From an uncultured Candidatus Cenarchaeum sp. (GTDB taxonomy: Archaea > Thermoproteota > Nitrososphaeria > Nitrososphaerales > Nitrosopumilaceae), in the NCBI GenBank assembly GCA_958295735.1, contig OY282369.1, positions 1,658,161 through 1,722,160 on the forward strand: a stretch of 64,000 nucleotides of DNA, read 5' to 3'. The notes under the pieces are model-generated. The model saw nothing but the letters and a program-made list of their open reading frames with translations. It ran no database searches and was not told the DNA's origin. Below are positions 1 to 64,000 of the stretch, piece by piece. The translations under genes were made by a program, and so were the position numbers. Position 1 is the first letter of the stretch. Every line of letters starts with the position of its first letter.

Positions 1-69
1 GTGGATCCGGGCGGCTACGGCAGGGGCAAGGCCAACGCGCCGCCGGGCCGGGGCGGCGGCGGGCCGTGA
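1..69 (+). CDS. C-terminal end of an upstream gene (partial)
   Basis: An open frame enters from the left edge and stops with TGA at 67-69. The visible 22 residues are Gly/Pro-rich and suggest no function. The stop shares bases with the GTG start of the next gene (GTGA overlap), the usual sign of translational coupling in one operon, and this is the main reason to believe the frame is coding. Confidence 0.45.
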   Translation: MDPGGYGRGKANAPPGRGGGGP

Positions 70-1235
70 TCTACCTCGACAACGCCGCCTCGACGGCGGT
101 GCGCCCCGAGGTCCTCCGCGAGATGCTCCCGCACCTCTCTGAAAACTTCGGCAACCCGTCCTCCGCGCACGCGCAGGGCCGGGCCGCCGAGAGGGCGGTG
201 CGGCTGGCGCGGCGGCGCGCGGCCGCGCTGATCGGCGCCTCGCCGGGCGAGATCCTGTTCACCTCGGGGGGCACCGAGTCCAACAACATGGCCCTGCTCG
301 GGGCGGCCGGGGCCGCCGGCGGCGGCCTGGCGGTGGTGGCCACGTCCGTCGAGCACGAGGCGGTCCTGGAGCCGTGCCGCCTCCTGGAGGAGCAGGGCTG
401 CGAGCTCGCCCTCCTGCGGGCGGACGGCGACGGCATGATCGACGCGGCCGAGCTCGGGCCCCTCCTGGACGGGCTGGCCGGCCGCCCGCGCCTCGTCTCC
501 GTGATGCTGGCGAACAACGAGGTGGGGACCATACAGCCGGTGGCCGAGGCCGCCCGCGCGTGCAGGGCGAGGGGGGTGCCGATCCACACCGATGCGGTCC
601 AGGCCGCCGGCAAGATCCCCATAGACGTCTCGGAGCTCGGCGTCGACATGCTGTCCCTGTCGTCCCACAAGATCCACGGGCCCAAGGGCGCCGGCGCGCT
701 GTACGTGAGGCGCGGGACGCGCATCGCGCCCGTGATCCGCGGGGGCGGCCAGGAGGGGGGCATGCGGTCGGGCACCGAGAACGTGCCGGCCATCGTCGGC
801 TTTGGGGCCGCGTGCGAGCTGGCCGCCTCCGAGCTGGGGACGGCCGCGCCCAGGATGCGCGCCCTCCGCGACCGCCTGGTCTCCCGCGTGATGGGGGCGG
901 TCCCGCACTGCGCGGCCAACGGCCACCCCGGCCGCCGCCTCCCGAACTGCGCGCACCTCACCGTGCTCGGGGTGAGCGGCGAGGATCTCGTGGCAAAGCT
1001 GGACGAGCGCGGGATAGCGGCCTCCACGGGATCGGCCTGCACCGTAAGGACCCAAAAGGAGTCGCACGTCCTGCGCGCGATGGGCCTCTCGCACGAGCGC
1101 ATATCCGGCTCGCTGCGGCTGAGCCTCGGCGCCTTCACCACCGAGCGGGAGGTAGACGAGGCCGCGCGCATCCTGGCCGAGGTGGCCGCCGAGCTGAGGC
1201 GCGTCTCGCCGTTCAGGGAAAAGTACGGCTTCTGA
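66..1235 (+). CDS. iscS: Cysteine desulfurase, NifS/IscS type
   Basis: This PLP enzyme takes sulfur from L-cysteine as a persulfide for Fe-S clusters and tRNA thiolation in the cytoplasm. The 389 residues match the family length. The PLP-binding lysine is K202 in the motif SSHKIHGPKG, and the catalytic cysteine is C325 in STGSACT. The N-terminus YLDNAAST, the segment TSGGTESNN and the segment GGGQEGGMRSGTEN are all diagnostic. The short active-site loop fits the class I (IscS/NifS) group rather than SufS. GTG at 66 overlaps the previous stop. No scaffold gene is visible here; the partner may lie upstream. The next gene is convergent, 27 bases away. Confidence 0.92.
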   Translation: MIYLDNAASTAVRPEVLREMLPHLSENFGNPSSAHAQGRAAERAVRLARRRAAALIGASPGEILFTSGGTESNNMALLGAAGAAGGGLAVVATSVEHEAVLEPCRLLEEQGCELALLRADGDGMIDAAELGPLLDGLAGRPRLVSVMLANNEVGTIQPVAEAARACRARGVPIHTDAVQAAGKIPIDVSELGVDMLSLSSHKIHGPKGAGALYVRRGTRIAPVIRGGGQEGGMRSGTENVPAIVGFGAACELAASELGTAAPRMRALRDRLVSRVMGAVPHCAANGHPGRRLPNCAHLTVLGVSGEDLVAKLDERGIAASTGSACTVRTQKESHVLRAMGLSHERISGSLRLSLGAFTTEREVDEAARILAEVAAELRRVSPFREKYGF

Positions 1236-1262
1236 CCGCCCTCCCCCCCCGCCGGCCCGCGC

Positions 1263-2183
1263 CTAGCGGGGGAACGGGGCCGCCCACGCGCCCCTGCCGC
1301 GCGCCGCCACCGCCGCGCCCATCGCCGCGGCGGCCACGGCAACCGCCGCCGCGCCGCCGAACTCGGGCACGACGCACGTGCCGATCACCTCCACGCGCAT
1401 CGCGCCCTCGGGGAACGGCACCGTGACGATCCTCTTGTCGGACATGTCCGAGACCCTCTCGTACGGGGTCTCGATGCCGTCCACGAGCATTATGAAGAAC
1501 TCGTCGCCCCCCCCGCATCCGTCGGTCCTGGCGTCGATGTACTCCCTGGGCAGGGTGAGCGTGATGCTGCCGCCGGAGCCGGAGCCGCCGCCGGGCTGCT
1601 CCTCGAGGAACACGGTCATGCCGAACATGCGGGGATCCACCCTCATGCTGTGCACGGCCCCGTCGACCACCGTGTACTCCACGTCGAACGTCCCCGAGCT
1701 TCCCGCGCCCACCTCGTACATGGCGCTGCTGCTGGCCGACTCCCTCGTGGCCACAAAGTCGAATGTCGTCTCCACGGCGTTGTCCACGCTGTACAGGGCC
1801 CTCACCGTGTACTCGCCGTCGTTGTCCCACAGCGGGCCGGCCGCGCTGATTATGTGCGTGTACGTCCCGTCCTGCGCCACGTCCAGCTGGGTCACCTCCA
1901 CCAGGATGGTGTCGTTGTAGAAGACCTGCAGTATGACGGGCGTGTCCGCTATGATGGCGGAGACGTCGCCGGACACCACTATCGCGTCGCCGCCCGAGTA
2001 CGAGTCGCGCGGCGTGTTCACCGTCATGATGCCGGCGCCCTGGGCCGCCGCCTCCTGCGCGGGAAACGCGGCCGCCGCCAGGACGATCAGGGCGGCCGCC
2101 GCGACCGGAGCGATAGAAACCGTGCGCCGCCCCCGGCCGGCGAGAACGCCGCTGCCGCGGCGGATGCGCCTAGATGCCCGCAA
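1263..2183 (-). CDS. Secreted PEFG-CTERM surface protein
   Basis: The predicted product is exported and then processed at a C-terminal sorting signal: VPEFG, a hydrophobic Ala-rich helix and an Arg-rich tail. This is the thaumarchaeal PEFG-CTERM signal, thought to be handled by an archaeosortase. An Arg-rich N-terminus and the hydrophobic stretch APVAAAALIVLAAAAF, ending near AAAQG, form the signal peptide. The body is beta-rich, with the phrases DSYSGGDAIVVSG and GPLWDNDGEYTV shared with the two neighbouring PEFG proteins. The start is uncertain: TTG at 2183 overlaps the preceding gene by 14 bases, while ATG at 2240 would overlap by 71 and put nearly 50 residues before the hydrophobic segment. 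Ligand and function are unknown. Confidence 0.75.
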   Translation of the reverse strand: MRASRRIRRGSGVLAGRGRRTVSIAPVAAAALIVLAAAAFPAQEAAAQGAGIMTVNTPRDSYSGGDAIVVSGDVSAIIADTPVILQVFYNDTILVEVTQLDVAQDGTYTHIISAAGPLWDNDGEYTVRALYSVDNAVETTFDFVATRESASSSAMYEVGAGSSGTFDVEYTVVDGAVHSMRVDPRMFGMTVFLEEQPGGGSGSGGSITLTLPREYIDARTDGCGGGDEFFIMLVDGIETPYERVSDMSDKRIVTVPFPEGAMRVEVIGTCVVPEFGGAAAVAVAAAAMGAAVAARGRGAWAAPFPR

Positions 2184-3009
2184 CCAAGCCGGGCCTCGAC
2201 CTGGCCGTGATCGCCACCGCCGCCACCACGGCCGCGGCAAGCGCGAGGACCGCCACCGCCCCGAATTCCGGAACCACCACGCAGTCGCCGATCTCCACGG
2301 TGGCCGTGTCCGAGTACGCGTTGTTCGTCCCCTGCCTGGCCGTTATGGTGTAGAACCCGTCCTGCTTCCACGTCGGGCAACCCACGGCCATCTCGGCGCT
2401 GAACGCGCCGTCCGCGCCGGGGGTGGCCTGGTCCACCGCTATCACGTTGCCGTTGGGCGCCTCCACGGTGATCGTAACGTCGGTGCCGGTGTGGTCCGTC
2501 GTCCCGCCGATCCCGACGGTCGCGGTGCCCACCGGCGCGTCCACCTCCATCCTCAGGCCGCTCTCGCGCCCGTCCTGCATCGCCAGGGGGCGGCTGTCGA
2601 ACTGCATGGACGAGCCGGGCACTCCCGCGTCGGTCACCAAGCCGCCGGCCACGGTGACCGCGGTGCTGACGCGGTACCTGTCGGACGGGGCCTGGCTGGC
2701 GCTTACGGTGTACTCCCCGTCCTGGCTCCAGAGCGGGCCCACCCTCACGTCTACCATGTACGTGCCGTCGGCGGCCGGGGTGACCTGCGCCACGTGCACT
2801 ATGTTGCCGCCCGGGCCGGTCACGCGGACGGTCACGTCGCCTAGGGAGATGGCCGTCTGTCCCGAAACGAGCATGAACGAGGATCCCGGCGCCGCGTCGG
2901 CCCGCACCGACATGCCCGCATCCTGGGCGAAGGCCTGCCCGGGCAGGGCGGGGGCCGCCGCGATCGCGAGGGCTACCAGCGCTATGCCGGCACCGATCAG
3001 AAAGCGCAC
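2170..3009 (-). CDS. Secreted PEFG-CTERM surface protein
   Basis: A 279-residue exported protein. A signal peptide occupies residues 1-28 (hydrophobic core LIGAGIALVALAIAAAPAL, end AFAQD). Two beta-sandwich-like repeats follow, each with a phrase of the type GPLWSQDGEYTV or PTWKQDGFYTI. The C-terminus has VVVPEFG, a hydrophobic helix and basic residues: the PEFG-CTERM sorting signal. The start is GTG at 3009, with a TATA box 22-31 bases upstream, so the message is probably leaderless. The following gene in the same direction encodes a related PEFG protein, probably a paralogue in the same transcript. Role at the cell surface unknown. Confidence 0.85.
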   Translation of the reverse strand: MRFLIGAGIALVALAIAAAPALPGQAFAQDAGMSVRADAAPGSSFMLVSGQTAISLGDVTVRVTGPGGNIVHVAQVTPAADGTYMVDVRVGPLWSQDGEYTVSASQAPSDRYRVSTAVTVAGGLVTDAGVPGSSMQFDSRPLAMQDGRESGLRMEVDAPVGTATVGIGGTTDHTGTDVTITVEAPNGNVIAVDQATPGADGAFSAEMAVGCPTWKQDGFYTITARQGTNNAYSDTATVEIGDCVVVPEFGAVAVLALAAAVVAAVAITARSRPGLVAGI

Positions 3010-3030
3010 GGGTGGGCTGAATTCGTGGAT

Positions 3031-3040
3031 TATTTATATA
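3031..3040 (-). promoter_or_regulatory. TATA box for the PEFG-CTERM pair
   Basis: The minus-strand sequence TATATAAATA lies 22-31 bases before the GTG at 3009. It is the only A+T-rich block nearby and decides the start. Confidence 0.75.
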
Positions 3041-3859
3041 TGCCGCGCGGGCCGTGACCGGCGCCCCGGCGCGCATCCCGGCGCGCTTCGCCCCCCGGGG
3101 GCGCCGGGCGGGCGCCCCGGCCGCGTCCGGGAGCGGGGCCGGCGGCCCCCGCCGCGCGCGGACTTGTGCGGCGGCGGCTCCCCGGCGCGCCGCAACCCTG
3201 CCGCCGGGAAGGCGCGCCGCGGAGCCGCCGCCGGATCCCGCGGGGATGCGCCGCCGACGCGGGCGGGCCGTCCCGCGCGCCGGCAGGCGCGGGCGCGAGA
3301 TCGCCCCCGCTGATCCTGATTCGAGCCTGCCGGATGCGAGGCATCCCGTCCTGCCCTCCGGCGCCCCCCCGGCGCGCCGGCCGCCCGGCCTCGCGCGGCG
3401 CGCGCCCGGCATCGCCGCCCGCGCCGATCCTGCGCAACTGCGCATTTGCCGCCGCCGCGCGCGGCCTCCCGCATCGCGGCGTTCGACCTTGGCGGGCCCC
3501 CCGCTCTTTTCTGCCGGGGCCGCCGCCGCCCCCCGCCGGGATCGCCGGCAGAAACTCGCCCGTCCGCCTCGTTGCCCGCGGCATCTTCCGGCGATCCCCG
3601 ACACCGTCATGGTCGGCATGGGGTCCGGCCCAATCCCGCGCGCGCCCCGTTCTTGGCCGCCGCCGCGAAAAAACGGCAGCCGGCCTGCCGGGGCATCCGC
3701 GCCGCGCGCCTTCCCCCGGCGCCCCCCCTGCCGCGCCGCCGGAAGAGGGCGCACATCTCCGCGCATCCGCGCCGCGCGCCTTCCCCCGCCGCGCCCCCGT
3801 TCTGGCGCGCGGCAGTGCGGTGCGCTGCCGCGCGCGCGCCGGGGTGCGGCCCGCGCGCC

Positions 3860-3955
3860 CCGCGGGGGCGGCAGCCGCCCCGCGCTCCCCGGCGCCCGCT
3901 CCGGGGATTCCTCGAGCCGCCAGCCCGCGGGGGCGGCAGCCGCCCCGCGCTCCCC
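3860..3955. repeat. Direct repeat, ~31 bp, two copies
   Basis: The block beginning CCGCGGGGGCGGCAGCCGCC and ending in a C run occurs at about 3860-3890 and again at about 3925-3955, in non-coding DNA. Confidence 0.6.
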
Positions 3956-4228
3956 CCCCGGCGCCGCCCGCCGTTCCCGCGGCCGGGCGGGTGCCGGAAG
4001 CGGGGAGGCGGCGGCCCGCGCGCCGCCGCCGCGTGCGGCGAGGGGATGCCGCGGCGGCGCTCCCGCCGCTCCGGGCGGGAAACTCGGCGCCGGTTGCGCG
4101 CGGGCCGGCCGCCGGGGCGCTCCGCGCGGCGAGCCGGGCAAGGCCTGGCAGCGGCGCCGGCCGCCTTCCTCCTCGGGCGGCTTTGTTGCGCGGTTGGGGA
4201 GCCGGCCGCCGCGGATGCGGCGCCGTGG

Positions 4229-4238
4229 TGAAAAAAGG
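4229..4238 (-). terminator. T-run terminator after the third PEFG gene
   Basis: On the minus strand, about 20 bases past the stop at 4257, the sequence reads CCTTTTTTCA. A T-run downstream of a stop is the typical archaeal termination signal, and it stands out in this G+C-rich DNA. Confidence 0.5.
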
Positions 4239-4256
4239 CTGGTAGCGTTGCTGGGC

Positions 4257-5219
4257 CTAGAGCCTCGGGGCCATGCTCAGCCTCGATCTTGCGCCGACCG
4301 CGACGATGGCCACTATGGCCGCCGCGAGGACGACTACCGCAACAGGCCCGAACTCGGGAATCACGCAGGTGCCGATGATCTCGATCATCGTCGAGCCGGC
4401 AGCAAAGTCAATTGACAGGCTCCTTGCCTCGTCAGTGGTGTCCTCCCCAAAGTCCGCCTCCTCGCCGTCGATCAGCACGTAAAGGGCATCGTCGGCCCCC
4501 TCGCATCCGTCCGTCCTGGCGTCGAGTATGGACCTCGGGATCTCCATGGTCAGCGTGCCGTCGCTTGGGGCTTCAATTTCAAGCCTCATGGAATTAGACT
4601 CGGGTTCCGGGATCATGCTGCGCAGGCTGCCGCCGGTAATGGCGTAGCCAAACTCGGCGCCGCCTATGCTGACGGTGCTATCGCCTATGACTGCCTCTTC
4701 CGGCGCGGAGGGCGGCATCGCGCCGCCCGGCCCGGCCGGCATGGCGCCGTCTCCCGGCATGGTGCCGTCTCCCGGCATGGTGCCGTCTCCCGGCTCTGCT
4801 GTCGTGCCGCCGTCGCCCGGCTCTGCCGGGGCCGACCCGCCGAACTGGAACGTGGCCGTGTCGGTCATTCCGGCATCGCCGTACACTACAGTGACGGAGT
4901 AGGTGCCTGCCTCCCTCCACAGGGGCCCGCCTGCCGTCACCTCTGTGGAGAACGTGCTGTCGCCCCTGACGCCAAGCTGGGCTATCGACACCACGTTGCC
5001 GTTGGGGGACATCAGGCGGAGCGTCACCGCGTGGCTCGCCAGCATCTTGTCGACGTTGCCGGTCACTATGACCGTCTCCCCGTCGGAATACGATGCCTTG
5101 TCGGTGCTCACCGTTATGGGAGGCTCAGTCTGTCCGTAGCTCGGCGCGGCGGCAGCTATTCCGGCGACCATTGCAATGATCGCGGAGGCCGCAAGCAACG
5201 CCGAGTGACGTGAATTCAT
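4257..5219 (-). CDS. Secreted PEFG-CTERM surface protein with Gly/Met/Pro repeat linker
   Basis: A 320-residue exported protein. Residues 1-30 form a signal peptide ending SYGQT. An N-terminal beta domain with DKASYSDGETVIVTGNVD and GPLWREAGTYSVTV resembles the two PEFG proteins at 1263-3009. A low-complexity linker at about residues 135-170 repeats GDGTMP. A second beta domain has SILDARTDGCEGADD, close to EYIDARTDGCGGGDE in the protein at 1263. The end is CVIPEFG, a hydrophobic helix and SRLSMAPRL, the PEFG-CTERM signal. TATA-like CTTAAATAG at 5241-5249 lies about 25 bases before the ATG. The shared cysteines suggest a conserved disulfide. Confidence 0.88.
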   Translation of the reverse strand: MNSRHSALLAASAIIAMVAGIAAAAPSYGQTEPPITVSTDKASYSDGETVIVTGNVDKMLASHAVTLRLMSPNGNVVSIAQLGVRGDSTFSTEVTAGGPLWREAGTYSVTVVYGDAGMTDTATFQFGGSAPAEPGDGGTTAEPGDGTMPGDGTMPGDGAMPAGPGGAMPPSAPEEAVIGDSTVSIGGAEFGYAITGGSLRSMIPEPESNSMRLEIEAPSDGTLTMEIPRSILDARTDGCEGADDALYVLIDGEEADFGEDTTDEARSLSIDFAAGSTMIEIIGTCVIPEFGPVAVVVLAAAIVAIVAVGARSRLSMAPRL

Positions 5220-5249
5220 TATTCTATGCGCTAGATATGACTATTTAAG

Positions 5250-5703
5250 GGTGCGGCAGCCGGCTCGTGCGGGCCCGCAGCCGCCGCGATCCGGGCGCGG
5301 GAGGGGCCTGCCGCCGCCGGGCGCGGCTTCGGCCTGCCGAGGCCCGCGCGCCGGCCCCGCAGCCGCCGCGATCCGGGCGCGGGAGGGGCCTGCCGCCGCC
5401 GGGCGCGGCTTCGGCCTGCCGAGGCCCGCGCGCCGGCCCCGCGAAAACGCCCGCGCCGGGCCGCCGCCGGCAGGCCGCGGGGAAGCGCGCCTCCGCCGAT
5501 CCGTGCTGCTTCGGGCTGCACGGGGCCGGCAACTCCCCCTGCCGCGGGCGCGGATCGCGCCAAAGCCGCCTTGCCGGCGGCCGCGGGCGCGCGACCGCGC
5601 GCGGAGGCCGGCCGGGAAAAATTAGATATATATTAACCCCAACGGGCGGCCACCCACTTGCCAGCCCTATATTCCGCCCCTCCGGGGGGAGGATGCGCAT
5701 AGC
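5250..5703. other. Intergenic region with tandem repeat and rpo promoter
   Basis: It holds two tandem copies of the 82-bp dispersed repeat, a G+C-rich spacer, and the promoter of the polymerase operon. A TATA-like GATATATATT at 5625-5634 is followed, about 50 bases on, by the Shine-Dalgarno-like GGGGGGAGG at 5684-5692. I see no gene. Confidence 0.6.
5277..5440. repeat. Dispersed 82-bp intergenic repeat (family A), two tandem copies
   Basis: Copy 1 is 5277-5358 and copy 2 is 5359-5440, almost identical, with period 82. The core GATCCGGGCGCGGGA... and GGGCGCGGCTTCGGC recurs in at least nine other places in the window. Confidence 0.75.
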
Positions 5704-5955
5704 GTGGCCGCCAAAAAGCAGCGCATCTTGGTGCCCGACCACGACTACGTGCCGAAGCACGAGATCATGTCAAAGAATGAGGCCGAGGAGGTGCTCGAGC
5801 GCTACCACTGCAACCCCACCGAGCTGCCGCTCATACTGGTCGACGACCCGGCGATAGTGGGCTTGGGCGTGAAGCCCGGCGACATGATAAGGATCACCCG
5901 CGCCAGCAGCACCGCGGGCCAGAGCACCTACTACAGGTACGTGGTGGAGGTCTAG
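5704..5955 (+). CDS. rpoH: RNA polymerase subunit H (RpoH, RPB5 C-terminal domain)
   Basis: The 83-residue protein is the archaeal equivalent of the C-terminal assembly domain of eukaryotic RPB5. It binds the polymerase jaw near the downstream DNA. Motifs include LVPDHDYVPKHEIMSKNE, LPLILVDDPAI, GVKPGDMIRITRASSTAG and the end YYRYVV. The start is GTG at 5704; no ATG is in frame, and GGAGG lies about 12 bases upstream. It leads the polymerase operon, five bases ahead of rpoB, the usual archaeal order. Confidence 0.95.
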   Translation: MAAKKQRILVPDHDYVPKHEIMSKNEAEEVLERYHCNPTELPLILVDDPAIVGLGVKPGDMIRITRASSTAGQSTYYRYVVEV

Positions 5956-5960
5956 CGGCG

Positions 5961-8900
5961 GTGGCTGACCCGGCCAACGCGCGCTGGCCCATAATAGAGG
6001 ACCTGCTCAGCAAGGAGGGGATAGCCAGGCAGCACCTCAACTCGTTCAACGAGTTCAGGGAGCGCGGCCTGCAGAGCATAATAGACGAGGTGGGGCACAT
6101 CGACATCGAGAACGCCGAGTACCCGTACAAGATACAGCTGGGCAAGGTGCGGCTGCAGCAGCCGCGCATGATGGAGCTGGACGGCTCCATAACCCACATC
6201 ACCCCCGCCGAGGGAAGGCTCCGCAACGTCTCGTACGCCTCCCCCGTGATGATGGAGGCCAGCGTGGTGGAGGACGGCAAGACCCTCGAGTCGCGGTTCA
6301 TACACATAGGCGACCTGCCCACCATGATAAAGTCCAACGCGTGCATACTGTACGACTATTCCTCGCAGAAGCTCGTGGAGCACGGCGAGGACGACAAGGA
6401 TCCGGGCGGCTACTTCATCATAAACGGCTCGGAGCGCGTGATAGTGGGGCTGGAGGACCTCTCGTACAACAAGATCATAGTGGACAGGGAGACGGCCGCC
6501 GGCCACGTCGTGCACAAGGCCAAGGTCTACTCGTCCATAGTGGGCTACCGCGCGAAACTCGAGCTCATAATGAAGAACGACAACCTCATCGTGGCCCGCA
6601 TACCCGGCTCGCCCGTGGACATACCGGTGGTGACGCTGATGCGCGCGCTGGGCACCGAGTCGGACAAGGACATCGCCTCGTCCGTGTCGCTGAACTCCGC
6701 CATCCAGGACGAGCTGGAGGGCTCGTTCGAAAAGGCCGGCGATGCCCCGACCTCGAAGGACGCCATCGTGTACATCAGCAAGAGGATAGCCCCGGGGATG
6801 CTCGAGGAGTTCCAGATAAAGCGCGCCGAGACGCTGCTGGACTGGGGGCTGCTCCCCCACCTGGGCAAGCACACCGAGAACAGGCGGGAAAAGGCGCGGT
6901 TCCTGGGCGAGGCGGCCTGCAAGCTGCTCGAGCTCAAGCTCGGCTGGATCTCGCCGGACGACAAGGACCACTACGGGAACAAGGTGATAAAGTTCGCCGG
7001 CCAGATGCTGGCCGACCTGTTCAGGACCGCGTTCCGGAACCTCATACGCGACATGAAGTACCAGCTGGAGAGGTCGGGCCAGAAGAGGGGCATAAACGCG
7101 GTGGCCGCGGCCATCCGGCCGGGCATAGTCACGGACAAGCTCAACAACGCCATAGCCACGGGCAACTGGGGGCGCGGCCGCGTGGGCGTGACGCAGCTGC
7201 TCGACCGCACCAACTACCTCTCCACGATAAGCCACCTCCGCCGCATCCAGTCGCCGCTCAGCAGGACGCAGCCCAACTTCGAGGCGCGCGACCTGCACGC
7301 GACACACTTCGGGCGCATATGCCCGAGCGAGACCCCCGAGGGATCCAACTGCGGCCTCGTGAAGAACCTGGCGCTGTCGGCGGTGATATCCGTGCTCGTC
7401 CTGCCGCAGGAGATCACGGAAAAGATGTACGATCTGGGCGCCGTGGATGCCGAGTCGGCCGGCGATGCCGACCGCGACTCGGCGGCGCGCATATTCGTGG
7501 ACGGCCGGCTCGTGGGGTACTGCGCGGACGGGGCCGAGCTGGCCGCGTCGCTGCGCAGCCTCAGGCGCGAGTTCAAGATGCCCGCGCACGTGGGGGTCTC
7601 CTTCCACGGGCCCGAGGCCGAGGGGGCGACCCCGCGCCTGTACGTCAACTGCAACGCCGGCCGCGTCCTGCGCCCGCTCATAATTGTGAGGGACGGCAGG
7701 CCCCTGCTCACCGCCGAGCTGCTGGCCCGCGTCGTGGACAAGACCAGCTCGTGGGCCGACCTCCTCCGCATGGGGGTCATAGAACTGGTCGATGCCAACG
7801 AGGAGGAGAACTGCCACGTGGCCCTGGACGAGGTGACGAAGCGCCACACCCACCAGGAGATATTCCCGTCGGCGATACTGGGCGCCGGCGCCTCCATAAT
7901 CCCGTACCCCGAGCACAACCAGTCCCCGAGGAACACGTACGAGTCGGCCATGGCCAAGCAGAGCCTGGGCTTTTCCACCCCGATGATGAACACCAGCACG
8001 TACGTCCGGCAGCACTTCATGCTGTACCCGCAGACCCCCATAGTCAACACGAAGGCCATGAGCCTGCTGGGCCTGGAGGACAGGCCGGCCGGCCAGAACT
8101 GCGTGGTGGCCGTGCTGCCGTTCGACGGCTACAACATCGAGGACGCCATAGTGCTGAGCCAGTCGTCGGTGGACCGCGGGCTGGCGCGCACCTTCTTCTA
8201 CCGCATATACGATGCGGAGGCCAAGCAGTACCCCGGGGGGACGAGGGACGCCTTCGAGATGCCGGGGGCCGAGGACAACATCCGCGGGTACAAGGGCGAA
8301 AAGGCGTACCGCCTGCTGGAGGACGACGGCGTGGTGGCGACCGAGTCGGCGGTGGCCGGCGGCGACATACTGATCGGCAAGACCAGCCCGCCGCGGTTCA
8401 TGGAGGAGTACAGGGAGTTCGACCAGGCGGCCGGCCCGTTCAGGCGCGACACCTCGGTCGGCGTCAGGCCCTCGGAGACCGGCATCGTCGACACGGTGGT
8501 GATGACCCAGTCCAGCGAGGGCGGCAAGATGTACAAGATACGGGTAAGGGACATGCGGGTGCCCGAGATCGGCGACAAGTTCGCCGCCAGGCACGGCCAG
8601 AAGGGGGTGCTCGGGATGCTCGCGAAGAACGAGGATCTCCCGTACACCGCCGAGGGCGTGACGCCCGACGTCCTGATCAACCCGCACGCGTTCCCCTCGC
8701 GGATGACCGTGGGCATGTTCATGGAGTCCATAACGGGAAAGGCGGCGGCCCTGCGCGGCACCCAGTTCGACGGCTCGGCGTTCGTCGGCGAAAAGATGGA
8801 CGAGGTGCGCAAGGTCATGGACGCGGCCGGCTTCAAGTACTCCGGCAAGGAGGTCATGTACGACGGCAGGACGGGCCGCCGGTTCCCCGCGGAGGTCTTC

Positions 8901-9308
8901 ATAGGCGTCGTGTACTACCAAAAGCTCCACCACATGGTCGCCGACAAGATACACGCCAGGGCCCGCGGCCAGGTCCAGATGCTCACCAAGCAGCCGACCG
9001 AGGGGCGCGCCCGCGGGGGCGGCCTCCGGTTCGGGGAGATGGAGCGCGACTGCCTCATCGCGTACGGCGCCTCCATGATACTGAAGGACCGCCTCCTCGA
9101 CGAGTCGGACAAGTCCGAGATATTCGTGTGCGAGCGGTGCGGCTTGGTGGCGTACCGCGACGAAAAGCAGCGCAAGTTCGTGTGCAGGGTCTGCGGCGAC
9201 AAGGCCAAGGTCTCGCCCGTCTCGGTGGCGTACGCCTTCAAGCTGCTCCTGCAGGAGATGCAGAGCCTCAACGTGGCGCCGAGGCTGCTCATAAAGGAGA
9301 GGGTCTGA
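5961..9308 (+). CDS. rpoB: RNA polymerase subunit B, unsplit (beta)
   Basis: The second-largest polymerase subunit, 1115 residues in one chain; some euryarchaea split it into B'' and B'. Visible family segments include SETPEGSNCGLVKNLAL, GYNIEDAIVLSQSSVDRG, the hybrid-binding region RVPEIGDKFAARHGQKG and QLTKQPTEGRARGGGLRFGEMERD-like text near residues 1000-1030. The C-terminus has a zinc ribbon, CERCGLVAY and CRVCGDKAK. GTG at 5961 follows the rpoH stop by five bases. rpoA follows after a short gap. Confidence 0.98.
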   Translation: MADPANARWPIIEDLLSKEGIARQHLNSFNEFRERGLQSIIDEVGHIDIENAEYPYKIQLGKVRLQQPRMMELDGSITHITPAEGRLRNVSYASPVMMEASVVEDGKTLESRFIHIGDLPTMIKSNACILYDYSSQKLVEHGEDDKDPGGYFIINGSERVIVGLEDLSYNKIIVDRETAAGHVVHKAKVYSSIVGYRAKLELIMKNDNLIVARIPGSPVDIPVVTLMRALGTESDKDIASSVSLNSAIQDELEGSFEKAGDAPTSKDAIVYISKRIAPGMLEEFQIKRAETLLDWGLLPHLGKHTENRREKARFLGEAACKLLELKLGWISPDDKDHYGNKVIKFAGQMLADLFRTAFRNLIRDMKYQLERSGQKRGINAVAAAIRPGIVTDKLNNAIATGNWGRGRVGVTQLLDRTNYLSTISHLRRIQSPLSRTQPNFEARDLHATHFGRICPSETPEGSNCGLVKNLALSAVISVLVLPQEITEKMYDLGAVDAESAGDADRDSAARIFVDGRLVGYCADGAELAASLRSLRREFKMPAHVGVSFHGPEAEGATPRLYVNCNAGRVLRPLIIVRDGRPLLTAELLARVVDKTSSWADLLRMGVIELVDANEEENCHVALDEVTKRHTHQEIFPSAILGAGASIIPYPEHNQSPRNTYESAMAKQSLGFSTPMMNTSTYVRQHFMLYPQTPIVNTKAMSLLGLEDRPAGQNCVVAVLPFDGYNIEDAIVLSQSSVDRGLARTFFYRIYDAEAKQYPGGTRDAFEMPGAEDNIRGYKGEKAYRLLEDDGVVATESAVAGGDILIGKTSPPRFMEEYREFDQAAGPFRRDTSVGVRPSETGIVDTVVMTQSSEGGKMYKIRVRDMRVPEIGDKFAARHGQKGVLGMLAKNEDLPYTAEGVTPDVLINPHAFPSRMTVGMFMESITGKAAALRGTQFDGSAFVGEKMDEVRKVMDAAGFKYSGKEVMYDGRTGRRFPAEVFIGVVYYQKLHHMVADKIHARARGQVQMLTKQPTEGRARGGGLRFGEMERDCLIAYGASMILKDRLLDESDKSEIFVCERCGLVAYRDEKQRKFVCRVCGDKAKVSPVSVAYAFKLLLQEMQSLNVAPRLLIKERV

Positions 9309-9354
9309 GACGTCGCTGCAGACCGCCAAGTCCATATCCGCCATACGGTTCTCC

Positions 9355-12300
9355 GTGTGGTCGCCCACCGAGACCAGGAGGTACTCGGTCGCCGAGATCA
9401 CCGCCCCCGAGACGTACGACGAGGACGGCCTGCCCGTCCAGGGCGGCCTCATGGACGGCCGCCTGGGGACGCTGGAGGCGGGCCAAAAATGCCTCACCTG
9501 CGGGAACACGGCGGCCCGCTGCCCCGGGCACTTCGGCCACATAGAGCTGGCCGAGCCCGTCCTGCACATCGCCTTCATAGACAACATACACAAGCTGCTG
9601 CTGGGGACCTGCCGCTCGTGCTCCCGCCTCCGGGTCCCGCAGGACGACCTGGACAGGCTCTCCAAGGTGCGCCGCAGGGAGGCCGCGTACACCGTGATAT
9701 CGCAGAAGAGGGTCCCCGAGCAGATACTGGAAAAGGCCAAAAAGTCCAAGGACTGCCCCCACTGCGGCAAGCCCCAGTACGAGCTCATATTCACCAAGCC
9801 GACCATATTCATAGAAAAGGACGACACGGGGGAGCACAGGCTGCTCCCGATAACCATACGCGAGCGCTTCTCGCAGATAACGGACACGGACCTGGAGCTG
9901 CTCGGGTACGACCCGGCGACGGCGCGCCCCGAGTGGTTCGTGCTGCAGGCCCTCCCGGTCCCGCCCGTGACGGTCAGGCCCTCCATAATACTGGAGACCG
10001 GCATAAGATCGGAGGACGACCTGACCCACAAGATGGTCGACATCATACGGGTCAACCAGCGGCTCAAGGAGAGCAAGGAGGCCGGCACGCCCCCCCTGAT
10101 AGTGCAGGATCTCGTGGACCTCCTCCAGTACCACACCACCACCTACTTCGACAACGAGGTCTCGGGGATCCCCCAGGCCCACCACCGCTCCGGCCGGCCC
10201 CTCAAGACGCTCACGCAGCGCCTCAAGGGGAAGGAGGGCCGGTTCAGGGGATCGCTGTCCGGCAAGCGCGTGGACTTTTCCAGCCGCACCGTGATATCGC
10301 CCGATCCCAACCTGGACCTCTCCGAGGTGGGCGTCCCCGAGTCGGTGGCCATGAAGCTCACGATGCCCGAGATCGTCACGGAGTGGAACGTGGAGCGGAT
10401 GCGCGATCTCGTGGTGAACGGCCCCGACCTGTACCCCGGCGTCAACTACATCGTGCGCCCCGACGGCGTCAAGATACGGCTGGACTTCGTGGAGGACCGC
10501 TCCACCATAGCCAAGACGCTGGAGATGGGCTACCTCATAGAGAGGCACCTGCTCGACGGCGACATCGTCATGTTCAACAGGCAGCCCTCGCTGCACCAGA
10601 TGTCCATAATGGCGCACTACGTGAAGGTGCTTCCCGGCAAGACCTTCCGGCTCCACCCGTCGGTCTGCCCCCCGTACAACGCCGACTTTGACGGCGACGA
10701 GATGAACCTGCACGTGCCGCAGAGCGAGGAGGCGCGGGCCGAGGCCATACTGCTCATGAGGGTGCAGGACCAGCTCATCTCGCCCAGGTACGGCGGCCCC
10801 ATAATCGGGGGCCTGCGGGACTTCATCACGGGCTCGTTCCTGCTGACGCGCGACGGCACGGTCCTCTCGCGGGAGGAGTTCTCCAACCTGGCCATGCTGG
10901 GCGGGTACGGCGGCAGCCTCCCCGCGCCCGGGGCGCCGGGCGGCGCGTTCACCGGGAAGCAGCTCTTCTCGCTGTTCCTCCCCAAGGACTTCAACTACGT
11001 CATCACCTCGAAGTGGTCCAAGGGGACCCGCGGCGGCGAGAAGGACGTGGTCATCAAGAACGGCGAGCTGATAAGCGGGGTGATAGACAAGTCCTCGATA
11101 GGCGCCGAGGAGCCGGAGAGCGTGCTGCACCGGATAGCGAAGGACTACGGCAACGCGCCGGCCAAGAGGTTCCTCAACTCGGTGCTCATAATAGCAAAGC
11201 AGTTCATAACGCACTACGGGTTCAGCTACGGGTACGCGGACCTGGAGCTGCCGGAGCGGGCGCGCGGCGAGATCTTCGACGGCATACAGGGCAGCTACGA
11301 CACCGTGTACGACCTCATGTCGCAGTACAAGAGGGGCGACCTCAAGCTCACGAGGGGCCTGTCCCCCGCCGAGGCGCTAGAGGCGCACATCGTCAACGAG
11401 CTCTCCAAGGCCAGGGACGCCGCGGGCGGCATAGCGGACAGCTCGCTGGGCCACACCAACGCGGGCAAGATAATGGCCTCCACGGGGGCGCGCGGGTCCG
11501 CCCTGAACATAGGCCAGATGGCCGGCTCGCTCGGGCAGCAGTCGCGCAGGGGCCAGAGGCTGCTCCGCGGGTACAGCAACCGCGCGCTGCCCCACTTCCG
11601 CGAGAACGACGACGACCCCAGCGCGCACGGCTTCGTGAAGTCCAACTACCGCGACGGCCTGTCCGCGCTCGAGTTCTTCTTCCACGCCATGGCCGGCAGG
11701 GAGGGGCTGGTGGACACGGCCGTCCGCACGCAGCAGAGCGGGTACATGCAGCGCCGCCTGATCAACGCCCTGGAGCACATACGGCTGGAGTACGACAATA
11801 CCGTGAGGGACCCGCACGGCCACATCATACAGTTCCTGTACGGGGAGGACGGCATAGACGTGGCCAAGAGCGACCACGGCGAGGCCTTCAACGTGCACCG
11901 CCTGATAGAGTCGCAGCGGATAGTCGACTCGGGCAGGGCGGCCTCCGCCGCCGACGTCGCGGCCATAGCGGAAAAGTACACCGGCTCGTTCAACCCGCGC
12001 CTCCGGAGCACGGTGGCCGAGGCGCTGGGCGGCTGCGGGCTGAGCAGGGGCGGGCTGGAAAAGGTGGGCCGCAAGGGGCTGGACCTGTACGACAAGGCGA
12101 AGGTGGAGCCGGGCCAGGCGGTCGGGATAGTGACGGCCCAGTCGATAGGCGAGCCGGGCACCCAGATGACGCTCAGGACGTTCCACTTCGCGGGGATACG
12201 CGAGCGCAACGTGACCCTGGGCCTGCCGCGCCTCATAGAGCTGGTGGACGCGCGCAAAAAGCCGGTGACGCCCACGATGGACATACACCTGGAGGGCGAG

Positions 12301-13098
12301 GCGGCCAGCTCCCGCGAGGCGGCCATCGAGGTCGCCCTGGACGTGCTGCAGACCAGCGTCAGCGACCTGCTGGCGAGCTCCGACACGGACTATTCCACGC
12401 ACATAACCCTCGAGCTGGACCCGCGCGCGATGGGGGATCGGGGGTGCGCGGCCGGCGACGTCGTGGACGCCCTCTCGTCCAACAAGAAGTTCAAGATCGA
12501 GGAGCACGGGAACCTGCTGGTGCTGAGGCTGGCCGAGGAGTCGGAGACCTCGGCGGTGATAGCGGTGCGCAACAAGGTGCACGGGACCACGGTCCGCGGG
12601 GTCCCCGACATCGAGAGGGTCACGCTGGTGCAGAAGGACGGCGGGTGGGTCATACAGACCACCGGCTCCAACCTTTCCAAGGTGCTCGCGGTCCGCGGGA
12701 TAGACAGGAGCCGCGTGGAGACGAACAACGTCTCGGAGATAGCCGGCACCCTCGGGATAGAGGCGGCGCGCAACGCCCTGATACGGCAGCTCCACACGAC
12801 GCTGGCCGACCAGGGCCTGGAGGTGGACATGCGGTACATCATGCTGGTGGCCGACCTCATGTGCTCCCGCGGCTACATGCAGCAGATAGGCCGGCACGGC
12901 GTGGCCGGCACCAAGGACAGCGTGCTGGCCAGGGCCGCGTTCGAGATCACGGTGCCCACGATAGCCCACGCGGCCCTGGGCGGCGAGATAGAAAAACTGA
13001 AGGGCGTGACGGAGAACGTCATAGTCGGCAACAACATACCGATAGGCAGCGGCACCGTGGACCTGTACATGCAGGTCTCCAAGAAGCGCCAAAAGTGA
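9355..13098 (+). CDS. rpoA: RNA polymerase subunit A, unsplit A'-A'' (beta prime)
   Basis: The largest polymerase subunit, 1247 residues from this start. The catalytic Mg motif NADFDGDEMN begins at residue 442, with D444, D446 and D448. An N-terminal zinc site has CLTCGNTAARCPGHFGH (residues ~46-62), and the trigger-loop and bridge-helix region and the A'' part (EPGTQMTLRTFHFAG, then to VSKKRQK) follow without interruption. Most archaea split this gene in two; a single gene is typical of Thaumarchaeota. The start is doubtful. Family members begin about 13 residues earlier with a segment like SISAIRFSVWSPTE, and those codons are present here (from 9316), but no ATG, GTG or TTG precedes them in frame after the stop at 9292. 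Translation may begin at CTG 9316 or another weak codon. Confidence 0.95.
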   Translation: MWSPTETRRYSVAEITAPETYDEDGLPVQGGLMDGRLGTLEAGQKCLTCGNTAARCPGHFGHIELAEPVLHIAFIDNIHKLLLGTCRSCSRLRVPQDDLDRLSKVRRREAAYTVISQKRVPEQILEKAKKSKDCPHCGKPQYELIFTKPTIFIEKDDTGEHRLLPITIRERFSQITDTDLELLGYDPATARPEWFVLQALPVPPVTVRPSIILETGIRSEDDLTHKMVDIIRVNQRLKESKEAGTPPLIVQDLVDLLQYHTTTYFDNEVSGIPQAHHRSGRPLKTLTQRLKGKEGRFRGSLSGKRVDFSSRTVISPDPNLDLSEVGVPESVAMKLTMPEIVTEWNVERMRDLVVNGPDLYPGVNYIVRPDGVKIRLDFVEDRSTIAKTLEMGYLIERHLLDGDIVMFNRQPSLHQMSIMAHYVKVLPGKTFRLHPSVCPPYNADFDGDEMNLHVPQSEEARAEAILLMRVQDQLISPRYGGPIIGGLRDFITGSFLLTRDGTVLSREEFSNLAMLGGYGGSLPAPGAPGGAFTGKQLFSLFLPKDFNYVITSKWSKGTRGGEKDVVIKNGELISGVIDKSSIGAEEPESVLHRIAKDYGNAPAKRFLNSVLIIAKQFITHYGFSYGYADLELPERARGEIFDGIQGSYDTVYDLMSQYKRGDLKLTRGLSPAEALEAHIVNELSKARDAAGGIADSSLGHTNAGKIMASTGARGSALNIGQMAGSLGQQSRRGQRLLRGYSNRALPHFRENDDDPSAHGFVKSNYRDGLSALEFFFHAMAGREGLVDTAVRTQQSGYMQRRLINALEHIRLEYDNTVRDPHGHIIQFLYGEDGIDVAKSDHGEAFNVHRLIESQRIVDSGRAASAADVAAIAEKYTGSFNPRLRSTVAEALGGCGLSRGGLEKVGRKGLDLYDKAKVEPGQAVGIVTAQSIGEPGTQMTLRTFHFAGIRERNVTLGLPRLIELVDARKKPVTPTMDIHLEGEAASSREAAIEVALDVLQTSVSDLLASSDTDYSTHITLELDPRAMGDRGCAAGDVVDALSSNKKFKIEEHGNLLVLRLAEESETSAVIAVRNKVHGTTVRGVPDIERVTLVQKDGGWVIQTTGSNLSKVLAVRGIDRSRVETNNVSEIAGTLGIEAARNALIRQLHTTLADQGLEVDMRYIMLVADLMCSRGYMQQIGRHGVAGTKDSVLARAAFEITVPTIAHAALGGEIEKLKGVTENVIVGNNIPIGSGTVDLYMQVSKKRQK

Positions 13099-13106
13099 GC
13101 CCGCCG

Positions 13107-13186
13107 CCGGGCGCGGGGCCGGCAGCCCCCGCTCCCCGGGCGCGGATCCGGATAGGCGCAGGCGCTTCCGCGCCTTCGGCTGGCCG
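13107..13186. repeat. Dispersed intergenic repeat family B, copy 1
   Basis: A block running from GCGCGGGGCCGGCAGCCCCC through GCGGATCCGGATAGGCGCAG to GCGCC is nearly identical to the block at 13332-13411. A related, more diverged copy lies near 41101. Confidence 0.6.
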
Positions 13187-13201
13187 GCACGCGGCCGCGC
13201 A

Positions 13202-13331
13202 CGCCGCCGCGCAAGGAACTGGCGGCCTCGCTCGAAAAGATCGCCCGGCTGGAAGCCGAGATCGCCGGGCCGAAGGCCGAGGCCAAAGAGCAGGCGGCTA
13301 GGCTTGCCGCGCGCGACGGCCCGAACGCGCC
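13202..13331 (+). pseudogene. Coiled-coil coding remnant between two family-B repeats
   Basis: One frame reads about 40 residues of a clear heptad-like helix (RKELAASLEKIARLEAE, then AEAKEQAARLAARD), with no plausible start and no proper end. It resembles the N-terminal coiled coil found in IS66-type transposases and many other proteins. It is flanked on both sides by family-B repeats. I read it as a leftover of an inserted or deleted gene; composition alone cannot be excluded. Confidence 0.3.
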
Positions 13332-13411
13332 CTCGCGCGGGGCCGGCAGCCCCCGCCCCCCGGGCGCGGATCCGGATAGGCGCAGGCGCTTTCGCGCCCG
13401 TGGCTGACGCG
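13332..13411. repeat. Dispersed intergenic repeat family B, copy 2
   Basis: Second near-identical copy. It contains GCGCAGGCGCTTTCGCGCC, which can fold back on itself. It ends about 30 bases before the TATA box of the next gene. Confidence 0.6.
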
Positions 13412-13473
13412 GGCGCGCCCTCGTGCGCGCCCCCCGTCAGCAGGTTTATAGAATAGCGGCGCCAGCGCCGCGC

Positions 13474-14626
13474 ATGGACGGGCGCGCGCTGGCACTGCTG
13501 GGGGTGGCGGCCGCCGCGGCCGCGGGCCTCATGTCCGCCGACGCCTCCGCCCAGCAGGTCACCGTGCGGTACGTCTCCGGCGACACGGTGGTGTGCGGCG
13601 ACCGGCTGTGCGCGGAGATCCCCGGCGGCTATTCTGCGTGGAAGCGGGACGGCGCGGCCGCGTACGCGGCGCCGGCCCCGGCAGCCCCCGCGGCTCCCGC
13701 GGCTCCCGCGGCCGCCGATCCCCCCGGGCCCGAGTACGCGGCCGAGCCCGAGACGCACGAGTCGACGGTCGCCGCCGCCGAGGCCGCGCTGGAGGCATCC
13801 GGCTGGCGCCTGCCGTTCGATCTGCCGCCGCCGGTCACCGTGCAGCTGGCCGAGAACGTGTACTACTTCAACTGGGCCTTCTACACCAGCCTGATAGTGG
13901 TGTCGCAGGACGGCGTGCTGGTCACGGATCCGGCCAACGACGTCCGCGCCTCGGTGCTGGCCGCCGAGGTGGCCCGCATAACCGATGCCCCGGTGACCGC
14001 GGTGGTCCTGAGCCACGAGCACTACGACCACGCGGGCGGGACGTCGGCGTTCGGGGAGGCCCGAGGTGGTGTGCCACGCCAACTGCGCGGCCGTGTTCGA
14101 TCTCGAGCCGTTCGGCGCCGTCCCCGAGGTGGACATCGAGTTCGACGACCGCCTGGCGATCGACATGGGCGGGACGCTGGTCGAGCTGCACTACCTGGGC
14201 CCGTCGGACGGGGAGGCCAACACGGTGGTCTATCTTCCGGAGGAGGGCGTGCTGCTCACGACGGACCTGTACAGCCCGCGCCGGCTGACGCCGGCCGAGT
14301 TCATGGACGACGTGAACTACGCCGGCCTGCGCCACGTCCTGAACACGGTGAAGGAGTGGCCGGTAGCCCACGCGGTGACGTCCCACGGCGTGGGCTCGGA
14401 TCCCGCGGGCCTGCACGAGGCGGCCGGGTTCGTGGACGACCTGTACGACGCGGCGCTCGGGCCCCTGGATGCCGCGCGCGCCGGCGGCATGTTCGCCGTG
14501 CTGGGGCTCATGGAGACGCTGCCGGGGACGCTCGAGCTCGAAAAGTACGCCGGCTGGGACGGCTACGAGGAAGACTTTCCGCGGCACGTCGAGCGGATGC
14601 TGGCCGCCCTGAGCCACGGCGACTAG
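13474..14626 (+). pseudogene. Secreted metallo-beta-lactamase-fold hydrolase, frameshifted
   Basis: Two abutting frames together encode one MBL-fold protein of about 383 residues. The first has a signal peptide (residues 1-28, ending ASAQQ), an Ala/Pro-rich spacer, the strand ENVYYFNWAFYTSLIVV and the metal motif SHEHYDHAGG. The second, from about 14063, continues with EVVCHANC, a further metal-site region DLYSPRRLTPAEF and TSHGVGSDP. One extra C in the CCC at 14060-14062 breaks the frame: removing it joins GEA to EVVCHANC. Both halves look under selection, so this is either a recent mutation or a sequence error. TTTATA at 13445-13450 lies about 25 bases before ATG 13474. Substrate unknown. 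Confidence 0.75.
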
Positions 14627-14692
14627 GCGCGCGCCGCGCCCCGCCCTCCGCGGCCGGCAAGGAATTTAACGGATCGGGGCGCGCGCGACCGC

Positions 14693-15889
14693 ATGGCGTT
14701 GCGGGGGCGGGCCGGCGCGGTTGCCGCCGCCGCGGCGCTCGCCCTCGCGGGGGCCGCGGACGCGGACGCCGGCGGCTGGTCGCCCATGCGCCTCGACGCG
14801 CCGGCGTACTCGTGGACCGACAAGGTGCGCATAACGGTGGTCGCCCCCGCCTGGAACGCCGACGCGCACGGCATAGACTCGATCGGCGGGGACCGGGAGC
14901 ATCCGGTGACGGTGCGCACGAGGGGGCACGAGCTCGGGCCGTACAGGCTCACCGAGACGGCCCCGGACAGCGGCGTGTTCACCGGCGAGGTCACGCTCAC
15001 CGGCTTCCCGCACGACGCGGACGGCGACGGCCGCCGCGACACGGCGCCGCGCACGGCGGGCTCGGGCCCCACGGACGGCCTGCTGGAGGCGGGCCGCCGC
15101 GACGCGGTCACCGTCTCCTTCGAGTACGGGAAGGGGCGCATCGCGGCGGAATCGGCGCCCATCGCGTGGAGCCTGGCGACCGTGTCGGCCTCGGTCTCGG
15201 GGGACGGCGGGAGCCTGCGCGTCGCCGTGGCCGATCCGGACATGGACCTCGATCCCGAGGCGGTGGACGGCATCACGGTGGGCGTCGCCTCCGACTCGGA
15301 CGGGGCGGGGGCGGAGCTGTCCCTGGCCGAGACCGGCGCGGACACGGGGGTGTTCGTCGGGACGGTGCGGCTGGCCGGGGAGGGGAGCCGGCCGGGAGGG
15401 GCCGCGCTGTACGCGGCGGCCGGCGACCGCGTGACCGCGACGTACACGGACCGCACGCTGCCGGAGCCGCACGGCCTGCGCGCGGCCCTGGACGTGGAGG
15501 CCCACGCGCGCGCCCCGCCGGGCCCCGGGCCCCTGGTCGAGATTGCGGGGATCTCGGTGGGCCCGGGCCCGGGGCTCCCCGGCGCCGGCGGGGGCCCGGG
15601 CGACCGGTTGCAGATCGCGGCCGGCCTCGCCAACATGCGGCCCGCCGCGCAGGACTACGTCGTGCTCTTCCAGATCTCCGCAGCGGGGCCGGGCGGCGCC
15701 GGCGGCGCCGCCCTCGCGCTCTCGTGGGCGGGGGGGACGCTCGGCCCGCTCCAGTCGATGGGCGTCTCGCAGTCGTGGACGCCCCCCGGGCCGGGCGAGT
15801 ACGTGGCGGAGGCGTTCGTCTGGGAGTCCCTGGCCGAGCCGGTGCCCCTCGGGCCCCCCCGCGCCGCCCCCTTTTCGGTCGGCGGGTGA
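14693..15889 (+). CDS. Secreted beta-repeat protein (SGVFTGEV type)
   Basis: A 398-residue exported protein with a signal peptide at residues 1-26. Two repeats carry the phrase TETAPDSGVFTGEVTLTG or AETGADTGVFVGTVRL, which recurs in thaumarchaeal surface and S-layer-like proteins. The first is followed by the acidic DADGDGRRD, which may bind calcium. The C-terminal third has a beta domain with YVVLFQISAAG and a phrase SWTPPGPGEYVAEAFVW typical of CARDB/FixG-like accessory domains. No membrane anchor or PEFG signal is visible. AATTTAA at 14663-14669 lies about 25 bases before the ATG. It probably sits in the cell envelope; the partner is unknown. Confidence 0.8.
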   Translation: MALRGRAGAVAAAAALALAGAADADAGGWSPMRLDAPAYSWTDKVRITVVAPAWNADAHGIDSIGGDREHPVTVRTRGHELGPYRLTETAPDSGVFTGEVTLTGFPHDADGDGRRDTAPRTAGSGPTDGLLEAGRRDAVTVSFEYGKGRIAAESAPIAWSLATVSASVSGDGGSLRVAVADPDMDLDPEAVDGITVGVASDSDGAGAELSLAETGADTGVFVGTVRLAGEGSRPGGAALYAAAGDRVTATYTDRTLPEPHGLRAALDVEAHARAPPGPGPLVEIAGISVGPGPGLPGAGGGPGDRLQIAAGLANMRPAAQDYVVLFQISAAGPGGAGGAALALSWAGGTLGPLQSMGVSQSWTPPGPGEYVAEAFVWESLAEPVPLGPPRAAPFSVGG

Positions 15890-15915
15890 GGCCGCCCGCG
15901 GCCCGCGGCGCGGGA

Positions 15916-16611
15916 TCAGGCGCCGAGGCTGGAGGCGCCGAACCCCTCCCGGGACGTCCTCGAGGACTTCATCGCGTACTCGTAGATGGTCCCCGAGTAC
16001 CCGTCCAGCTCGGCGGCCATCTCCGAGATCCCGCCCCCCGCGTAAAAGCCGGGGCAGTCGCCCGTGAACTGGTACGATGCGTGGACGCGCGCCGCGTCCC
16101 CCTCCATGGCCAGCCACGCGGAGAACGGGTACAGGTAGCACACGCCGGGCCGGTGCGGGTGCAGCCCGCACGCGCCGTCCTCCCCGAGGAACCTGCACGG
16201 TATGCGCGTCCCGTCGTCCTTTTCGGTCTCGCCCTCCTTCCGCTTCAGGTTGACGGTGGTCATGACCGGCTCCCCCCCGCCCCCCCAGGTGGCCGTCACG
16301 GTCTCGCTCCCGACGAACTCGGAGGTGCGGGCGTACTTCATGCCGCTCCCTATGGTGATCAGGTCGTCCATGGTGAGGGGGAGGCGGCCCTGCCTCTCGC
16401 AGCAGTTGTGGCAGTCCGGCCACAGGCACTTCCACAGGACGTACTTTTTCGACTCGCGCAGGTACGGTATGTGGAACACTACCCTGCCGGCAACCACCGC
16501 CCTGTCCTCCACGTCCGTGATCCTCCGCAGGACAAAGTCCCGCACCAGCGGATCCACGTCCCAGCGCCCCTCCAAAAGCGCGAGCGACTTCTCTATCTCC
16601 TCCTGCTGCAA
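15916..16611 (-). CDS. YkgJ-family Cys-cluster (zinc/iron-chelating) protein
   Basis: A 231-residue cytoplasmic protein. Cysteines are arranged as CLWPDCHNCCERQGRLPL (from residue ~62), CRFLGEDGACGLHPHRPGVC and a late CPGF, which matches the YkgJ/CxxCxxCC family, thought to bind zinc or an Fe-S cluster. Biochemical function is not established for the family. The start is TTG at 16611. An A+T-rich spacer of 34 bases separates it from a divergent gene, and each gene has a TATA-like block in that spacer. Confidence 0.72.
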   Translation of the reverse strand: MQQEEIEKSLALLEGRWDVDPLVRDFVLRRITDVEDRAVVAGRVVFHIPYLRESKKYVLWKCLWPDCHNCCERQGRLPLTMDDLITIGSGMKYARTSEFVGSETVTATWGGGGEPVMTTVNLKRKEGETEKDDGTRIPCRFLGEDGACGLHPHRPGVCYLYPFSAWLAMEGDAARVHASYQFTGDCPGFYAGGGISEMAAELDGYSGTIYEYAMKSSRTSREGFGASSLGA

Positions 16612-16645
16612 CTATTCAGTTATAACGGCACGCCGCTGCGTATTA
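16612..16645. promoter_or_regulatory. Compact divergent promoter
   Basis: The spacer between TTG 16611 (minus) and ATG 16646 (plus) holds GTTATAAC at 16618-16625, about 25 bases before the plus-strand start, and CATTAATACG (minus strand, around 16638-16647), about 30 bases before the minus-strand start. Each TATA box overlaps or abuts the opposite gene's start, so the two transcripts may compete. Confidence 0.5.
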
Positions 16646-16966
16646 ATGTTGGGCGAGAAGGGCAGGTACGCGTCGGCCACGGAGGGCAGGAGGCTGGTCT
16701 GGGGGGAGATCGTGTGGCCGCTCGTGCTGGAGGTCAACGACACCGTGTTCAGCGCCGAGCGGTACCGGAAAAAGCGCGACGAGGTGGCGAGGGCAGGCGG
16801 CGCGGACACCGCCAAGATGTCCCGGGGGCTGGCCTCCCTCGTCCAGAAGGGCATGCTGTACAAGGAGGGCGGCGCCTACGGGATACACTACAGGCTGATC
16901 CCGTACATGAGGCTGAAGGCCGAGTGCGACTATGCGACCGCCGTGCAGGAGGCGCAGTCCCACTGA
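16646..16966 (+). CDS. Small basic protein, possibly winged-helix
   Basis: The 106-residue product is mainly helical, with a pattern like a winged helix: RYRKKRDEVARAGG, SRGLASLVQKGMLYKEGG, then a hydrophobic strand. The GMLYKEGGAYGIHYRL segment looks like a beta wing. I do not recognise the family. ATG at 16646 follows a TTATAA element by about 25 bases. It is divergent from the YkgJ-type gene, which it might regulate; that is speculation from position. Confidence 0.6.
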   Translation: MLGEKGRYASATEGRRLVWGEIVWPLVLEVNDTVFSAERYRKKRDEVARAGGADTAKMSRGLASLVQKGMLYKEGGAYGIHYRLIPYMRLKAECDYATAVQEAQSH

Positions 16967-16989
16967 GGCGCGGCGGGGCCGCGGCCGCG

Positions 16990-17165
16990 CGGGCCCGGGC
17001 CGGCCGCGGGATCGGGGGGAGGCCCGCCGCCGCAGCCGGCCGCGGCTTCCGTCCGGACCGGGGTCCTCGCCGCGGCCTGCATAGGCTCGCGCCCGCCGCG
17101 ATCCGGGCGTGAGATCGGGGAGCGGTTTGCCGCTGCCGGCCGCGGTTTCGGCTTGGACCCGAGTC
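16990..17165. repeat. Family A intergenic repeat, one partial and one full copy
   Basis: The full copy is about 17084-17165, from GGCTCGCGCCCGCCGCGATC to CGGCTTGGACCCGAGTC; a partial copy precedes it at about 16990-17062. It occupies the spacer between the small protein and tRNA-Gln; nothing else is seen there. Confidence 0.65.
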
Positions 17166-17183
17166 GCGGCCCGTCCCCAATGA

Positions 17184-17190
17184 TTATATT
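17184..17190 (+). promoter_or_regulatory. TATA box of tRNA-Gln
   Basis: TTATATT lies 25-31 bases before the first tRNA base, the normal archaeal spacing. Confidence 0.65.
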
Positions 17191-17214
17191 CCCGGCGCCG
17201 TTGCCCGTTGCAGT

Positions 17215-17317
17215 AGCCCGATAGTCTAGCGGTCAAATGGAGACAGGCCAAGGATTCCGCGCTCTGGATCTCACGAGTGGATACGCGGAGACGGCAGTTC
17301 GAGTCTGCCTCGGGCTA
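17215..17317 (+). tRNA. tRNA-Gln (CTG anticodon) with two introns
   Basis: The acceptor stem is AGCCCGA with TCGGGCT, plus A73. The D stem is GTCT with GGAT, the anticodon stem CCGCG with CGCGG, and the T arm GGCAG-TTCGAGT-CTGCC. The A1-T72 pair is characteristic of archaeal tRNA-Gln. A 15-nt intron at 17268-17282 sits at the canonical 37/38 site, leaving loop CTCTGGA with anticodon CTG. A second 15-nt intron at 17237-17251 lies in the D arm (about 21/22). Around it, GGTC (17231-17234) pairs with GGCC (17246-17249), leaving three-base bulges at both splice sites and a GAGA tetraloop: a textbook bulge-helix-bulge. The mature length is 73 nt. Identity depends on the intron model; Glu was considered and rejected. 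Confidence 0.78.
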
Positions 17318-17334
17318 CCTTCACTACGGGGAGG

Positions 17335-17422
17335 CACGCGCCCCGGCCCGCGCCTTTTCCGCTTGGTATGGCACAACCGCATGGACGGGACGGCCGCCAC
17401 GCGCCCCGGCCCGCGCCTTTTC
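17335..17422. repeat. Direct repeat, 25 bp, two copies
   Basis: CACGCGCCCCGGCCCGCGCC followed by TTTTC occurs at 17335-17359 and 17398-17422, between tRNA-Gln and the end of uS7. The TTTT may serve as a weak terminator for the tRNA. Confidence 0.55.
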
Positions 17423-17426
17423 TCCA

Positions 17427-18377
17427 CTACCTGGAGGCCTGCGCTATGCGCTCCAACTCGTGCTTTTTCTTCACGGACGGGGCGCCCTGGTCGCTGGAGG
17501 CGGCCAGCACGAGGTGCTCCGCCAGGTACTCCTCGACCGCCTTTGGGTTGGAGAAGGTGGCCTCCTTTACGCCGTCCGCTATGAACCGCAGCGCGAGGTC
17601 GACCCTGCGGATCGGGGAGACGTCGACGGACACGTGGTACACGGTCCCGCCGTACACTATCCTGGTCGTGTCCTCGTTGGGCGCGGAGTTCTCCACGGCC
17701 CTGACCAGGACCTCCACCGGGTTCTTTCCCGTCTTCAGGTGGATTATCTCGAACGCGGCCTTTACGGTGTTCGTCACGCTGATCTTCTTGCCCGTCATGC
17801 GGCCCGTGTTCTTCGCGTATTTTTTTCCGAAGTGCATCAGCTTGTTGACGAGGCGCTCCACGATGTTGACGTCGGCCTTGTTGAACCTCTTGAGGGCGGA
17901 GCGCCCGTACGTGTGCGGGACCACGGTCTGGCGCAGCGAGATCGCGGTCTTGAGCCCTGGATCGACTATCTCGATCCCCTCCAGGCTCCACTTGCGGAAC
18001 AGCAGCCTCGGCGGCTGCCCGGCCTCCTCTTCCTGCTGGGCGCCTTCCGGAGCGGCCTCCTGCGCGCCGCCCTGCTGCCCGGCCTCCTCTTCCTGCTGGG
18101 CGCCTTCCGGAGCGGCCTCCTGCGCGCCGCCCTGCTGCCCGGCCTCCTCTTCCTGCTGGGCGCCTTCCGGAGCGGCCTCCTGCGCGCCGCCCTGCTGCCC
18201 GGCCTCCTCCTCTTCCTGCTGGGCGCCTTCGGGAGCGGCCTCCTGCGCGCCGCCCTGCTGCCCGGCCTCCTCCTCCTCCTGCTGGGCGCCTTCGGGAGCG
18301 GCCTCCTGCGCGCCGCCCTGCTGCCCGGCCTCCGGGCCCGCCGCGGCCTCTTCCCGCCGCGCTTCCACCGACTCCAT
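17427..18377 (-). CDS. rps7: Ribosomal protein uS7 with repetitive acidic N-terminal extension
   Basis: The C-terminal ~195 residues are a normal archaeal uS7, which binds the 3' major domain of 16S rRNA at the head of the small subunit (RSALKRFNKADVNIVERLVN, GKKISVTNTVKAAFEIIHLK, NSAPNEDTTRIVYGGTVY, SPIRRVDLALRFIADG). Ahead of it lie about 120 residues of five near-identical blocks of the type GQQGGAQEAAPEGAQQEEEA, 20-21 residues each. The extension is acidic and probably disordered. It is in frame from an ATG at 18377 with no better start inside. The gene is the last of eL30-nusA-uS12-uS7, nine bases after uS12. Confidence 0.95.
   Translation of the reverse strand: MESVEARREEAAAGPEAGQQGGAQEAAPEGAQQEEEEAGQQGGAQEAAPEGAQQEEEEAGQQGGAQEAAPEGAQQEEEAGQQGGAQEAAPEGAQQEEEAGQQGGAQEAAPEGAQQEEEAGQPPRLLFRKWSLEGIEIVDPGLKTAISLRQTVVPHTYGRSALKRFNKADVNIVERLVNKLMHFGKKYAKNTGRMTGKKISVTNTVKAAFEIIHLKTGKNPVEVLVRAVENSAPNEDTTRIVYGGTVYHVSVDVSPIRRVDLALRFIADGVKEATFSNPKAVEEYLAEHLVLAASSDQGAPSVKKKHELERIAQASR
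18012..18330 (-). repeat. Five 60/63-bp tandem repeats in uS7
   Basis: The unit encodes GQQGGAQEAAPEGAQQEEEA, with three units of 60 bp and two of 63 bp that carry an additional Glu codon. Nucleotide identity between units is nearly complete, pointing to recent expansion. Confidence 0.9.
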
Positions 18378-18386
18378 GCCGCGCCT

Positions 18387-18824
18387 CTACCTCCTCGGCT
18401 TTTCCTTCTTGCCGATGACCAGCTCGTGGAGCGAGGTCCCGTTCACCTTGAACACCTTGAAGCGGACGCCCGGAATGTCCCCCATGGCCCCGCCCTGGGT
18501 GGCGCCCATGCCCTCCACGTGCACCTCGTCGTGCTCGTCTATGAAGTTCATCGCGCCGTCGCGCGGCAGGAACGCGGTGATCGACTTGCCGTTCTTTATG
18601 AGCTGGACGCGGACGCACTTCCTGACCGCGGAGTTCGGCTGCTTCGCCTCGACGCCCACCTTTTCCAGGACTATGCCCCTGGCCTGGGGCGCGCCCGCGA
18701 GCGGGTTGGACTTTTTGTCGAGGCCCAGCCGCCTCCTCTTGTACCGCGATATGGACCAGCGCTGCCTCTTCTTCTTGGCGCTGAGGACCCTGCCCGCGAA
18801 CAGGCCCAGAGGGGACTTTGCCAC
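18387..18824 (-). CDS. rps12: Ribosomal protein uS12
   Basis: A 145-residue decoding-centre protein of the small subunit, of normal archaeal length. The conserved [19 protein letters not shown] loop and the [15 protein letters not shown] segment are intact. The start is GTG at 18824, seven bases after the nusA stop, and the gene is followed closely by uS7. Confidence 0.97.
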
Positions 18825-18831
18825 CCCGCCG

Positions 18832-19293
18832 TCACCCGAACAGCGCCCTCTCGGGGCTGTTGATCATCACGTGCGCGATGCCGAAGTACCTCTTGGCCAG
18901 CAGGCGCGCCTTTTCGGCGTTGCGCCCCTCGCGCCCGACCACCAGGCCCTTGTTGCCCTGGTCCACCATTACCACGGCCTGGGTGGTCCCGTCCGGCCGC
19001 TCGCTCACCTTCACCTCGGATACCAGCTTTGGGTTGAGCACCCCCTTCAGGAACGCGGCGGGATCCTCGCGGAACTCCACGAGCTCAACGTTCTTCTGCA
19101 CCTTGGCCTGCAGCGACTTCATGTGCGCGCCGTGCCTGCCGATGGACAGCCCCATCTGCCCCTCCTCCACCACGAATATCACGCGGTTCTGCTTCCCGTC
19201 CTCCACGCAGTCCTTGGCGGTGACTTTCGTGACGCTCTGGAACAGCGACATGAGCCGCATCTGGTCCATCGTGAGCTTTATCGCCTGCGCCAT
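18832..19293 (-). CDS. nusA: Transcription factor NusA, archaeal two-KH form
   Basis: A 153-residue protein with two KH RNA-binding domains ([19 protein letters not shown] and [20 protein letters not shown]), lacking the bacterial N-terminal domain. It is thought to act in transcription elongation or termination. ATG at 19293 fits family starts ([15 protein letters not shown]); an upstream in-frame start at 19329 would add an unrelated Gly-rich stretch. A TATA-like GATTAAATG around 19328-19337 could give it its own promoter. Confidence 0.9.
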
Positions 19294-19353
19294 CAGTCCA
19301 CTACCACCGGCGGGCCCGGGGATCGCCATTTAATCTTTCACCAGAGCGCGCCG

Positions 19354-19668
19354 TCATTGCTGCCCGTTCTCGTTTATTATCGACTTTACGCCGGCGTCGG
19401 TGGCCGACGTGAGCGAGACTGCCGAGACGCGGAACTGGAGGCCGCACGCCCTTCCCAGCGCGACCGAGGATCCGGGGAACCGCACCAGCGGGACGCCTGC
19501 CGCCGCGGCCCTTCCCTCCACGTCCTGCCGCCGCGGGAGCCTCTGCAGCGAGGCGGACGCCACGACCAGCTTTGAGCCGCCCAGCGACGACAGCACGCTC
19601 TTCGCGCCGAGCCTGCACGCGCCCTCCTTGGCCGCGTCCTTCAGGGCCTTTTCAAGCATCTTGCCCAT
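19354..19668 (-). CDS. rpl30e: Ribosomal protein eL30 (L7Ae/L30e fold)
   Basis: A 104-residue protein at the head of the nusA-uS12-uS7 string, the position eL30 holds in many archaea. It has the L7Ae/L30e pattern: helix MLEKALKDAAKEG, GAKSVLSSLGGSKLVVASAS, VPLVRFPGSSVALGRACG and an end AVSLTSATDAGVKSI. ATG at 19668 was chosen; longer frames run into G+C-rich non-coding DNA. A CCTATATGG element at 19699-19707 would give a short leader. Confidence 0.9.
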   Translation of the reverse strand: MGKMLEKALKDAAKEGACRLGAKSVLSSLGGSKLVVASASLQRLPRRQDVEGRAAAAGVPLVRFPGSSVALGRACGLQFRVSAVSLTSATDAGVKSIINENGQQ

Positions 19669-19716
19669 GTGTAATCCGGTAACGATTCGCCGCGGGGCCC
19701 ATATAGGTCTATTGAA

Positions 19717-21977
19717 CCCCCGCGGGTGTGGACTCACGTCCACTTGCCGGCCGCGCCCGAAAGCTGCCACCGGCCGGCGCCGCGGGGCCCGTCCCCGTCC
19801 CCGCCAAGCCGGCGCCGCGGGGCCCGTCCCCGCCAAGCCGGCGCGGCATCGCGCCCGATCCGCCGCCGGGGCGGGCCCCGCCCGGGGCCGTGCCGGCATC
19901 CGTGGATAATGCTGCCGCCCGCGCTATTCCGGCGCGCGCGGGGCGGCATCGCGCGGGCCGCTGCCGGCGGTCAGGCGGCTACCGCCGCCGCCGGGGCCCT
20001 CGGCGGCCCGGTGGCGGGATGCGCGAACATGTCCCATTCCGGGTCGGCGCGGAGGGCCTTCAGCGCGGTCGACGGCCAGATTCCCAGGCGCCTGCACGTC
20101 TGGAACACGGTGCACGTTATGGAGAGGCGGCGCATGCCGGCCGCGCTCCTCAGCTGGCGGCGCGACCTCTTTTCCCTGGCCGGCCCCTCGTGTATCGCCT
20201 GCTCGACGCGGTTGTTGTGGCAGGGCATGCCGGGATGCCTCAGGAACGTGAACATGTGGGGCAGCGCGTTGACGAGGGCGGTGCGCATCGCGTGCTTCTC
20301 ACCGTACCCTCCCGCGATCTCCAGCACCTGCCTCTCCAGCTCCCGGATGGCGGCCTCGTCCGCCGTGTCGATGCGGGAGATCCTCCTGTACATGGCGCGG
20401 AGCCGCAGGTACAGCAGCAGGTACAGCTCCCGGTCCTCCGAACCCATGGCGCGGATCGCGAAGCTCTCGGCGTGCCGCAACAGGTGGATGAGGCAGATCT
20501 GCCTCACGTCTATCCCGTTGTACCCCGAGTACCCGTCGGTCACCATCGGCTTGCCCTTCACCTCGGGAAAGTACAGGTCCAGCACGGCCGCCGCCCTGCT
20601 GCCCAGGAACACCACGCGCACCGCATCCCCGCAGCAGACCAGCCACGCGTACCCGCGCTTCCCGCGCACGTTGAAGGGGGTCTCGTCTGCCTGCCCGCAC
20701 CCTTTGTGGTTCTTGATGTACCCCGCGACGCACCGGTCTCCCGGCTCCAGCACGTTGGCGACGGCCTCGTGGGCGTTGATGAATGTGGTCTGCGCGAACT
20801 TGTAGCCGTACTGCTCATCCACGAGCTCGGCGACGGACGCGTACGGAATGGCTTTCGCGATGCAGGCGACCGCGGACCCGAGCAGATTGATTCCCATGTG
20901 GGTGCCCGGGATCGACTCCGACTCCGCCGTGCTGATCCTGCAGCACCTCGCGCACCAGGCCCGCTCGGCCGAGATGCAGGAGGCCCTGATCTTCCCGGCG
21001 CCGTCCAGCTCGACGTAGAGCTTGTTGCAGGGCCGCTCCGCGTGCAGATGCTCGGCCAGCCCGCAGAACTCGCACGCGGAAAGGGGGTAGTAGCGCGTCT
21101 CCTCCGACTTGCGCGAGTGCGACACCCCCTTGTGCCCGACGGGCGGGCCCATCTTCTTCCTCGGCTTGCGATCGCTGTCGTACGTGCCGTGCTCCCTGCG
21201 GAACTTGGCCCTGTCGGCGTTGTACCTCTCCGCATCGGGCTTGTTGTAGCCGTCGCACGAGTTGATCCGCTTCTCGGCCTTTTTCAGCTTCGCGGACAGC
21301 TCGCCGCACCCCGCGCAGGCGGCGCCCTTCTCCGCCCCAGCCGGCTTGGCGGCGGGGGCGGGGGCGGGGGCGGGGGCGGGGGCGGCCGGCTTGGCGGCGG
21401 GGGCGGGGGCGGGGGCGGCCGGCTTGGCGGCGGCGCTCCTCTCCGCCACGGCCGCATCGCGGCCGCCGCCTCCGCCTCGCGCGGCCGCCGCCGCGTTCTC
21501 CGCCTTGTTGCCCAGCGCCGCCGCCAACTCGGCCCTGAGGAGGTCGATTTCGTTCTGACGCCTGTCAAGTTCCAGCCTGTTCTCGGCGCAACCGGCGTGC
21601 TGCGCCTCCACGACCCTGAGGCGGTCGATTTCGCTACGCGTTTCGGCCGACTCCCGACGCCTGTCCTCTACGTATTCCGCGTGTTTTGCCTCCAGAACCG
21701 TCATGCGGCGGGTCACCGCCACCAGCTCCCTCCGCACCAGCACCGTTTCAGAGTCGGGCATGTCTAGTGTTACGCGCGTGCGGGCCTTAAGCGCTCGTGC
21801 TGACAACTGTCGACAAGATGGCGAAGCAATGTTGACCCGCAACGCGCCCCGCGGCCCTCCGGCAGGACGGAATGCCCGCTTTCCGGCAGCCCCGCGCCTA
21901 CCGGCGCACTGCTCGCCTGCGTGGCGGCATCCCATCAGGCGTGGCTGACAAGTGGACGTGAGTCCACACCCCCGCGG
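19717..21977. mobile_element. IS66-like insertion sequence with palindromic terminal inverted repeats
   Basis: The ends are CAAGTGGACGTGAGTCCACA (plus CCC) at the right, from 21949, and its reverse complement at the left, ending 19746: more than 22 bp matched in inverted orientation, then C/G-rich bases out to about 19717 and 21977. Inside each end, GTGGAC and GTCCAC form a hairpin. One transposase gene is carried. The inner left flank has a ~29-bp tandem duplication around 19780-19840. I could not identify a clear target-site duplication. Confidence 0.8.
19971..21761 (-). CDS. IS66-family transposase
   Basis: A 596-residue transposase. The N-terminal ~90 residues are a coiled coil, followed by an Ala/Pro/Lys low-complexity linker (KPAAPAPAPA-type), a zinc-ribbon-like part with CAGCGELSAKLKKAEKR and CEFCGLAEH, and the DDE catalytic core: D in GCGQADETPFNVRGKRGYAW, D in PMVTDGYSGYNG and E in CHNNRVEQAIH. 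The HNNxxEQ segment is typical of IS66 TnpC. All catalytic residues appear intact, so the enzyme may be active. ATG at 21761 begins the coiled coil. The accessory TnpA/TnpB genes of classical bacterial IS66 are absent. Confidence 0.88.
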   Translation of the reverse strand: MPDSETVLVRRELVAVTRRMTVLEAKHAEYVEDRRRESAETRSEIDRLRVVEAQHAGCAENRLELDRRQNEIDLLRAELAAALGNKAENAAAAARGGGGGRDAAVAERSAAAKPAAPAPAPAAKPAAPAPAPAPAPAAKPAGAEKGAACAGCGELSAKLKKAEKRINSCDGYNKPDAERYNADRAKFRREHGTYDSDRKPRKKMGPPVGHKGVSHSRKSEETRYYPLSACEFCGLAEHLHAERPCNKLYVELDGAGKIRASCISAERAWCARCCRISTAESESIPGTHMGINLLGSAVACIAKAIPYASVAELVDEQYGYKFAQTTFINAHEAVANVLEPGDRCVAGYIKNHKGCGQADETPFNVRGKRGYAWLVCCGDAVRVVFLGSRAAAVLDLYFPEVKGKPMVTDGYSGYNGIDVRQICLIHLLRHAESFAIRAMGSEDRELYLLLYLRLRAMYRRISRIDTADEAAIRELERQVLEIAGGYGEKHAMRTALVNALPHMFTFLRHPGMPCHNNRVEQAIHEGPAREKRSRRQLRSAAGMRRLSITCTVFQTCRRLGIWPSTALKALRADPEWDMFAHPATGPPRAPAAAVAA

Positions 21978-23387
21978 CCCGGCGGGGGCCGTTCGTCCGG
22001 CAGGTTGCCCCCGGATCGCGGATTCCGGGAGCCTCCGCGCGGGATCCACGGCGGGGCGGCGGCGCGCTCCGGAGAGCGACGGCGGCGCGCTCCGGGGGGG
22101 GGGGGACGGCGGGAGCCTTGGCCGGCCGCGCGCCTCCGCGCGGGATCCCCGGCGGAGCCGGGCGCGCGGGGGCGGCTACTGCTGCGCGGCGGAACGGGCC
22201 GCGCGGGCGGCCCGAAGGCCGGCCTGCGGCCGCGCGCGCGGGCCGGGGCACGCCAGTTCCGCCGCGGCGGACTCGCGCCGGCCGGAGTCGATCGCCGGCA
22301 ATCAAGACCGGCCGGCGCGGGCGGCCCGTTCCGGCCCAGATCGGTTTCCAATTAACCTTGCTGTAATATTGGGACGGGATCGCGCGGCGGTTCGCGGCGG
22401 CCGGGCGCCGTCCCTGCCCGGACGCGTGGCCGCGCCCGCCGCGCCCCTCCCGTGTCTTTCCGCGCAACCCGTTCCGCCGCGCGGCATCGCGCGCGGCTGC
22501 GCCAGAGCCGGCCCGAGCATACGCCGCGCCCCGGGGCGCTCCGCCGGAACCGCCGCGATCCCGCCCGCAGCCGCATCGTCCCGCCGGGGCGCGCATCTCC
22601 GGGCGGCCGCAGCCCGGAGGCGGCCCGCCGGATGAACAGGCTTCGCTGGCCGCGCGCGACGAAAAGGAGATGCGGCCGCGCCTGCGGCTGCCGGAGGTGT
22701 GCGGGGAGAAGGACGGCGGACGCGGCACGCTGCGCCGCGATCCGGGAACCGGGGATCCGGCAGGCGGGATCGCGGACGAATGCGGATTGCCAAACTGGTG
22801 CGGCCGCCGCCGCCGGCGCGCGCACGCGTTCCTGCGGCATCACCGCATGCCGGTGCCGGAACAGCGGGGCGGGAGATGCGTGCGGGGCCGGCCCGGGAGC
22901 TGCGGCAGCGCCGCCGTCGGGCGGCCCCGGCCGCATGCTCCCGGATGGCACGTTCCGCATTCCGGACGCGCGAACGCGCGGACCGGCCGCCGGCCGCCGG
23001 CAGCCGCCGCCGGCGACCCGAAACGGAACATGGCTGCGGGCCGGCCGCCCATCTGCCGGCATCCTCCGCAACGGACACCGGCTTGCGCGGAGCCGCTTCG
23101 CGCGCAGGCGGCCCCGGCGCGCGGCATCATTCCGGGCCGGATCGGCCACGGCTGGAGCCAGAACGATCCGCGGATCCGCCGGCATCTGTCCCGCCGCAGA
23201 CGGCACGCCAAATTCGCGCCCGGCGGCGAGGCGCCGCGGCCGACCTCGCCCGGGCCGCATCGGGGCGCGCGGATCTGCGTACGAGTCCGCGTACCTGCCG
23301 GCCACGGGCGCGAATGCGCCTTTGCTGGCCCGGATCACGCCTGATTGGGGGGAAATCCGGCCTCGTGCCAGCATTGCGCCCCGTAAA
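21978..23387. other. 1.4-kb G+C-rich intergenic region with one A+T island
   Basis: No credible gene. The long frames are compositional and encode Arg/Ala/Pro/Gly text. A run of 12 G lies at 22094-22105. The only A+T-rich spot is 22346-22370, where CCAATTA and TAATATTGG face each other as an imperfect inverted repeat. It could be a promoter for an unrecognised RNA or an old insertion scar. The remainder is filler upstream of the giant gene. Confidence 0.55.
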
Positions 23388-23396
23388 GTATAAAAT
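23388..23396 (+). promoter_or_regulatory. TATA box of the giant gene
   Basis: GTATAAAAT lies about 32 bases before ATG 23428, close to the archaeal consensus. A short leader of roughly 5-10 bases is expected. Confidence 0.7.
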
Positions 23397-23427
23397 GGAT
23401 CACTTTCGACCGTCATAGCGTACACCA

Positions 23428-26400
23428 ATGTCAAGCCACACGAAGCCATCCGCAACCCAGCATCACGCCGCAACGGGGTTGCTGGACTTCAGGCGCGCCA
23501 GCTCCCTCGCGATGGCAGCGGCGGCCGTAGCACTCCTTGTGGCCGCTCCGCTGGCGACGAATCCCGACGGCAGCATGGGCGACAATCCGGTTGCTTGGCT
23601 CGCGGGAGGGCAGGCAGCGTACGGCCAGGATCCGCCAGCGGTCGTAAACGTGACAGCTGCCGACGGGACATACGGGTTGGGCGCCGTAGTCCCCATCACG
23701 GTGGCGTTTGACAAGACTGTGCACGTCACCGGGTCCGGCATCAAAGTCGGAGTACCGCAGGGCCACACCATAAAATCGTGGCTTGACGATGCCCGCCCCA
23801 GCCTTGATTACGCAGAGTACGACGACTACTCGGAAATGCTCAACGACCTAAAGAGCGGCGAGATCGATGCCCTGATCAACTTCTTGAAAGTGGTAGAATA
23901 CCAGAAAGTTGAACACAACATTACCGGCCTGCCGTTGCACGACAACGGCACATCGGGCGCCGATGCAATGCTCTCCTTCAGCTACAACAAGAACAACGCA
24001 ATGCTGGGATCCGTACTGGACAAGGCCGTCGCCGACATGTCGGATGCCGAAAGGGAGCGCATATTCAGGGACGCCGAGCTGGCTCCCTCGTCCGAGCTTG
24101 GCCTTACTGCTGACGAGATCGCGTATCTTGCGAACCTGAATGGACCACTCCGCGTGGCCTACGATCCGGAATGGAAGCCGCTGGAATACCTTGAGGACGG
24201 CGAGCTCAAGGGCCTGCCCGCCGCCTACACGAGCAGGCTCGGCGAGGCGCTTGACGTGGAGTTTGCGCCCGCGAACATTGCCAACTGGACGGACGCGCTT
24301 GAGCAGATAAGGGACGGCACCGCCGACGTGATGTTCAGCGTCAACGCCACGGACGACCGCCGGACCACGTACAACATGAGCTTCACGGACGCCCACACCA
24401 CCATACCTTGGGTGTTGGTGACGGACGGGGCGAATTCCACCATCAACGCCGACAATCTAACCAACATCAACATCGGCATCATAACGGACTATTCCGTGGA
24501 AGCTTGGCTGACGGCGGAAGGGCACGCCTACACAGAGTACGACACGCACGCGGCCGCCTTTGAGGCGCTCGAGGACGGAACGATAGACACGCTGATAGAG
24601 GTGTGGCAGGTGGCCGAGTACCAGGCTCCGGACGAAGTCAACGCGACCAACGCCGGCCCCGTGGGCCACGACCTGGACCTCTCCATAGGCTACCACATGA
24701 ACAACGCAACGCTTGGCTCCATCCTGGACAAGGCAATTGACTACATCACCGAAGATGAGAGGAACAGCATACTCAGGGACACCCCGCTGTCCCCGGTGAT
24801 TGACCTGACCGCCGCGGAGGCGGCGTACCTTGTAAACAAGACGCTAAACGTGGCCTACGCGCCGGACTGGGCCCCGTACGAGTACTACGAGGACGGCGAG
24901 CTCAAGGGCCTGCCGGTGGCCTACATGAACAGGCTGAGCGAGATGCTTGACGTGGAGTTCAGCGTTGTCCCGAACATCGCCACTTGGTTGGGCGCGCTCA
25001 GCACCATAAAGAGCGGCACTGCCGACGTGATGTTCGGCGTAGTAGACACGGATGCGCACCGCAACGATTACGACATGGCTTTCACCTCGACCCACACCAC
25101 CACCCCGTGGGTTATCATAACGTCCAACGGTACTGTCACGAGGCAGTTGATTGCGGCTCCATTCCTCGGCATGGTGACAGACGATATCTACAGAATGGCG
25201 TCATATCATAGCGGGAGCGGTAGCTCGGCTATTACGTTCAACTACTTGGTGCAACACGGTGACACATCGCCCGATTTGGACTATGCGAACGATGACGCTT
25301 TGGTGGTGGCGGGAAATGCCAAAATAGAAAACTCCAGCAGCGGGCCTGTTGGGAGCGCAAACTTGACGTTGCCGTTGCCTGGCGGGATCGGGTCGCTTGG
25401 GGAGACCAGCGATCTGATAATCAACGCCGCAATAGATACCAGGATAGTTGATGTCACGTCACCTGACGGCGACGGCACGTACACCACGGGCGATGCGATC
25501 AACGTCACCGTCTCGTTCAACGAGGCCGTCTACACCGAGCCGGAAGCAAAGGACATAACGGTCGGCATCGGCCAAGACTACGCCATAGAGTCGTGGCTGA
25601 ACACGGAGAGGCCCGGCCTCAAGTACTTGGAATACACGCGGCACACAGACATGTTCAACGCCTTGGTGGCCGGGGAAATAGACGCGATCATTGAGGCTTG
25701 GGACGTGGCCGAGTACTTGGCCGACCGCTCCGGAATCGCGGGCCTTGATCTGAAAAACAACAACGGGTCGGGCGACGTCCTCGCGCTCTCCTTGGGCTAC
25801 AACATGGACAACGCAGAGCTGGGTTCCATACTGAACAAGGCAGTCGGCGACATGTCGGATGCTGAAAAGCAGCGCATGTTCAGGGATGCTCCTCCCTCCC
25901 CATCGTCCGAGCTGAACCTCACCGCCGCCGAGATTGCGTACCTTGATGGCTTGGAGGAACCGCTCCGCGTGGCCTACGATCCGGAATGGAAGCCGCTGGA
26001 ATACCTTGAGGACGGCGAGCTCAAGGGCCTGCCCGCCGCCTACACGAGCAGGCTCGGCGAGGCGCTTGACGTGGAGTTTGCGCCCGCGAACATTGCCAAC
26101 TGGACGGACGCGCTTGAGCAGATAAGGGACGGCACCGCCGACGTGATGTTCAGCGTCAACGCCACGGACGACCGCCGGACCACGTACAACATGAGCTTCA
26201 CGGACGCCCACACCACCATACCTTGGGTGTTGGTGACGGACGGGGCGAATTCCACCATCATCGCCGACAATCTAACCAACATCAACATCGGCATCATAAC
26301 GGACTATTCCGTGGAAGCTTGGCTGACGGCGGAAGGGCACGCCTACACAGAGTACGACACGCACGCGGCCGCCTTTGAGGCGCTCGAGGACGGAACGATA

Positions 26401-29400
26401 GACACGCTGATAGAGGTGTGGCAGGTGGCCGAGTACCAGGCTCCGGACGAAGTCAACGCGACCAACGCCGGCCCCGTGGGCCACGACCTGGACCTCTCCA
26501 TAGGCTACCACATGAACAACGCAACGCTTGGCTCCATCCTGGACAAGGCAATTGACTACATCACCGAAGATGAGAGGAACAGCATACTCAGGGACACCCC
26601 GCTGTCTCCCTCGTCCGAGCTGGGCCTGACCGATGCAGAGAAGCAGTACCTCGCTGGCCTGACGGGGAAGCTGAACGTGGGCTACGCGCCGGACTGGGCC
26701 CCGTACGAATACTACGAGGACGGCGAGCTCAAGGGCCTGCCGGTAGCCTACACGAACAGGCTGAGCGAGATGCTTGACGTGGAGTTCGCCACGGCCCCCG
26801 GAATCACGAACTGGGTCGACTCGCTCAACGCCATAGCTGACGGTTCTGCCGACGTGCTGTTCAACGTGGAGGACACGGCAGATCGCCGCTCCACGTACAA
26901 CATGGGCTTCACGGATGCCCACACCGACGTTCCGTGGGATGTCATCACCAACGGCGACAGCCCGCCCGTCACCGCAGCCGATCTTGAATCCACGAACGAT
27001 CTCCCGACCCTCTGGATGGAGACGGGCGAGATCGACCGGCCGGCGTGGTACGCGGCCGGCAACGGCACCGATGAGTTCCAGTTCCGCTACGTGGTGCAGG
27101 CAGGAGACGCGACGCCAGACCTGAACTACAACGGCACCGGAGCGCTAGATTACGGCGTCACGACCATCCGCGATGCCGCGTCCGATGTTGCCATTCCCCA
27201 GGGCATCCTCGTCCTGCCATTAGCCGGCTCCGGCAACGCCCTCTCGGACAACAAGAACATCGTGATCGACACCGCACCCGCGCCCGACACGAGTACGGCC
27301 GTGATCAACGTCACGTCCTCGAACGACGACGGCGCGTACACCACTGGCGACGCGATCAGCATCGCCGTCTCGTTCAACGAAGCCGTCAGCATAATGCCAG
27401 AGCCGGAGGACATCACTGTCGGCATCGGCCAAGACTACGCCATAGAGTCGTGGCTGAATACGGAGAGGCCCAGCCTCATGTACATGGAATACACGCGGCA
27501 CACAGACATGTTCAACGCCTTGGTGGCCGGGGAAATAGACGCGATCATTGAGGCTTGGGACGTGGCCAAGTACCAGGCCGACCGTTCCGGAATCGCGAGC
27601 CTTGACCTATTCAACGAAGGCGAGTCGGGCGACGTACTCGCGCTCTCATTGGGCTACAACATGGACAACGGAACGCTAGGTTCCATACTGGACAAGGCCG
27701 TCGGCAACTTGTCGGATGCCGAAAAGGAGCGCATGTTCAGGGATGCCCCGCCCACTCCAGCCGCCGAGCTGGGCCTGACCGCCGACGAGATTACGTACCT
27801 TGAGGCTCTGGAAGGACCGCTCCGCGTGGCCTACGATCCGGAATGGAAGCCGCTGGAATACCTTGAGGACGGCGAGCTCAAGGGCCTGCCCGCCGCCTAC
27901 ACGAGCAGGCTCGGCGAGGCGCTTGACGTGAAGTTTGCCCCCGCGAACATTACCAGCTGGACGGACGCGCTTGAGCAGGTAGGAAACGGCACCGCCGACG
28001 TGATGTTCAGCGTCAACGACACGGCAGAGCGCCGCGCCACGTACGACATGAGATTTACCGCCGCCCACACCACCATACCTTGGGTGATGGTGACGAACGG
28101 AACGAATTCCGATGTCCGCGCCGACAACTTGGGCAACATCAACATCGGCATCATAACGGACTATTCCGTGGAGGCTTGGCTGATAGCGGAAGGGCACGAC
28201 TACACCGAGTACGACACGCACGCGGACGCCTTTGCGGCGCTCGGGGACGGAACGATAGACACGCTGGTAGAGGTGTGGCAGGTGGCCGAGTACCAGGCTC
28301 CTGACGAAGTCAACGCGACCAACGCCGGCCCCGTGGGCCACAACCTGGACCTCTCCATAGGCTACCACATGGCCAACGGAACGCTTGGCACCATCTTGGA
28401 CAAGGCCGTCGCCTACATCCCGGCTGACGAGAGGAACAGCATACTCAGGGACACCCCGCTGTCTCCCTCGTCCGAGCTGGGCCTGACCGCCGCGGAGACG
28501 GCGTACCTTGTCAACAAGACGCTCAACGTGGCCTACGCGCCGGACTGGGCCCCGTACGAGTACTACGAGGACGGCGAGCTCAAGGGCCTGCCGGTGGCCT
28601 ACACGAACAGGCTGAGCGAGATGCTTGACGTGAAGTTCGCCACGGCCCCCGGAATCACGAACTGGGTCGACTCGCTCAACGCCATAGCTGGCGGCACTGC
28701 CGACGTGCTGTTCAACGTGGAGGACACGGAAGAGCGCCGTTCCACGTACAACATGGGCTTCACGGATGCCCACACCGACGTTCCGTGGGACGTCATCACC
28801 AACGGCGCCACCTCGTCCGTCACCCCAGCCGATCTCGAATCTACGAACGAACTCCCGACCCTCTGGATGGAGACGGGCGCGATCGACCGGCCGGCAGGCT
28901 ACGCGGGCGGCAGCGGCACCGACGAGTTCCAGTTCCGCTACGTGGTGCAGGCCGGAGACGCAACGCCAGACTTGAACTACAACGGCACCGGGGCGCTCGT
29001 TCCCAACGGCGTGACTTTCCACGATGCGGCATCCATGGTTGCCATTCCGCAGGGCGACCTCGTCCTGCCCGAGGCCGGCTCCGGCAACGCCCTCTCGGAC
29101 AACAAGGACATCATGATCGATGCCAAGAGCACTGCCGTGACTAGTGTCACCTCCCCTGACAACGATGCCACGTACACCGAGGGCGACGTGATCAACGTCA
29201 CCGTCTCGTTCAACGAGCCCGTCAGCATAATGCCGGACATCACTGTCGGCATCGGCCAAGACTACGCCATAGAGTCGTGGCTGAACACGGAGAGGCCCGG
29301 CCTCAAGTACTTGGAATACACGCGGCACACAGACATGTTCAACGCCTTGGTGGCCGGGGAAATAGACGCGATCATTGAGGCTTGGGACGTGGCCGAGTAC

Positions 29401-32400
29401 TTGGCCGACCGCTCCGGAATCGCGGGCCTTGATCTGAAAAACAACAACGGGTCGGGCGACGTCCTCGCGCTCTCCTTGGGCTACAACATGGACAACGCAG
29501 AGCTGGGTTCCATACTGAACAAGGCAGTCGGCGACATGTCGGATGCTGAAAAGCAGCGCATGTTCAGGGATGCTCCTCCCTCCCCATCGTCCGAGCTGAA
29601 CCTCACCGCCGCCGAGATTGCGTACCTTGATGGCTTGGAGGGACCGCTCCGCGTGGCCTACGATCCGGAATGGAAGCCGCTGGAATACCTTGAGGACGGC
29701 GAGCTCAAGGGCCTGCCCGCCGCCTACACGAGCAGGCTCGGCGAGGCGCTTGACGTGGAGTTTGCCCCCGCGAACATCACAAGCTGGACGGACGCGCTTG
29801 AGCAGGTAGGGAACGGCACCGCCGACGTGATGTTCAGCGTCAACGACACGGCGGAGCGCCGCTCCACGCACGAGATGAATTTCACGGACGCCCACACCAC
29901 AATACCTTGGGTGATGGTGACGGACGGAACGAATGATGATGTCCGCGCCGACAACTTGGGTAGCGTCAGAATCGGCATCATAACGGACTATTCCGTGGAA
30001 GCTTGGCTGACGGCGGAAGGGCACGCCTACACAGAGTACGACACGCACGCGGCCGCCTTTGAGGCGCTCGAGGACGGAACGATAGACACGCTGATAGAGG
30101 TGTGGCAGGTGGCCGAGTACCAGGCTCCGGACGAAGTCAACGCGACCAACGCCGGCCCCGTGGGCCACGACCTGGACCTCTCCATAGGCTACCACATGAA
30201 CAACGCAACGCTTGGCTCCATCCTGGACAAGGCAATTGACTACATCACCGAAGATGAGAGGAACAGCATACTCAGGGACACCCCGCTGTCTCCCTCGTCC
30301 GAGCTGGGCCTGACCGCCGCGGAGACGGCGTACCTTGTCAACAAGACGCTCAACGTGGGCTACGCGCCGGACTGGGCCCCGTACGAATACTACGAGGACG
30401 GCGAGCTCAAGGGCCTGCCGGTGGCCTACACGAACAGGCTGAGCGAGATGCTTGACGTGGAGTTCGCCACGGCCCCCGGAATCACGAACTGGGTCGACTC
30501 GCTCAACGCCATAGCTGGCGGCACCGCCGACGTGCTGTTCAACGTGGAGGACACGGCAGATCGCCGCTCCACGTACAACATGGGCTTCACGGATGCCCAC
30601 ACCGACGTTCCGTGGGACGTCATCACCAACGGCGACAGCCCGCCCGTCACCGCGGCCGATCTTGAATCCGCAAGCGACACTCCGACCCTCTGGATGGAGA
30701 CGGGCGCGATCGACCGGCCGGCAGGCTACGCGGGCGGCAGCGGCACCGACGAGTTCCAGTTCCGCTACGTGGTGCAGGCCGGAGACGCGACGCCCGACCT
30801 GAACTACAACGGCACCGGGGCGCTCGTTCCCAACGGCGTGACTTTCCACGATGCGGCATCCATGGTTGCCATTCCGCAGGGCGACCTCGTCCTGCCCGAG
30901 GCCGGCTCCGGCAACGCCCTCTCGGACAACAAGGACATCGCGATTGTTTCCACACCTACGATCAACACGGCAGTGACCAGCGTCACGTCCTCGAACGACG
31001 ACGGCCCGTACACCACTGGCGACGCGATCAGCATCGCCGTCTCGTTCAACGAGGCCGTCAGCATAATGCCAGAGCCGGAGGACATCACTATCGGCATCGG
31101 CCAGGACTACGCCATAGAGTCGTGGCTGAATACAGAGAGGCCCAGCCTCATGTATCTAGAGTACACGCGGCACACCGAGATGTTCAACGCCTTGGTGGCC
31201 GAGGATATAGACGCGATCATTGAAGCTTGGGCCGTGGCCAAGTACCAGGCCGACCGTTCTGGAATAGCTGGCCTTGACCTGTTCAACGAAGGCGAGTCGG
31301 GCGCCGTCCTCGCGCTCTCCTTGGGCTACAACATGGACAACGCAGAGCTTGGAACCATACTGAACAAGGCAGTCGGCGACATGTCGGATGCTGAAAAGCA
31401 GCGCATGTTCAGGGATGCTCCTCCCTCCCCATCATCCGAGCTGAACCTGACCGATGCAGAGATGCAGTACCTCGCCGGCCTGACGGGACCGCTCCGCGTG
31501 GCCTACGATCCGGAATGGAAGCCGCTGGAATACCTTGAGGACGGCGAGCTCAAGGGCCTGCCCGCCGCCTACACGAGCAGGCTCGGCGAGGCGCTTGACG
31601 TGAAGTTTGCCCCCGCGAACATTACCAGCTGGACGGACGCGCTTGAGCAGGTAGGAAACGGCACCGCCGACGTGATGTTCAGCGTCAACGACACGGCAGA
31701 GCGCCGCGCCACGTACGACATGAGATTTACCGCCGCCCACACCACCATACCTTGGGTGATGGTGACGAACGGAACGAATTCCGATGTCCGCGCCGACAAC
31801 TTGGGCAACATTGCGATCGGCATCATAACGGACTATGCCATAGAAGATTGGTTGGTGGCAGAGGGACACGACTACACCGAGTACGACACGCACGCGGACG
31901 CCTTTGCGGCGCTCGGGGCGGGAACGATAGACACGCTGATAGAGGTGTGGCAGGTGGCCGAGTACCAGGCTCCTGACGAACTCAACGTGAACAACGCCGG
32001 CTCCGTGGGCCATAACCTGGACCTCTCCATAGGCTACCACATGGCCAACGGAACGCTTGGCTCCATCTTGGACAAGGCCGTTGCCTACATCCCGGCTGAC
32101 GAGAGGAACAGCATACTCAGGGACACCCCGCTGTCCCCCGTGATTGACCTGACCGCCGCGGAGACGGCGTACCTCGCCGGCCTGACGGGACCTCTGAACG
32201 TGGCCTACGCGCCGGACTGGGCCCCGTACGAGTACTACGAGGACGGCGAGCTCAAGGGCCTGCCGGTGGCCTACACGAACAGGCTGAGCGAGATGCTTGA
32301 CGTGAAGTTCGCCACGGCCCCCGGAATCACGAACTGGGTCGACTCGCTCAACGCCATAGCTGGCGGCACTGCCGACGTGCTGTTCAACGTGGAGGACACG

Positions 32401-35400
32401 GCAGATCGCCGCTCCTTGTACAACATGGGCTTCACGGATGCCCACACCGACGTTCCGTGGGATGTCATCACCAACGGCGCCACCTCGTCCGTCACCCCAA
32501 CAGCTCTCGAATCCACGAACGATCTCCCGACGCTCTTGATGGAGACGGGCGCGATCGACCGGCCGGCAGGCTACGCGGGCGGTAGCGGCACCAACACGTT
32601 CCAGTTCCGCTACGTGGTGCAGGCAGGAGACGAGACGCCCGATCTGAACTACAAGGGCACCGGGGCGCTCGCGCCCAACGGCGTGACTTTCCATGCTGTA
32701 TCGACCATGGCCGCCATTCCTCCTAGCGGTCTCGTCCTGCCCGAGGCCGGCTCCGGCAACGCCCTCTCGGACAACAAGAACATCAGGATCGCGACATCGT
32801 TGGACGACCCGTCCACGGCCGTCGCCCAGGCATCGCCGGGAGGCACGGTAAACATACGGCCTGGCGAGTACGCCAACGTCGTGCTGACAATAGACAAGCC
32901 GCTGACGCTGTCTGCCACCAGGGGTCTAGCAACTTTCACGGGCGACTCTAGGCTGGTGATCAGCGGCGGCTCCGCCGCCGGCACGGTGACCGTCAGCGGC
33001 CTCACGTTTGACACCGGTTGCGGCACCGAGGCGCCCATCAAGGTCGCTCCTGCGAATGCAGGGGTGCGCAGGCCGGTGGTCATTGAGAACAACATGATCG
33101 CCAACACCTGCGCCGGCGCGATTGATCTCGTGTCCGACGGCAGCGCCACGCTCGGCATCGTCACGATCCGCAACAACGTGATCGAGGGTAGCAGTACCGG
33201 CGCCGCCATTGAAGGCGTACACAGCCTGTCAGACAGCGCGATAACGTCCAACTACATACTCGCGCGCAACTCTACGGGCGAGGGCATAACGCTGTCAGGC
33301 ACCGACGACGTGATCATATCGGACAACCACATAGCGGGAACGGCCGACGGGATTACGCTCATGCGCGGCTCGGACAACGCGATCATTGCCGGCAACACGT
33401 TGATCAACATCAGCAACGCCATACAGGTATGGGCCGACTCGAGCCGCGTGGTTGCCACCCTCAACACCATATCCGACGGCACCACTGCCTTTGCGGTGCG
33501 CACCGGCCAGAATGCAGAAGACATCGGCAACGCCATCCGGTTCAACCACAACATCGTGCTGGACTACGGTAGCAACACGGACTCCCTTATCGTGAACGAT
33601 GCAACGGGCACGCTCAACGCGAGTAGCAACTACTATCCCGTCGGCGCGCCGGCCGCAGTGACGTCAGGAAGTGGCGTCGAGTACCTGCCTATCGCCGCGG
33701 GACGCGGCCCGGTGGAGGTAGGCGGCCTGCTGGCGCTCACCGACCTGCCGTACTTTGACGGCCGAAACAACGTGGAGGCCGTAAAGCTTGCCTTTGACCG
33801 GTTCAACGAGGCGCAGGTGGGCACCTCTGGCATCTCGCTCGCGCTGAATCTGGCCGACCTTGACCTCGATGCGCCACTTGAAGACCTCAAGGCGATGCAC
33901 ATGGGCCTAGAGGACTCGGCATACCGCCCGGTGCTCCAGCACGAGATCGACTGGATGATCGGACTGTACAACAGCTCCGGCGCGACGGCCGCGTTCGAGG
34001 CGATAAACGCCCTGAACAGCAAGCAGGAGCACTATCCATTCGCGATCAACATGGATGGCCTCGTCCAGGCGAACGGGTACAACTCGTCCCGCCAGGGCGT
34101 GATGTCGGCGATAGCCGCCAACGCGACCGCCTTTGCCGCACTGCGTGACGATCTGGCCGCGGCAGGGAACGAGCCGGTCTGGTTTGACTATTCCATAACC
34201 AACCCCGTGACTGGCGAGACCCAGGCCAAGCGCTCGTTGCTTGCAATGCACGACCGGCACATATTCGGGGCAGGCTACTACACCGGCGACGGCCCGTCAT
34301 ACTATGTCGGCCCGTCTACGAGCGGGGCCATAACCGCGGTGAAGCCGTACGCCGATGCAAACGACCTCATCCTCGTCTCCCCGTCCTCGCTGGCCCCGTC
34401 CTTGGCCATGGCCGACGACGGCATATTCAGGCTGGCGCCGTCCGACAACAACCGAGCCCCGACGATCGCGAGCGTCTTGGTAAACTCCAGCATCAAGGGT
34501 GTCGTTCCCGTGGTCCAGGACGACGCGTACGGGAACGAGCTGGTCCGCCTGATAAAGAGCGAGTACACGGTTAGCTCCAACGGCGAATTCGGCGAAACCA
34601 TATCGTTCGCGAGCGGCAACACGGAGTGGTCCTCGCAACTGGTTGCCATGAATGCGGCCATTGACACCCTTTCCAGCAACGTGGCAAACAGGTCGCAACT
34701 GGCCGTGCTGTACATAGGCTTTGACCCGTCGTACGTGTCGCTGGCCGAGGCGGCGAACTCCTACTTGGCCCTGAGGACCGTGCCGTGGTTCACGTCAGAC
34801 GTGGCGTCCAGCCAGGCCGTGCTGGAAAGCCAGACCGCCTTGGACTTTTCGCGGATGACGAACCTATCGGCCCTCACATTCCATGTCGAGTCGAACAGCA
34901 TAACTGAGGCGGTGGACTCGGCAATCAGCACGCCTCCCGGCCCGGCCACCGCTACGACCGCCCCGCCGCTGGCGTACGCCTATTCCGCGTACGACTCGGT
35001 ATTCGTTCTGGGCCAGACACTGCTGGCCGGCGCCGACGGGCCGGCCGGAGTGCGCGACGGATTTGCGGATGCCGCGGCCGCCTATTCTGGCGCGCTCGGA
35101 AACCTGACGCTCGATGCGGCGGGCGACTTGGCCACGCCCAACACCTACGGCATATGGTCGGTCTCGCCCACCGCGACGGAATGGGTGCGTCCCTCCGCCG
35201 TCATAGAGGGCGAGCGGACGATGTGCGGCATATCGCTCTCGTCCCCGACGCTGGACTTCGGAAGCGTCAGGGCGGGCCAGATGTCCGGCACCGCTACCCA
35301 GACGCTAATGAACACAGGCACCGTGCCAGTGGGATCGATCACCATGACCGCTACCGCTTGGAGCATCTCCGCGACGGGAGGCACGATGCCGTCCTACCTG

Positions 35401-35586
35401 ACCGAGACCAAGTCGGAGAGCGCAACCGGCTTTGCGCCGCTCTCCCAGGGCTCGGTTGCCGCGCCGTCACTCTCGCAATCCGGCTCGGCTTCAGTCGACT
35501 TTAGGATCAACCTCCAGGGCCAGACCGCGTCAAGCGCCTCGCCCATATCCCAGGACGTATCGTACTCGGTCACCTGCGGCAGCTAG
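23428..35586 (+). CDS. Giant secreted protein: nested Venus-flytrap array, beta-helix and PBP-I/Cache-like domains
   Basis: One 4052-residue frame. Residues ~28-66 contain the export signal, ending AYGQDPP. Five units of ~610 residues follow (from about residues 71, 672, 1292, 1904 and 2516). Each reads: first half of an adhesin-type beta domain (GTYTTGDAINVTVSFNEAV), a flytrap lobe 2 (DITVGIGQDYAIESWL), a full flytrap domain (LRVAYDPEWKPLEYLEDG, then IGIITDYSVEAWL), a flytrap lobe 1 (LNVAYAPDWAPYEYYEDG), and the second half of the beta domain (GSGTDEFQFRYVVQAGD). The flytrap text matches the SBP_bac_3 domains of BvgS/EvgS-type sensors. Residues ~3125-3420 are right-handed beta-helix repeats. 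About 3430-3925 resembles a type-I periplasmic binding protein, with a Cache-like insert (HYPFAINMDG, VWFDYSITNPVTG). A C-terminal beta domain has two cysteines. No membrane anchor, PEFG signal or kinase is seen. G+C is visibly lower than in the neighbours. Its role is unknown; ligand binding at the cell surface is the natural guess. Confidence 0.93.
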   Translation: MSSHTKPSATQHHAATGLLDFRRASSLAMAAAAVALLVAAPLATNPDGSMGDNPVAWLAGGQAAYGQDPPAVVNVTAADGTYGLGAVVPITVAFDKTVHVTGSGIKVGVPQGHTIKSWLDDARPSLDYAEYDDYSEMLNDLKSGEIDALINFLKVVEYQKVEHNITGLPLHDNGTSGADAMLSFSYNKNNAMLGSVLDKAVADMSDAERERIFRDAELAPSSELGLTADEIAYLANLNGPLRVAYDPEWKPLEYLEDGELKGLPAAYTSRLGEALDVEFAPANIANWTDALEQIRDGTADVMFSVNATDDRRTTYNMSFTDAHTTIPWVLVTDGANSTINADNLTNINIGIITDYSVEAWLTAEGHAYTEYDTHAAAFEALEDGTIDTLIEVWQVAEYQAPDEVNATNAGPVGHDLDLSIGYHMNNATLGSILDKAIDYITEDERNSILRDTPLSPVIDLTAAEAAYLVNKTLNVAYAPDWAPYEYYEDGELKGLPVAYMNRLSEMLDVEFSVVPNIATWLGALSTIKSGTADVMFGVVDTDAHRNDYDMAFTSTHTTTPWVIITSNGTVTRQLIAAPFLGMVTDDIYRMASYHSGSGSSAITFNYLVQHGDTSPDLDYANDDALVVAGNAKIENSSSGPVGSANLTLPLPGGIGSLGETSDLIINAAIDTRIVDVTSPDGDGTYTTGDAINVTVSFNEAVYTEPEAKDITVGIGQDYAIESWLNTERPGLKYLEYTRHTDMFNALVAGEIDAIIEAWDVAEYLADRSGIAGLDLKNNNGSGDVLALSLGYNMDNAELGSILNKAVGDMSDAEKQRMFRDAPPSPSSELNLTAAEIAYLDGLEEPLRVAYDPEWKPLEYLEDGELKGLPAAYTSRLGEALDVEFAPANIANWTDALEQIRDGTADVMFSVNATDDRRTTYNMSFTDAHTTIPWVLVTDGANSTIIADNLTNINIGIITDYSVEAWLTAEGHAYTEYDTHAAAFEALEDGTIDTLIEVWQVAEYQAPDEVNATNAGPVGHDLDLSIGYHMNNATLGSILDKAIDYITEDERNSILRDTPLSPSSELGLTDAEKQYLAGLTGKLNVGYAPDWAPYEYYEDGELKGLPVAYTNRLSEMLDVEFATAPGITNWVDSLNAIADGSADVLFNVEDTADRRSTYNMGFTDAHTDVPWDVITNGDSPPVTAADLESTNDLPTLWMETGEIDRPAWYAAGNGTDEFQFRYVVQAGDATPDLNYNGTGALDYGVTTIRDAASDVAIPQGILVLPLAGSGNALSDNKNIVIDTAPAPDTSTAVINVTSSNDDGAYTTGDAISIAVSFNEAVSIMPEPEDITVGIGQDYAIESWLNTERPSLMYMEYTRHTDMFNALVAGEIDAIIEAWDVAKYQADRSGIASLDLFNEGESGDVLALSLGYNMDNGTLGSILDKAVGNLSDAEKERMFRDAPPTPAAELGLTADEITYLEALEGPLRVAYDPEWKPLEYLEDGELKGLPAAYTSRLGEALDVKFAPANITSWTDALEQVGNGTADVMFSVNDTAERRATYDMRFTAAHTTIPWVMVTNGTNSDVRADNLGNINIGIITDYSVEAWLIAEGHDYTEYDTHADAFAALGDGTIDTLVEVWQVAEYQAPDEVNATNAGPVGHNLDLSIGYHMANGTLGTILDKAVAYIPADERNSILRDTPLSPSSELGLTAAETAYLVNKTLNVAYAPDWAPYEYYEDGELKGLPVAYTNRLSEMLDVKFATAPGITNWVDSLNAIAGGTADVLFNVEDTEERRSTYNMGFTDAHTDVPWDVITNGATSSVTPADLESTNELPTLWMETGAIDRPAGYAGGSGTDEFQFRYVVQAGDATPDLNYNGTGALVPNGVTFHDAASMVAIPQGDLVLPEAGSGNALSDNKDIMIDAKSTAVTSVTSPDNDATYTEGDVINVTVSFNEPVSIMPDITVGIGQDYAIESWLNTERPGLKYLEYTRHTDMFNALVAGEIDAIIEAWDVAEYLADRSGIAGLDLKNNNGSGDVLALSLGYNMDNAELGSILNKAVGDMSDAEKQRMFRDAPPSPSSELNLTAAEIAYLDGLEGPLRVAYDPEWKPLEYLEDGELKGLPAAYTSRLGEALDVEFAPANITSWTDALEQVGNGTADVMFSVNDTAERRSTHEMNFTDAHTTIPWVMVTDGTNDDVRADNLGSVRIGIITDYSVEAWLTAEGHAYTEYDTHAAAFEALEDGTIDTLIEVWQVAEYQAPDEVNATNAGPVGHDLDLSIGYHMNNATLGSILDKAIDYITEDERNSILRDTPLSPSSELGLTAAETAYLVNKTLNVGYAPDWAPYEYYEDGELKGLPVAYTNRLSEMLDVEFATAPGITNWVDSLNAIAGGTADVLFNVEDTADRRSTYNMGFTDAHTDVPWDVITNGDSPPVTAADLESASDTPTLWMETGAIDRPAGYAGGSGTDEFQFRYVVQAGDATPDLNYNGTGALVPNGVTFHDAASMVAIPQGDLVLPEAGSGNALSDNKDIAIVSTPTINTAVTSVTSSNDDGPYTTGDAISIAVSFNEAVSIMPEPEDITIGIGQDYAIESWLNTERPSLMYLEYTRHTEMFNALVAEDIDAIIEAWAVAKYQADRSGIAGLDLFNEGESGAVLALSLGYNMDNAELGTILNKAVGDMSDAEKQRMFRDAPPSPSSELNLTDAEMQYLAGLTGPLRVAYDPEWKPLEYLEDGELKGLPAAYTSRLGEALDVKFAPANITSWTDALEQVGNGTADVMFSVNDTAERRATYDMRFTAAHTTIPWVMVTNGTNSDVRADNLGNIAIGIITDYAIEDWLVAEGHDYTEYDTHADAFAALGAGTIDTLIEVWQVAEYQAPDELNVNNAGSVGHNLDLSIGYHMANGTLGSILDKAVAYIPADERNSILRDTPLSPVIDLTAAETAYLAGLTGPLNVAYAPDWAPYEYYEDGELKGLPVAYTNRLSEMLDVKFATAPGITNWVDSLNAIAGGTADVLFNVEDTADRRSLYNMGFTDAHTDVPWDVITNGATSSVTPTALESTNDLPTLLMETGAIDRPAGYAGGSGTNTFQFRYVVQAGDETPDLNYKGTGALAPNGVTFHAVSTMAAIPPSGLVLPEAGSGNALSDNKNIRIATSLDDPSTAVAQASPGGTVNIRPGEYANVVLTIDKPLTLSATRGLATFTGDSRLVISGGSAAGTVTVSGLTFDTGCGTEAPIKVAPANAGVRRPVVIENNMIANTCAGAIDLVSDGSATLGIVTIRNNVIEGSSTGAAIEGVHSLSDSAITSNYILARNSTGEGITLSGTDDVIISDNHIAGTADGITLMRGSDNAIIAGNTLINISNAIQVWADSSRVVATLNTISDGTTAFAVRTGQNAEDIGNAIRFNHNIVLDYGSNTDSLIVNDATGTLNASSNYYPVGAPAAVTSGSGVEYLPIAAGRGPVEVGGLLALTDLPYFDGRNNVEAVKLAFDRFNEAQVGTSGISLALNLADLDLDAPLEDLKAMHMGLEDSAYRPVLQHEIDWMIGLYNSSGATAAFEAINALNSKQEHYPFAINMDGLVQANGYNSSRQGVMSAIAANATAFAALRDDLAAAGNEPVWFDYSITNPVTGETQAKRSLLAMHDRHIFGAGYYTGDGPSYYVGPSTSGAITAVKPYADANDLILVSPSSLAPSLAMADDGIFRLAPSDNNRAPTIASVLVNSSIKGVVPVVQDDAYGNELVRLIKSEYTVSSNGEFGETISFASGNTEWSSQLVAMNAAIDTLSSNVANRSQLAVLYIGFDPSYVSLAEAANSYLALRTVPWFTSDVASSQAVLESQTALDFSRMTNLSALTFHVESNSITEAVDSAISTPPGPATATTAPPLAYAYSAYDSVFVLGQTLLAGADGPAGVRDGFADAAAAYSGALGNLTLDAAGDLATPNTYGIWSVSPTATEWVRPSAVIEGERTMCGISLSSPTLDFGSVRAGQMSGTATQTLMNTGTVPVGSITMTATAWSISATGGTMPSYLTETKSESATGFAPLSQGSVAAPSLSQSGSASVDFRINLQGQTASSASPISQDVSYSVTCGS
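23638..32800 (+). repeat. Five ~1.83-kb tandem coding units in the giant gene
   Basis: Units begin at about 23638, 25441, 27301, 29137 and 30973. Unit 1 is the most diverged, mainly in its first part and its beta-domain half. Long stretches are almost identical: the lobe-2 segments of units 2 and 4 (about 25560-25960 and 29246-29645), and the central flytrap of units 1 and 2. Units 3 and 5 share other variants. The pattern suggests repeated duplication and gene conversion. Confidence 0.92.
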
Positions 35587-35935
35587 CGCGCACGGGCCAG
35601 CGCGCCTGCCGGCCGCAACCGCGCAGGCACTTTCGCTGATTCGGGCACGCGCCCGACTATCTGGCGCAGGCAACCTCGCGCCGGCAACCGCGTGAACGGT
35701 CCCCGTCTGCCCGCCACACGATGCCGTATTCCGCCTTGCGCGAATCCAACCGCGCGGCGTTTCCGCGGCAGGCTGGGGATGCATCTCCCGCCGCCGGGAG
35801 CGGGGCCGCATCCGCTGCGGGGTGGCGGCAACTGCCGCGCGCAACCTACAAAACCAAGCGCGCCGCGATGCCTGACCGCGATCGCCAATTGCAACGTTGC
35901 GCCGGATCCGGCCTGCCCGCGCCGGGCCTTCTGCC
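35587..35935. other. Intergenic region between the giant gene and eS30
   Basis: G+C-rich, with no gene. The first ~70 bases resemble a diverged family-B repeat (CCAGCGCGCCTGCCGGC, then GCGCAGGCACTTTCGCTGAT). GGTTTTGTAGG on the minus strand near 35850 may be a weak terminator for eS30. Confidence 0.5.
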
Positions 35936-36118
35936 CTACCTTCTGCGCCTTCTCTGCCCCGGCTTGTTCTGGCCGGGGAACCTGTTGAGCACGAGGCGCT
36001 TTCTGTAGTTGCTCTTGTTCCTCAGGCTCGAGTTGGTGCCCGTCCTCTTTCGACCCTCGATCTTGGGAGTCTGGCTCCTCACCTTGCCTGCTTTTGTGAG
36101 AGAGCCGTGGGTTGCCAT
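35936..36118 (-). CDS. rps30e: Ribosomal protein eS30
   Basis: A 60-residue basic protein with the family pattern THGSLTKAGKVRSQTPKIEG near the start and NRFPGQNKPGQRRRRR at the end. It belongs to the small ribosomal subunit and is found in archaea and eukaryotes. GCATAAAT on the minus strand (36141-36148) lies about 25 bases before the ATG, so it is probably leaderless and monocistronic. Confidence 0.95.
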   Translation of the reverse strand: MATHGSLTKAGKVRSQTPKIEGRKRTGTNSSLRNKSNYRKRLVLNRFPGQNKPGQRRRRR

Positions 36119-36464
36119 GCGTCCGCCCCGCGGGTGCCGAATTTATGCATTTGGATTTGGCCCGCGCCGCGTTCCTGTCGGGAGGCCGGAAGCGGCGCGC
36201 GGATCCGCGCCCCGGCGCGGCGCCTCCCGCCCGGTCCTGCTTCCCCGCCGGCGCCTCCAGGAGTGCGAGGTCAGCGGCCCCCCCGCGCCGCGGATCCGGA
36301 TCAGCGAAATCGCTTCCCCGCCGTGACCGCGGGCAGCTGCCCCGTACGTCCCGAAGTGCAGACTCGGGCCCGCCGTGATCCGGGCGCGGGATCGGGGGGC
36401 GGCCTGCCGTTGCCGGGCGCGGTTTCGGCTTGGGCCCGGGTCTGCGCATCCTGAACCGCTTATG
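36119..36464. other. Intergenic region with repeats of families B and A
   Basis: After the eS30 promoter there is a diverged family-B-like block at about 36255-36340 (GGTCAGCGGCCCC, GCGGATCCGGATCAGCG), then the complete family-A repeat. No coding sequence is apparent. Confidence 0.5.
36361..36442. repeat. Family A intergenic repeat, full 82-bp copy
   Basis: It runs from GACTCGGGCCCGCC to GGGCCCGGGTC. The ends are inverted repeats of each other (11 bases, one mismatch). The centre has GATCCGGGCGCGGGATC, also an inverted repeat. This is the clearest copy in the window. Confidence 0.8.
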
Positions 36465-36496
36465 GTTTAAATTGGATCCGGGGCCCCCTGCCCCCG

Positions 36497-37945
36497 ATGG
36501 ATGCGCCGGTGCCGAAAAAGGTGGGCGAGATGCGGTACGAGATAGAGCCGACCGCCGAGAACGGGATGAACGTGCCGGTAGTCATACTGGCCGACGAGGG
36601 GCTGCTGGGGAAGATGCTGGGGGACAGGACGGTGCGGCAGGCCGCCAACGTCGCCTCGTTGCCGGGGACGGTGGGCCGCGTGGTGGTGCTGCCCGACGGC
36701 CACGAGGGCTACGGCTTTCCGGTCGGGGGCGTGGCAGCCATGGATGCCGAGGAGGGGATGATAAGCCCTGGAGGAGTCGGGTACGACATCAACTGCGGCG
36801 TCAGGTTGCTCCGCACCGGCCTGGACGCGGAGGAGGCGAGGCCCAGGCTGAAGGAGCTCGTGACGGACCTGTTCAGCTCCATACCGTCGGGGGTGGGCTC
36901 CAAGGGGGCCGTGAGGCTCAGCAGCCAGCAGTTGGACGAGGTGATGGCCAGGGGGGCGGGCTGGGCGGTCGACGGCGGCTACGGAAAAGACGGCGATGCC
37001 GAGGTCTGCGAGGAGGCCGGCTGCATGGCGGGGGCCGACCCGGAAAAGGTCTCCGAAAAGGCCAGGAAGAGGGGCGTCCCGCAGCTCGGCAGCCTGGGGT
37101 CCGGGAACCACTTCCTCGAGATCCAGAGGGTGGCCGAGGTGCACGACGAGGAGGCGGCCGAGAGGATGGGCATAAGGGAGGGGCAGGTGACCGTCCTGAC
37201 CCACTGCGGCTCCAGGGGGTTCGGCCACCAGGTCTGCAGCGACTACCTGCGGGTCTCCGAAAGGTCGCTGGACAGGTTCGGCATATCCCTGGCGGACAGG
37301 GAGCTGGCGTGCGTCCCCAACGGCTCCGAGGAGGGATCCGCGTACAGGGGGGCCATGGCGGCGGCACTCAACTTTGCGTGGAGCAACAGGCAGATGATAA
37401 CACACTGGACGCGCAGGTCGTTCGAGAGGGTGCTCAAGCTCTCCGAGGCGGACCTGGAGATGGACCTCGTGTACGACGTGGCGCACAACATCGCAAAGGT
37501 CGAGACGCACAACGTGGACGGCAGGCGGCGGCGCGTGGTGGTCCACCGCAAGGGCGCCACGCGGGCGTTCCCGGCCGGCATGGACGAGGTGCCGGACAGG
37601 TACAGGAGCATAGGCCAGCCGGTGTTCATACCGGGCTCGATGGGGACGGCCAGCTGGATACTCCTGGGCCGGCCCGGCTCCATGGATATGACGTTCGGAT
37701 CCACGGCGCACGGGGCGGGGCGCACCATGTCGCGCTCCAGGGCAAGGCGGGAGCACACCGAGTCCCAGGTGAGGAAGGCGCTGGGCGACAGGGGCGTGTT
37801 CGTGAAGTCGCTCACCAAGGAAGGCGTGGTCGAGGAGGCGCCCCAGGCGTACAAGGACGTGGACAGGGTGGTGGGGGTCTCGCACGATCTGGGGATCGCC
37901 ACGAAGGTCGCGAAGCTCGTGCCCATGGGGGTGATCAAGGGATGA
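36497..37945 (+). CDS. rtcB: tRNA-splicing ligase RtcB
   Basis: GTP-dependent RNA ligase that joins tRNA exons after endonuclease cutting, through a guanylated histidine. The 482 residues match archaeal RtcB. Motifs include LPDGHEGYGFPVGGVAA, GGVGYDINCGVRLL with the metal-binding Cys, GSLGSGNHFLEIQ, THCGSRGFGHQV and the nucleotidyl histidine H405 in AHGAGRTMSR, equivalent to H404 of the Pyrococcus enzyme. GTTTAAATT at 36465-36473 lies 24-32 bases before ATG 36497. The intron-containing tRNA-Gln in this window would be a substrate. The next gene overlaps by four bases (ATGA). Confidence 0.97.
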   Translation: MDAPVPKKVGEMRYEIEPTAENGMNVPVVILADEGLLGKMLGDRTVRQAANVASLPGTVGRVVVLPDGHEGYGFPVGGVAAMDAEEGMISPGGVGYDINCGVRLLRTGLDAEEARPRLKELVTDLFSSIPSGVGSKGAVRLSSQQLDEVMARGAGWAVDGGYGKDGDAEVCEEAGCMAGADPEKVSEKARKRGVPQLGSLGSGNHFLEIQRVAEVHDEEAAERMGIREGQVTVLTHCGSRGFGHQVCSDYLRVSERSLDRFGISLADRELACVPNGSEEGSAYRGAMAAALNFAWSNRQMITHWTRRSFERVLKLSEADLEMDLVYDVAHNIAKVETHNVDGRRRRVVVHRKGATRAFPAGMDEVPDRYRSIGQPVFIPGSMGTASWILLGRPGSMDMTFGSTAHGAGRTMSRSRARREHTESQVRKALGDRGVFVKSLTKEGVVEEAPQAYKDVDRVVGVSHDLGIATKVAKLVPMGVIKG

Positions 37946-38352
37946 GCGCCGGGGGCGACGGCGAGCTCGAGCGCCTCATGGCCAGGCGCCTCGCCGAGAT
38001 GAGGCAGAACCTGTCGCAGCGCGGGCAGGACGGGGGCAGCCCCGAGGCCGGCAGGGGCGGGGCGGAGCGCCCCAAGTTCCGCGACGTACTGGCGAAGAGC
38101 CTCGGGCACAGGGGGCTGGAGGTGCTGCAGAACGCCGAGGCGCAGTTCCCGGGAGAGGCGGCCGCCATAGCGGACAAGCTCGGGCGGCTGATCGCGGCAG
38201 GCGAGGTGAAGGAGACGATAGACGGCGGCAAGCTCCTGTTCCTGTTCAGGACGGTCGGCCTCGCGGTCAGGATGCCGACTAGGATCAGCGTGGAGCAGGA
38301 CGGCCGGATGGTCTCCCTGTCCGACAAGCTGAAGGGCGCCGGAGGGGGCTGA
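37942..38352 (+). CDS. PDCD5-like DNA-binding protein
   Basis: A 136-residue helical protein. The order of a basic Arg/Gln helix (LERLMARRLAEMRQNL), a linker, then a three-helix core (GLEVLQNAEAQFPGEAAAIA, LGRLIAAGEVKETIDGGKLL, LFRTVGLAVRMPTRISV) matches the archaeal PDCD5/TFAR19 family, which binds double-stranded DNA. Its ATG overlaps the rtcB stop (ATGA), so the two are co-translated. Sequence divergence makes the family call moderate. Confidence 0.6.
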   Translation: MSAGGDGELERLMARRLAEMRQNLSQRGQDGGSPEAGRGGAERPKFRDVLAKSLGHRGLEVLQNAEAQFPGEAAAIADKLGRLIAAGEVKETIDGGKLLFLFRTVGLAVRMPTRISVEQDGRMVSLSDKLKGAGGG

Positions 38353-38373
38353 CCGGAAACACTGTCCCTCGTG

Positions 38374-38676
38374 ATGGAGATCGGCACCACCGACCACTTG
38401 GGAGCCAGGCTGGCCATGAAGAGGGCACTTTCCCACATGGAGACGCTCTGCGGCATCCGCGGCGGGTACGAGATGGGCGAGCCGGGGGAGAGGGCCGGGT
38501 GGTCGTTCTTCACGCTGAAGATCGGCCCCGGGTTGCGCGAGTGCATCGAGTCCAAGTTCGCCGACATGATGGGCCGGTACAGGGGGGGAAAGCCGGACGA
38601 CAAGCTCGCAAAGTTCATGACGGAGTACTTTGAGTCGAAAGGCGCGGAGATCAAGCTGAAGATCGTAAGGCCGTAG
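38374..38676 (+). CDS. Conserved-looking small protein, unknown function
   Basis: A 100-residue protein with an alternating helical pattern, a moderately hydrophobic middle (WSFFTLKIGPGLRECIESKF) and a basic end. No known domain recognised. It lies 21 bases after the PDCD5-like gene in the same direction and is probably in the rtcB operon. GTG at 38371 is an equally possible start. Confidence 0.65.
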   Translation: MEIGTTDHLGARLAMKRALSHMETLCGIRGGYEMGEPGERAGWSFFTLKIGPGLRECIESKFADMMGRYRGGKPDDKLAKFMTEYFESKGAEIKLKIVRP

Positions 38677-38756
38677 GGCGATCGCGCGGCGCCCGCGTGT
38701 CCCCCGCCGGCCGCGGAGGCGCGCCTCCGCCGATCACGGCTTGGGCAGCCGCGGGG

Positions 38757-38868
38757 AAGATCTAGCGCCGTGCAGGGTACCTGCTGCGCGCCCGGCATGA
38801 TGCTGGGCAAAAACACCCACGACAAGGAGATCTAGCGCCGTGCGGGGTGCTGGCCGCGCGCCCGCCCA
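38757..38868. repeat. Direct repeat, ~40 bp, two copies
   Basis: GATCTAGCGCCGTGC, then GGGT and a variable spacer ending GCGCGCCCG, occurs at about 38759-38796 and about 38831-38868. It lies between two convergent genes with no other feature. The 38-bp piece between the copies includes a tiny frame of no evident meaning. Confidence 0.5.
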
Positions 38869-38918
38869 GACATGACCGGCCGGCCGCGCAACCGGCGGCC
38901 GCCAAGCGGCGGGAGTGG

Positions 38919-39905
38919 CTAGACCCGCCTTCCCCGCTTGCCGCCCTTTTTCCTCGTCGTGTCGTGCGGTATGGGGGTGACGTCGTCTATCCTGCCGATC
39001 CTGAAACCGCCTCTCGCCAAGGCCCGGATGGCCGCCTGGGCTCCGGGTCCGGGAACGCGCGAACCGACGCCGCCGACCGCCCTGACCCGTATGTGGAAAC
39101 TGTTGAATCCCTTGGTCCTCGCAGACTCGATCACTGCGTTAGCCGCTTTCATCGCGGCGAACGGCGACGACTCGTACCGGTCGGCATTGACGTGGATCCC
39201 GCCAGAGCTTATCGCCACAGTCTCGGCCCCCGTGAGATCGGTCATGTGGATTATCGTGTTGTTGTAGCTGCTGTATATGTGGGCAATTCCCCATTTCTCG
39301 GGAGGCTCTTCGGCCTTGGATTCTCCGGCTTCGGCGCTTGCGAGTATGTCCCTGACCCGCGCGGCCTGTCGCTTCTGCTCTGCCGGCTGCGCGGGTGCAT
39401 CTTTCGGCTCTGCCGGCTGCGAAGCTGCGGCGGCCTCGGGCTGCTCTGCCGGCTGCGAAGCTGCGGCGGCCTCGGGCTGCTCTGCCGGCTGCGAAGCTGC
39501 GGCGGCCTCGGGCTGCTCTGCCGGCTGCGAAGCTGCGGCGGCCTCGGGCTGCTCTGCCGGCTGCGAAGCTGCGGCGGCCTCGGGCTGCTCTGCCGGCTGC
39601 GAAGCTGCGGCGGCCTCGGGCTGCTCTGCCGGCTGCGAAGCTGCGGCGGCCTCGGGCTGCTCTGCCGGCTGCGCGGGTGCATCTTTCGGCTCTGCCGGCT
39701 GCGAAGCTGCGGCGGCCTCGGGCTGCTCTGCCGGCTGCGCGGGTGCATCTTTCGGCTCTGCCGGCTGCGAAGCTGCGGCGGCCTCGGGCTGCTCTGCCGG
39801 CTGCGCGGGTGCATCTTTCGGCTCTGCCGGCTGCGAAGCTGCGGCGGCCTCGGGCTGCTCTGCCGGCTGGTCGTCTACGTCGGAAGCGGAGGTGCTTTCA
39901 GGCAC
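38919..39905 (-). CDS. rps11: Ribosomal protein uS11 with long repetitive N-terminal extension
   Basis: The C-terminal ~130 residues are a normal archaeal uS11 of the platform of the small subunit ([33 protein letters not shown]-like text, [39 protein letters not shown]). Before it come about 190 residues dominated by ten copies of [12 protein letters not shown] with interspersed [10 protein letters not shown]. The start is set by the promoter. ATG at 39938 precedes the TATA box TTTTTTAAA (39927-39935), so it cannot be transcribed from it; GTG at 39905 is 22-30 bases downstream and gives [13 protein letters not shown]. The extension is Ala/Gln/Pro/Glu-rich and probably disordered. Confidence 0.94.
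39390..39880 (-). repeat. Tandem 36-bp repeats in uS11
   Basis: The unit encodes [12 protein letters not shown]. Ten PEAAAAS blocks are present; seven run head to tail without interruption (about 39410-39670), and others alternate with a 30-bp block encoding [10 protein letters not shown]. Copies are almost identical at the DNA level. Confidence 0.92.
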
Positions 39906-39926
39906 GGGCTGACCGACCCTAGCGGG

Positions 39927-39935
39927 TTTAAAAAA
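39927..39935 (-). promoter_or_regulatory. TATA box of uS11
   Basis: The minus-strand TTTTTTAAA lies 22-30 bases before GTG 39905. It excludes the upstream ATG at 39938 and decides the start. Confidence 0.75.
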
Positions 39936-39957
39936 CATTGGCCGCGCGTTCTGTGCA

Positions 39958-40037
39958 GACTCGGGTCTATCGTGATCCGGGCGCGGGATCGGGGGGCGGC
40001 CTGCCGCTGCCGGGCGCGGCTTCGGCTTGGACCCGTC
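39958..40037. repeat. Family A intergenic repeat, 80-bp copy
   Basis: Runs from GACTCGGGTCTATCGTGATC to TTCGGCTTGGACCCGTC. The arms still pair (GGGTC with GACCC) although their bases differ from the copy at 36361. The rest of 39936-40260 is G+C-rich with no gene. Confidence 0.75.
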
Positions 40038-40290
40038 TAAGCCGAGTTCTGCGCGGACCGGGGCCCGCCTGCCGACTGCGCGCGCGAACGGCCGGCCGGC
40101 CGGCCGCATCGCCGCCGCCGGCCGGGCGCCCGCGCCAAGTTCCGCGCTCCGCCGGCCGCACGGGCGCGCGATGCCCCGCCGCGCGCCGTTCCCGAAACCG
40201 GACAGGCCAGCGCGCGCATCCCGGCGAGGCGGCGGCCGCGCGCGCAGGCCGACGAAATCATCTTATACGCGCGGGGGGCGGCAGCGCGGA

Positions 40291-40452
40291 ATGGACGAGA
40301 GCTGCGCCGCGTGCGGCGGCCCCGTAAAGAGGAGGTTCAACCCGATGGAGCGGTGGGGGATCGAGGGGCCGCTGTGCGGAAAGTGCTATTCCGAAAAGAT
40401 CGCCGCGCACTATCCGGGCGAGCACGTCCGGATGGGATCCGAGGGCGGCTAG
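40291..40452 (+). CDS. Small zinc-ribbon protein
   Basis: A 53-residue protein with two CxxC knuckles, CAACGGPVKRRF and CGKCYSEK, spaced as in a zinc ribbon. TCTTATAC at 40261-40268 lies 23-30 bases before the ATG. Function unknown. Its last four bases overlap the end of the convergent gene. Confidence 0.7.
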   Translation: MDESCAACGGPVKRRFNPMERWGIEGPLCGKCYSEKIAAHYPGEHVRMGSEGG

Positions 40453-41063
40453 GCCCCGTCCGCCGTCCGGCCGTACTCGTTGGCGCTGAGGCAGTTCCAG
40501 GCGACCGCGTCGTCCCTGGCCGAGTCCTCGTCCAGGAACAGTATGTCGGTCACCGTCTTTTTGTTCCGCAACAGGGTCACCTGGAAGCTCTCGAACCGGC
40601 CGCACCCGCAGCCGTCCTCCATGCAGTCGTGCAGCCGCCCCCCGCCCTCCTCCTCGTAGTCGTCGTGGTCGTCCTTTTCGTGCCCGCAGTTGCAGACGGC
40701 GTCGTCCTTTACGTCGTCAAAGTGCATTTTGGAGTAGATCCCGAGCCGGAGGTACGCCTCGCCCTCGTGCCCCGCCTTGAACCGCTCGTAGTTATCCGAC
40801 CTGGCCAGCATCTTGTAGAACCACCTGTTGGAGCCCGGCTTCGAGGACTCGGCCGCCAGTATGAACCAGTACCTGTCCCTCCCCGACTCGACGAAGCGGA
40901 CGCGTATGCCGGGGTCCGCCCAGAAGCGCACGACGCCGTTCCACACGCCCGCGGCCTCCCCCCTCTCGGCGAACAGCGGCACCACGTTCATCCTCAGGTC
41001 GTAGTACCTGTAGGCCACCCCCAGAAAGTCGTCGCTCCACGCGCCCGCCCTCCCGCCCGACAT
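40449..41063 (-). CDS. Unknown protein with Cys/His-rich acidic insert
   Basis: A 204-residue protein without recognised domain. The N-terminal half has aromatic-rich beta text (GVAYRYYDLRMNVVPLF, RDRYWFILAAES). Residues ~120-155 hold CNCGHEKDDHDDYEEEGG and CMEDGCGCGRF, a probable metal-binding insert. The end is NCLSANEYGR. AATTAAATAC on the minus strand (41085-41094) lies 22-31 bases before ATG 41063. It overlaps the convergent zinc-ribbon gene by four bases. Confidence 0.75.
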   Translation of the reverse strand: MSGGRAGAWSDDFLGVAYRYYDLRMNVVPLFAERGEAAGVWNGVVRFWADPGIRVRFVESGRDRYWFILAAESSKPGSNRWFYKMLARSDNYERFKAGHEGEAYLRLGIYSKMHFDDVKDDAVCNCGHEKDDHDDYEEEGGGRLHDCMEDGCGCGRFESFQVTLLRNKKTVTDILFLDEDSARDDAVAWNCLSANEYGRTADGA

Positions 41064-41100
41064 GGGGCCGGCCGCGCCCCTTTCGTATTTAATTGGAACA

Positions 41101-41190
41101 GCGCCCGCCCCGTGCGGGGTCAGCAGCCCCCGCTTCGCAGGCGTGAACGCGGATCAGCGGAGTCGTTTTCACGCCTGCGGCCAGCGGGTG
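41101..41190. repeat. Family B intergenic repeat, diverged copy
   Basis: The order GCGGGGTCAGCAGCCCCCGC, GCGTGAACGCGGATCAGCGG, TTTTCACGCCTGCGG matches the copies at 13107 and 13332, with changed arms (AGGCGTGAA pairing with TTTTCACGCCT). The rest of the spacer to 41345 is G+C-rich and empty. Confidence 0.5.
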
Positions 41191-41377
41191 CGCGGTCCCA
41201 TGCCCCGCCCTCCCCGCCTCCGGCCGCGCGGCTCGGATCCGCGCCCCGGGCGTTCGGCCGCGCGGCCGGCAGGCCCCCGCGGGGCGCCCCCGCCCGCCCT
41301 GGCGCCCCGCGGGGCGCCCCCGCCGCCGCTCAACATTGTTCCACATATTTTAAATACGAATGCTGCGAACGGTGGGC

Positions 41378-41659
41378 ATGGCCCCCCACAGGAGCAACAT
41401 GAAGATAGTGGCCGACCTGCTTACCGCCACGGAGCAGTCGGGGATGGAGGGCATCAAGACCACCATGCTGCTGTCCAAGGCCAACGTCCCGCACTCGAGG
41501 CTGTCGAAGTTCGTGGACAACCTGACCGGCGCGGGGCTGATCAACAGGATAGAGTTCGACGGCAGGAACGCTTTCGTGATAACCCCAAAGGGCAGGCAAT
41601 ACCTCGAATCGTACAAGAACTTTTCATCCGTCGCCGAGTCCTTCGGCCTGGAACTGTAG
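41378..41659 (+). CDS. Winged-helix transcriptional regulator
   Basis: A 93-residue wHTH protein of the type common in archaea: MKIVADLLTATEQSGMEGIK, then KTTMLLSKANVPHSRLSKFV as recognition helix region, and LINRIEFDGRNAFVITPKGR as wing. It probably binds DNA as a dimer. TATTTTAAATA at 41346-41356 is 22-32 bases before ATG 41378, so this ATG is preferred over ATG 41360, which lies too close to the TATA box. The target is unknown. Confidence 0.82.
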   Translation: MAPHRSNMKIVADLLTATEQSGMEGIKTTMLLSKANVPHSRLSKFVDNLTGAGLINRIEFDGRNAFVITPKGRQYLESYKNFSSVAESFGLEL

Positions 41660-41679
41660 CCCGCCGGGCCGGCCGCGTA

Positions 41680-42758
41680 GTCCCAAAACCGGCACCCTCC
41701 CTCACGCACCTGATTCTCCCCCCTCGTCCGCCCCCGCGGACGCGGGCATCCTGCGGGCAAACGCCATGGCGGGAGTCTCCGCGGACTCTAGGTCCAGGGA
41801 TTCGTGGGTGCGATCGTTGTTGTACCAGTCGACGAGCCTCGTCACCGGATCGCGCCTTCCCGCCGCGTGGAAGATGTCGCCCACGTGTCCGCCCGGGACG
41901 CCCCGCCCGGCGGTCCTTTCGGCGGACTCTTCCACGAACGTGGGCAGCCACCGCTGCACCTCGCCGTGGAACCTCCAGAGCTTGCCGCTTGTCAGCGGGT
42001 GCCCCGCCCCGCGCAGGATCTGCCTGATGCCCATGGCCGCCAGCTCCGTCTCGAACCTGGACGGGCCGCGCCCCTTTCCCCCGGACTCGCTGGAGCAGAA
42101 CTGCGGGCCGCGGCCGGTGATGATCGAGGAGGGCTTGCCGTGATCCGCGACGGCCCGCTCGAGCACCGCCAGCGCGTTTTCCGCGGTGGCGTCAGGGAGC
42201 GCGCCAAAGCCAGTTATGAACCGGGATGCGTCGTCCATGTACGAAACCAGCCACCTCCCGTCGTGCAGCCGCTTGAAATCGGCGTGCCACATGGAGTTCG
42301 AGTATTCCCTCTCGTGCCGTACCCATTTGCGCCGCCCGCCCTTTCTGGGGCGTGCCGCGGCCGGGTTCCCGTCCCGCATTGCCCCGCGCGCGGTGCTGGA
42401 GGAATATGAATTCCGGCAAGGCGCCAGGCGCCGGCCTCCCGGCGCTTGGCCCCGCGCGCCGGGCATCGCCGAGTACCCCCTGCGGCCGCGCGGCCCGCCT
42501 GCCGGAGGGGCGAAACGCCGGGCGGCCGGGACCGGGGCGCCGGCGTTTCGCCCGGGGCTTTTGGATCCGCATCCCGCATCCCCGCGGTCCTGGCGCCGGC
42601 CGCGCCTCCCTTCCGCCTTTGCCCGGCTTTCCCGCGGCGCGGCCGCGCCGCCCGCCTCCGGCGCCCCCCGCGCGGACGGCCCGCGCGCCTTCGTTCCCGC
42701 CCCGCTTTCCTCTCCCGCCCGGATCATCCACCCGCGGGGGGCATGCCGGTTTTGGGAC
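41680..42758. mobile_element. IS481-like element, inactivated, with inverted ends
   Basis: GTCCCAAAACCGGCA at 41680-41694 is matched in inverted orientation, without mismatch, at 42744-42758. The ~1.08-kb interval holds the remains of an rve-type transposase gene, while its right third (42380-42743) is G+C-rich sequence without recognisable coding. I see no clear target duplication. Confidence 0.72.
41702..42379 (-). pseudogene. Degenerate IS481-like transposase
   Basis: The frame retains the rve fold: SMWHADFKRLHDGRWLVSYM with the first catalytic Asp, DDASRFITGFGALPDATAEN, VDWYNNDRTHESLD near the end. The second catalytic Asp of the usual TDxGxxF is Gly in IITGRGPQF (codon 42113-42115), and the Glu of the usual GKxER is Trp in GKLWRF (41975-41977). 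The N-terminal helix-turn-helix expected in the family is missing or unreadable; the open frame beyond 42379 is noise. It should be unable to transpose itself. Confidence 0.72.
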
Positions 42759-42778
42759 AATGCCCCGCCGGGGCCGGC

Positions 42779-42976
42779 CTACCTTCTTCTGGAGTCCCGC
42801 CTTTCCCTTCTGAGCTGCTGGTGCTCGCGCCTGTTCTTGGCGGTGGTGTAGGCTATGAGTATGAGGGCCCCGGCCAGGCCCCCGTAGAACAGCTCCAGGC
42901 GCGGTGGCGTCTGCGTGATGCCGATCACCATCCCGCCCACCAGCATGATCATGACCACCAGGAAGTACTTGTCCAC
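42779..42976 (-). CDS. Small two-helix membrane protein
   Basis: A 65-residue protein with two hydrophobic segments (residues ~5-20 and ~31-44) and a strongly basic tail (NRREHQQLRRERRDSRRR). Start GTG at 42976, with a TATA element about 20-28 bases upstream that it shares with the divergent gene. Function unknown. Confidence 0.65.
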   Translation of the reverse strand: MDKYFLVVMIMLVGGMVIGITQTPPRLELFYGGLAGALILIAYTTAKNRREHQQLRRERRDSRRR

Positions 42977-42995
42977 GATGCGCCGGGATCAGTCA

Positions 42996-43007
42996 AAATA
43001 ATATATC
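42996..43007. promoter_or_regulatory. Single A+T block acting as TATA for two divergent genes
   Basis: AATAATATATC lies 20-28 bases before GTG 42976 on the minus strand and 21-28 bases before GTG 43027 on the plus strand. No other A+T-rich sequence exists in the 50-base spacer. Confidence 0.65.
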
Positions 43008-43026
43008 TTTTCGACGCGGGCACGGC

Positions 43027-43212
43027 GTGGGAGCAAGCAACAAGATCCTGGAGCTGGCCGGATTCGCGCTGGTCGGAGGCACGGTGTACGCCTTTCTGGC
43101 CATGGGGGGAAGCGAGCTGCGGTGGCCCGTATTCTGGGGCTGTGCGGGCGGCGCGTTCGCGATCATAGTGTACCGCAAGGCCAGGAACAAGAGGGCGGCC
43201 GGCCGCACCTGA
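43027..43212 (+). CDS. Small two-helix membrane protein
   Basis: A 61-residue protein with two hydrophobic stretches (ILELAGFALVGGTVYAFLAM and PVFWGCAGGAFAIIVY) and a basic end KARNKRAAGRT. Similar in size and layout to the divergent 65-residue protein; the two may act together. The start is GTG at 43027. Confidence 0.65.
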   Translation: MGASNKILELAGFALVGGTVYAFLAMGGSELRWPVFWGCAGGAFAIIVYRKARNKRAAGRT

Positions 43213-43586
43213 GCGCCCGCCCGGGAGGATCGCGGGAGCCGGCTGGGCCGGCGCGGGCGGCCGGGGCGATGGCGCGGCCCGGGGGAAGGGGGGTATCCGG
43301 GAAGGGCCTGCCCGCATGCTGGGACGTGGCCGAGGTGCAGTGGCTCGAAACGGCCTGCCGCCCCGCCGCGATGCGCGCCTGCCTGCGCGCCTGCCTGCCT
43401 GCGCGCCTGCCTGCCTGCGCGCCTGCCTGCCTGCCGGCCGCCCCGGCGCGATGCGGGGTTCTCCCCGCCCGGCGCGGGCGGCGCCGGCGATCCCGGAACG
43501 GAGACGGCCCGCGCCCGGCGGGACGCGGCCGGGGCACCGGCAGTGCTATAAGGGACGATCGGCATGCGGGCGCGGTGGGGCGCGGC
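43213..43586. other. Intergenic region with GCCT microsatellite
   Basis: G+C-rich. Around 43376-43436 the motif GCCTGCCTGCGCGCCTGCCT repeats several times. GCTATAAGG at 43545-43553 may be a promoter for the short frame that follows. Nothing else is recognised. Confidence 0.5.
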
Positions 43587-43691
43587 GTGTCGGATGAGGG
43601 GGCGGTTCCCGAATGGTGGGCGGGAATAGACGGCCTCGAGATGGACATCGAGCACCGCGGGGCCGAGAGCGGCCCGCGGCCCGGCGCCTGA
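43587..43691 (+). CDS. Possible 34-residue protein
   Basis: GTG at 43587 opens a frame with the acidic, non-compositional text SDEGAVPEWWAGIDGLEMDI before a G+C-rich end. A TATA-like GCTATAAGG lies about 35-40 bases upstream, slightly far. The last codons lie in a 45-bp tandem duplication. Weak case; no homology known to me. Confidence 0.3.
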   Translation: MSDEGAVPEWWAGIDGLEMDIEHRGAESGPRPGA

Positions 43692-43765
43692 TGCGGGCCG
43701 GAACGCGCCTGCCGATTCCCGCGGCCCGGCGCCTGATGCGGGCCGGAACGCGCCTGCCGATTCCC
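43676..43765. repeat. 45-bp tandem duplication
   Basis: GCGGCCCGGCGCCTGATGCG... occurs at 43676-43720 and again at 43721-43765 without difference, just downstream of tRNA-Thr (minus strand). Confidence 0.8.
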
Positions 43766-43792
43766 GCGGCTCCCGGCCCGCGTTGATGCTGA

Positions 43793-43866
43793 AGCCTCGA
43801 GTGGGATCTGAACCCACGACCTAACGCTTACGAGGCGTTCGCTCTACCGGGCTGAGCTACCGAGGC
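43793..43866 (-). tRNA. tRNA-Thr (CGT anticodon)
   Basis: On the minus strand: acceptor GCCTCGG with TCGAGGC (last pair G-T), D stem GCTC with GAGC, anticodon stem AACGC with GCGTT around loop CTCGTAA, T arm GTGGG-TTCAGAT-CCCAC, discriminator T. No intron. CCA is not encoded. A TATA-like TTATTAA on this strand lies 22-30 bases upstream, shared with the divergent mutase gene. Confidence 0.95.
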
Positions 43867-43887
43867 GTGCCGCCGGCTCGGGCCAGA

Positions 43888-43899
43888 GTTAATAAAAAG
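43888..43899. promoter_or_regulatory. Shared TATA block, tRNA-Thr and phosphosugar mutase
   Basis: GTTAATAAAAAG is the only A+T-rich sequence between the tRNA 5' end (43866) and GTG 43918. It is centred about 25 bases from each start, so it probably serves both directions. Confidence 0.65.
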
Positions 43900-43917
43900 C
43901 CTTGCCGGTTCGCGCGC

Positions 43918-45264
43918 GTGAAAAAGTCGGTGTCCGGGATCAGGGGGGAGATCGGCGACGGGTTCGGCCCCCGCGAGGTGATGGCGTACTGCGCGGGGTT
44001 CGCGGGCCTGCTGGCGGGGAGGCGCGGGGGGCAGCAGTGCGTGGTGGCGGCGGACACGCGGCCCGGCGGGGAGGCGCTCAAGGCGGCCGCCGCGGCCGCC
44101 CTGGCGGCCGGCGGCGTGGACGTGCTGGATCTCGGGATCGCGCCGACGCCCGCGGCGTTCTACGAGGCGAGGCGGATCCGCAGCGGCGCGGGCGTCGTGG
44201 TGACCGCCTCGCACAACCCCATAGGCTGGAACGGCCTCAAGTTCATACTGGACGGCAGGGGGATCGGCGAGGCGGAGACGGCGGCGGTGGTCGCCGCGGC
44301 GGAGGCCGGCGGCCACGGCGCGGGCGGCGGCGTCGTGGAAGGCATCGGCACGGACTACGTGGAGGCGGCCCTCGTCGTGGCGGCGGCGCGGGGCGTGCGG
44401 GATCCCCCGGGCGTGGTGGTGGACGCGGGCGGGGGCGCGGCCAGGGACGCGGCCCCGCAGCTCCTGAGGGGGATGGGATGCCGCGTGAGCGTGATCAACG
44501 CCGAACTGTCCAGCTCCGGGAGGGGCCCCGATCCCACCGCCGAGGGCCTGGAGGGGCTCGCGGCCGCGTGCGCCGGGGCCTCGGCCGACGCCGGCTTCGC
44601 CTTCGACATGGACGGGGACAGGCTAGTGGTGGTGGCCGGCGGCAGGAAGCAGGCGCCGGATGCCACCCTGGGCTTGGGCGTGGCAGCGGCCCTGCGGATG
44701 GGGCACAGGCGGTTCGTGCTGAGCGCGGACACGAGCAGCGCCGTGGAGAGGCTCGCGGAGGACGGGGGCGGCAGGGTGCAGAGGTCCAAGGTGGGCGAGG
44801 CCAACGTGGTGGCCGCGATGCTGGAGGCCAGGGCGCAGGCGGGCGGGGAGGGCAGCAGCGCCGGGTTCATCCTGCCGGGGTTCAACTACTGCAGGGACGG
44901 CATACTCACGGCCGGGCTCGTCGCCGCGATGCTGTGCGGCGGGGGGGAGGCGGCCCGCGATGCGCTGGAGGCGATGCGGGGCTCACATATGGTGAGGGAA
45001 AAGGCGCCGGCCGACTCGGCCCTGCACGGCAGGACGCTGGAGGGCGTCGAGCGGATGATGGGCCGCAGGTTCAGCGAGGTGGACACGCTGGACGGCGTCA
45101 AGGGGATAGCCGACGAGGGCTCGTGGGTCATGGTGAGGGGGTCCAACACCGAGGACGCCGTGAGGATCTCGGCCGAGGGCGCCGACCCGCGGAGGGCCGG
45201 CGAGCTGGCCGGGGAGGCCCGGAGGATGGTGGCCGAGTCGTATGAGGCCGCCCGGCGAGCGTGA
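43918..45264 (+). CDS. glmM: Phosphoglucosamine/phosphomannomutase family enzyme
   Basis: A 448-residue alpha-D-phosphohexomutase. The active-site serine is S98 in TASHNP, and the metal loop is DMDGDR (D230, D232, D234). GGRKQAPDATLGLG and the C-terminal VRGSNTEDAVRISAEG (sugar-phosphate binding) are present. It would isomerise glucosamine-6-phosphate or mannose-6-phosphate for UDP-GlcNAc or glycan synthesis; the exact sugar cannot be read from sequence. GTG at 43918 was chosen because the TATA block lies 19-30 bases upstream; this gives the expected KKSVSGIRGEIG start. ThiL follows with a 23-base overlap. Confidence 0.88.
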   Translation: MKKSVSGIRGEIGDGFGPREVMAYCAGFAGLLAGRRGGQQCVVAADTRPGGEALKAAAAAALAAGGVDVLDLGIAPTPAAFYEARRIRSGAGVVVTASHNPIGWNGLKFILDGRGIGEAETAAVVAAAEAGGHGAGGGVVEGIGTDYVEAALVVAAARGVRDPPGVVVDAGGGAARDAAPQLLRGMGCRVSVINAELSSSGRGPDPTAEGLEGLAAACAGASADAGFAFDMDGDRLVVVAGGRKQAPDATLGLGVAAALRMGHRRFVLSADTSSAVERLAEDGGGRVQRSKVGEANVVAAMLEARAQAGGEGSSAGFILPGFNYCRDGILTAGLVAAMLCGGGEAARDALEAMRGSHMVREKAPADSALHGRTLEGVERMMGRRFSEVDTLDGVKGIADEGSWVMVRGSNTEDAVRISAEGADPRRAGELAGEARRMVAESYEAARRA

Positions 45265-46282
45265 AATGATAGGCGCGTTCCAGGACGCGTTCCGCGGGGG
45301 CGGCCGGTTCGTCCCGGACGACGCCGAGTTCTTCTCGGTGGGCCGCTCGCGCGCCGCCGTCGCGGTGGACACCCTGGTGGCCGGCACGGACGTCCCGCCG
45401 GGGATGGGCCCGCGCAGGGCCGCGCGCAAGAGCGTGGTGGCGTGCGCGAGCGACATGGCCGCGAAGGGCGTCGCGCCCTCGTGCGGCGTGGTGTCGGTCG
45501 TGCTGCCGCGCGGCACGGGGCGGCGGGGCGTGGACGCGCTGGCGCGGGGCCTCGCGGAGGGGGCCGCCGAGCTGGGCTTCCCGCTGCTCGGCGGCGACAC
45601 GAACGAGGGGAGCGAGCTGTCGATAACCGTGTGCCTCGCCGGGAGGCCGCCGCGGCGGGGCCCGCCCGGCAGGGGCGGGGCGGCGGAGGGCGACCTGGTA
45701 TACGCCACGGGCCCGTTCGGGTACGCGGCGGCCGGCCTGTCCATCATAATGGACGGGGCGCGGGCGCCGCGCGCGTTCGGGAGGCGGGCCAGGGAGGCCG
45801 TGTACCGCCCCTCGTGCAGGCTGGGGTTCGGGGTGGCCGCGGCCGAGGCCGGCGCGGCCAGCTCGTCCATGGACTCGAGCGACGGGCTCTCCGCCACGCT
45901 GGCCGAGATGTCCAGGCAGAGCGGCAGGGTGTTCGCGCTGGACGGCGCCCCCGCCGCCGCCGGGCTGGGCGAGTTCGCCGCCATGAACGGGGCCGATTAC
46001 GCGGGCCTGGTCTTCGACGGGGGCGAGGAGTACGAGATCGTGTTCACGGCGCCGCCGCGCATGGCGCGGCGCGTGGGGGCGATCGCCGCGCGGACGGGGA
46101 CGCCGGCCGTCCGGATCGGCAGCGTCGGCGCGGCGCGGGAGGGCGGCGGCGTGGTCGTGAAGCGGGAGGGCGGCGGCTTTTCCCGCGTCCCCGACCGCGG
46201 GTGGAGGCACTTCGGGCGGGGGCGCCGCCGGCCGCCCCGCGCGCCCGCCGGCCGCCCCGCGCGCCGGGGCCCGCCGCCCTGA
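45242..46282 (+). CDS. thiL: Thiamine-monophosphate kinase ThiL
   Basis: Converts thiamine phosphate to thiamine diphosphate with ATP. The 346-residue protein has the PurM/ThiL fold: FVPDDAEFF, AVAVDTLVAGTDVP, SDMAAKGVAPSCG, LLGGDTNEG and MDSSDGLSATLAEM, then YEIVFTAPP. The C-terminal ~20 residues are Arg/Pro-rich and probably compositional. ATG at 45242 lies within the mutase gene, a 23-base overlap that suggests co-translation. Confidence 0.9.
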   Translation: MRPPGEREMIGAFQDAFRGGGRFVPDDAEFFSVGRSRAAVAVDTLVAGTDVPPGMGPRRAARKSVVACASDMAAKGVAPSCGVVSVVLPRGTGRRGVDALARGLAEGAAELGFPLLGGDTNEGSELSITVCLAGRPPRRGPPGRGGAAEGDLVYATGPFGYAAAGLSIIMDGARAPRAFGRRAREAVYRPSCRLGFGVAAAEAGAASSSMDSSDGLSATLAEMSRQSGRVFALDGAPAAAGLGEFAAMNGADYAGLVFDGGEEYEIVFTAPPRMARRVGAIAARTGTPAVRIGSVGAAREGGGVVVKREGGGFSRVPDRGWRHFGRGRRRPPRAPAGRPARRGPPP

Positions 46283-46292
46283 ACCGCCCCGT

Positions 46293-46300
46293 CCTTTTTA
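46293..46300 (+). terminator. T-run after thiL
   Basis: CCTTTTTA lies 10-18 bases past the thiL stop, followed by a short G/C inverted sequence (GCCCGTCTTCGGGCGGGC). It is a likely terminator for the mutase-thiL transcript. Confidence 0.55.
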
Positions 46301-46457
46301 GCCCGTCTTCGGGCGGGCGGCGGCGGATGCCGCCTCGGGCCCGCCGCCCCGAACCGCCGGGCCCTCCCGGCGGGGCGGCGGCGCGCGATGCGGGCCGCGC
46401 CCCGCGCGGGGCCCCCGCTAGGGCCCGCGCCTGGGGGGATCCGGATGCCGTAGTTCG

Positions 46458-46529
46458 AGGTGAGGGGGGGAGTCGAACCCCCTTGGATGGGCTCTGCAGG
46501 CCCACGCATAACCGCTCTGCCACCTCACC
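46458..46529 (-). tRNA. tRNA-Cys (GCA anticodon)
   Basis: On the minus strand: acceptor GGTGAGG with CCTCACC, D stem GCA with TGC, anticodon stem TGGGC with GCCCA around loop CTGCAGA, T arm GGGGG-TTCGACT-CCCCC, and discriminator T73, an identity base of tRNA-Cys. No intron. AGTTTAATCC on this strand (46551-46560) lies 22-31 bases upstream as TATA box. Confidence 0.96.
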
Positions 46530-46567
46530 GGCGGGCGGCGCGGGCGCAGCGGATTAAACTCTTTAGG

Positions 46568-46786
46568 TTACGCCCTGAACGGCCGTGACGCCATCTTCAC
46601 GTCGTCGGCGCGCACCGTCCTCCTCCCCGCGTGCGCGGACAGGTCGACGGCGTTCCTGGCTATGCGCGCGGCCAAATCCTCCACCACGCGCCGCAGCTCG
46701 TCGGCCGACTCGTCGCTCACGCGGGGCGCCCCCGACTTTTTGAGTATGCGGTACATGGCCGCCAGCCCGAACTCGGATGATCTCAT
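46568..46786 (-). CDS. Archaeal histone
   Basis: A 72-residue HMf-type histone fold: helix FGLAAMYRILKKSGAPRVSD, long central helix ELRRVVEDLAARIARNAVDL, and the RRTVRADDVKMA strand-helix. It wraps DNA into tetrameric or longer nucleosome-like particles. ATG at 46786 is preferred; the longer frame to 46840 adds a hydrophobic, unrelated stretch that contains the promoter. CTTTTATC on the minus strand lies about 23-30 bases upstream. It is divergent from tatD, with a 59-base spacer. Confidence 0.93.
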   Translation of the reverse strand: MRSSEFGLAAMYRILKKSGAPRVSDESADELRRVVEDLAARIARNAVDLSAHAGRRTVRADDVKMASRPFRA

Positions 46787-46804
46787 CGCACTACCTTCCC
46801 CCGC

Positions 46805-46836
46805 CAGAGATAAAAGGTCCGGGATAAAAAAATAAC
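46805..46836. promoter_or_regulatory. Divergent histone/tatD promoter region
   Basis: GAGATAAAAGG (46807-46817) reads on the minus strand as CTTTTATCTC, 21-31 bases before the histone ATG. GGGATAAAAAAATAAC (46821-46836) gives a TATA box about 15-25 bases before the TTG of tatD. Confidence 0.55.
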
Positions 46837-46845
46837 ACAAGCGGA

Positions 46846-47634
46846 TTGAATTATGCAGACCAAACCGGGTGGACGTACGACACGCACGTGCACCTGGCGG
46901 ACCCCGAGTACGCCCCCGCGATGGGCGGCACGCTGCGCGGCATGCGCCGCATGCGGGTGAGGGCGTGCGCCGTCTCCACGGGGGCGGCCGACTCGGAGCG
47001 CACCCTCGGCCTGGCCGGCGAGGCGGGGGGCCTGGTGCTGCCGTTCGTCGGGATACATCCGGAGCGCGCGGGGTCGGAGGATCCGGCGGAGATCGAGGCG
47101 CTGGTGGACGGGGATCCCGGGGCGGTGGCCGGGATCGGGGAGATAGGGCTGGATGCCTCGTACTGCGGCGGGGATGCGCGCGGGGGCGGGGCCGAAAGGC
47201 AGCGGCGCGCGTTCGGCAGCATGATGGCGCTGGCCGAGAGGCACGGCAAGCCGGTGTCCATACACGCCAGGGGGAGCCTGGGCGAGGTGCTGGACGCCTC
47301 CGGCTCGTACTCGGTGGGCGGGGCCTGCCTCCACTGGTTCGACGGGAACAAGGGGCAGCTGAGGGCCGCCATGGACGGCGGGTTCTTCGTGTCGTACGGC
47401 CCGCTGGCCGTGTACGCGGGCGACAAGCGCGGCCTGATGGCCAGGACCGACCGCGACAGGATCCTGGTGGAAACCGACGGGCCGGTCAGGTTCGGCGGGT
47501 GCTTCGGCCGCAGGCCGGCGCAGGCGGGATTCGTCCACAGCGTGGTGCTCGCGGCGGCACTGGCGCTGCGCATCGCGCCGGGCGAGGCGCGCGATCTCCT
47601 GGAGGCCAACTCGCGCCGCTTCCTTGGAATATAG
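46846..47634 (+). CDS. TatD-family metal-dependent hydrolase (nuclease)
   Basis: A 262-residue TIM-barrel metallo-hydrolase. The metal ligands are H14 and H16 in THVHLADPEY, E in GEIGLD (~residue 97), H in SIHARG, H in CLHWFDG and D in VETDGPVRF; all are present. Family members are 3'-5' DNases or deaminase-like hydrolases. The start is TTG 46846; the nearby ATG (46853) is in another frame. The 3' end lies in a 103-bp tandem duplication. Confidence 0.87.
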   Translation: MNYADQTGWTYDTHVHLADPEYAPAMGGTLRGMRRMRVRACAVSTGAADSERTLGLAGEAGGLVLPFVGIHPERAGSEDPAEIEALVDGDPGAVAGIGEIGLDASYCGGDARGGGAERQRRAFGSMMALAERHGKPVSIHARGSLGEVLDASGSYSVGGACLHWFDGNKGQLRAAMDGGFFVSYGPLAVYAGDKRGLMARTDRDRILVETDGPVRFGGCFGRRPAQAGFVHSVVLAAALALRIAPGEARDLLEANSRRFLGI

Positions 47635-47752
47635 GCATGACACGCCCCGGCCCGCGGCGGCACTGGCGCTGCGCATCGCGCCGGGCGAGGCGCGCGATCT
47701 CCTGGAGGCCAACTCGCGCCGCTTGGAATATAGGTATAATACACCCCGGCCC
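47551..47752. repeat. 103-bp tandem duplication, tatD end to eS17 promoter
   Basis: Copy 1 (47551-47653) holds the last ~28 codons of tatD and the following 19 bases. Copy 2 (47654-~47752) repeats it with a few changes. In copy 2 the sequence after GGAATATAG is GTATAATACACCCC in place of GCATGACACGCCCC; the former is the TATA box of eS17. Confidence 0.88.
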
Positions 47753-47764
47753 GCGGCCGCACCC

Positions 47765-48292
47765 GTGGACAGGGTCCGAAAGCTGTCGGGGGAACTCATA
47801 GAAAGGTACGACTCGGACTTTGGAACCGACTTTGACAGCAACAAAAAGGCCCTTGACAAGCTGGCCATAGTGCGCTCAAAGTGCCTCAAGAACGAGATCG
47901 CCGGGTTCATCACAAAGTCCGTAAAGGCGGAGCTGCGCAGGAAGGCCGAAAAGGAGGAGCGCGAGAGGGAGGCGGCGGCGCCGGCCGATGCGCCCGCGGA
48001 TGCTCCGGCCGATGCTCCGGCGCCGGCCGATGCGCCCGCGGATGCTCCGGCCGATGCTCCGGCGCCGGCCGATGCGCCCGCGGATGCTCCGGCCGATGCG
48101 CCCGCGGATGCTCCGGCCGATGCTCCGGCGCCGGCCGATGCGCCCGCGGATGCTCCGGCCGATGCTCCGGCGCCGGCCGATGCGCCCGCGGATGCTCCGG
48201 CGCCCGTTGCCGCGCCGGCCGATGCTCCGGCGCCGGCCGATCCGGACAAGGCCGCCGGCTCGCCCCCGGACAAGGCGGCAACCGGATCCTAG
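47765..48292 (+). CDS. rps17e: Ribosomal protein eS17 with repetitive C-terminal tail
   Basis: Residues 1-~70 are an archaeal eS17, a small-subunit protein of the head/beak region (DRVRKLSGELIERYDSDFGT, NKKALDKLAIVRSKCLKNEI, AGFITKSV). After a charged helix RRKAEKEEREREA, about 90 residues consist of ADAPADAPAPADAP-type repeats, then DPDKAAGSPPDKAATGS. Normal archaeal eS17 ends near residue 65-75. GTG at 47765 is 24-31 bases after GTATAATA (47734-47741), hence leaderless. The gene that follows is 33 bases on. Confidence 0.92.
   Translation: MDRVRKLSGELIERYDSDFGTDFDSNKKALDKLAIVRSKCLKNEIAGFITKSVKAELRRKAEKEEREREAAAPADAPADAPADAPAPADAPADAPADAPAPADAPADAPADAPADAPADAPAPADAPADAPADAPAPADAPADAPAPVAAPADAPAPADPDKAAGSPPDKAATGS
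47975..48245 (+). repeat. Ala-Asp-Ala-Pro coding repeats in eS17
   Basis: Units of 12 and 18 bp (GCCGATGCTCCG, GCGCCGGCCGATGCGCCC and similar) arrange into higher-order blocks of about 42 bp, nearly identical at DNA level. Confidence 0.88.
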
Positions 48293-48324
48293 ATGCCCTT
48301 CAATGCGGCCCCCCGCCGCCGGAC

Positions 48325-49116
48325 GTGAAGTTGATAACCGTCAGGCTGCTGGGCGGCGCGAAGAGGTCGTTCGGCGCCGAGTCCGTGCGGGTGGACGGGG
48401 ACGAGATGACCGTCGGGGAGCTCCTCGGCCGCCTCGCCGGAATGGCGGCGGATCTCGACGCGGCCAACGTGCTGGTGGCGATCAACGGCGCGGACTCGTC
48501 GGCCTCCGGCGGGCAGTCCGCCGTAGTGCGCGCGGGCGACGACGTTGCGCTGGTACCCGTGATACACGGCGGCGCCGGGGCGCGCCGGATCCGGTTCCTG
48601 CTGGGGCGCTACGCGGCCGAGGCGTTCCCCGTGGCGCACGACGGCCGGAGGGACGACGTGGCGTACCTTGACGGCCTGCGCCGGGAGTTCCCCGGCGCGG
48701 CCCTGCAGGCGCTGTCCCGGAGGTTCGTACTCGGGAGTTCGCACGTGCGGAAGGTGCTGCTGGTCTCCGTGCGGGCCAAGTCGGGGGGGACCATGCTGTC
48801 GAGGAGGATCGAGACCGACCTGCTGATGCGGTTCGCCGGGACGGGCCAGATCGACAGGGCGATATCCACGGTGGGCGTCGGCGGGAAGGGGGACGCGGCC
48901 GGCCTTCTCCTCGTGGCGGTGGCCGGAAGGCCGGCTGGCGTCCTGGACGCGCTGCGCGCGCGCCTGCGGCCCGACCTCGATCCGGTGCCGTTCCGCGATG
49001 ACAACTCCGGGTTCATAATGGGGCGGTTCGGCATATCGGCCGAGCAGGTCCGCGCGGTGCGGTCGAGGGCGCCGCTGGAGGACCTGCTGGCCGAGAGGGC
49101 CGCCGTCCTATTCTGA
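48325..49116 (+). CDS. Ubiquitin-fold (MoaD/ThiS-like) domain fused to KEOPS subunit Cgi121
   Basis: A 263-residue protein. Residues 1-~82 resemble a MoaD/ThiS beta-grasp domain (KLITVRLLGGAKRSFG, GDEMTVGELLGRL, GDDVALVPVIHGG), although the chain continues past the Gly-Gly. Residues ~95-263 match Cgi121: VLLVSVRAKSGGTMLSRRIE, LLMRFAGTGQIDRAISTVGV, FIMGRFGISAEQVRAV. Cgi121 binds the tRNA CCA end in the KEOPS complex that makes t6A. GTG at 48325 is the only start that includes the first beta strand. The gene converges on the Sua5-THUMP gene, overlapping it by nine bases. Confidence 0.75.
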   Translation: MKLITVRLLGGAKRSFGAESVRVDGDEMTVGELLGRLAGMAADLDAANVLVAINGADSSASGGQSAVVRAGDDVALVPVIHGGAGARRIRFLLGRYAAEAFPVAHDGRRDDVAYLDGLRREFPGAALQALSRRFVLGSSHVRKVLLVSVRAKSGGTMLSRRIETDLLMRFAGTGQIDRAISTVGVGGKGDAAGLLLVAVAGRPAGVLDALRARLRPDLDPVPFRDDNSGFIMGRFGISAEQVRAVRSRAPLEDLLAERAAVLF

Positions 49117-50463
49117 CATGCGGCGCTTTTCCCTGTCCACGCTGAGCACGTCGCCGTCCGAGACCAGGGAGACTCCGGCGCGCGGCCCGAATATCTCCAC
49201 CAGTATGGTGCGGTCGGGATCCTCCAGGGAGACCCGCCCCCCGATCACCGAGTCCGCGATCCTCCGCACGAGATCCTGCGAGGAGACCCGCGAGTTCCTC
49301 TTCTTCACGGACACCCTGTAGGACTGGCCCTCGCCGATGCCCCCGGCGAGCTCGGCCGAGCAGGCCACTATCGAGTCGGGGTCGGCCTTGACCCACCTTT
49401 GCAGCGGGATGGTCCTGAGCGCGTACCGGACGGACCACGGCTCCTCCCTGAGCAGGCCCCGCATGTAGCGCGAGACGGCGGCGGGATCGGCCGAGGTGCG
49501 CACCAGCACTATGCCCGGCATGCCGCTCCTGCGCGCCCGCGGCGCCGCATCCCCCATGCGCCCGAGTATGCGCGAGATCTCCTCGCAGGCGTAGTCCTCG
49601 AAGTGCCGCGGGCACGTGACCGCCAGATTCGCGCCGTCCCGCATGCTCCCGCCTCCCGCCGCGGCGCCCTCCTCCCCGGCCGCCGCGGCGCCCTCCTCCC
49701 CGGCCGCCGCGGCGCCCTCCTCCCCGGCCGCCGCGGCGCCCTCCTCCCCGGCCGCCGCGGCGCCCTCCTCCCCGGCCGCCGCGGCGCCCTCCTCCCCGGC
49801 CGCCGCGGCGCCCTCCTCCCCGGCCGCCGCGCGGAGCGCCGCGGCGATGTCGTCCCTGCCGATCCTCCCCTCCCTCGCCACGCGGAGGCCGAGCCGCCCT
49901 TCCCGCGCGTCCACCTCCACCACGGTGGACTCGGCCGAGGCCGCGCCGGGCCCGGGGCCTTCTATCGCGCCCCCGTCCACGAACACGTCGACCAGCTCCC
50001 CCACCGCCTCGAAGCACTCGCCGGGATCCGTGCTCGGGCGCCCGCCAGAGGGGTTGGCGCTGGTCCCCGCAAGCAGCCCGCATTTCCCGAGCAGCCTCCC
50101 GACGCACCGGCCCGCCGGCACGCGCACCGCCACCACGCCCCCGGGCGCCAGCGCGGGGGCGAGGAGGTCCCCCCTGGACGGGGCCAGCACGGTGAGCGGG
50201 CCTGGCCAGAACCGCGACGCCAGCGCCCCGCGCCGCCCTCCCAGATCCGCTATCCGCGTGAGATCGTCCCGCGAGCCGCCCAGGACCGGGAGCGGCTTCG
50301 AGGAGGGGCGGCCCTTTATCCCGTACACGCGCGCGACGGCGGAGGCATCGAGCGGGTCGCACCCCAGCCCGTACACGGTGTCGGTGGGGAATGCCACGAC
50401 GCCGCCCCGGCGGACGGCATCGGCCGCCGCGCCTACGCCGTCCGCATCGCAGCGCACCCTCAC
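49108..50463 (-). CDS. Sua5/YrdC (threonylcarbamoyl-AMP synthase) fused to a THUMP-domain protein
   Basis: A 451-residue frame. Residues 1-~200 are YrdC/TsaC: GGVVAFPTDTVYGLG, KGRPSSKPLPV, LTVLAPSRGD, GTSANPSGGRPS. This makes threonylcarbamoyl-AMP, the donor for t6A at A37 of tRNA. A linker of about seven GEEGAAAA repeats (residues ~225-272) leads to a C-terminal THUMP-type RNA-binding protein like the partner of tRNA acetylation, Tan1: CPRHFEDYACEEISRILGR, RYALRTIPLQRWVKADP, YRVSVKKRNSRVSS and IFGPRAGVSLV. GTG 50463 lies 22-31 bases after CATTATTATTGAA, so it is probably leaderless. ATG 49644 inside the linker end could start a separate THUMP protein; no stop separates the two parts. Confidence 0.85.
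   Translation of the reverse strand: MRVRCDADGVGAAADAVRRGGVVAFPTDTVYGLGCDPLDASAVARVYGIKGRPSSKPLPVLGGSRDDLTRIADLGGRRGALASRFWPGPLTVLAPSRGDLLAPALAPGGVVAVRVPAGRCVGRLLGKCGLLAGTSANPSGGRPSTDPGECFEAVGELVDVFVDGGAIEGPGPGAASAESTVVEVDAREGRLGLRVAREGRIGRDDIAAALRAAAGEEGAAAAGEEGAAAAGEEGAAAAGEEGAAAAGEEGAAAAGEEGAAAAGEEGAAAGGGSMRDGANLAVTCPRHFEDYACEEISRILGRMGDAAPRARRSGMPGIVLVRTSADPAAVSRYMRGLLREEPWSVRYALRTIPLQRWVKADPDSIVACSAELAGGIGEGQSYRVSVKKRNSRVSSQDLVRRIADSVIGGRVSLEDPDRTILVEIFGPRAGVSLVSDGDVLSVDREKRRMSE
49660..49830 (-). repeat. Seven-copy tandem repeat in the Sua5-THUMP linker
   Basis: A 24-bp unit encoding GEEGAAAA is repeated about seven times almost without change (plus-strand motif GCGCCCTCCTCCCCGGCCGC). 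The length keeps the frame open between the two domains. Confidence 0.9.
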
Positions 50464-51141
50464 GGGCCGCCGCGCCGCGCCTTCAATAATAATGAGCCGC
50501 GCGCGCCTCCCGGAACGGGAGGGCCGCGGCGGCGGGAGGCGGGTCCGGCGGCGGGCCGGGCGGCCCTGCCGCAGCCGGGCGCCGCCCCGCGCGGACGGCC
50601 CGAAACCCTCCGCCAACCCGCCGAGCTTTCGGCACGCCGTCGGCGCGGTGCCGGGGGGGGGGGGGTGCTGAAGATCCGCTGAAACCATCAGCGAACCCGC
50701 CGAGCTTTCGGCACGCCGCGGGGCGCCCTTTCCCGGCCGGCCCGGGCGGTACCGCGGGCCGCCGCCCGAGTCCGCCTGCTCCTGCCGCCACCGGGACGCC
50801 GGGGTACCCGGCATGCGCGGCAGCCGGGAGTGCGGCGCGCGGTCCTCTCCCCACACGTACTCGGGGCAGGTGAAGCCGACCCGCAAGGGCGGCAGCCGGG
50901 AGTGCGGCGCGCGGTCCTCCCCCCCGATCAGGCAACCGGCGCCCGGTCCCTCGCCGCCGCCGCGCGCCGTCCCGGCGCGGCGCCGCGCCGGCGGCAGGGC
51001 GCGGGGGAACGCGCGGGGCCGCCGATTTTTCACGGCCGGCCGCGGCCCGCCCGACGTTCCCCCGGCCGCCGCGGGCCCGCGCCCGCCGTTATCCGGGCGC
51101 ATCCTGCGGTTGCCGGGCGCGGTTCCGGCTCGGGCGCGAGT
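50464..51141. other. Intergenic region with several local repeats
   Basis: No gene recognised. CCGCCGAGCTTTCGGCACGC occurs near 50620 and 50697. GGCAGCCGGGAGTGCGGCGC, then GCGGTCCTC, occurs near 50819 and 50891. A run of 13 G is at 50653-50665. A shortened family-A repeat occupies about 51074-51142, reaching the stop codon of the next gene. Confidence 0.6.
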
Positions 51142-51822
51142 CTACGCTCCGGCGGCCCCCCGGCCCCCGCCGTCCTCCCCGCCCGGTGCCCGCCCGTCCA
51201 TCCTCATCCCGGCCACGGGGACGCGGCTGACCGGGACGAACAGCGAGATCAGGCCGGCTATCTTTATGGCCACCGACGCGTAGTACATGGCGGTGCCCGG
51301 AAAGACGAACGAGTACCACCCGAGGAACTCGCCCAGGGCCAGCAGCGCCAGCCCCGCCGAGACGAACGCGGCCCCCGCCTTCCTGTTGTCCGCGTACGAG
51401 AGGAGCGTCTCGATCGCGCCGTACACGAGCAGTATGAACGAGGTGGCCCGGAACACGTGCTCCACGTGGGCGGTGGATATGATCAGCAGCGGGACGGCGC
51501 CGACCGAGCGGAGGTGCCTGTTGCGCGGGAAGAACGACTTTATGCTGTGCGAAAAGGCGATGAAAAAGTAGCCCACCGTCTGTATCCCTATGCCCAGCGT
51601 CTGCACCCACCGCTCTATGCTTCCAGACATCACCACGAAATCCTCCACCATGTAGCCGATCCACACCACGAAGAACCCCGCGCTTATGGAAAAGAACGCG
51701 ATGCACAGCCGGAACAGCGTGGGGCTGCCGGTGTTCCTGAACCCCGCGTACGAGACCGCCCCGATGGCGAGGCCCACGAGGAACCCGACCAGGTTGAGCG
51801 CGTTCTCGAGGATGAACTCCAA
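51142..51822 (-). CDS. Polytopic membrane protein, unknown function
   Basis: A 226-residue protein with about six to seven hydrophobic segments (LVGFLVGLAIGAVSYAGF, LCIAFFSISAGFFVVWIGYM, IQTVGYFFIAF, ATSFILLVYGAIETLL, FVSAGLALLALGEFLGWY, SVAIKIAGLISLFVPV) and a Gly-rich tail. No catalytic motif. Start TTG at 51822 with GGTAATAACG about 24-33 bases upstream on the minus strand. Confidence 0.72.
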   Translation of the reverse strand: MEFILENALNLVGFLVGLAIGAVSYAGFRNTGSPTLFRLCIAFFSISAGFFVVWIGYMVEDFVVMSGSIERWVQTLGIGIQTVGYFFIAFSHSIKSFFPRNRHLRSVGAVPLLIISTAHVEHVFRATSFILLVYGAIETLLSYADNRKAGAAFVSAGLALLALGEFLGWYSFVFPGTAMYYASVAIKIAGLISLFVPVSRVPVAGMRMDGRAPGGEDGGGRGAAGA

Positions 51823-51880
51823 CCGCGATCGGCACCCGCGCGGCCGTTATTACCATTGCCATGCGGGACGCGCCCGGGGC

Positions 51881-52099
51881 TCAGCCCTGCTCGTCCCACT
51901 CGTCCAGCGTGCCGGAGGACTGGCCGCCCGTGCTTCCCGCATAGTCCCCCAGTATGTCCGAGTACGCGGCGTCGCTGTGCGCCACGTGCCTGACGTACTC
52001 GCCGTAGCTCATCTCCAGCCCGCAGCCGGGGCAGCTGACCGAGGCGAACCCGGGGGCAAGCTCCGCGCCCCCCTTGCACCGCGGGCACCTGATCTTCAC
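51881..52099 (-). CDS. Small zinc-ribbon protein with acidic tail
   Basis: A 72-residue protein: RCPRCKGGAEL and SCPGCGLEM form a treble-clef or ribbon zinc site, followed by YGEYVRHVAHSDAAYSDILG and an acidic end LDEWDEQG. GGATTAATAC on the minus strand (52121-52130) lies 22-31 bases before GTG 52099. Function unknown. Confidence 0.75.
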   Translation of the reverse strand: MKIRCPRCKGGAELAPGFASVSCPGCGLEMSYGEYVRHVAHSDAAYSDILGDYAGSTGGQSSGTLDEWDEQG

Positions 52100-52214
52100 G
52101 CGGCGCCGCGGGCCCCGCCGGTATTAATCCCCTCGGCGCGCCCCGCGGGGGCCCCCGCCGTGGCCCCTTTTCATCACGGCCGCCGAGCGGTCCCCGCGCG
52201 GGCGGCGCCGCGCA

Positions 52215-52291
52215 GGCTCGGGCAAGCCGAGACCGCGCCCAGCAGCAAGCCGCCCCCCGACCCCGCGCCCGGATCGCGGCGGGCCCGAGCC
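52215..52291. repeat. Family A intergenic repeat, reverse orientation
   Basis: Runs from GGCTCGGGCAAGCC through CGCGCCCGGATCGCGG to GGGCCCGAGCC; the ends pair with each other. It lies between divergent zinc-protein genes. Confidence 0.7.
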
Positions 52292-52343
52292 CGCGCGGCG
52301 GGCCGCTACAAAGGTATTATTAGCCGGCCGCGCGGCGGGCCGC

Positions 52344-52640
52344 ATGGGCCGATCCTGCACGAAATGCAAGGCGGAGATACCGGACGGCCAGATCTTGGAG
52401 CCCCAGGCGGAAAAGTACCCGTGCTGCCCAAAGTGCTGGGCCGGGTGGAAGGAGTACCGGGTCATGGTGATGAACGAGATGAGGCTGGACATGTCGATGC
52501 CGGACCACCGCAAGCTGCTCAGGAAGCACGAGAAGATGTTCGCCGGGGTCCTGCCCGCGGAGGGCGGCGTGGTGGACTATGCCAACGAGGACAACCGCAA
52601 GCCGGACGAGCCCGGCCGGGCGCCCTCCTGCGGCTGCTGA
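52344..52640 (+). CDS. Iron-traffic (YggX-like) domain protein with N-terminal zinc knuckle
   Basis: A 98-residue protein. CTKCKAEIPDGQ and CCPKCWAGWKEY give two CxxC knuckles. The segment WKEYRVMVMNEMRLDMSMPD, then RKLLRKHEKMFAG, follows the pattern of bacterial Fe(2+)-trafficking protein YggX (W, NE.RL, R.L...M..F). The role in iron or oxidative-stress handling is inferred from the family. TATTATTAG at 52315-52323 lies 21-29 bases before the ATG. Confidence 0.72.
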   Translation: MGRSCTKCKAEIPDGQILEPQAEKYPCCPKCWAGWKEYRVMVMNEMRLDMSMPDHRKLLRKHEKMFAGVLPAEGGVVDYANEDNRKPDEPGRAPSCGC

Positions 52641-52734
52641 CGCCCCGCGGCTGCCGGCACAAGGCATTCTCGCCGGAAAAGCGATTCCGCGCCGCCGGCG
52701 CCCCGCCCCGCGGTTGCTCGGGAGCGCCGCCGGC

Positions 52735-53196
52735 TCACAGCCCCATCGCGGCCCTGGCCCTGTCCGGCATCATCAGCAGGAGCCTCCTCCTCTGCTCCGG
52801 CTCCAGCCCGGACAGGGCGCGGGCCGCCGTCCCGGCCACGATGCCGCGCCTTTCCTCGTCCAGCGAGGCCAGCGCGCCGTACAGCCCGTCCATGTTGAAC
52901 CGCGCGAGGATGCCGGGATCCGCGCCCACCTGCCGGACGTAGCGCCCGAACAGCTCGGCCCGGCGCGCCTCGGGAAGGCCGGCCGAGACCTCCAGCCACG
53001 TCCCGAACAGGCGCAGGAACCTGTGGAACGGTATGCGGGGGCCGGCCTCCAGGGCGTCGGCCACGACGGCCGCCTTGTCCTCCTCCCCCATCGAGAAGAA
53101 CTCGGCAACCCGCCGCTCCAGTATGGGCCGGCGCAGAAAGTCCGGCAGGCTGGCCAGGCTGTCTATTATGCCGCCGGCGTGGTTGGGCGGGGACAA
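52735..53196 (-). CDS. Helical protein of unknown function
   Basis: A 153-residue protein made almost entirely of amphipathic helices, with repeated R-rich segments (DFLRRPILERRVAEFFSM, EPEQRRRLLLMM, PDRARAAMGL). Some resemblance in layout to tandem helical-bundle proteins; no family assigned. TTG 53196 with AATATTAG 23-30 bases upstream on the minus strand supports a leaderless start. Confidence 0.65.
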   Translation of the reverse strand: MSPPNHAGGIIDSLASLPDFLRRPILERRVAEFFSMGEEDKAAVVADALEAGPRIPFHRFLRLFGTWLEVSAGLPEARRAELFGRYVRQVGADPGILARFNMDGLYGALASLDEERRGIVAGTAARALSGLEPEQRRRLLLMMPDRARAAMGL

Positions 53197-53260
53197 CGGC
53201 GCGAGCCCGGCGGCGGCACTAATATTGCATTCGGCGGCCCCGCCGCGCGCGGGCGCCGTG

Positions 53261-53342
53261 GGGGCCCGCCCAAACCGGAACCGCGCCCGGCAGCGGCGGG
53301 CCGCCCCGCGATCCCGCGCCCGGATCGCGGCGGACGCGAGTC
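53261..53342. repeat. Family A intergenic repeat, reverse orientation, 82 bp
   Basis: Runs from GGGGCCCGCCCAAACC through GATCCCGCGCCCGGATC to GGACGCGAGTCC. It ends about 20 bases before the TATA box of purA. Confidence 0.75.
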
Positions 53343-53393
53343 CGCGGGGAGCGCCGCCGTATGTTAAAATAAACCGGGGCGGCCGGGCGCGGC

Positions 53394-54407
53394 GTGTCCT
53401 GCACGGTGGTTGTCGGGGGGTTCTTCGGCGACGAGGGCAAGGGCAAGATAATATCGCACCTGGCCTCCGCCGGCCCGTCGCCGCCGTCCGTCGTGGTCCG
53501 CGGCGGGGCGGGGCCCAACGCCGGGCACACCATACACGGGGCAGACGGGAAGATCTACAAGGTGCGGATGCTGCCCAGCGGCTTCCTCAACCGGGATGCG
53601 AGCGTCATGATCGGCCCCGGCGTCGTCGTCGATCCCGGGGTGCTGCTCGACGAGGTGGAGCGGTTCGGGGCTGGCGGCCGGGCGTTCGTGGACGGGGCCT
53701 GCGGGGTGATCGACTCCGGGCACCGCGGCGCGGACTCGGCGGGGGATCTCAGGGAGAGGATAGGCAGCACCGGCTCCGGGACGGGGCCGGCCAACGCGTC
53801 CAGGGCCATGCGGACGCTCCGGCTCGCGCGCGACGAGGGGTCGCTCTCGGGCCTCGTGCGCGACGTGCCGGAGGCGGTCAACGGCGCGCTCGACGGGGGG
53901 GAGGGCGTCCTCGTGGAGGGGACGCAGGGCACGTTCCTCTCGCTGTGGCACGGCACGTACCCGTTCGTCACGTCCAAGGACGTGACCGCCTCCGCCGTGT
54001 GCGCCGACGTGGGGATAGGGCCGAGGAGGGTCGACGACGTGGTCGTGGTGTTCAAGTCGTACGTGACGAGGGTGGGCACCGGGCCCCTGCGGGGCGAGCT
54101 GGGCGCCGGCGAGGCGGCCGCGCGGGGGTGGGCCGAGTTCGGGACGGTCACGGGGCGCCCCAGGCGCGCGGCGGAGTTCGACTTTGGCCTGGCAAGGCGG
54201 GCGGTCATGCTCAACAGCGCAACGCAGGTGGCCGTCACGAAGCTCGACGTGCGGTTCCCCGGATGCGCCGGGGCCACCTCGTACTCCGACCTTACGGGCG
54301 AGGCGGACGCGTTCGTGCGGGGCGTGGAGGAGAGGCTGGGCGTGCCGGCCACGCTGCTCGGCACGGGGCCCGGCGCGGGCGACGTGATAGACAGGAGGGA
54401 GGGGTAA
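53394..54407 (+). CDS. purA: Adenylosuccinate synthetase PurA
   Basis: Catalyses IMP + aspartate + GTP to adenylosuccinate, the first step from IMP to AMP. The 337 residues match the short archaeal form. G12-K16 in GDEGKGK is the phosphate loop with catalytic D13; H45 in GPNAGHT is the second catalytic residue. VEGTQGTFLSLWHGTYPFVT and the C-terminal TKLDV guanine-binding motif are present. GTG 53394 follows TTAAAATAAA (53364-53373) by 21-30 bases. Confidence 0.95.
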   Translation: MSCTVVVGGFFGDEGKGKIISHLASAGPSPPSVVVRGGAGPNAGHTIHGADGKIYKVRMLPSGFLNRDASVMIGPGVVVDPGVLLDEVERFGAGGRAFVDGACGVIDSGHRGADSAGDLRERIGSTGSGTGPANASRAMRTLRLARDEGSLSGLVRDVPEAVNGALDGGEGVLVEGTQGTFLSLWHGTYPFVTSKDVTASAVCADVGIGPRRVDDVVVVFKSYVTRVGTGPLRGELGAGEAAARGWAEFGTVTGRPRRAAEFDFGLARRAVMLNSATQVAVTKLDVRFPGCAGATSYSDLTGEADAFVRGVEERLGVPATLLGTGPGAGDVIDRREG

Positions 54408-54480
54408 GCGGCCCCGGCGGGGGCGCGGATCCGCCCCCGCGCCAGGGTAGGTTTAATTTGACAGGCGCGCCACGCGCGGC

Positions 54481-55152
54481 GTGGAACCGGCCGACAAGCT
54501 CCCGAGGTACATCCAGGTGGGCTCGGCGCTGGAGTTCTCCCGGCTCGTGTGCGCGCTGGAGCGCGCGCCGCGGGTCTCGTTCCTCCACGAGCACGACGGC
54601 GCGACGGTGCTGTCCGTGCAGATGGACATAATAAAGGAAAAGCCGGTCATATACTACGCGCCGCTGGAGGAGCGGGGCCACTACCTGTGCTACGGGTTCA
54701 GGGGAGGGCGGGAGGAGTCCCGCGTCGTCGACTCGGCGGCCGACAACAGCAGGCTGTACTCGCCCATAGTGAGGATAAAGTCGCTGCCCGCCAGCCTCAG
54801 GGCGGGCAACGGGACGGCCGACAGGTACCACCCGATCGTGCTGGAGGACCTGGCCAGCCTCGCCAAGCTCAGCTACGCGTTCGAGGAGGCGCCGTTCCCG
54901 CTGTTCGCGTTCCCCCGGGGCGGCGGGTGGCTGATGGGCGTGTTCATGAACTTCAACGAGGAGGGCGCCCCGTACTTTTGCCACGTCGCCCTCGACGCGA
55001 GGCCGCCGGGGCCCTTCCTGAAGTACGCCACGGGCAACGGGGCCCAGCCCTCGTTCGTGGGGGACCCCGGGGAGCACGGCTACTCGTACATCAAGATAAT
55101 AACCCTGAAGGAGGCGCACCCGCTGGTCGACTATGATCAGCTTCGGGGCTAG
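54481..55152 (+). CDS. Conserved-looking protein of unknown function
   Basis: A 223-residue protein rich in beta strands and aromatic residues (KPVIYYAPLEERGHYLCYGF, YHPIVLEDLASLAKLSYAF, GWLMGVFMNFNEEGAPYFCH). No recognised motif. GTTTAATTT at 54451-54459 lies 22-30 bases before GTG 54481. It overlaps the start of pyrF by 20 bases, so the two are probably co-translated; a link to pyrimidine metabolism is only positional. Confidence 0.75.
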   Translation: MEPADKLPRYIQVGSALEFSRLVCALERAPRVSFLHEHDGATVLSVQMDIIKEKPVIYYAPLEERGHYLCYGFRGGREESRVVDSAADNSRLYSPIVRIKSLPASLRAGNGTADRYHPIVLEDLASLAKLSYAFEEAPFPLFAFPRGGGWLMGVFMNFNEEGAPYFCHVALDARPPGPFLKYATGNGAQPSFVGDPGEHGYSYIKIITLKEAHPLVDYDQLRG

Positions 55153-55891
55153 GATAGAGGCGGCGGCCGCGCGCGGCGGGCGGCTGATCCTGGCGTGCGA
55201 CTACGACGCGTCCGAGCCGGACCCCGAGGGCCGCGCGCTGGCCGACGTGTCCAGCACGGGGAGCCACCTGTGCGCCGTGAAGATCAACTTCCACCTCCTG
55301 CTGCGCCTCGGCCCCGCGCAGGTGGGGAGGATAGCGGAGGCCGCGCGGCGGCGCGGCGTGCAGTGCATAGCGGACGTGAAGCTCAACGACATAGGCAGCA
55401 CCAACGCGGCCGCCGCGCGGGCCCTGTGGGGCATGGGGTTCGACGCGGTCATAGCCAACCCCATAATGGGGAGGGAGGCGCTGGCGCGGCTGGCCGCCGA
55501 GTCGCGCGCGGCTGGCAAGGGAGTCATAGCGCTGTGCCACATGAGCTCGCCGGAGGCGCGGCACGCGTACGAGCTGCTGGTCAGGCAGCGCTCGCTGCAC
55601 GCGCCGCTGTACGCGCTGTTCCTGGAATGGGCCGCCTCCGCGGGGGCGGACGGGGTAGTCCTGGGCGCCACGTTCCCCGAGGTGATAAGGCGGCACAGGA
55701 AATCGGCGCCGGGCGGGCCCGCCGTGTACTCGCCGGGGGTGGGCGCCCAGGGCGGCAGCGCCGCCGAGGCCGTGCGGGCGGGGGCCGACTATGTCATCGC
55801 GGGCAGGAGCGTCACGGGGGCGGCCGATCCCGCGGCGGAGGCGGCCTCCCTGGCGCGGCAGTGCGCCGAGTCCGCGGCCGCCCGCGGCTAG
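55133..55891 (+). CDS. pyrF: Orotidine 5'-phosphate decarboxylase PyrF
   Basis: Last step of UMP synthesis. A 252-residue TIM barrel with D81-x-K83-x-x-D86 in ADVKLNDIG, K50 in CAVKINFH and the phosphate-binding VYSPGVGAQGG and YVIAGRSVTGAADP. Length and layout fit the longer OMP decarboxylase group (class seen in some archaea and actinobacteria). ATG 55133 overlaps the preceding gene. Its end is in a short duplication shared with the convergent Nudix gene. Confidence 0.93.
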   Translation: MISFGARIEAAAARGGRLILACDYDASEPDPEGRALADVSSTGSHLCAVKINFHLLLRLGPAQVGRIAEAARRRGVQCIADVKLNDIGSTNAAAARALWGMGFDAVIANPIMGREALARLAAESRAAGKGVIALCHMSSPEARHAYELLVRQRSLHAPLYALFLEWAASAGADGVVLGATFPEVIRRHRKSAPGGPAVYSPGVGAQGGSAAEAVRAGADYVIAGRSVTGAADPAAEAASLARQCAESAAARG

Positions 55892-55984
55892 CCGGCCCGG
55901 GCGCCGCTGCCGCTACCGCGCCGGGCGCGCCTCCGAAGTGGGCGCGCGCCGCCCGCGGCTAGCCGGCCCGGGCGCCGCTGCCGC
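55877..55984. repeat. Duplicated junction of two convergent genes
   Basis: A 37-bp block (GCCGCCCGCGGCTAGCCGGC...) occurs at 55877-55913 and 55948-55984. The first copy carries the pyrF stop TAG, the second the Nudix stop (CTA). Each copy has CTAG, where the two stops would overlap if only one copy existed. Confidence 0.8.
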
Positions 55985-56411
55985 CCCGCAGCGACTTTTC
56001 CGCCACGGCCAGCACGCCCCTGGCGTTGCCGTACGTGGCCCTCGCCACCGCGTCCTCGAAGCCGAGCCACGAAAAGCCGACGTGCTCGCGGGAGAGCGTG
56101 ACGTCCTCGGCGCGGGTGCGGGCCAGGTAGAATATGACCCTCTTGCGCACGCGCCGGCCGGAGCGATGGAAGTCGTACCGGACGGACTCCTCGAACCCGT
56201 CGACGAACTGCAGGTCGACTATGCCGGTCTCCTCCATCGCCTCCCGCACCGCGGTCTGGCGCGCCGACTCGCCCTCCTCCATCTTGCCCTTGACCAGGTC
56301 CCAGTGGCCCGACGGGTAGTGCAGCAGCAGGTACAGCCGCGAGCCGCCGTCCTCCCGGTACACCACCGCGCCGGCCGAGACCACGCGCGCCACGGGCCCC
56401 CTCCGGATCAC
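55959..56411 (-). CDS. Nudix hydrolase, Ap4A-hydrolase-like
   Basis: A 150-residue Nudix protein. The Nudix box GKMEEGESARQTAVREAMEE, then TGI, is complete (Gx5Ex7REUxEExGU). SAGAVVYREDG and HYPSGHWDLVKGKME resemble bis(5'-nucleosyl)-tetraphosphatases. The start is GTG 56411, which overlaps the uppS stop (GTGA); GTG 56393 is an alternative that gives a shorter N-terminus. Confidence 0.88.
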   Translation of the reverse strand: MIRRGPVARVVSAGAVVYREDGGSRLYLLLHYPSGHWDLVKGKMEEGESARQTAVREAMEETGIVDLQFVDGFEESVRYDFHRSGRRVRKRVIFYLARTRAEDVTLSREHVGFSWLGFEDAVARATYGNARGVLAVAEKSLRGGSGARAG

Positions 56412-57196
56412 CTGCCTATCCGCCTCCTCCTCTTCTGGAACATCCGTATGGCCCTCATCAGGTCTATCTTCCTGAAGTCGGGCCAGAACACGTCCATGAA
56501 CACCAGCTCGCTGTACGCGCTCTGCCACAGCAGGAACCCGCTCAGCCTCTTCTCGCCCGACGTGCGCAGGATCATGTCGGGGGAGGACTGGGGCAGGTGC
56601 GAGGTGTACAGGTTCGACTCTATGACGCCCTTGTCCACGTCCGCCGGGCGCATGCTCCCGTCCTGGATCCTCCGCCCGATCTTCCTCACCGCGTCGACCA
56701 GCTCGTCCTGCCCGCCGTACGCGATGGCTATGTTCAGGAAGCGGTCGCCGTACCCCGCGGTGGACTCGTCCAGCCTGCGCAGGGCGCCGCGTATGCGGTC
56801 CGGCAGCAGCTCGGTCCTGCCTATGGCGGTGACCCGCATCCGCCTCTCGTGTATCCTCGGATCCTCGTTGAGCTTTTCCAGCCTGGCCCCTATCAGCTCG
56901 TACAGGAGCCCCAGCTCCTCGTCCTCCCTTTCCATGTTCTCGGCGGACAGGGTGTACAGGGTCACTATGCGTATGTCGAACTCCTCGCACCAGTCCAGCA
57001 GGTTCTCCACCGCGTCGGCGCCCCTCCGGTGGCCGATCCGCGCGAAGTTGAGGTTCCTGCGGGCCCACCTGCGGTTCCCGTCGAGTATGAGGGCCACGTG
57101 GTTGGGTATGGCGCCGTGGCGGATCTCGCTCTCGAGCCGCCTCGTGTACAGCCGGTACAGCCCCGACGCGTGGAGCGCCGCCCCCTTTACGTCCAT
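56408..57196 (-). CDS. uppS: cis-Prenyltransferase (undecaprenyl diphosphate synthase family)
   Basis: Makes long-chain polyprenyl diphosphate, the lipid carrier for archaeal glycans and glycoproteins. The 262 residues match. The catalytic Asp is D39 in LILDGNRRWARR; ARIGHRRGADAVENLLDWC, VTLYTLSAENMERE and RTSGEKRLSGFLLWQSAYSE are diagnostic. ATG 57196 starts the N-terminal helix. Followed with a four-base overlap by the Nudix gene. Confidence 0.94.
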   Translation of the reverse strand: MDVKGAALHASGLYRLYTRRLESEIRHGAIPNHVALILDGNRRWARRNLNFARIGHRRGADAVENLLDWCEEFDIRIVTLYTLSAENMEREDEELGLLYELIGARLEKLNEDPRIHERRMRVTAIGRTELLPDRIRGALRRLDESTAGYGDRFLNIAIAYGGQDELVDAVRKIGRRIQDGSMRPADVDKGVIESNLYTSHLPQSSPDMILRTSGEKRLSGFLLWQSAYSELVFMDVFWPDFRKIDLMRAIRMFQKRRRRIGR

Positions 57197-57237
57197 GGCC
57201 GCCAGCCTCCCGCCCCCGACCCGGCGGCCGCCTCCCC

Positions 57238-58398
57238 CTATTTTACCTGTGCCGCCTCCCCGCCCGCGGGGGCCGCCCGCTTCCCCCTGAACTTCCTGAA
57301 CAGCAGGGCCGCCGCCACGGTGGTGGCGGCCAGGCCGGCCAGGAGGGGCGGTATGAGCGTGAACGGGCTGCCGCCGCCTATCACGACGTCGGCGAACTGG
57401 GACACCGTGGGGTACAGGGCGCCGAGCACCACCAGCCTCAGCACGTCCGCCATGTGGTGCCTCACGCCCGCCAGCCAGTTGCTCAGCAGTATCCCGGCGA
57501 AGACGGTCCCCAGCCCCACCCACAGTATGGGCAGCATGCCGGAGACGAACTGCCCCACGAGCGCGCGGTTCGACACTATGGATATGAGCTCGGCGTTCTG
57601 CTCTATGATGTCGAGGCCGGCCACGGACAGGCCGGCGGGCACCGAGGACAGCATGAGTATTATCCCGGCCACGGTGGTGAACATGCGGACGAACCCGGAC
57701 GGGGTGGGCTTGGTCCAGTTGGACCACGCCCTGTCCACGTCGAACGCGCGCACGAGGAACGCGGCGCCCAGTATGCTGACCAGCACCGCGAATATCTCCG
57801 TGGTGTACCCCATCACGGTCCCGATGCCGCCTATGAGCAGGAGCATCCCGGGCACCCCCAGGAAGAACTTCGAGTACTTCGAGTCGTACGCCACCATCTT
57901 CAGGTACTTGCCCAGCACCGCGTACGAGTACTCCACGCTGCGGCTCACGTTCATCACCACCCTCTGCACGGAGACCACGGGGACGACGTTCTGGATCACC
58001 GGTATCACGCTCTCGTCGTCCTCGCCGTCGGACACGATGACGGCGCCGTCCGCCGGGCGCCCCTCCAGGACGGAGCGTATCTGCGAGGCGATCCTCTCGT
58101 CCGCCTGGACGCCGCGGTCGGGCACCCCCGCCACCACGACCACCTCGGCCCCGTACCCCCTGCTCACCAGGTCCTCGTAGATCTTTATCGCCGCGAACAT
58201 CGAGTTCGAGTCGGCATCCTCCGGATCCTCGAGCGCCAGCCTCTGCGCCGCCTCTATGCAGGCATCGCGCCCCACCACGGGGGCCTGTATCCCCGTCTTC
58301 TGCCCGACGTCGTCGTCCCTGTCCACGCACACCACCAGCAGGCGCCTGGCGGCAGACGAGCGGATCCCCTTGGGCAGGCCCTTGATCTCCTGCGACAT
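57238..58398 (-). CDS. DUF373 family membrane protein
   Basis: A 386-residue protein. The N-terminal ~150 residues form a soluble alpha/beta part with RRLLVVCVDRDDDVGQKTGI, SNSMFAAIKIYEDL and DGAVIVSDGEDDESVIPVIQ. About six to seven membrane helices follow, then a basic tail. This matches archaeal DUF373, of unknown function. CTTAAAATC on the minus strand (58421-58430) lies 23-32 bases before ATG 58398. uppS begins 41 bases past its stop and may be in the same transcript. Confidence 0.9.
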   Translation of the reverse strand: MSQEIKGLPKGIRSSAARRLLVVCVDRDDDVGQKTGIQAPVVGRDACIEAAQRLALEDPEDADSNSMFAAIKIYEDLVSRGYGAEVVVVAGVPDRGVQADERIASQIRSVLEGRPADGAVIVSDGEDDESVIPVIQNVVPVVSVQRVVMNVSRSVEYSYAVLGKYLKMVAYDSKYSKFFLGVPGMLLLIGGIGTVMGYTTEIFAVLVSILGAAFLVRAFDVDRAWSNWTKPTPSGFVRMFTTVAGIILMLSSVPAGLSVAGLDIIEQNAELISIVSNRALVGQFVSGMLPILWVGLGTVFAGILLSNWLAGVRHHMADVLRLVVLGALYPTVSQFADVVIGGGSPFTLIPPLLAGLAATTVAAALLFRKFRGKRAAPAGGEAAQVK

Positions 58399-58477
58399 GC
58401 GGCGTGATCCGGGCCGGATTGATTTTAAGGATTTCCCGATGCCGCCCCGTGGGTTTGCCGCATCGGCGCGCGCCGCC

Positions 58478-58963
58478 CTACGGCCTCGCCGCGCGGGAGG
58501 CGGCGGCGAGCTCCGCGGCCTCCTCCCCCAGGGCGGCCGCCTTTTCCAGGGCCCGCCGCATCCCGCCCTCGTCCGCGGACTCGGCGGCCACTATGGTCTC
58601 CCTGACGCGCGCGTCGTGCTTGCGGAGCGCGTCCAGGTACGCGGAGTAGCTCTCCAGCCACTCCGCGGGGGCGTCCACGGACACGAGCTCGATCATCTGC
58701 GCGCGCATCTGCCCCGACGTCGCCCTGGCCGCCGCGGCGTACTCGTCCGCCCGGATCTCCCCCGCCTCGAGCCGCGCCAGCTCGGCGTCCAGGTCCTCGT
58801 CCAGCGCGCCCACTATGCTGCCCACGCCGTCCAGGTACCCCCCGTGGTCGGAGACCACGAACGAGGCCTCGTTCCCGCCGGGGATCGCCCACGCCAGAAA
58901 GCTCGCGGCGGTCACGGCCCCCAATATTCCCGCCGTGACGGCGATCCCCTTGCGCGACGCCAT
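58478..58963 (-). CDS. Membrane-anchored helical protein, unknown function
   Basis: A 161-residue protein: a hydrophobic segment at residues 6-27 (signal or anchor), then an extended acidic helical domain on the outside (EDLDAELARLEAGEIRADEY, ESYSAYLDALRKHDARVRET). Possibly a coiled-coil envelope protein. GTTTACAAG on the minus strand (58989-58998) lies about 25 bases before ATG 58963. Confidence 0.7.
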   Translation of the reverse strand: MASRKGIAVTAGILGAVTAASFLAWAIPGGNEASFVVSDHGGYLDGVGSIVGALDEDLDAELARLEAGEIRADEYAAAARATSGQMRAQMIELVSVDAPAEWLESYSAYLDALRKHDARVRETIVAAESADEGGMRRALEKAAALGEEAAELAAASRAARP

Positions 58964-59058
58964 TCCGCCGCCCGCGCCCGGCCCCTTCTTGTAAACCTAC
59001 CCTGCCGGCTAGGGCGCCCCGGCCCAGCCGCCCGCGCCGGCCCCGCGCGGCGCCCCGG

Positions 59059-59868
59059 CTAACCCAGATCCCAGTCGTTCCGGTACAATTCCACGTCCCT
59101 CGATCCGAGGAAAATCTCGCCGCCGTCCTTCTTGAAGCTGGCCTGGTATCCCGCCCGGTTTGACGTGATGTCGCCGCCCCCGATCCTCTTCTTTATGTCC
59201 CTGGACGACATGACCACAAAGTTGATTTTGTTTCCCGGATCCCGCAGGACAAAGACGTAGTACATGTTCGGCGCGTCGTTCTTGTCAAACGGTTGCTTCT
59301 TTATGCTGGTAATGTACCTGTCGTTATTGTTCCTGGTGACCGCCTTTACCTGTATGCGGAAATTGTCGCGGCCTTTGCTCGCCCTTATGTCGATGCCGTC
59401 GCCGGCGCCTCTCCGGTCCACCCCGTACCCGCGGAACAGCAGCTCGCTCATCACCCGAAACCTGCCCGCCGCCCCGATCCGCCGCGACCCCGCCGCATCC
59501 TGCGCGTCGTCCTGCACCGGATCGGCCTTCCCGCCTTTTGCAAAAAGATTGTCGGCGGATGCGGTTCTGCCGTCCGCGTCGTCCTGCACCGGATCGGCCC
59601 GTCCGCCGTCGCCGGGGTCGTCCTTGCCGCGATCTTTCGTGGAGTCGCGGCGCAGCTCAAACGAGTTTTTATCCACTAGCCTAAATTCTGATGCCTCCCC
59701 CCTCACCTTGATGTTCTTGTACAGGGCGGCGCTCATGCTCGCCACCGGCGTGCGGCCTCTGGGCTTAAGGTGCCCTTCATCTATGGCTCGCCTTGTGATC
59801 TCTTGGTATCCTAGCGGCCCGCCCGCGTCCCGCAGGACTGCAACTGCCGCTTCCTTGTACCCGGCCAC
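59059..59868 (-). CDS. HARE-HTH domain fused to a PD-(D/E)xK-like nuclease domain
   Basis: A 269-residue protein. Residues 1-~70 fit the HARE-HTH (AVAVLRDAGGPLGYQEITRR, ASMSAALYKNIKVRGEASEF, RLVDKNSFELR). A linker with a repeated ADPVQDDA leads to an alpha/beta domain with GDGIDIRASKGRDNFRIQVK: Asp, then strand with QxK, the core of PD-(D/E)xK nucleases. HARE-HTH is known to be joined to restriction endonucleases. The target could be foreign or damaged DNA. G+C seems lower than in the flanking genes, which fits acquisition. GTG 59868 has ACTTTAATTA 23-32 bases upstream. Confidence 0.75.
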   Translation of the reverse strand: MAGYKEAAVAVLRDAGGPLGYQEITRRAIDEGHLKPRGRTPVASMSAALYKNIKVRGEASEFRLVDKNSFELRRDSTKDRGKDDPGDGGRADPVQDDADGRTASADNLFAKGGKADPVQDDAQDAAGSRRIGAAGRFRVMSELLFRGYGVDRRGAGDGIDIRASKGRDNFRIQVKAVTRNNNDRYITSIKKQPFDKNDAPNMYYVFVLRDPGNKINFVVMSSRDIKKRIGGGDITSNRAGYQASFKKDGGEIFLGSRDVELYRNDWDLG

Positions 59869-59889
59869 GGGGCCTCCGGGACGGCACTC

Positions 59890-59976
59890 CTAATTAAAGT
59901 CGCAACACGCGGTAGTCCATCCCACAACTTGAATTTTAGGCGTGAAAAACTGCCCCGCCTCGGTCGCCGTAGGCAT
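59890..59976 (-). CDS. Possible 28-residue peptide
   Basis: ATG 59976 opens a short frame (PTATEAGQFFTPKIQVVGWT, then TACCDFN) with ordinary amino-acid composition and lower G+C than its surroundings. The stop overlaps the TATA box of the HARE-HTH gene. No convincing promoter or homologue. It may be a real small protein or a remnant of the end of a larger gene. Confidence 0.3.
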   Translation of the reverse strand: MPTATEAGQFFTPKIQVVGWTTACCDFN

Positions 59977-60323
59977 GATTATGGGATAGACTAGTCCGCG
60001 GCCCCGTGCGCGGCCACGGCAAGGGGTCGGATGCCTCCGTAGGCGCGGACCAGGATCGGCGGGGGCGCTCTCGCGCCAGCGGCCGGCGGGCGCGCGGCGG
60101 CAACGCCGGGCGCCCGCGCGCGGCCGGCTCGGCCAAGTCGCAATACTGGCAGTGCCTGCCATATCCGAGAAGGTCGGGCACATACTCTCCCTGGCCGGCT
60201 CGGCCAAGTCGCAATACTGGCAGTGCCTGCCCCGCCCCGGCGGGGATCCTCCGCAACGCCGCCCGCGCGGCAGAATCAGGCGCGCACAAAAAAGGGGCCG
60301 GCCCGCCGGTCTTCCCGAAGCAC
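59977..60323. other. Intergenic region, G+C-rich with repeats
   Basis: A diverged family-B-like block lies at about 60035-60085 (GTAGGCGCGGACCAGGATC, then GGGGGCGCTCTCGCGCC), followed by a 39-bp direct repeat. No gene seen. Confidence 0.5.
60122..60231. repeat. 39-bp direct repeat, two copies
   Basis: GGCCGGCTCGGCCAAGTCGC, then AATACTGGCAGTGCCTGCC, occurs at 60122-60160 and 60193-60231, without difference, 71 bases apart. Confidence 0.8.
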
Positions 60324-60467
60324 CTACATCTTTCCTATGCGGAAGATGCCGCTGCTGCACTTGGGACAGGTTCCTTTCACGGCGGGCCGCCCGTTCTTCA
60401 TCATTGTCTCTTTGGGGTTCTTCATGGCCGTCTTTTTCCTGCACTTGACGCAGTACGCCTCTACCAT
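60324..60467 (-). CDS. DUF5679-like small zinc protein
   Basis: A 47-residue protein. AYCVKCRKKTAMKNP and GTCPKCSSGIFRIGK form two CxxC knuckles around NGRPAVKG, the pattern of DUF5679, a small protein widespread in archaea and some bacteria, of unknown role. GCTAAATATGG on the minus strand (60488-60498) lies about 21-30 bases before ATG 60467. Confidence 0.85.
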   Translation of the reverse strand: MVEAYCVKCRKKTAMKNPKETMMKNGRPAVKGTCPKCSSGIFRIGKM

Positions 60468-60503
60468 GCCCGGCCGCCGCGACGGGCCATATTTAGCCCA
60501 TGC

Positions 60504-60521
60504 GTGTGAAAAATATCACAC
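60504..60521. promoter_or_regulatory. Perfect 6-bp inverted repeat upstream of DUF5679 gene
   Basis: GTGTGA-AAAATA-TCACAC directly precedes the TATA box of the DUF5679 gene (60488-60498), where an operator or activator site would sit. The symmetrical arms and A+T core resemble a site for a dimeric wHTH regulator. Confidence 0.4.
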
Positions 60522-60548
60522 AACACGGGCTCCGCCCTCCCCCCGCGC

Positions 60549-60827
60549 GGGCTCGTCCGGACCGAGGCCGCGCCCGGCGGCGGCGAACCGCCCCCCGATC
60601 CCCCGCCCGGGCGGCAGCGGGCCCGATCGCGCCCCGCCTCGTGTAGGCTTGCGCCCAAACCGAAACCACGCCTAGCAACGGCAAGCCGCCCCCAGATCCC
60701 GCGCCCAGATCACAACGGGCGTGAGTCCACACGGCGGGACGTGTAGGCTTGCGCCCAAACCGATCCCGCGCCTAGCGGCAACAAGCCGCCCCACGATCCC
60801 GCGCCCAGATCGAGATGGGCGTAAGCC
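60549..60827. repeat. Family A intergenic repeat, three copies in reverse orientation
   Basis: Copies lie at about 60549-60625 (diverged), 60646-60728 and 60746-60827. The last two begin GGCTTGCGCCCAAACCG and end GGGCGTGAGTCC or GGGCGTAAGCC, so their ends pair. They fill the spacer before aIF2-beta; no gene is present from 60522 to 60873. Confidence 0.75.
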
Positions 60828-60873
60828 CCGCCTCCCCGTATAGACATATAGGTGCGCCGCGGCGTTCCCGCCC

Positions 60874-61299
60874 GTGGGCGGCAGGAAGGAGGAGTACGTG
60901 GGGCTCCTGAAGAGGATAGAGGGCAGCCTCTCCGAGAAGGAGCAGGCGAGCGGCAGGTTCGAGCTCCCGCCGGTCGACGTCATGTGGGAGGGGCAGAAGA
61001 CTTTCCTGCGCAACTTTTCCGACTTTCCGAAGGTCCTCAGGCGGGATCCGGACAAGGTCCTGCAGTACCTGTCCAAGGAGTTCGCCGTGCCGGCCGAGAG
61101 GATGGGCGACAAGGCGATGTTCGTGGGGAAGAGGGACCCGGACGACTTCACGCGGCTGTTCAACATATACGTCAAGGACTACCTGGAGTGCCCCACCTGC
61201 GGCAGCCCCGACACCAGGATCTCGAAGGCCAACAGGATATCGTTCCTCACCTGCGAGGCGTGCGGCGCGAAGGCGACGCTGAAGGGCAAGTACGCGTGA
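60874..61299 (+). CDS. eif2b: Translation initiation factor aIF2 subunit beta
   Basis: A 141-residue subunit of the heterotrimer that brings initiator tRNA to the small ribosomal subunit. The core has NFSDFPKVLRRDPDKVLQYL and RMGDKAMFVGKRDPDDF. The zinc finger is CPTCGSPDTR...CEACGAKA at residues ~109-133. GTG 60874 follows GACATATAGG (60843-60852) by about 22-30 bases. It overlaps the next start (TGATG). Confidence 0.95.
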   Translation: MGGRKEEYVGLLKRIEGSLSEKEQASGRFELPPVDVMWEGQKTFLRNFSDFPKVLRRDPDKVLQYLSKEFAVPAERMGDKAMFVGKRDPDDFTRLFNIYVKDYLECPTCGSPDTRISKANRISFLTCEACGAKATLKGKYA

Positions 61300-61613
61300 T
61301 GGCCCCCGCTCCCGCGTTCTGCGTGAGGGTGGCCAGGTACAGGGACAACCCCATGCTGAACATATGCGATGCCGACCTGCTGGGGACCGACGTCGGCGGC
61401 GGGGGCGGCGGGCCCACCATGAGCATCACCAAGGAGTTCTACGGCGAGAGGACGGTCGGCGGCGAGGAGGCGGGCAGGCTGATGCGCGGCTCGTCCATCA
61501 TAAACATGGTGGGGCGCCGCGCCGTGGGCCTGGCCGTCAGCCTGGGGATAGGATCCGAGGGCGGCGTGAAGAAGATAGGCGGCGTGCCGTTCCTCATCGT
61601 GTTCAACATGTGA
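61299..61613 (+). CDS. DUF424 family protein
   Basis: A 104-residue protein: LNICDADLLGTDVG, SITKEFYGERTVGGEEAGRL, SIINMVGRRAVGLAVSLG, then GGVPFLIVFNM. It matches archaeal DUF424, which typically lies next to aIF2-beta, as here; a role in translation is suggested by that neighbourhood only. ATG 61299 overlaps the aIF2-beta stop by one base. Confidence 0.88.
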   Translation: MAPAPAFCVRVARYRDNPMLNICDADLLGTDVGGGGGGPTMSITKEFYGERTVGGEEAGRLMRGSSIINMVGRRAVGLAVSLGIGSEGGVKKIGGVPFLIVFNM

Positions 61614-61640
61614 TGCCGCGGGGGCGCCGCGCGTGCACAA

Positions 61641-61648
61641 CTTATATG
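61641..61648 (+). promoter_or_regulatory. TATA box of aIF1A
   Basis: CTTATATG contains the ATG at 61646. Since this is the TATA box, that ATG cannot be the start; GTG 61670, 22 bases further, is. Confidence 0.7.
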
Positions 61649-61669
61649 GTAACGGCCCGCACTCAACCC

Positions 61670-61981
61670 GTGGGAAAGCGCAAGGTGCTCAACGAGAGCG
61701 CGCTCAAGGAGATAAGGCTGCCGGAGGAGGAGGAGATGCTGGGCAGGGTGATAAAGTTGCTGGGGAGCGACCAGGTGCTGGTCAAGTGCACCGACGGCAT
61801 AACGCGGCGCGGGAGGATCCGGGGCAAGCTGAAGCGCCGGATCTGGATACGCGACAACGACATAGTGGTCATAGCGCCGTGGGACTTCAAGGAAACGGAG
61901 CGGGGGGACATCGTGTGGCGGTTCACGCTGCCCCAGGTCGACTGGCTGAAGAACAACAACCACCTGCCGCGGGACTTTTGA
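61670..61981 (+). CDS. eif1A: Translation initiation factor aIF1A
   Basis: A 103-residue OB-fold factor that binds the A site of the small subunit during initiation. Start text GKRKVLNESALKEIRLPEEE, core GRVIKLLGSDQVLVKCTDG, and KLKRRIWIRDNDIVVIAPWD are standard. GTG 61670 is preferred over ATG 61646 because the latter lies in the TATA box. The order aIF1A, Rio1, KH protein, Top6B is a familiar archaeal neighbourhood. Confidence 0.95.
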   Translation: MGKRKVLNESALKEIRLPEEEEMLGRVIKLLGSDQVLVKCTDGITRRGRIRGKLKRRIWIRDNDIVVIAPWDFKETERGDIVWRFTLPQVDWLKNNNHLPRDF

Positions 61982-62014
61982 GCCGCGCGGCCGCCGGATA
62001 GGGCGTGCGGCATC

Positions 62015-62860
62015 GTGACCCGCTGCGGCTTCAGGGTGGCCCCGGACGCCGGATGCGTCGACAGGGGCATGGAGATGCGCATAGCGAACCGCATACTGGA
62101 GAAGGCCGGCGGGAAGAAGACGCGCCGCTCCGGCGCCGGCCGCTCCGACGGCTTCAAGGGGGGGAAGGTGGTCAACGAGGTGCTGGACAAGCCGACCGTG
62201 ATGAGGCTGTACGGGATGATCAACTCGCGCATCATATCGTACGTGAACGGGGCGGTCAGCGCCGGGAAGGAGTCGGTCCTGTTCTGGGCGGCCGGCGCGG
62301 GCGGCAGGAGGGACGTGGCCCTCAAGATCTACCTGGTCAGCACGGCCAGCTTCAAGCGCCGCGCCCCGTACATAACCGGCGACCCGCGGTTCGGCAGGAT
62401 CAAAAAGGGGACCAGGAACATGGTGAACCTGTGGGCCAAGAAGGAGTTCGCCAACCTCCGCCTGTGCTTCGGGCGCGGCCTCCCGGTGCCCGAGCCGATC
62501 CACGTCTCCGGCAACGTGCTGGCCATGGAGTTCGTGGGCGAGGGCGGCGCCCCGTGCCCCACACTGCAGGAGTCGGCTGGCGAGTGCGGGGAGGCCGACT
62601 ACAGGGAGGCCGTCTCCATAGCGGGCAGGCTGTACAGGGAGGCCAACCTCGTGCACGGGGACCTCTCGCCGTACAACATGTTCAAGGAGGCGGGGGGGCT
62701 GAGGCTGTTCGACATGGGCTCCGCCGTGGATGCCAGGCACCCCAACGCCGGCCCGCTGCTCAAGAGGGACATCGCGAACATCACGAGGTTCTTCGAGAAG
62801 AGGGGGGTGGCGGTCGACGATCCGGGCAGGGTGCTGGAGGGGGTGCTGGCGCCGCCGTGA
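62015..62860 (+). CDS. rio1: RIO1-family serine kinase/ATPase
   Basis: A 281-residue atypical kinase required for late maturation of the small ribosomal subunit. ALKIYLVSTASFKRR holds the ATP-binding lysine and the flexible loop, YITGDPRF follows, the catalytic loop is VHGDLSPYN and the metal loop DMGSAV. GTG 62015 is 33 bases after the aIF1A stop. The next gene overlaps by one base. Confidence 0.95.
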   Translation: MTRCGFRVAPDAGCVDRGMEMRIANRILEKAGGKKTRRSGAGRSDGFKGGKVVNEVLDKPTVMRLYGMINSRIISYVNGAVSAGKESVLFWAAGAGGRRDVALKIYLVSTASFKRRAPYITGDPRFGRIKKGTRNMVNLWAKKEFANLRLCFGRGLPVPEPIHVSGNVLAMEFVGEGGAPCPTLQESAGECGEADYREAVSIAGRLYREANLVHGDLSPYNMFKEAGGLRLFDMGSAVDARHPNAGPLLKRDIANITRFFEKRGVAVDDPGRVLEGVLAPP

Positions 62861-63429
62861 TGTTCGAGAAGGTGGTCAGGATACCGGCCGACAGGGTGGC
62901 CGTCCTCATAGGCAGGGGAGGGGCCACCAAGTACGCCATAGAGGAGGCGTGCGGGGTGTCCGTGGGCGTGGACGGCGGCGAGGTGCGGGTGTCGTCCTCC
63001 TCCGCCGGCGGAGGCGGGGACGAGTTCCTCCCCTTCAAGGCGGCCGAGATCGTCTCCGCCATAGGCCGCGGCTTTTCGCCCGGCAACGCCATGCTGCTGC
63101 TCGAGGGGGACAACGCCCTGAACGTGCTGGACCTGAGGGAGTTCGCCGGCAAGTCGCGCGCCCAGATGGAGCGGATAAAGGGTAGGATAATAGGAGAGGG
63201 CGGGAGGGCGAGGAGGAACATGGAAAGCCTCACGGGGACGCGCATATCCGTGTACGGCAGGACCGTGGCCGTCATCGGCAGCGCGGCGGGCCTCCGCCAG
63301 GCCGTCGGGGCCATATCGTCGCTCTCCAGCGGGAGCATGCACGGCGCCGTGTACGGCAGGCTGGAGTCGGCCCGGCGCCGCGAGAAGGCCGAGAGGATGC
63401 TTCTGTGGGAGGGCCGCGATGCCGCCTAG
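62860..63429 (+). CDS. KH-domain ribosome-biogenesis protein (Dim2/Pno1-like)
   Basis: A 189-residue protein with two KH domains: VRIPADRVAVLIGRGGATKY at the N-terminus and ERIKGRIIGEGGRARRNMES in the second, both with a G-x-G-G loop. Archaeal homologue of Dim2/Krr1-type factors acting on the 3' end of 16S rRNA, in keeping with its place after rio1. ATG 62860 overlaps the rio1 stop (TGATG). Confidence 0.92.
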   Translation: MFEKVVRIPADRVAVLIGRGGATKYAIEEACGVSVGVDGGEVRVSSSSAGGGGDEFLPFKAAEIVSAIGRGFSPGNAMLLLEGDNALNVLDLREFAGKSRAQMERIKGRIIGEGGRARRNMESLTGTRISVYGRTVAVIGSAAGLRQAVGAISSLSSGSMHGAVYGRLESARRREKAERMLLWEGRDAA

Positions 63430-64000
63430 GGAAAAATTCAACCAGATATCGCCCAGCGAGTTCTTCTACCGGAACCGGGACCTGGCCGGGTTCAGCAACC
63501 CCACCCGCTCGCTGTACACGGCGGTCAGGGAGTTCGTCGAGAACGGCCTGGACGCCTGCGACCAGAGCGGGACGCCGCCCGACATACGCCTGTCCATAAG
63601 GGCCGTCGACAGGGACAGGCCCGACCCGCGGCCGTACGTGCTCACCGTGGCCGACAACGGCCCCGGCGTGGAGTCCTCGCAGATCCCCCTGGCCTTCGGG
63701 ACGGTCCTGTACGGATCCAAGTTCGGCCTGAAGCAGGCCAGGGGCATGTTCGGCCTCGGGGCCACCATGGCCATACTGTACGGCCAGATAACCACCAACA
63801 GGCCGGTGGTGGTGAAGAGCTCCACCGACGGCAAGTGGAGGGACGAGTACGAGCTGCTGCTGGACATACAGAAGAACAAGCCGGTAATACTGAAGCACAG
63901 GAGGGTCGAGGCGGCCAAGAGGGGCCTCTCGGTGAGCATCAGCCTGGAGGGCGACTATTCCAAGGCCGGCTCCAGGATCCGCGACTACGTGTACCAGACG
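63419..64000 (+). CDS. top6B: DNA topoisomerase VI subunit B (partial)
   Basis: The first 194 codons of the ATPase subunit of topoisomerase VI; the gene runs off the right edge. The GHKL ATP site is visible: N-box REFVENGLDAC, G1 motif VADNGPGV and G2 motif GMFGLGATMA. FSNPTRSLYTAVRE is typical of the family. ATG 63419 overlaps the KH gene by 11 bases. Subunit A would be expected next. Confidence 0.96.
   Translation, partial: MPPREKFNQISPSEFFYRNRDLAGFSNPTRSLYTAVREFVENGLDACDQSGTPPDIRLSIRAVDRDRPDPRPYVLTVADNGPGVESSQIPLAFGTVLYGSKFGLKQARGMFGLGATMAILYGQITTNRPVVVKSSTDGKWRDEYELLLDIQKNKPVILKHRRVEAAKRGLSVSISLEGDYSKAGSRIRDYVYQT

Follow-up and report, generated by a model that had tools for sequence, protein, structure and literature searches.

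A giant secreted protein of a Cenarchaeum-type archaeon that interleaves Ig-like beta repeats with type-II flytrap lobes

When two tandem arrays of domains interrupt each other within one chain, the question is whether the chain is real and how its separated pieces find their partners. Such a chain, P0001, is encoded in the window analysed here (64,000 nucleotides of an uncultured Candidatus Cenarchaeum sp., contig OY282369.1), where the ORF list and the DNA give a single uninterrupted ATG frame. A first-pass annotation had described it as an interleaving of adhesin-type beta repeats and Venus-flytrap domains, and segment mapping gave the order that had been claimed. P0001 is a new arrangement of known domains, and its function is predicted. 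As a whole, we give a probability of about 0.5 to the explanation that it is a secreted multi-site ligand-binding protein in which nested flytrap pairs are carried on five Ig-like hairpins.

Reading frame and unit architecture

The frame contains no stop across 12.2 kb, and the host genome was assembled into one contig (3.17 Mb). The DNA repeats with a period of 1815-1857 nt in five units. Between repeats, dS is 0.12-0.56 and dN/dS is 0.43-0.55 (about 0.5), as would be seen in a genuine protein that evolves under moderate purifying selection. Very similar tandem repeats are able to mislead assemblers, and separate genes could have been fused into P0001 by an assembly or frame error. However, unit segments differ by up to about 50% in their DNA, the long frame stays open at this dN/dS, and 5 of 5 units are cut at equivalent sites; by this argument from the assembled sequence, such an error is highly improbable. 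Given the single-contig assembly, the lack of stops, the synonymous divergence, and the dN/dS values, the five-unit pattern is not chance and P0001 is probably no artefact.

The N-terminal signal is the sole strongly hydrophobic segment (peak near residues 24-44). As had been stated before, neither a membrane helix after this segment nor a kinase match was found by Pfam and hydrophobicity, and no C-terminal anchor was seen. An IS66-type transposase lies upstream at window positions 19971-22049 (minus strand). The neighbouring genes tested (this transposase, RtcB, and ribosomal S11) revealed no partner for P0001.

Table 1. Features of P0001 and the parts of its five units, in positions of the window.
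Feature	Position	Strand	Basis	betaN	lobe2a	lobe1b	lobe2b	lobe1c	betaC
Whole ORF, 4052 aa	23428-35586	+	ORF reading						
N-terminal signal region, hydrophobic core about aa 24-44	23428-23622	+	hydrophobicity						
Unit 1	23623-25413	+	segment mapping	23623-23733	23734-24093	24100-24435	24463-24792	24793-25131	25135-25413
Unit 2	25444-27276	+	segment mapping	25444-25554	25555-25908	25915-26250	26278-26607	26608-26958	26986-27276
Unit 3	27301-29127	+	segment mapping	27301-27411	27412-27765	27772-28107	28135-28464	28465-28809	28837-29127
Unit 4 (modelled)	29137-30954	+	segment mapping, AlphaFold2	29137-29238	29239-29592	29599-29934	29962-30291	30292-30636	30664-30954
Unit 5	30973-32799	+	segment mapping	30973-31083	31084-31437	31444-31779	31804-32133	32134-32481	32509-32799
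Right-handed parallel beta-helix (Pfam Beta_helix/NosD), aa 3217-3363	33076-33516	+	Pfam						
Type-I ligand-binding domain (ANF_receptor, LivK-like), aa 3584-3866	34177-35025	+	Pfam, E 2e-15						
Conserved C-terminal domain, two Cys (aa 3933, 4050)	35215-35583	+	genome comparison						

The array reads 5 x (betaN - lobe2a - lobe1b - lobe2b - lobe1c - betaC) and comprises 10 lobe 1, 10 lobe 2, 5 betaN, and 5 betaC segments, in agreement with the lobe numbers given earlier. With betaN-lobe2 at its start and lobe1-betaC at its end, the array has no unpaired lobe under nesting. The two arrays had been called out of register; the interleaving stands, and is better put as nested parentheses without orphans, beta(lobe2(lobe1 lobe2)lobe1)beta.

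In every unit the beta repeat is split at the same point, which follows FNE[A/P]V and precedes PTLWMETG; unit 1 has the variants FDKTVHVTG and PFLGMVTD. The claim of an exact cut between the FNEAV and TLWMETG strands thus holds throughout. Uninterrupted copies are found in the host genome, within several of its large proteins, and in G001, G068, and G108, with the consensus ...ITVTFSExVxVTGTPQLxLETG..., and carry a VTG hairpin turn at the insertion point (FSE.V.VTGTPQL.LETG). We describe the beta domain as Ig-like; its uninterrupted homologues score 0.003 against Pfam Big_5 and 0.04 against Big_12, both below cut-off, and a PDB search with the beta profile gave no match. Laminin_G_3 domains are inserted in the same repeat in G108 (L061, 11947-12669 and 13363-14040, minus strand), and on this basis the repeat is evidently a tolerant insertion host. 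As a same-site precedent these inserts were rejected, since they lie one loop later in the repeat than the P0001 insertion, and they serve as an analogy only.

In the outer flytraps the cut falls precisely on hinge 1: it lies between PWDVITNG..VTAADLES, where the outer lobe 1 ends, and DITVGIGQDY, the outer lobe 2 starting with DITVGIGQDYAIESW. The central flytrap runs across hinge 1 as PWVMVTNG..VRADNLGNINIGIITDYSVEAW, and this hinge, between lobe1b and lobe2b, has normal length and normal sequence. Lobe 1 precedes lobe 2 within one continuous domain in the central five flytraps but not in the outer five, which are either split or permuted.

Unit 1 shows how the array may have grown. Its outer segments differ from those of unit 2 (protein identity of 39% in betaN, 50% in lobe2a, and 32% in betaC). 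A block that begins with lobe1b and reaches halfway into lobe1c is, by contrast, almost the same in both units and looks like a gene-conversion tract. The outer divergence stops where betaC1 meets betaN2, so the unit that duplicates runs from betaN to betaC. That lobe2a and lobe1c diverged together in unit 1 was considered as proof of their pairing, an argument that was dropped because of the putative conversion tract.

Lobe identity and pairing

Pfam found 10 SBP_bac_3 stretches in P0001 (E 4.6e-117, 386 bits against a cut-off of 26.4), and profile comparison with solved proteins gave matches to RmcA (2.5e-44), BvgS (6e-40), and EvgS (5e-37). Together with a fold match to BvgS VFT2, these results confirm the proposed identity of the lobes. 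By sequence, the flytraps are of the BvgS/EvgS/RmcA type, and their nearest solved relatives are sensor domains.

The T-x-x-R carboxylate arginine is retained in 9 of 10 lobe 1 segments. In the sequence alignment, the amino-group Asp position is not Asp in any of the 10 lobe 2 segments; it aligns with V, A, or F, and a W is adjacent in 9 of them. P0001 accordingly lacks the signature of PAAT amino-acid binders, which combines the T-x-x-R arginine with the amino-group Asp. Up to ten ligand sites, as first suggested, are plausible with regard to the arginine, with the reservation that the classical Asp is replaced throughout.

A unit 4 model was obtained with AlphaFold2 (mean pLDDT 82, pTM 0.52), and Foldseek aligned it to BvgS VFT2 with a TM of 0.85 (target) and an rmsd of 2.5 A over 237 columns. 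Only lobe1b-lobe2b stands in lobe1-to-lobe2 order within the unit, so this match indicates that the central flytrap closes canonically. In the same model, the hinge-2 strand of lobe2a is full-length (residues 102-119, pLDDT 85-88; the lobe2b counterpart is 339-355) and is followed by a confidently predicted helix. As modelled, this strand and helix need a lobe-1 partner; since they sit on lobe 1 in this fold, lobe1c, the only free lobe 1, would be that partner. Pairing is read here from strand length and the pLDDT pattern in AlphaFold2 models, whose alignments include canonical lobe1-lobe2 rows and may thereby be biased towards lobe1b-lobe2b pairing. The models point to nested pairing, which we consider fairly probable: lobe1b-lobe2b as an ordinary flytrap and lobe2a-lobe1c of the same unit as one permuted at hinge 1.

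An alternative is that the lobes pair in sequence, lobe2a with lobe1b and lobe2b with lobe1c, to give two lobe2-lobe1 domains in a row per beta domain. A 253-aa frame of G570 (L129) consists of lobe2-lobe1 only, and L127 of G561 looks like its duplicate, with lobe2 71% and lobe1 67% identical between the L127 copies. The AlphaFold2 model, however, gives a closed canonical lobe1b-lobe2b flytrap, and the normal length and sequence of hinge 1 between these lobes also argue against sequential pairing. Moreover, the L129 frame has neither a start codon nor a signal peptide, and may be damaged. Sequential pairing is thus unlikely.

The nested arrangement also has to be weighed against a domain swap, in which lobe1c of one unit would pair with lobe2a of the next and betaC with the following betaN. 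Each swapped flytrap would then be interrupted by a permuted beta domain, comparable to the channel in ionotropic glutamate receptors. A periodic array is compatible with this scheme in its sequence, and HMMER merges 473-811 into one SBP_bac_3 stretch across the beta domain. A competition model consisted of unit 4 and betaN5-lobe2a5 (774 aa) and let two lobe2a segments compete for lobe1c4; it was built from a 7-sequence alignment and has a pLDDT of 62, a pTM of 0.38, and poorly predicted beta halves. Here lobe2a of unit 4 keeps its 18-residue hinge strand (pLDDT 71-76), whereas lobe2a of unit 5 has no strand at residues 717-734 (pLDDT 49-59), which favours the same-unit partner. Swapping would also leave an orphan betaN and lobe2 at the N-terminus and an orphan lobe1 and betaC at the C-terminus, and it conflicts with the betaN...betaC duplicating unit. 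Of the two arrangements that the first-pass annotation had offered, circular permutation around the central flytrap is supported by both models, and the cross-unit swap is disfavoured and appears quite improbable.

Relatives and the C-terminal quarter

A second beta-interleaved protein was not found in 151 relatives, 250 family genomes, or 398 phylum genomes. A wider contig scan, in which records near the genome of P0001 may be missing, turned up nothing but bacterial flytrap sensors that carry EAL/GGDEF, SpoIIE-like, or kinase parts. G001, the only same-genus relative of the host genome, gave apparent lobe1-beta matches that proved to be plain beta repeats. The earlier statement that no similar protein is known therefore stands for the beta nesting in the genomes searched and fails for the lobe2-lobe1-lobe2-lobe1 register, which recurs in L127.

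L127 (5184-6698, minus strand) comes from another genus and is a complete secreted lobe2-lobe1-lobe2-lobe1 protein with no beta domain. Its signal peptide leads straight to the hinge-1 end of lobe 2, and its stop lies just past the hinge-1 strand of lobe 1. L129 is located at 891-1649 (plus strand). In per-lobe trees, the lobes of P0001 cluster together, and those of L127 and L129 fall with canonical proteins of G561 and G570; this separate placement suggests that the hinge-1 register shift probably arose twice. L127, L129, and L130 all have a C-terminal Cys-Arg.

Plain secreted flytraps are present in the host genome itself, three in tandem in L009 and one in L010, and further flytrap proteins were found in G001, G032, G048, G471, G561, and G570. 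Related secreted multi-flytrap proteins without beta domains occur in four other family genomes. In some relatives, flytraps are joined to other domains: L057 of G032 (5786-8410, minus strand) is secreted and has two tandem type-II flytraps behind a type-I binding domain, and L128 of G561 (3657-6374, plus strand) and L131 of G570 have Cache domains and then one flytrap, with no membrane or kinase part seen. Low-complexity MMEGE or MMEDP-like repeats precede the secreted flytraps of L009 (1751-4609, plus strand), L051, and L010 (G000, G001).

The beta-helix, the type-I domain (ANF_receptor, 57 bits against a cut-off of 25.4), and the C-terminal domain are additions to the earlier reading, which missed the C-terminal quarter. 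The latter two domains are common to at least 7 other large proteins of the host genome at 31-37% identity, several of which have metalloprotease-like and beta-repeat parts. P0001 belongs to this secreted series, and in it the beta repeats became flytrap carriers. At about 534000-575000 of G000:C1 (L023, L024), a cluster of giant secreted proteins has metalloprotease-like motifs (HEYAHHAHNHLGG), beta repeats, HYR-like repeats, and the type-I/C-terminal tail found in P0001.

Predicted role and biological meaning

The PAAT permease is the usual user of family-3 binding proteins. It is absent in the host genome (TIGR01726, 0 hits; 11 of 14 controls positive), which does contain a LivHM-type permease pair and further BPD_transp_1-type ABC permeases. 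Given this absence, P0001 most likely serves in binding or sensing at the surface. The retained T-x-x-R arginine and the replaced amino-group Asp suggest as ligands small carboxylated molecules whose binding differs from that of ordinary amino acids. We think that P0001 is a surface-associated protein for the capture or sensing of such molecules.

In the proposed mechanism, each Ig-like domain would bear a nested flytrap pair grafted onto one hairpin turn. The inner flytrap (lobe1b-lobe2b) would be ordinary, and the outer one (lobe2a...lobe1c) would be circularly permuted at hinge 1, its natural termini bridged by the inner flytrap. The Ig-like hairpin would keep the two open hinge ends of the outer flytrap together and replace the missing hinge. 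From this topology, ligand closure may alter the geometry of the hairpin and the stalk. At the cell surface, P0001 might then use the nested flytraps along with its C-terminal LivK-like domain to scavenge, buffer, or sense small carboxylated molecules. With regard to evolution, a hinge-1-to-hinge-1 fragment of a flytrap array may have been inserted in an Ig-like repeat, after which the beta-bounded unit was duplicated.

Alternatively, P0001 may be a large adhesin whose flytraps no longer bind small ligands and act as spacers or host-recognition surfaces. The Ig-like repeats, the beta-helix, the size, and the acidity of the protein (581 D+E against 192 K+R) are in line with an adhesin, as are the loss of the amino-group Asp in all lobe 2 segments and the shared tail of the sister giant proteins. 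Retention of the arginine in 9 of 10 sites, purifying selection across the units, and the multi-flytrap relatives that do without beta domains nevertheless speak for ligand binding, and we consider this adhesin reading improbable.

P0001 resembles BvgS, EvgS, and RmcA in its flytrap subfamily (E 2.5e-44 to 5e-37; TM 0.85 to BvgS VFT2) and in an inter-flytrap linker of the same type. It differs from them in having no membrane helix, kinase, GGDEF, or EAL part, so that the tandem flytraps followed by helix and kinase of a BvgS/EvgS-type receptor are not what was found, and in its ten lobe pairs, with one flytrap per pair predicted to be permuted and held by an Ig-like domain. In ionotropic glutamate receptors, a type-II flytrap is interrupted between its two segments by the membrane channel; there the channel is inserted in the flytrap, whereas in P0001 the flytrap itself is inserted in another domain. 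Tp0684/MglB-2 is a naturally circularly permuted glucose-binding protein that still binds its ligand (PMC4990184); it is a single type-I domain that is not nested, unlike the type-II flytraps of P0001 that are cut at hinge 1. Nested insertions of the form A1-B1-C-B2-A2 have been described, for instance in ndhH, and insertions occur in 20% of the multidomain proteins surveyed (PMC13114784). P0001 shares this topology and differs in that its middle level would be permuted, the innermost domain is a paralogue of that middle level, and five copies of the nest follow one another.

Domain-insertion biosensors have been built by protein engineers (PMC6335823), and with the natural permuted type-I binders and nested insertions cited above they make a coupling of closure to the stalk reasonable. 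A stronger version would have five hinge-1-permuted flytraps pull on an adhesin stalk as a ligand gate and, given a cut that arose separately in two or more lineages of archaea (those of P0001 and L127), would make them a recurrent undescribed class; this we regard as speculative and rather doubtful.

If nested pairing is true, P0001 would be a natural counterpart of the domain-insertion biosensor, with a permuted flytrap that is hinge-coupled to another domain. Type-II flytraps would then tolerate the opening of hinge 1, and the array would be a testable example of stacked discontinuous domains in a repeat. In sponge-symbiont thaumarchaea, LivK domains are multiplied and mixotrophy has been predicted (PMC6790972, PMC7848895), including a gene with three consecutive livK domains and four livK copies in C. 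symbiosum (PMC6790972). The likeness lies in the multiplication of extracellular binding domains in the same archaeal family, and P0001 itself ends in a type-I domain; the LivK cases, in contrast, are type-I domains in plain tandem. Nested pairing would also suggest that Cenarchaeum-type archaea, in which expanded binding proteins have been linked to life inside sponges, capture or sense small molecules outside the cell with neither a kinase nor a cognate permease.
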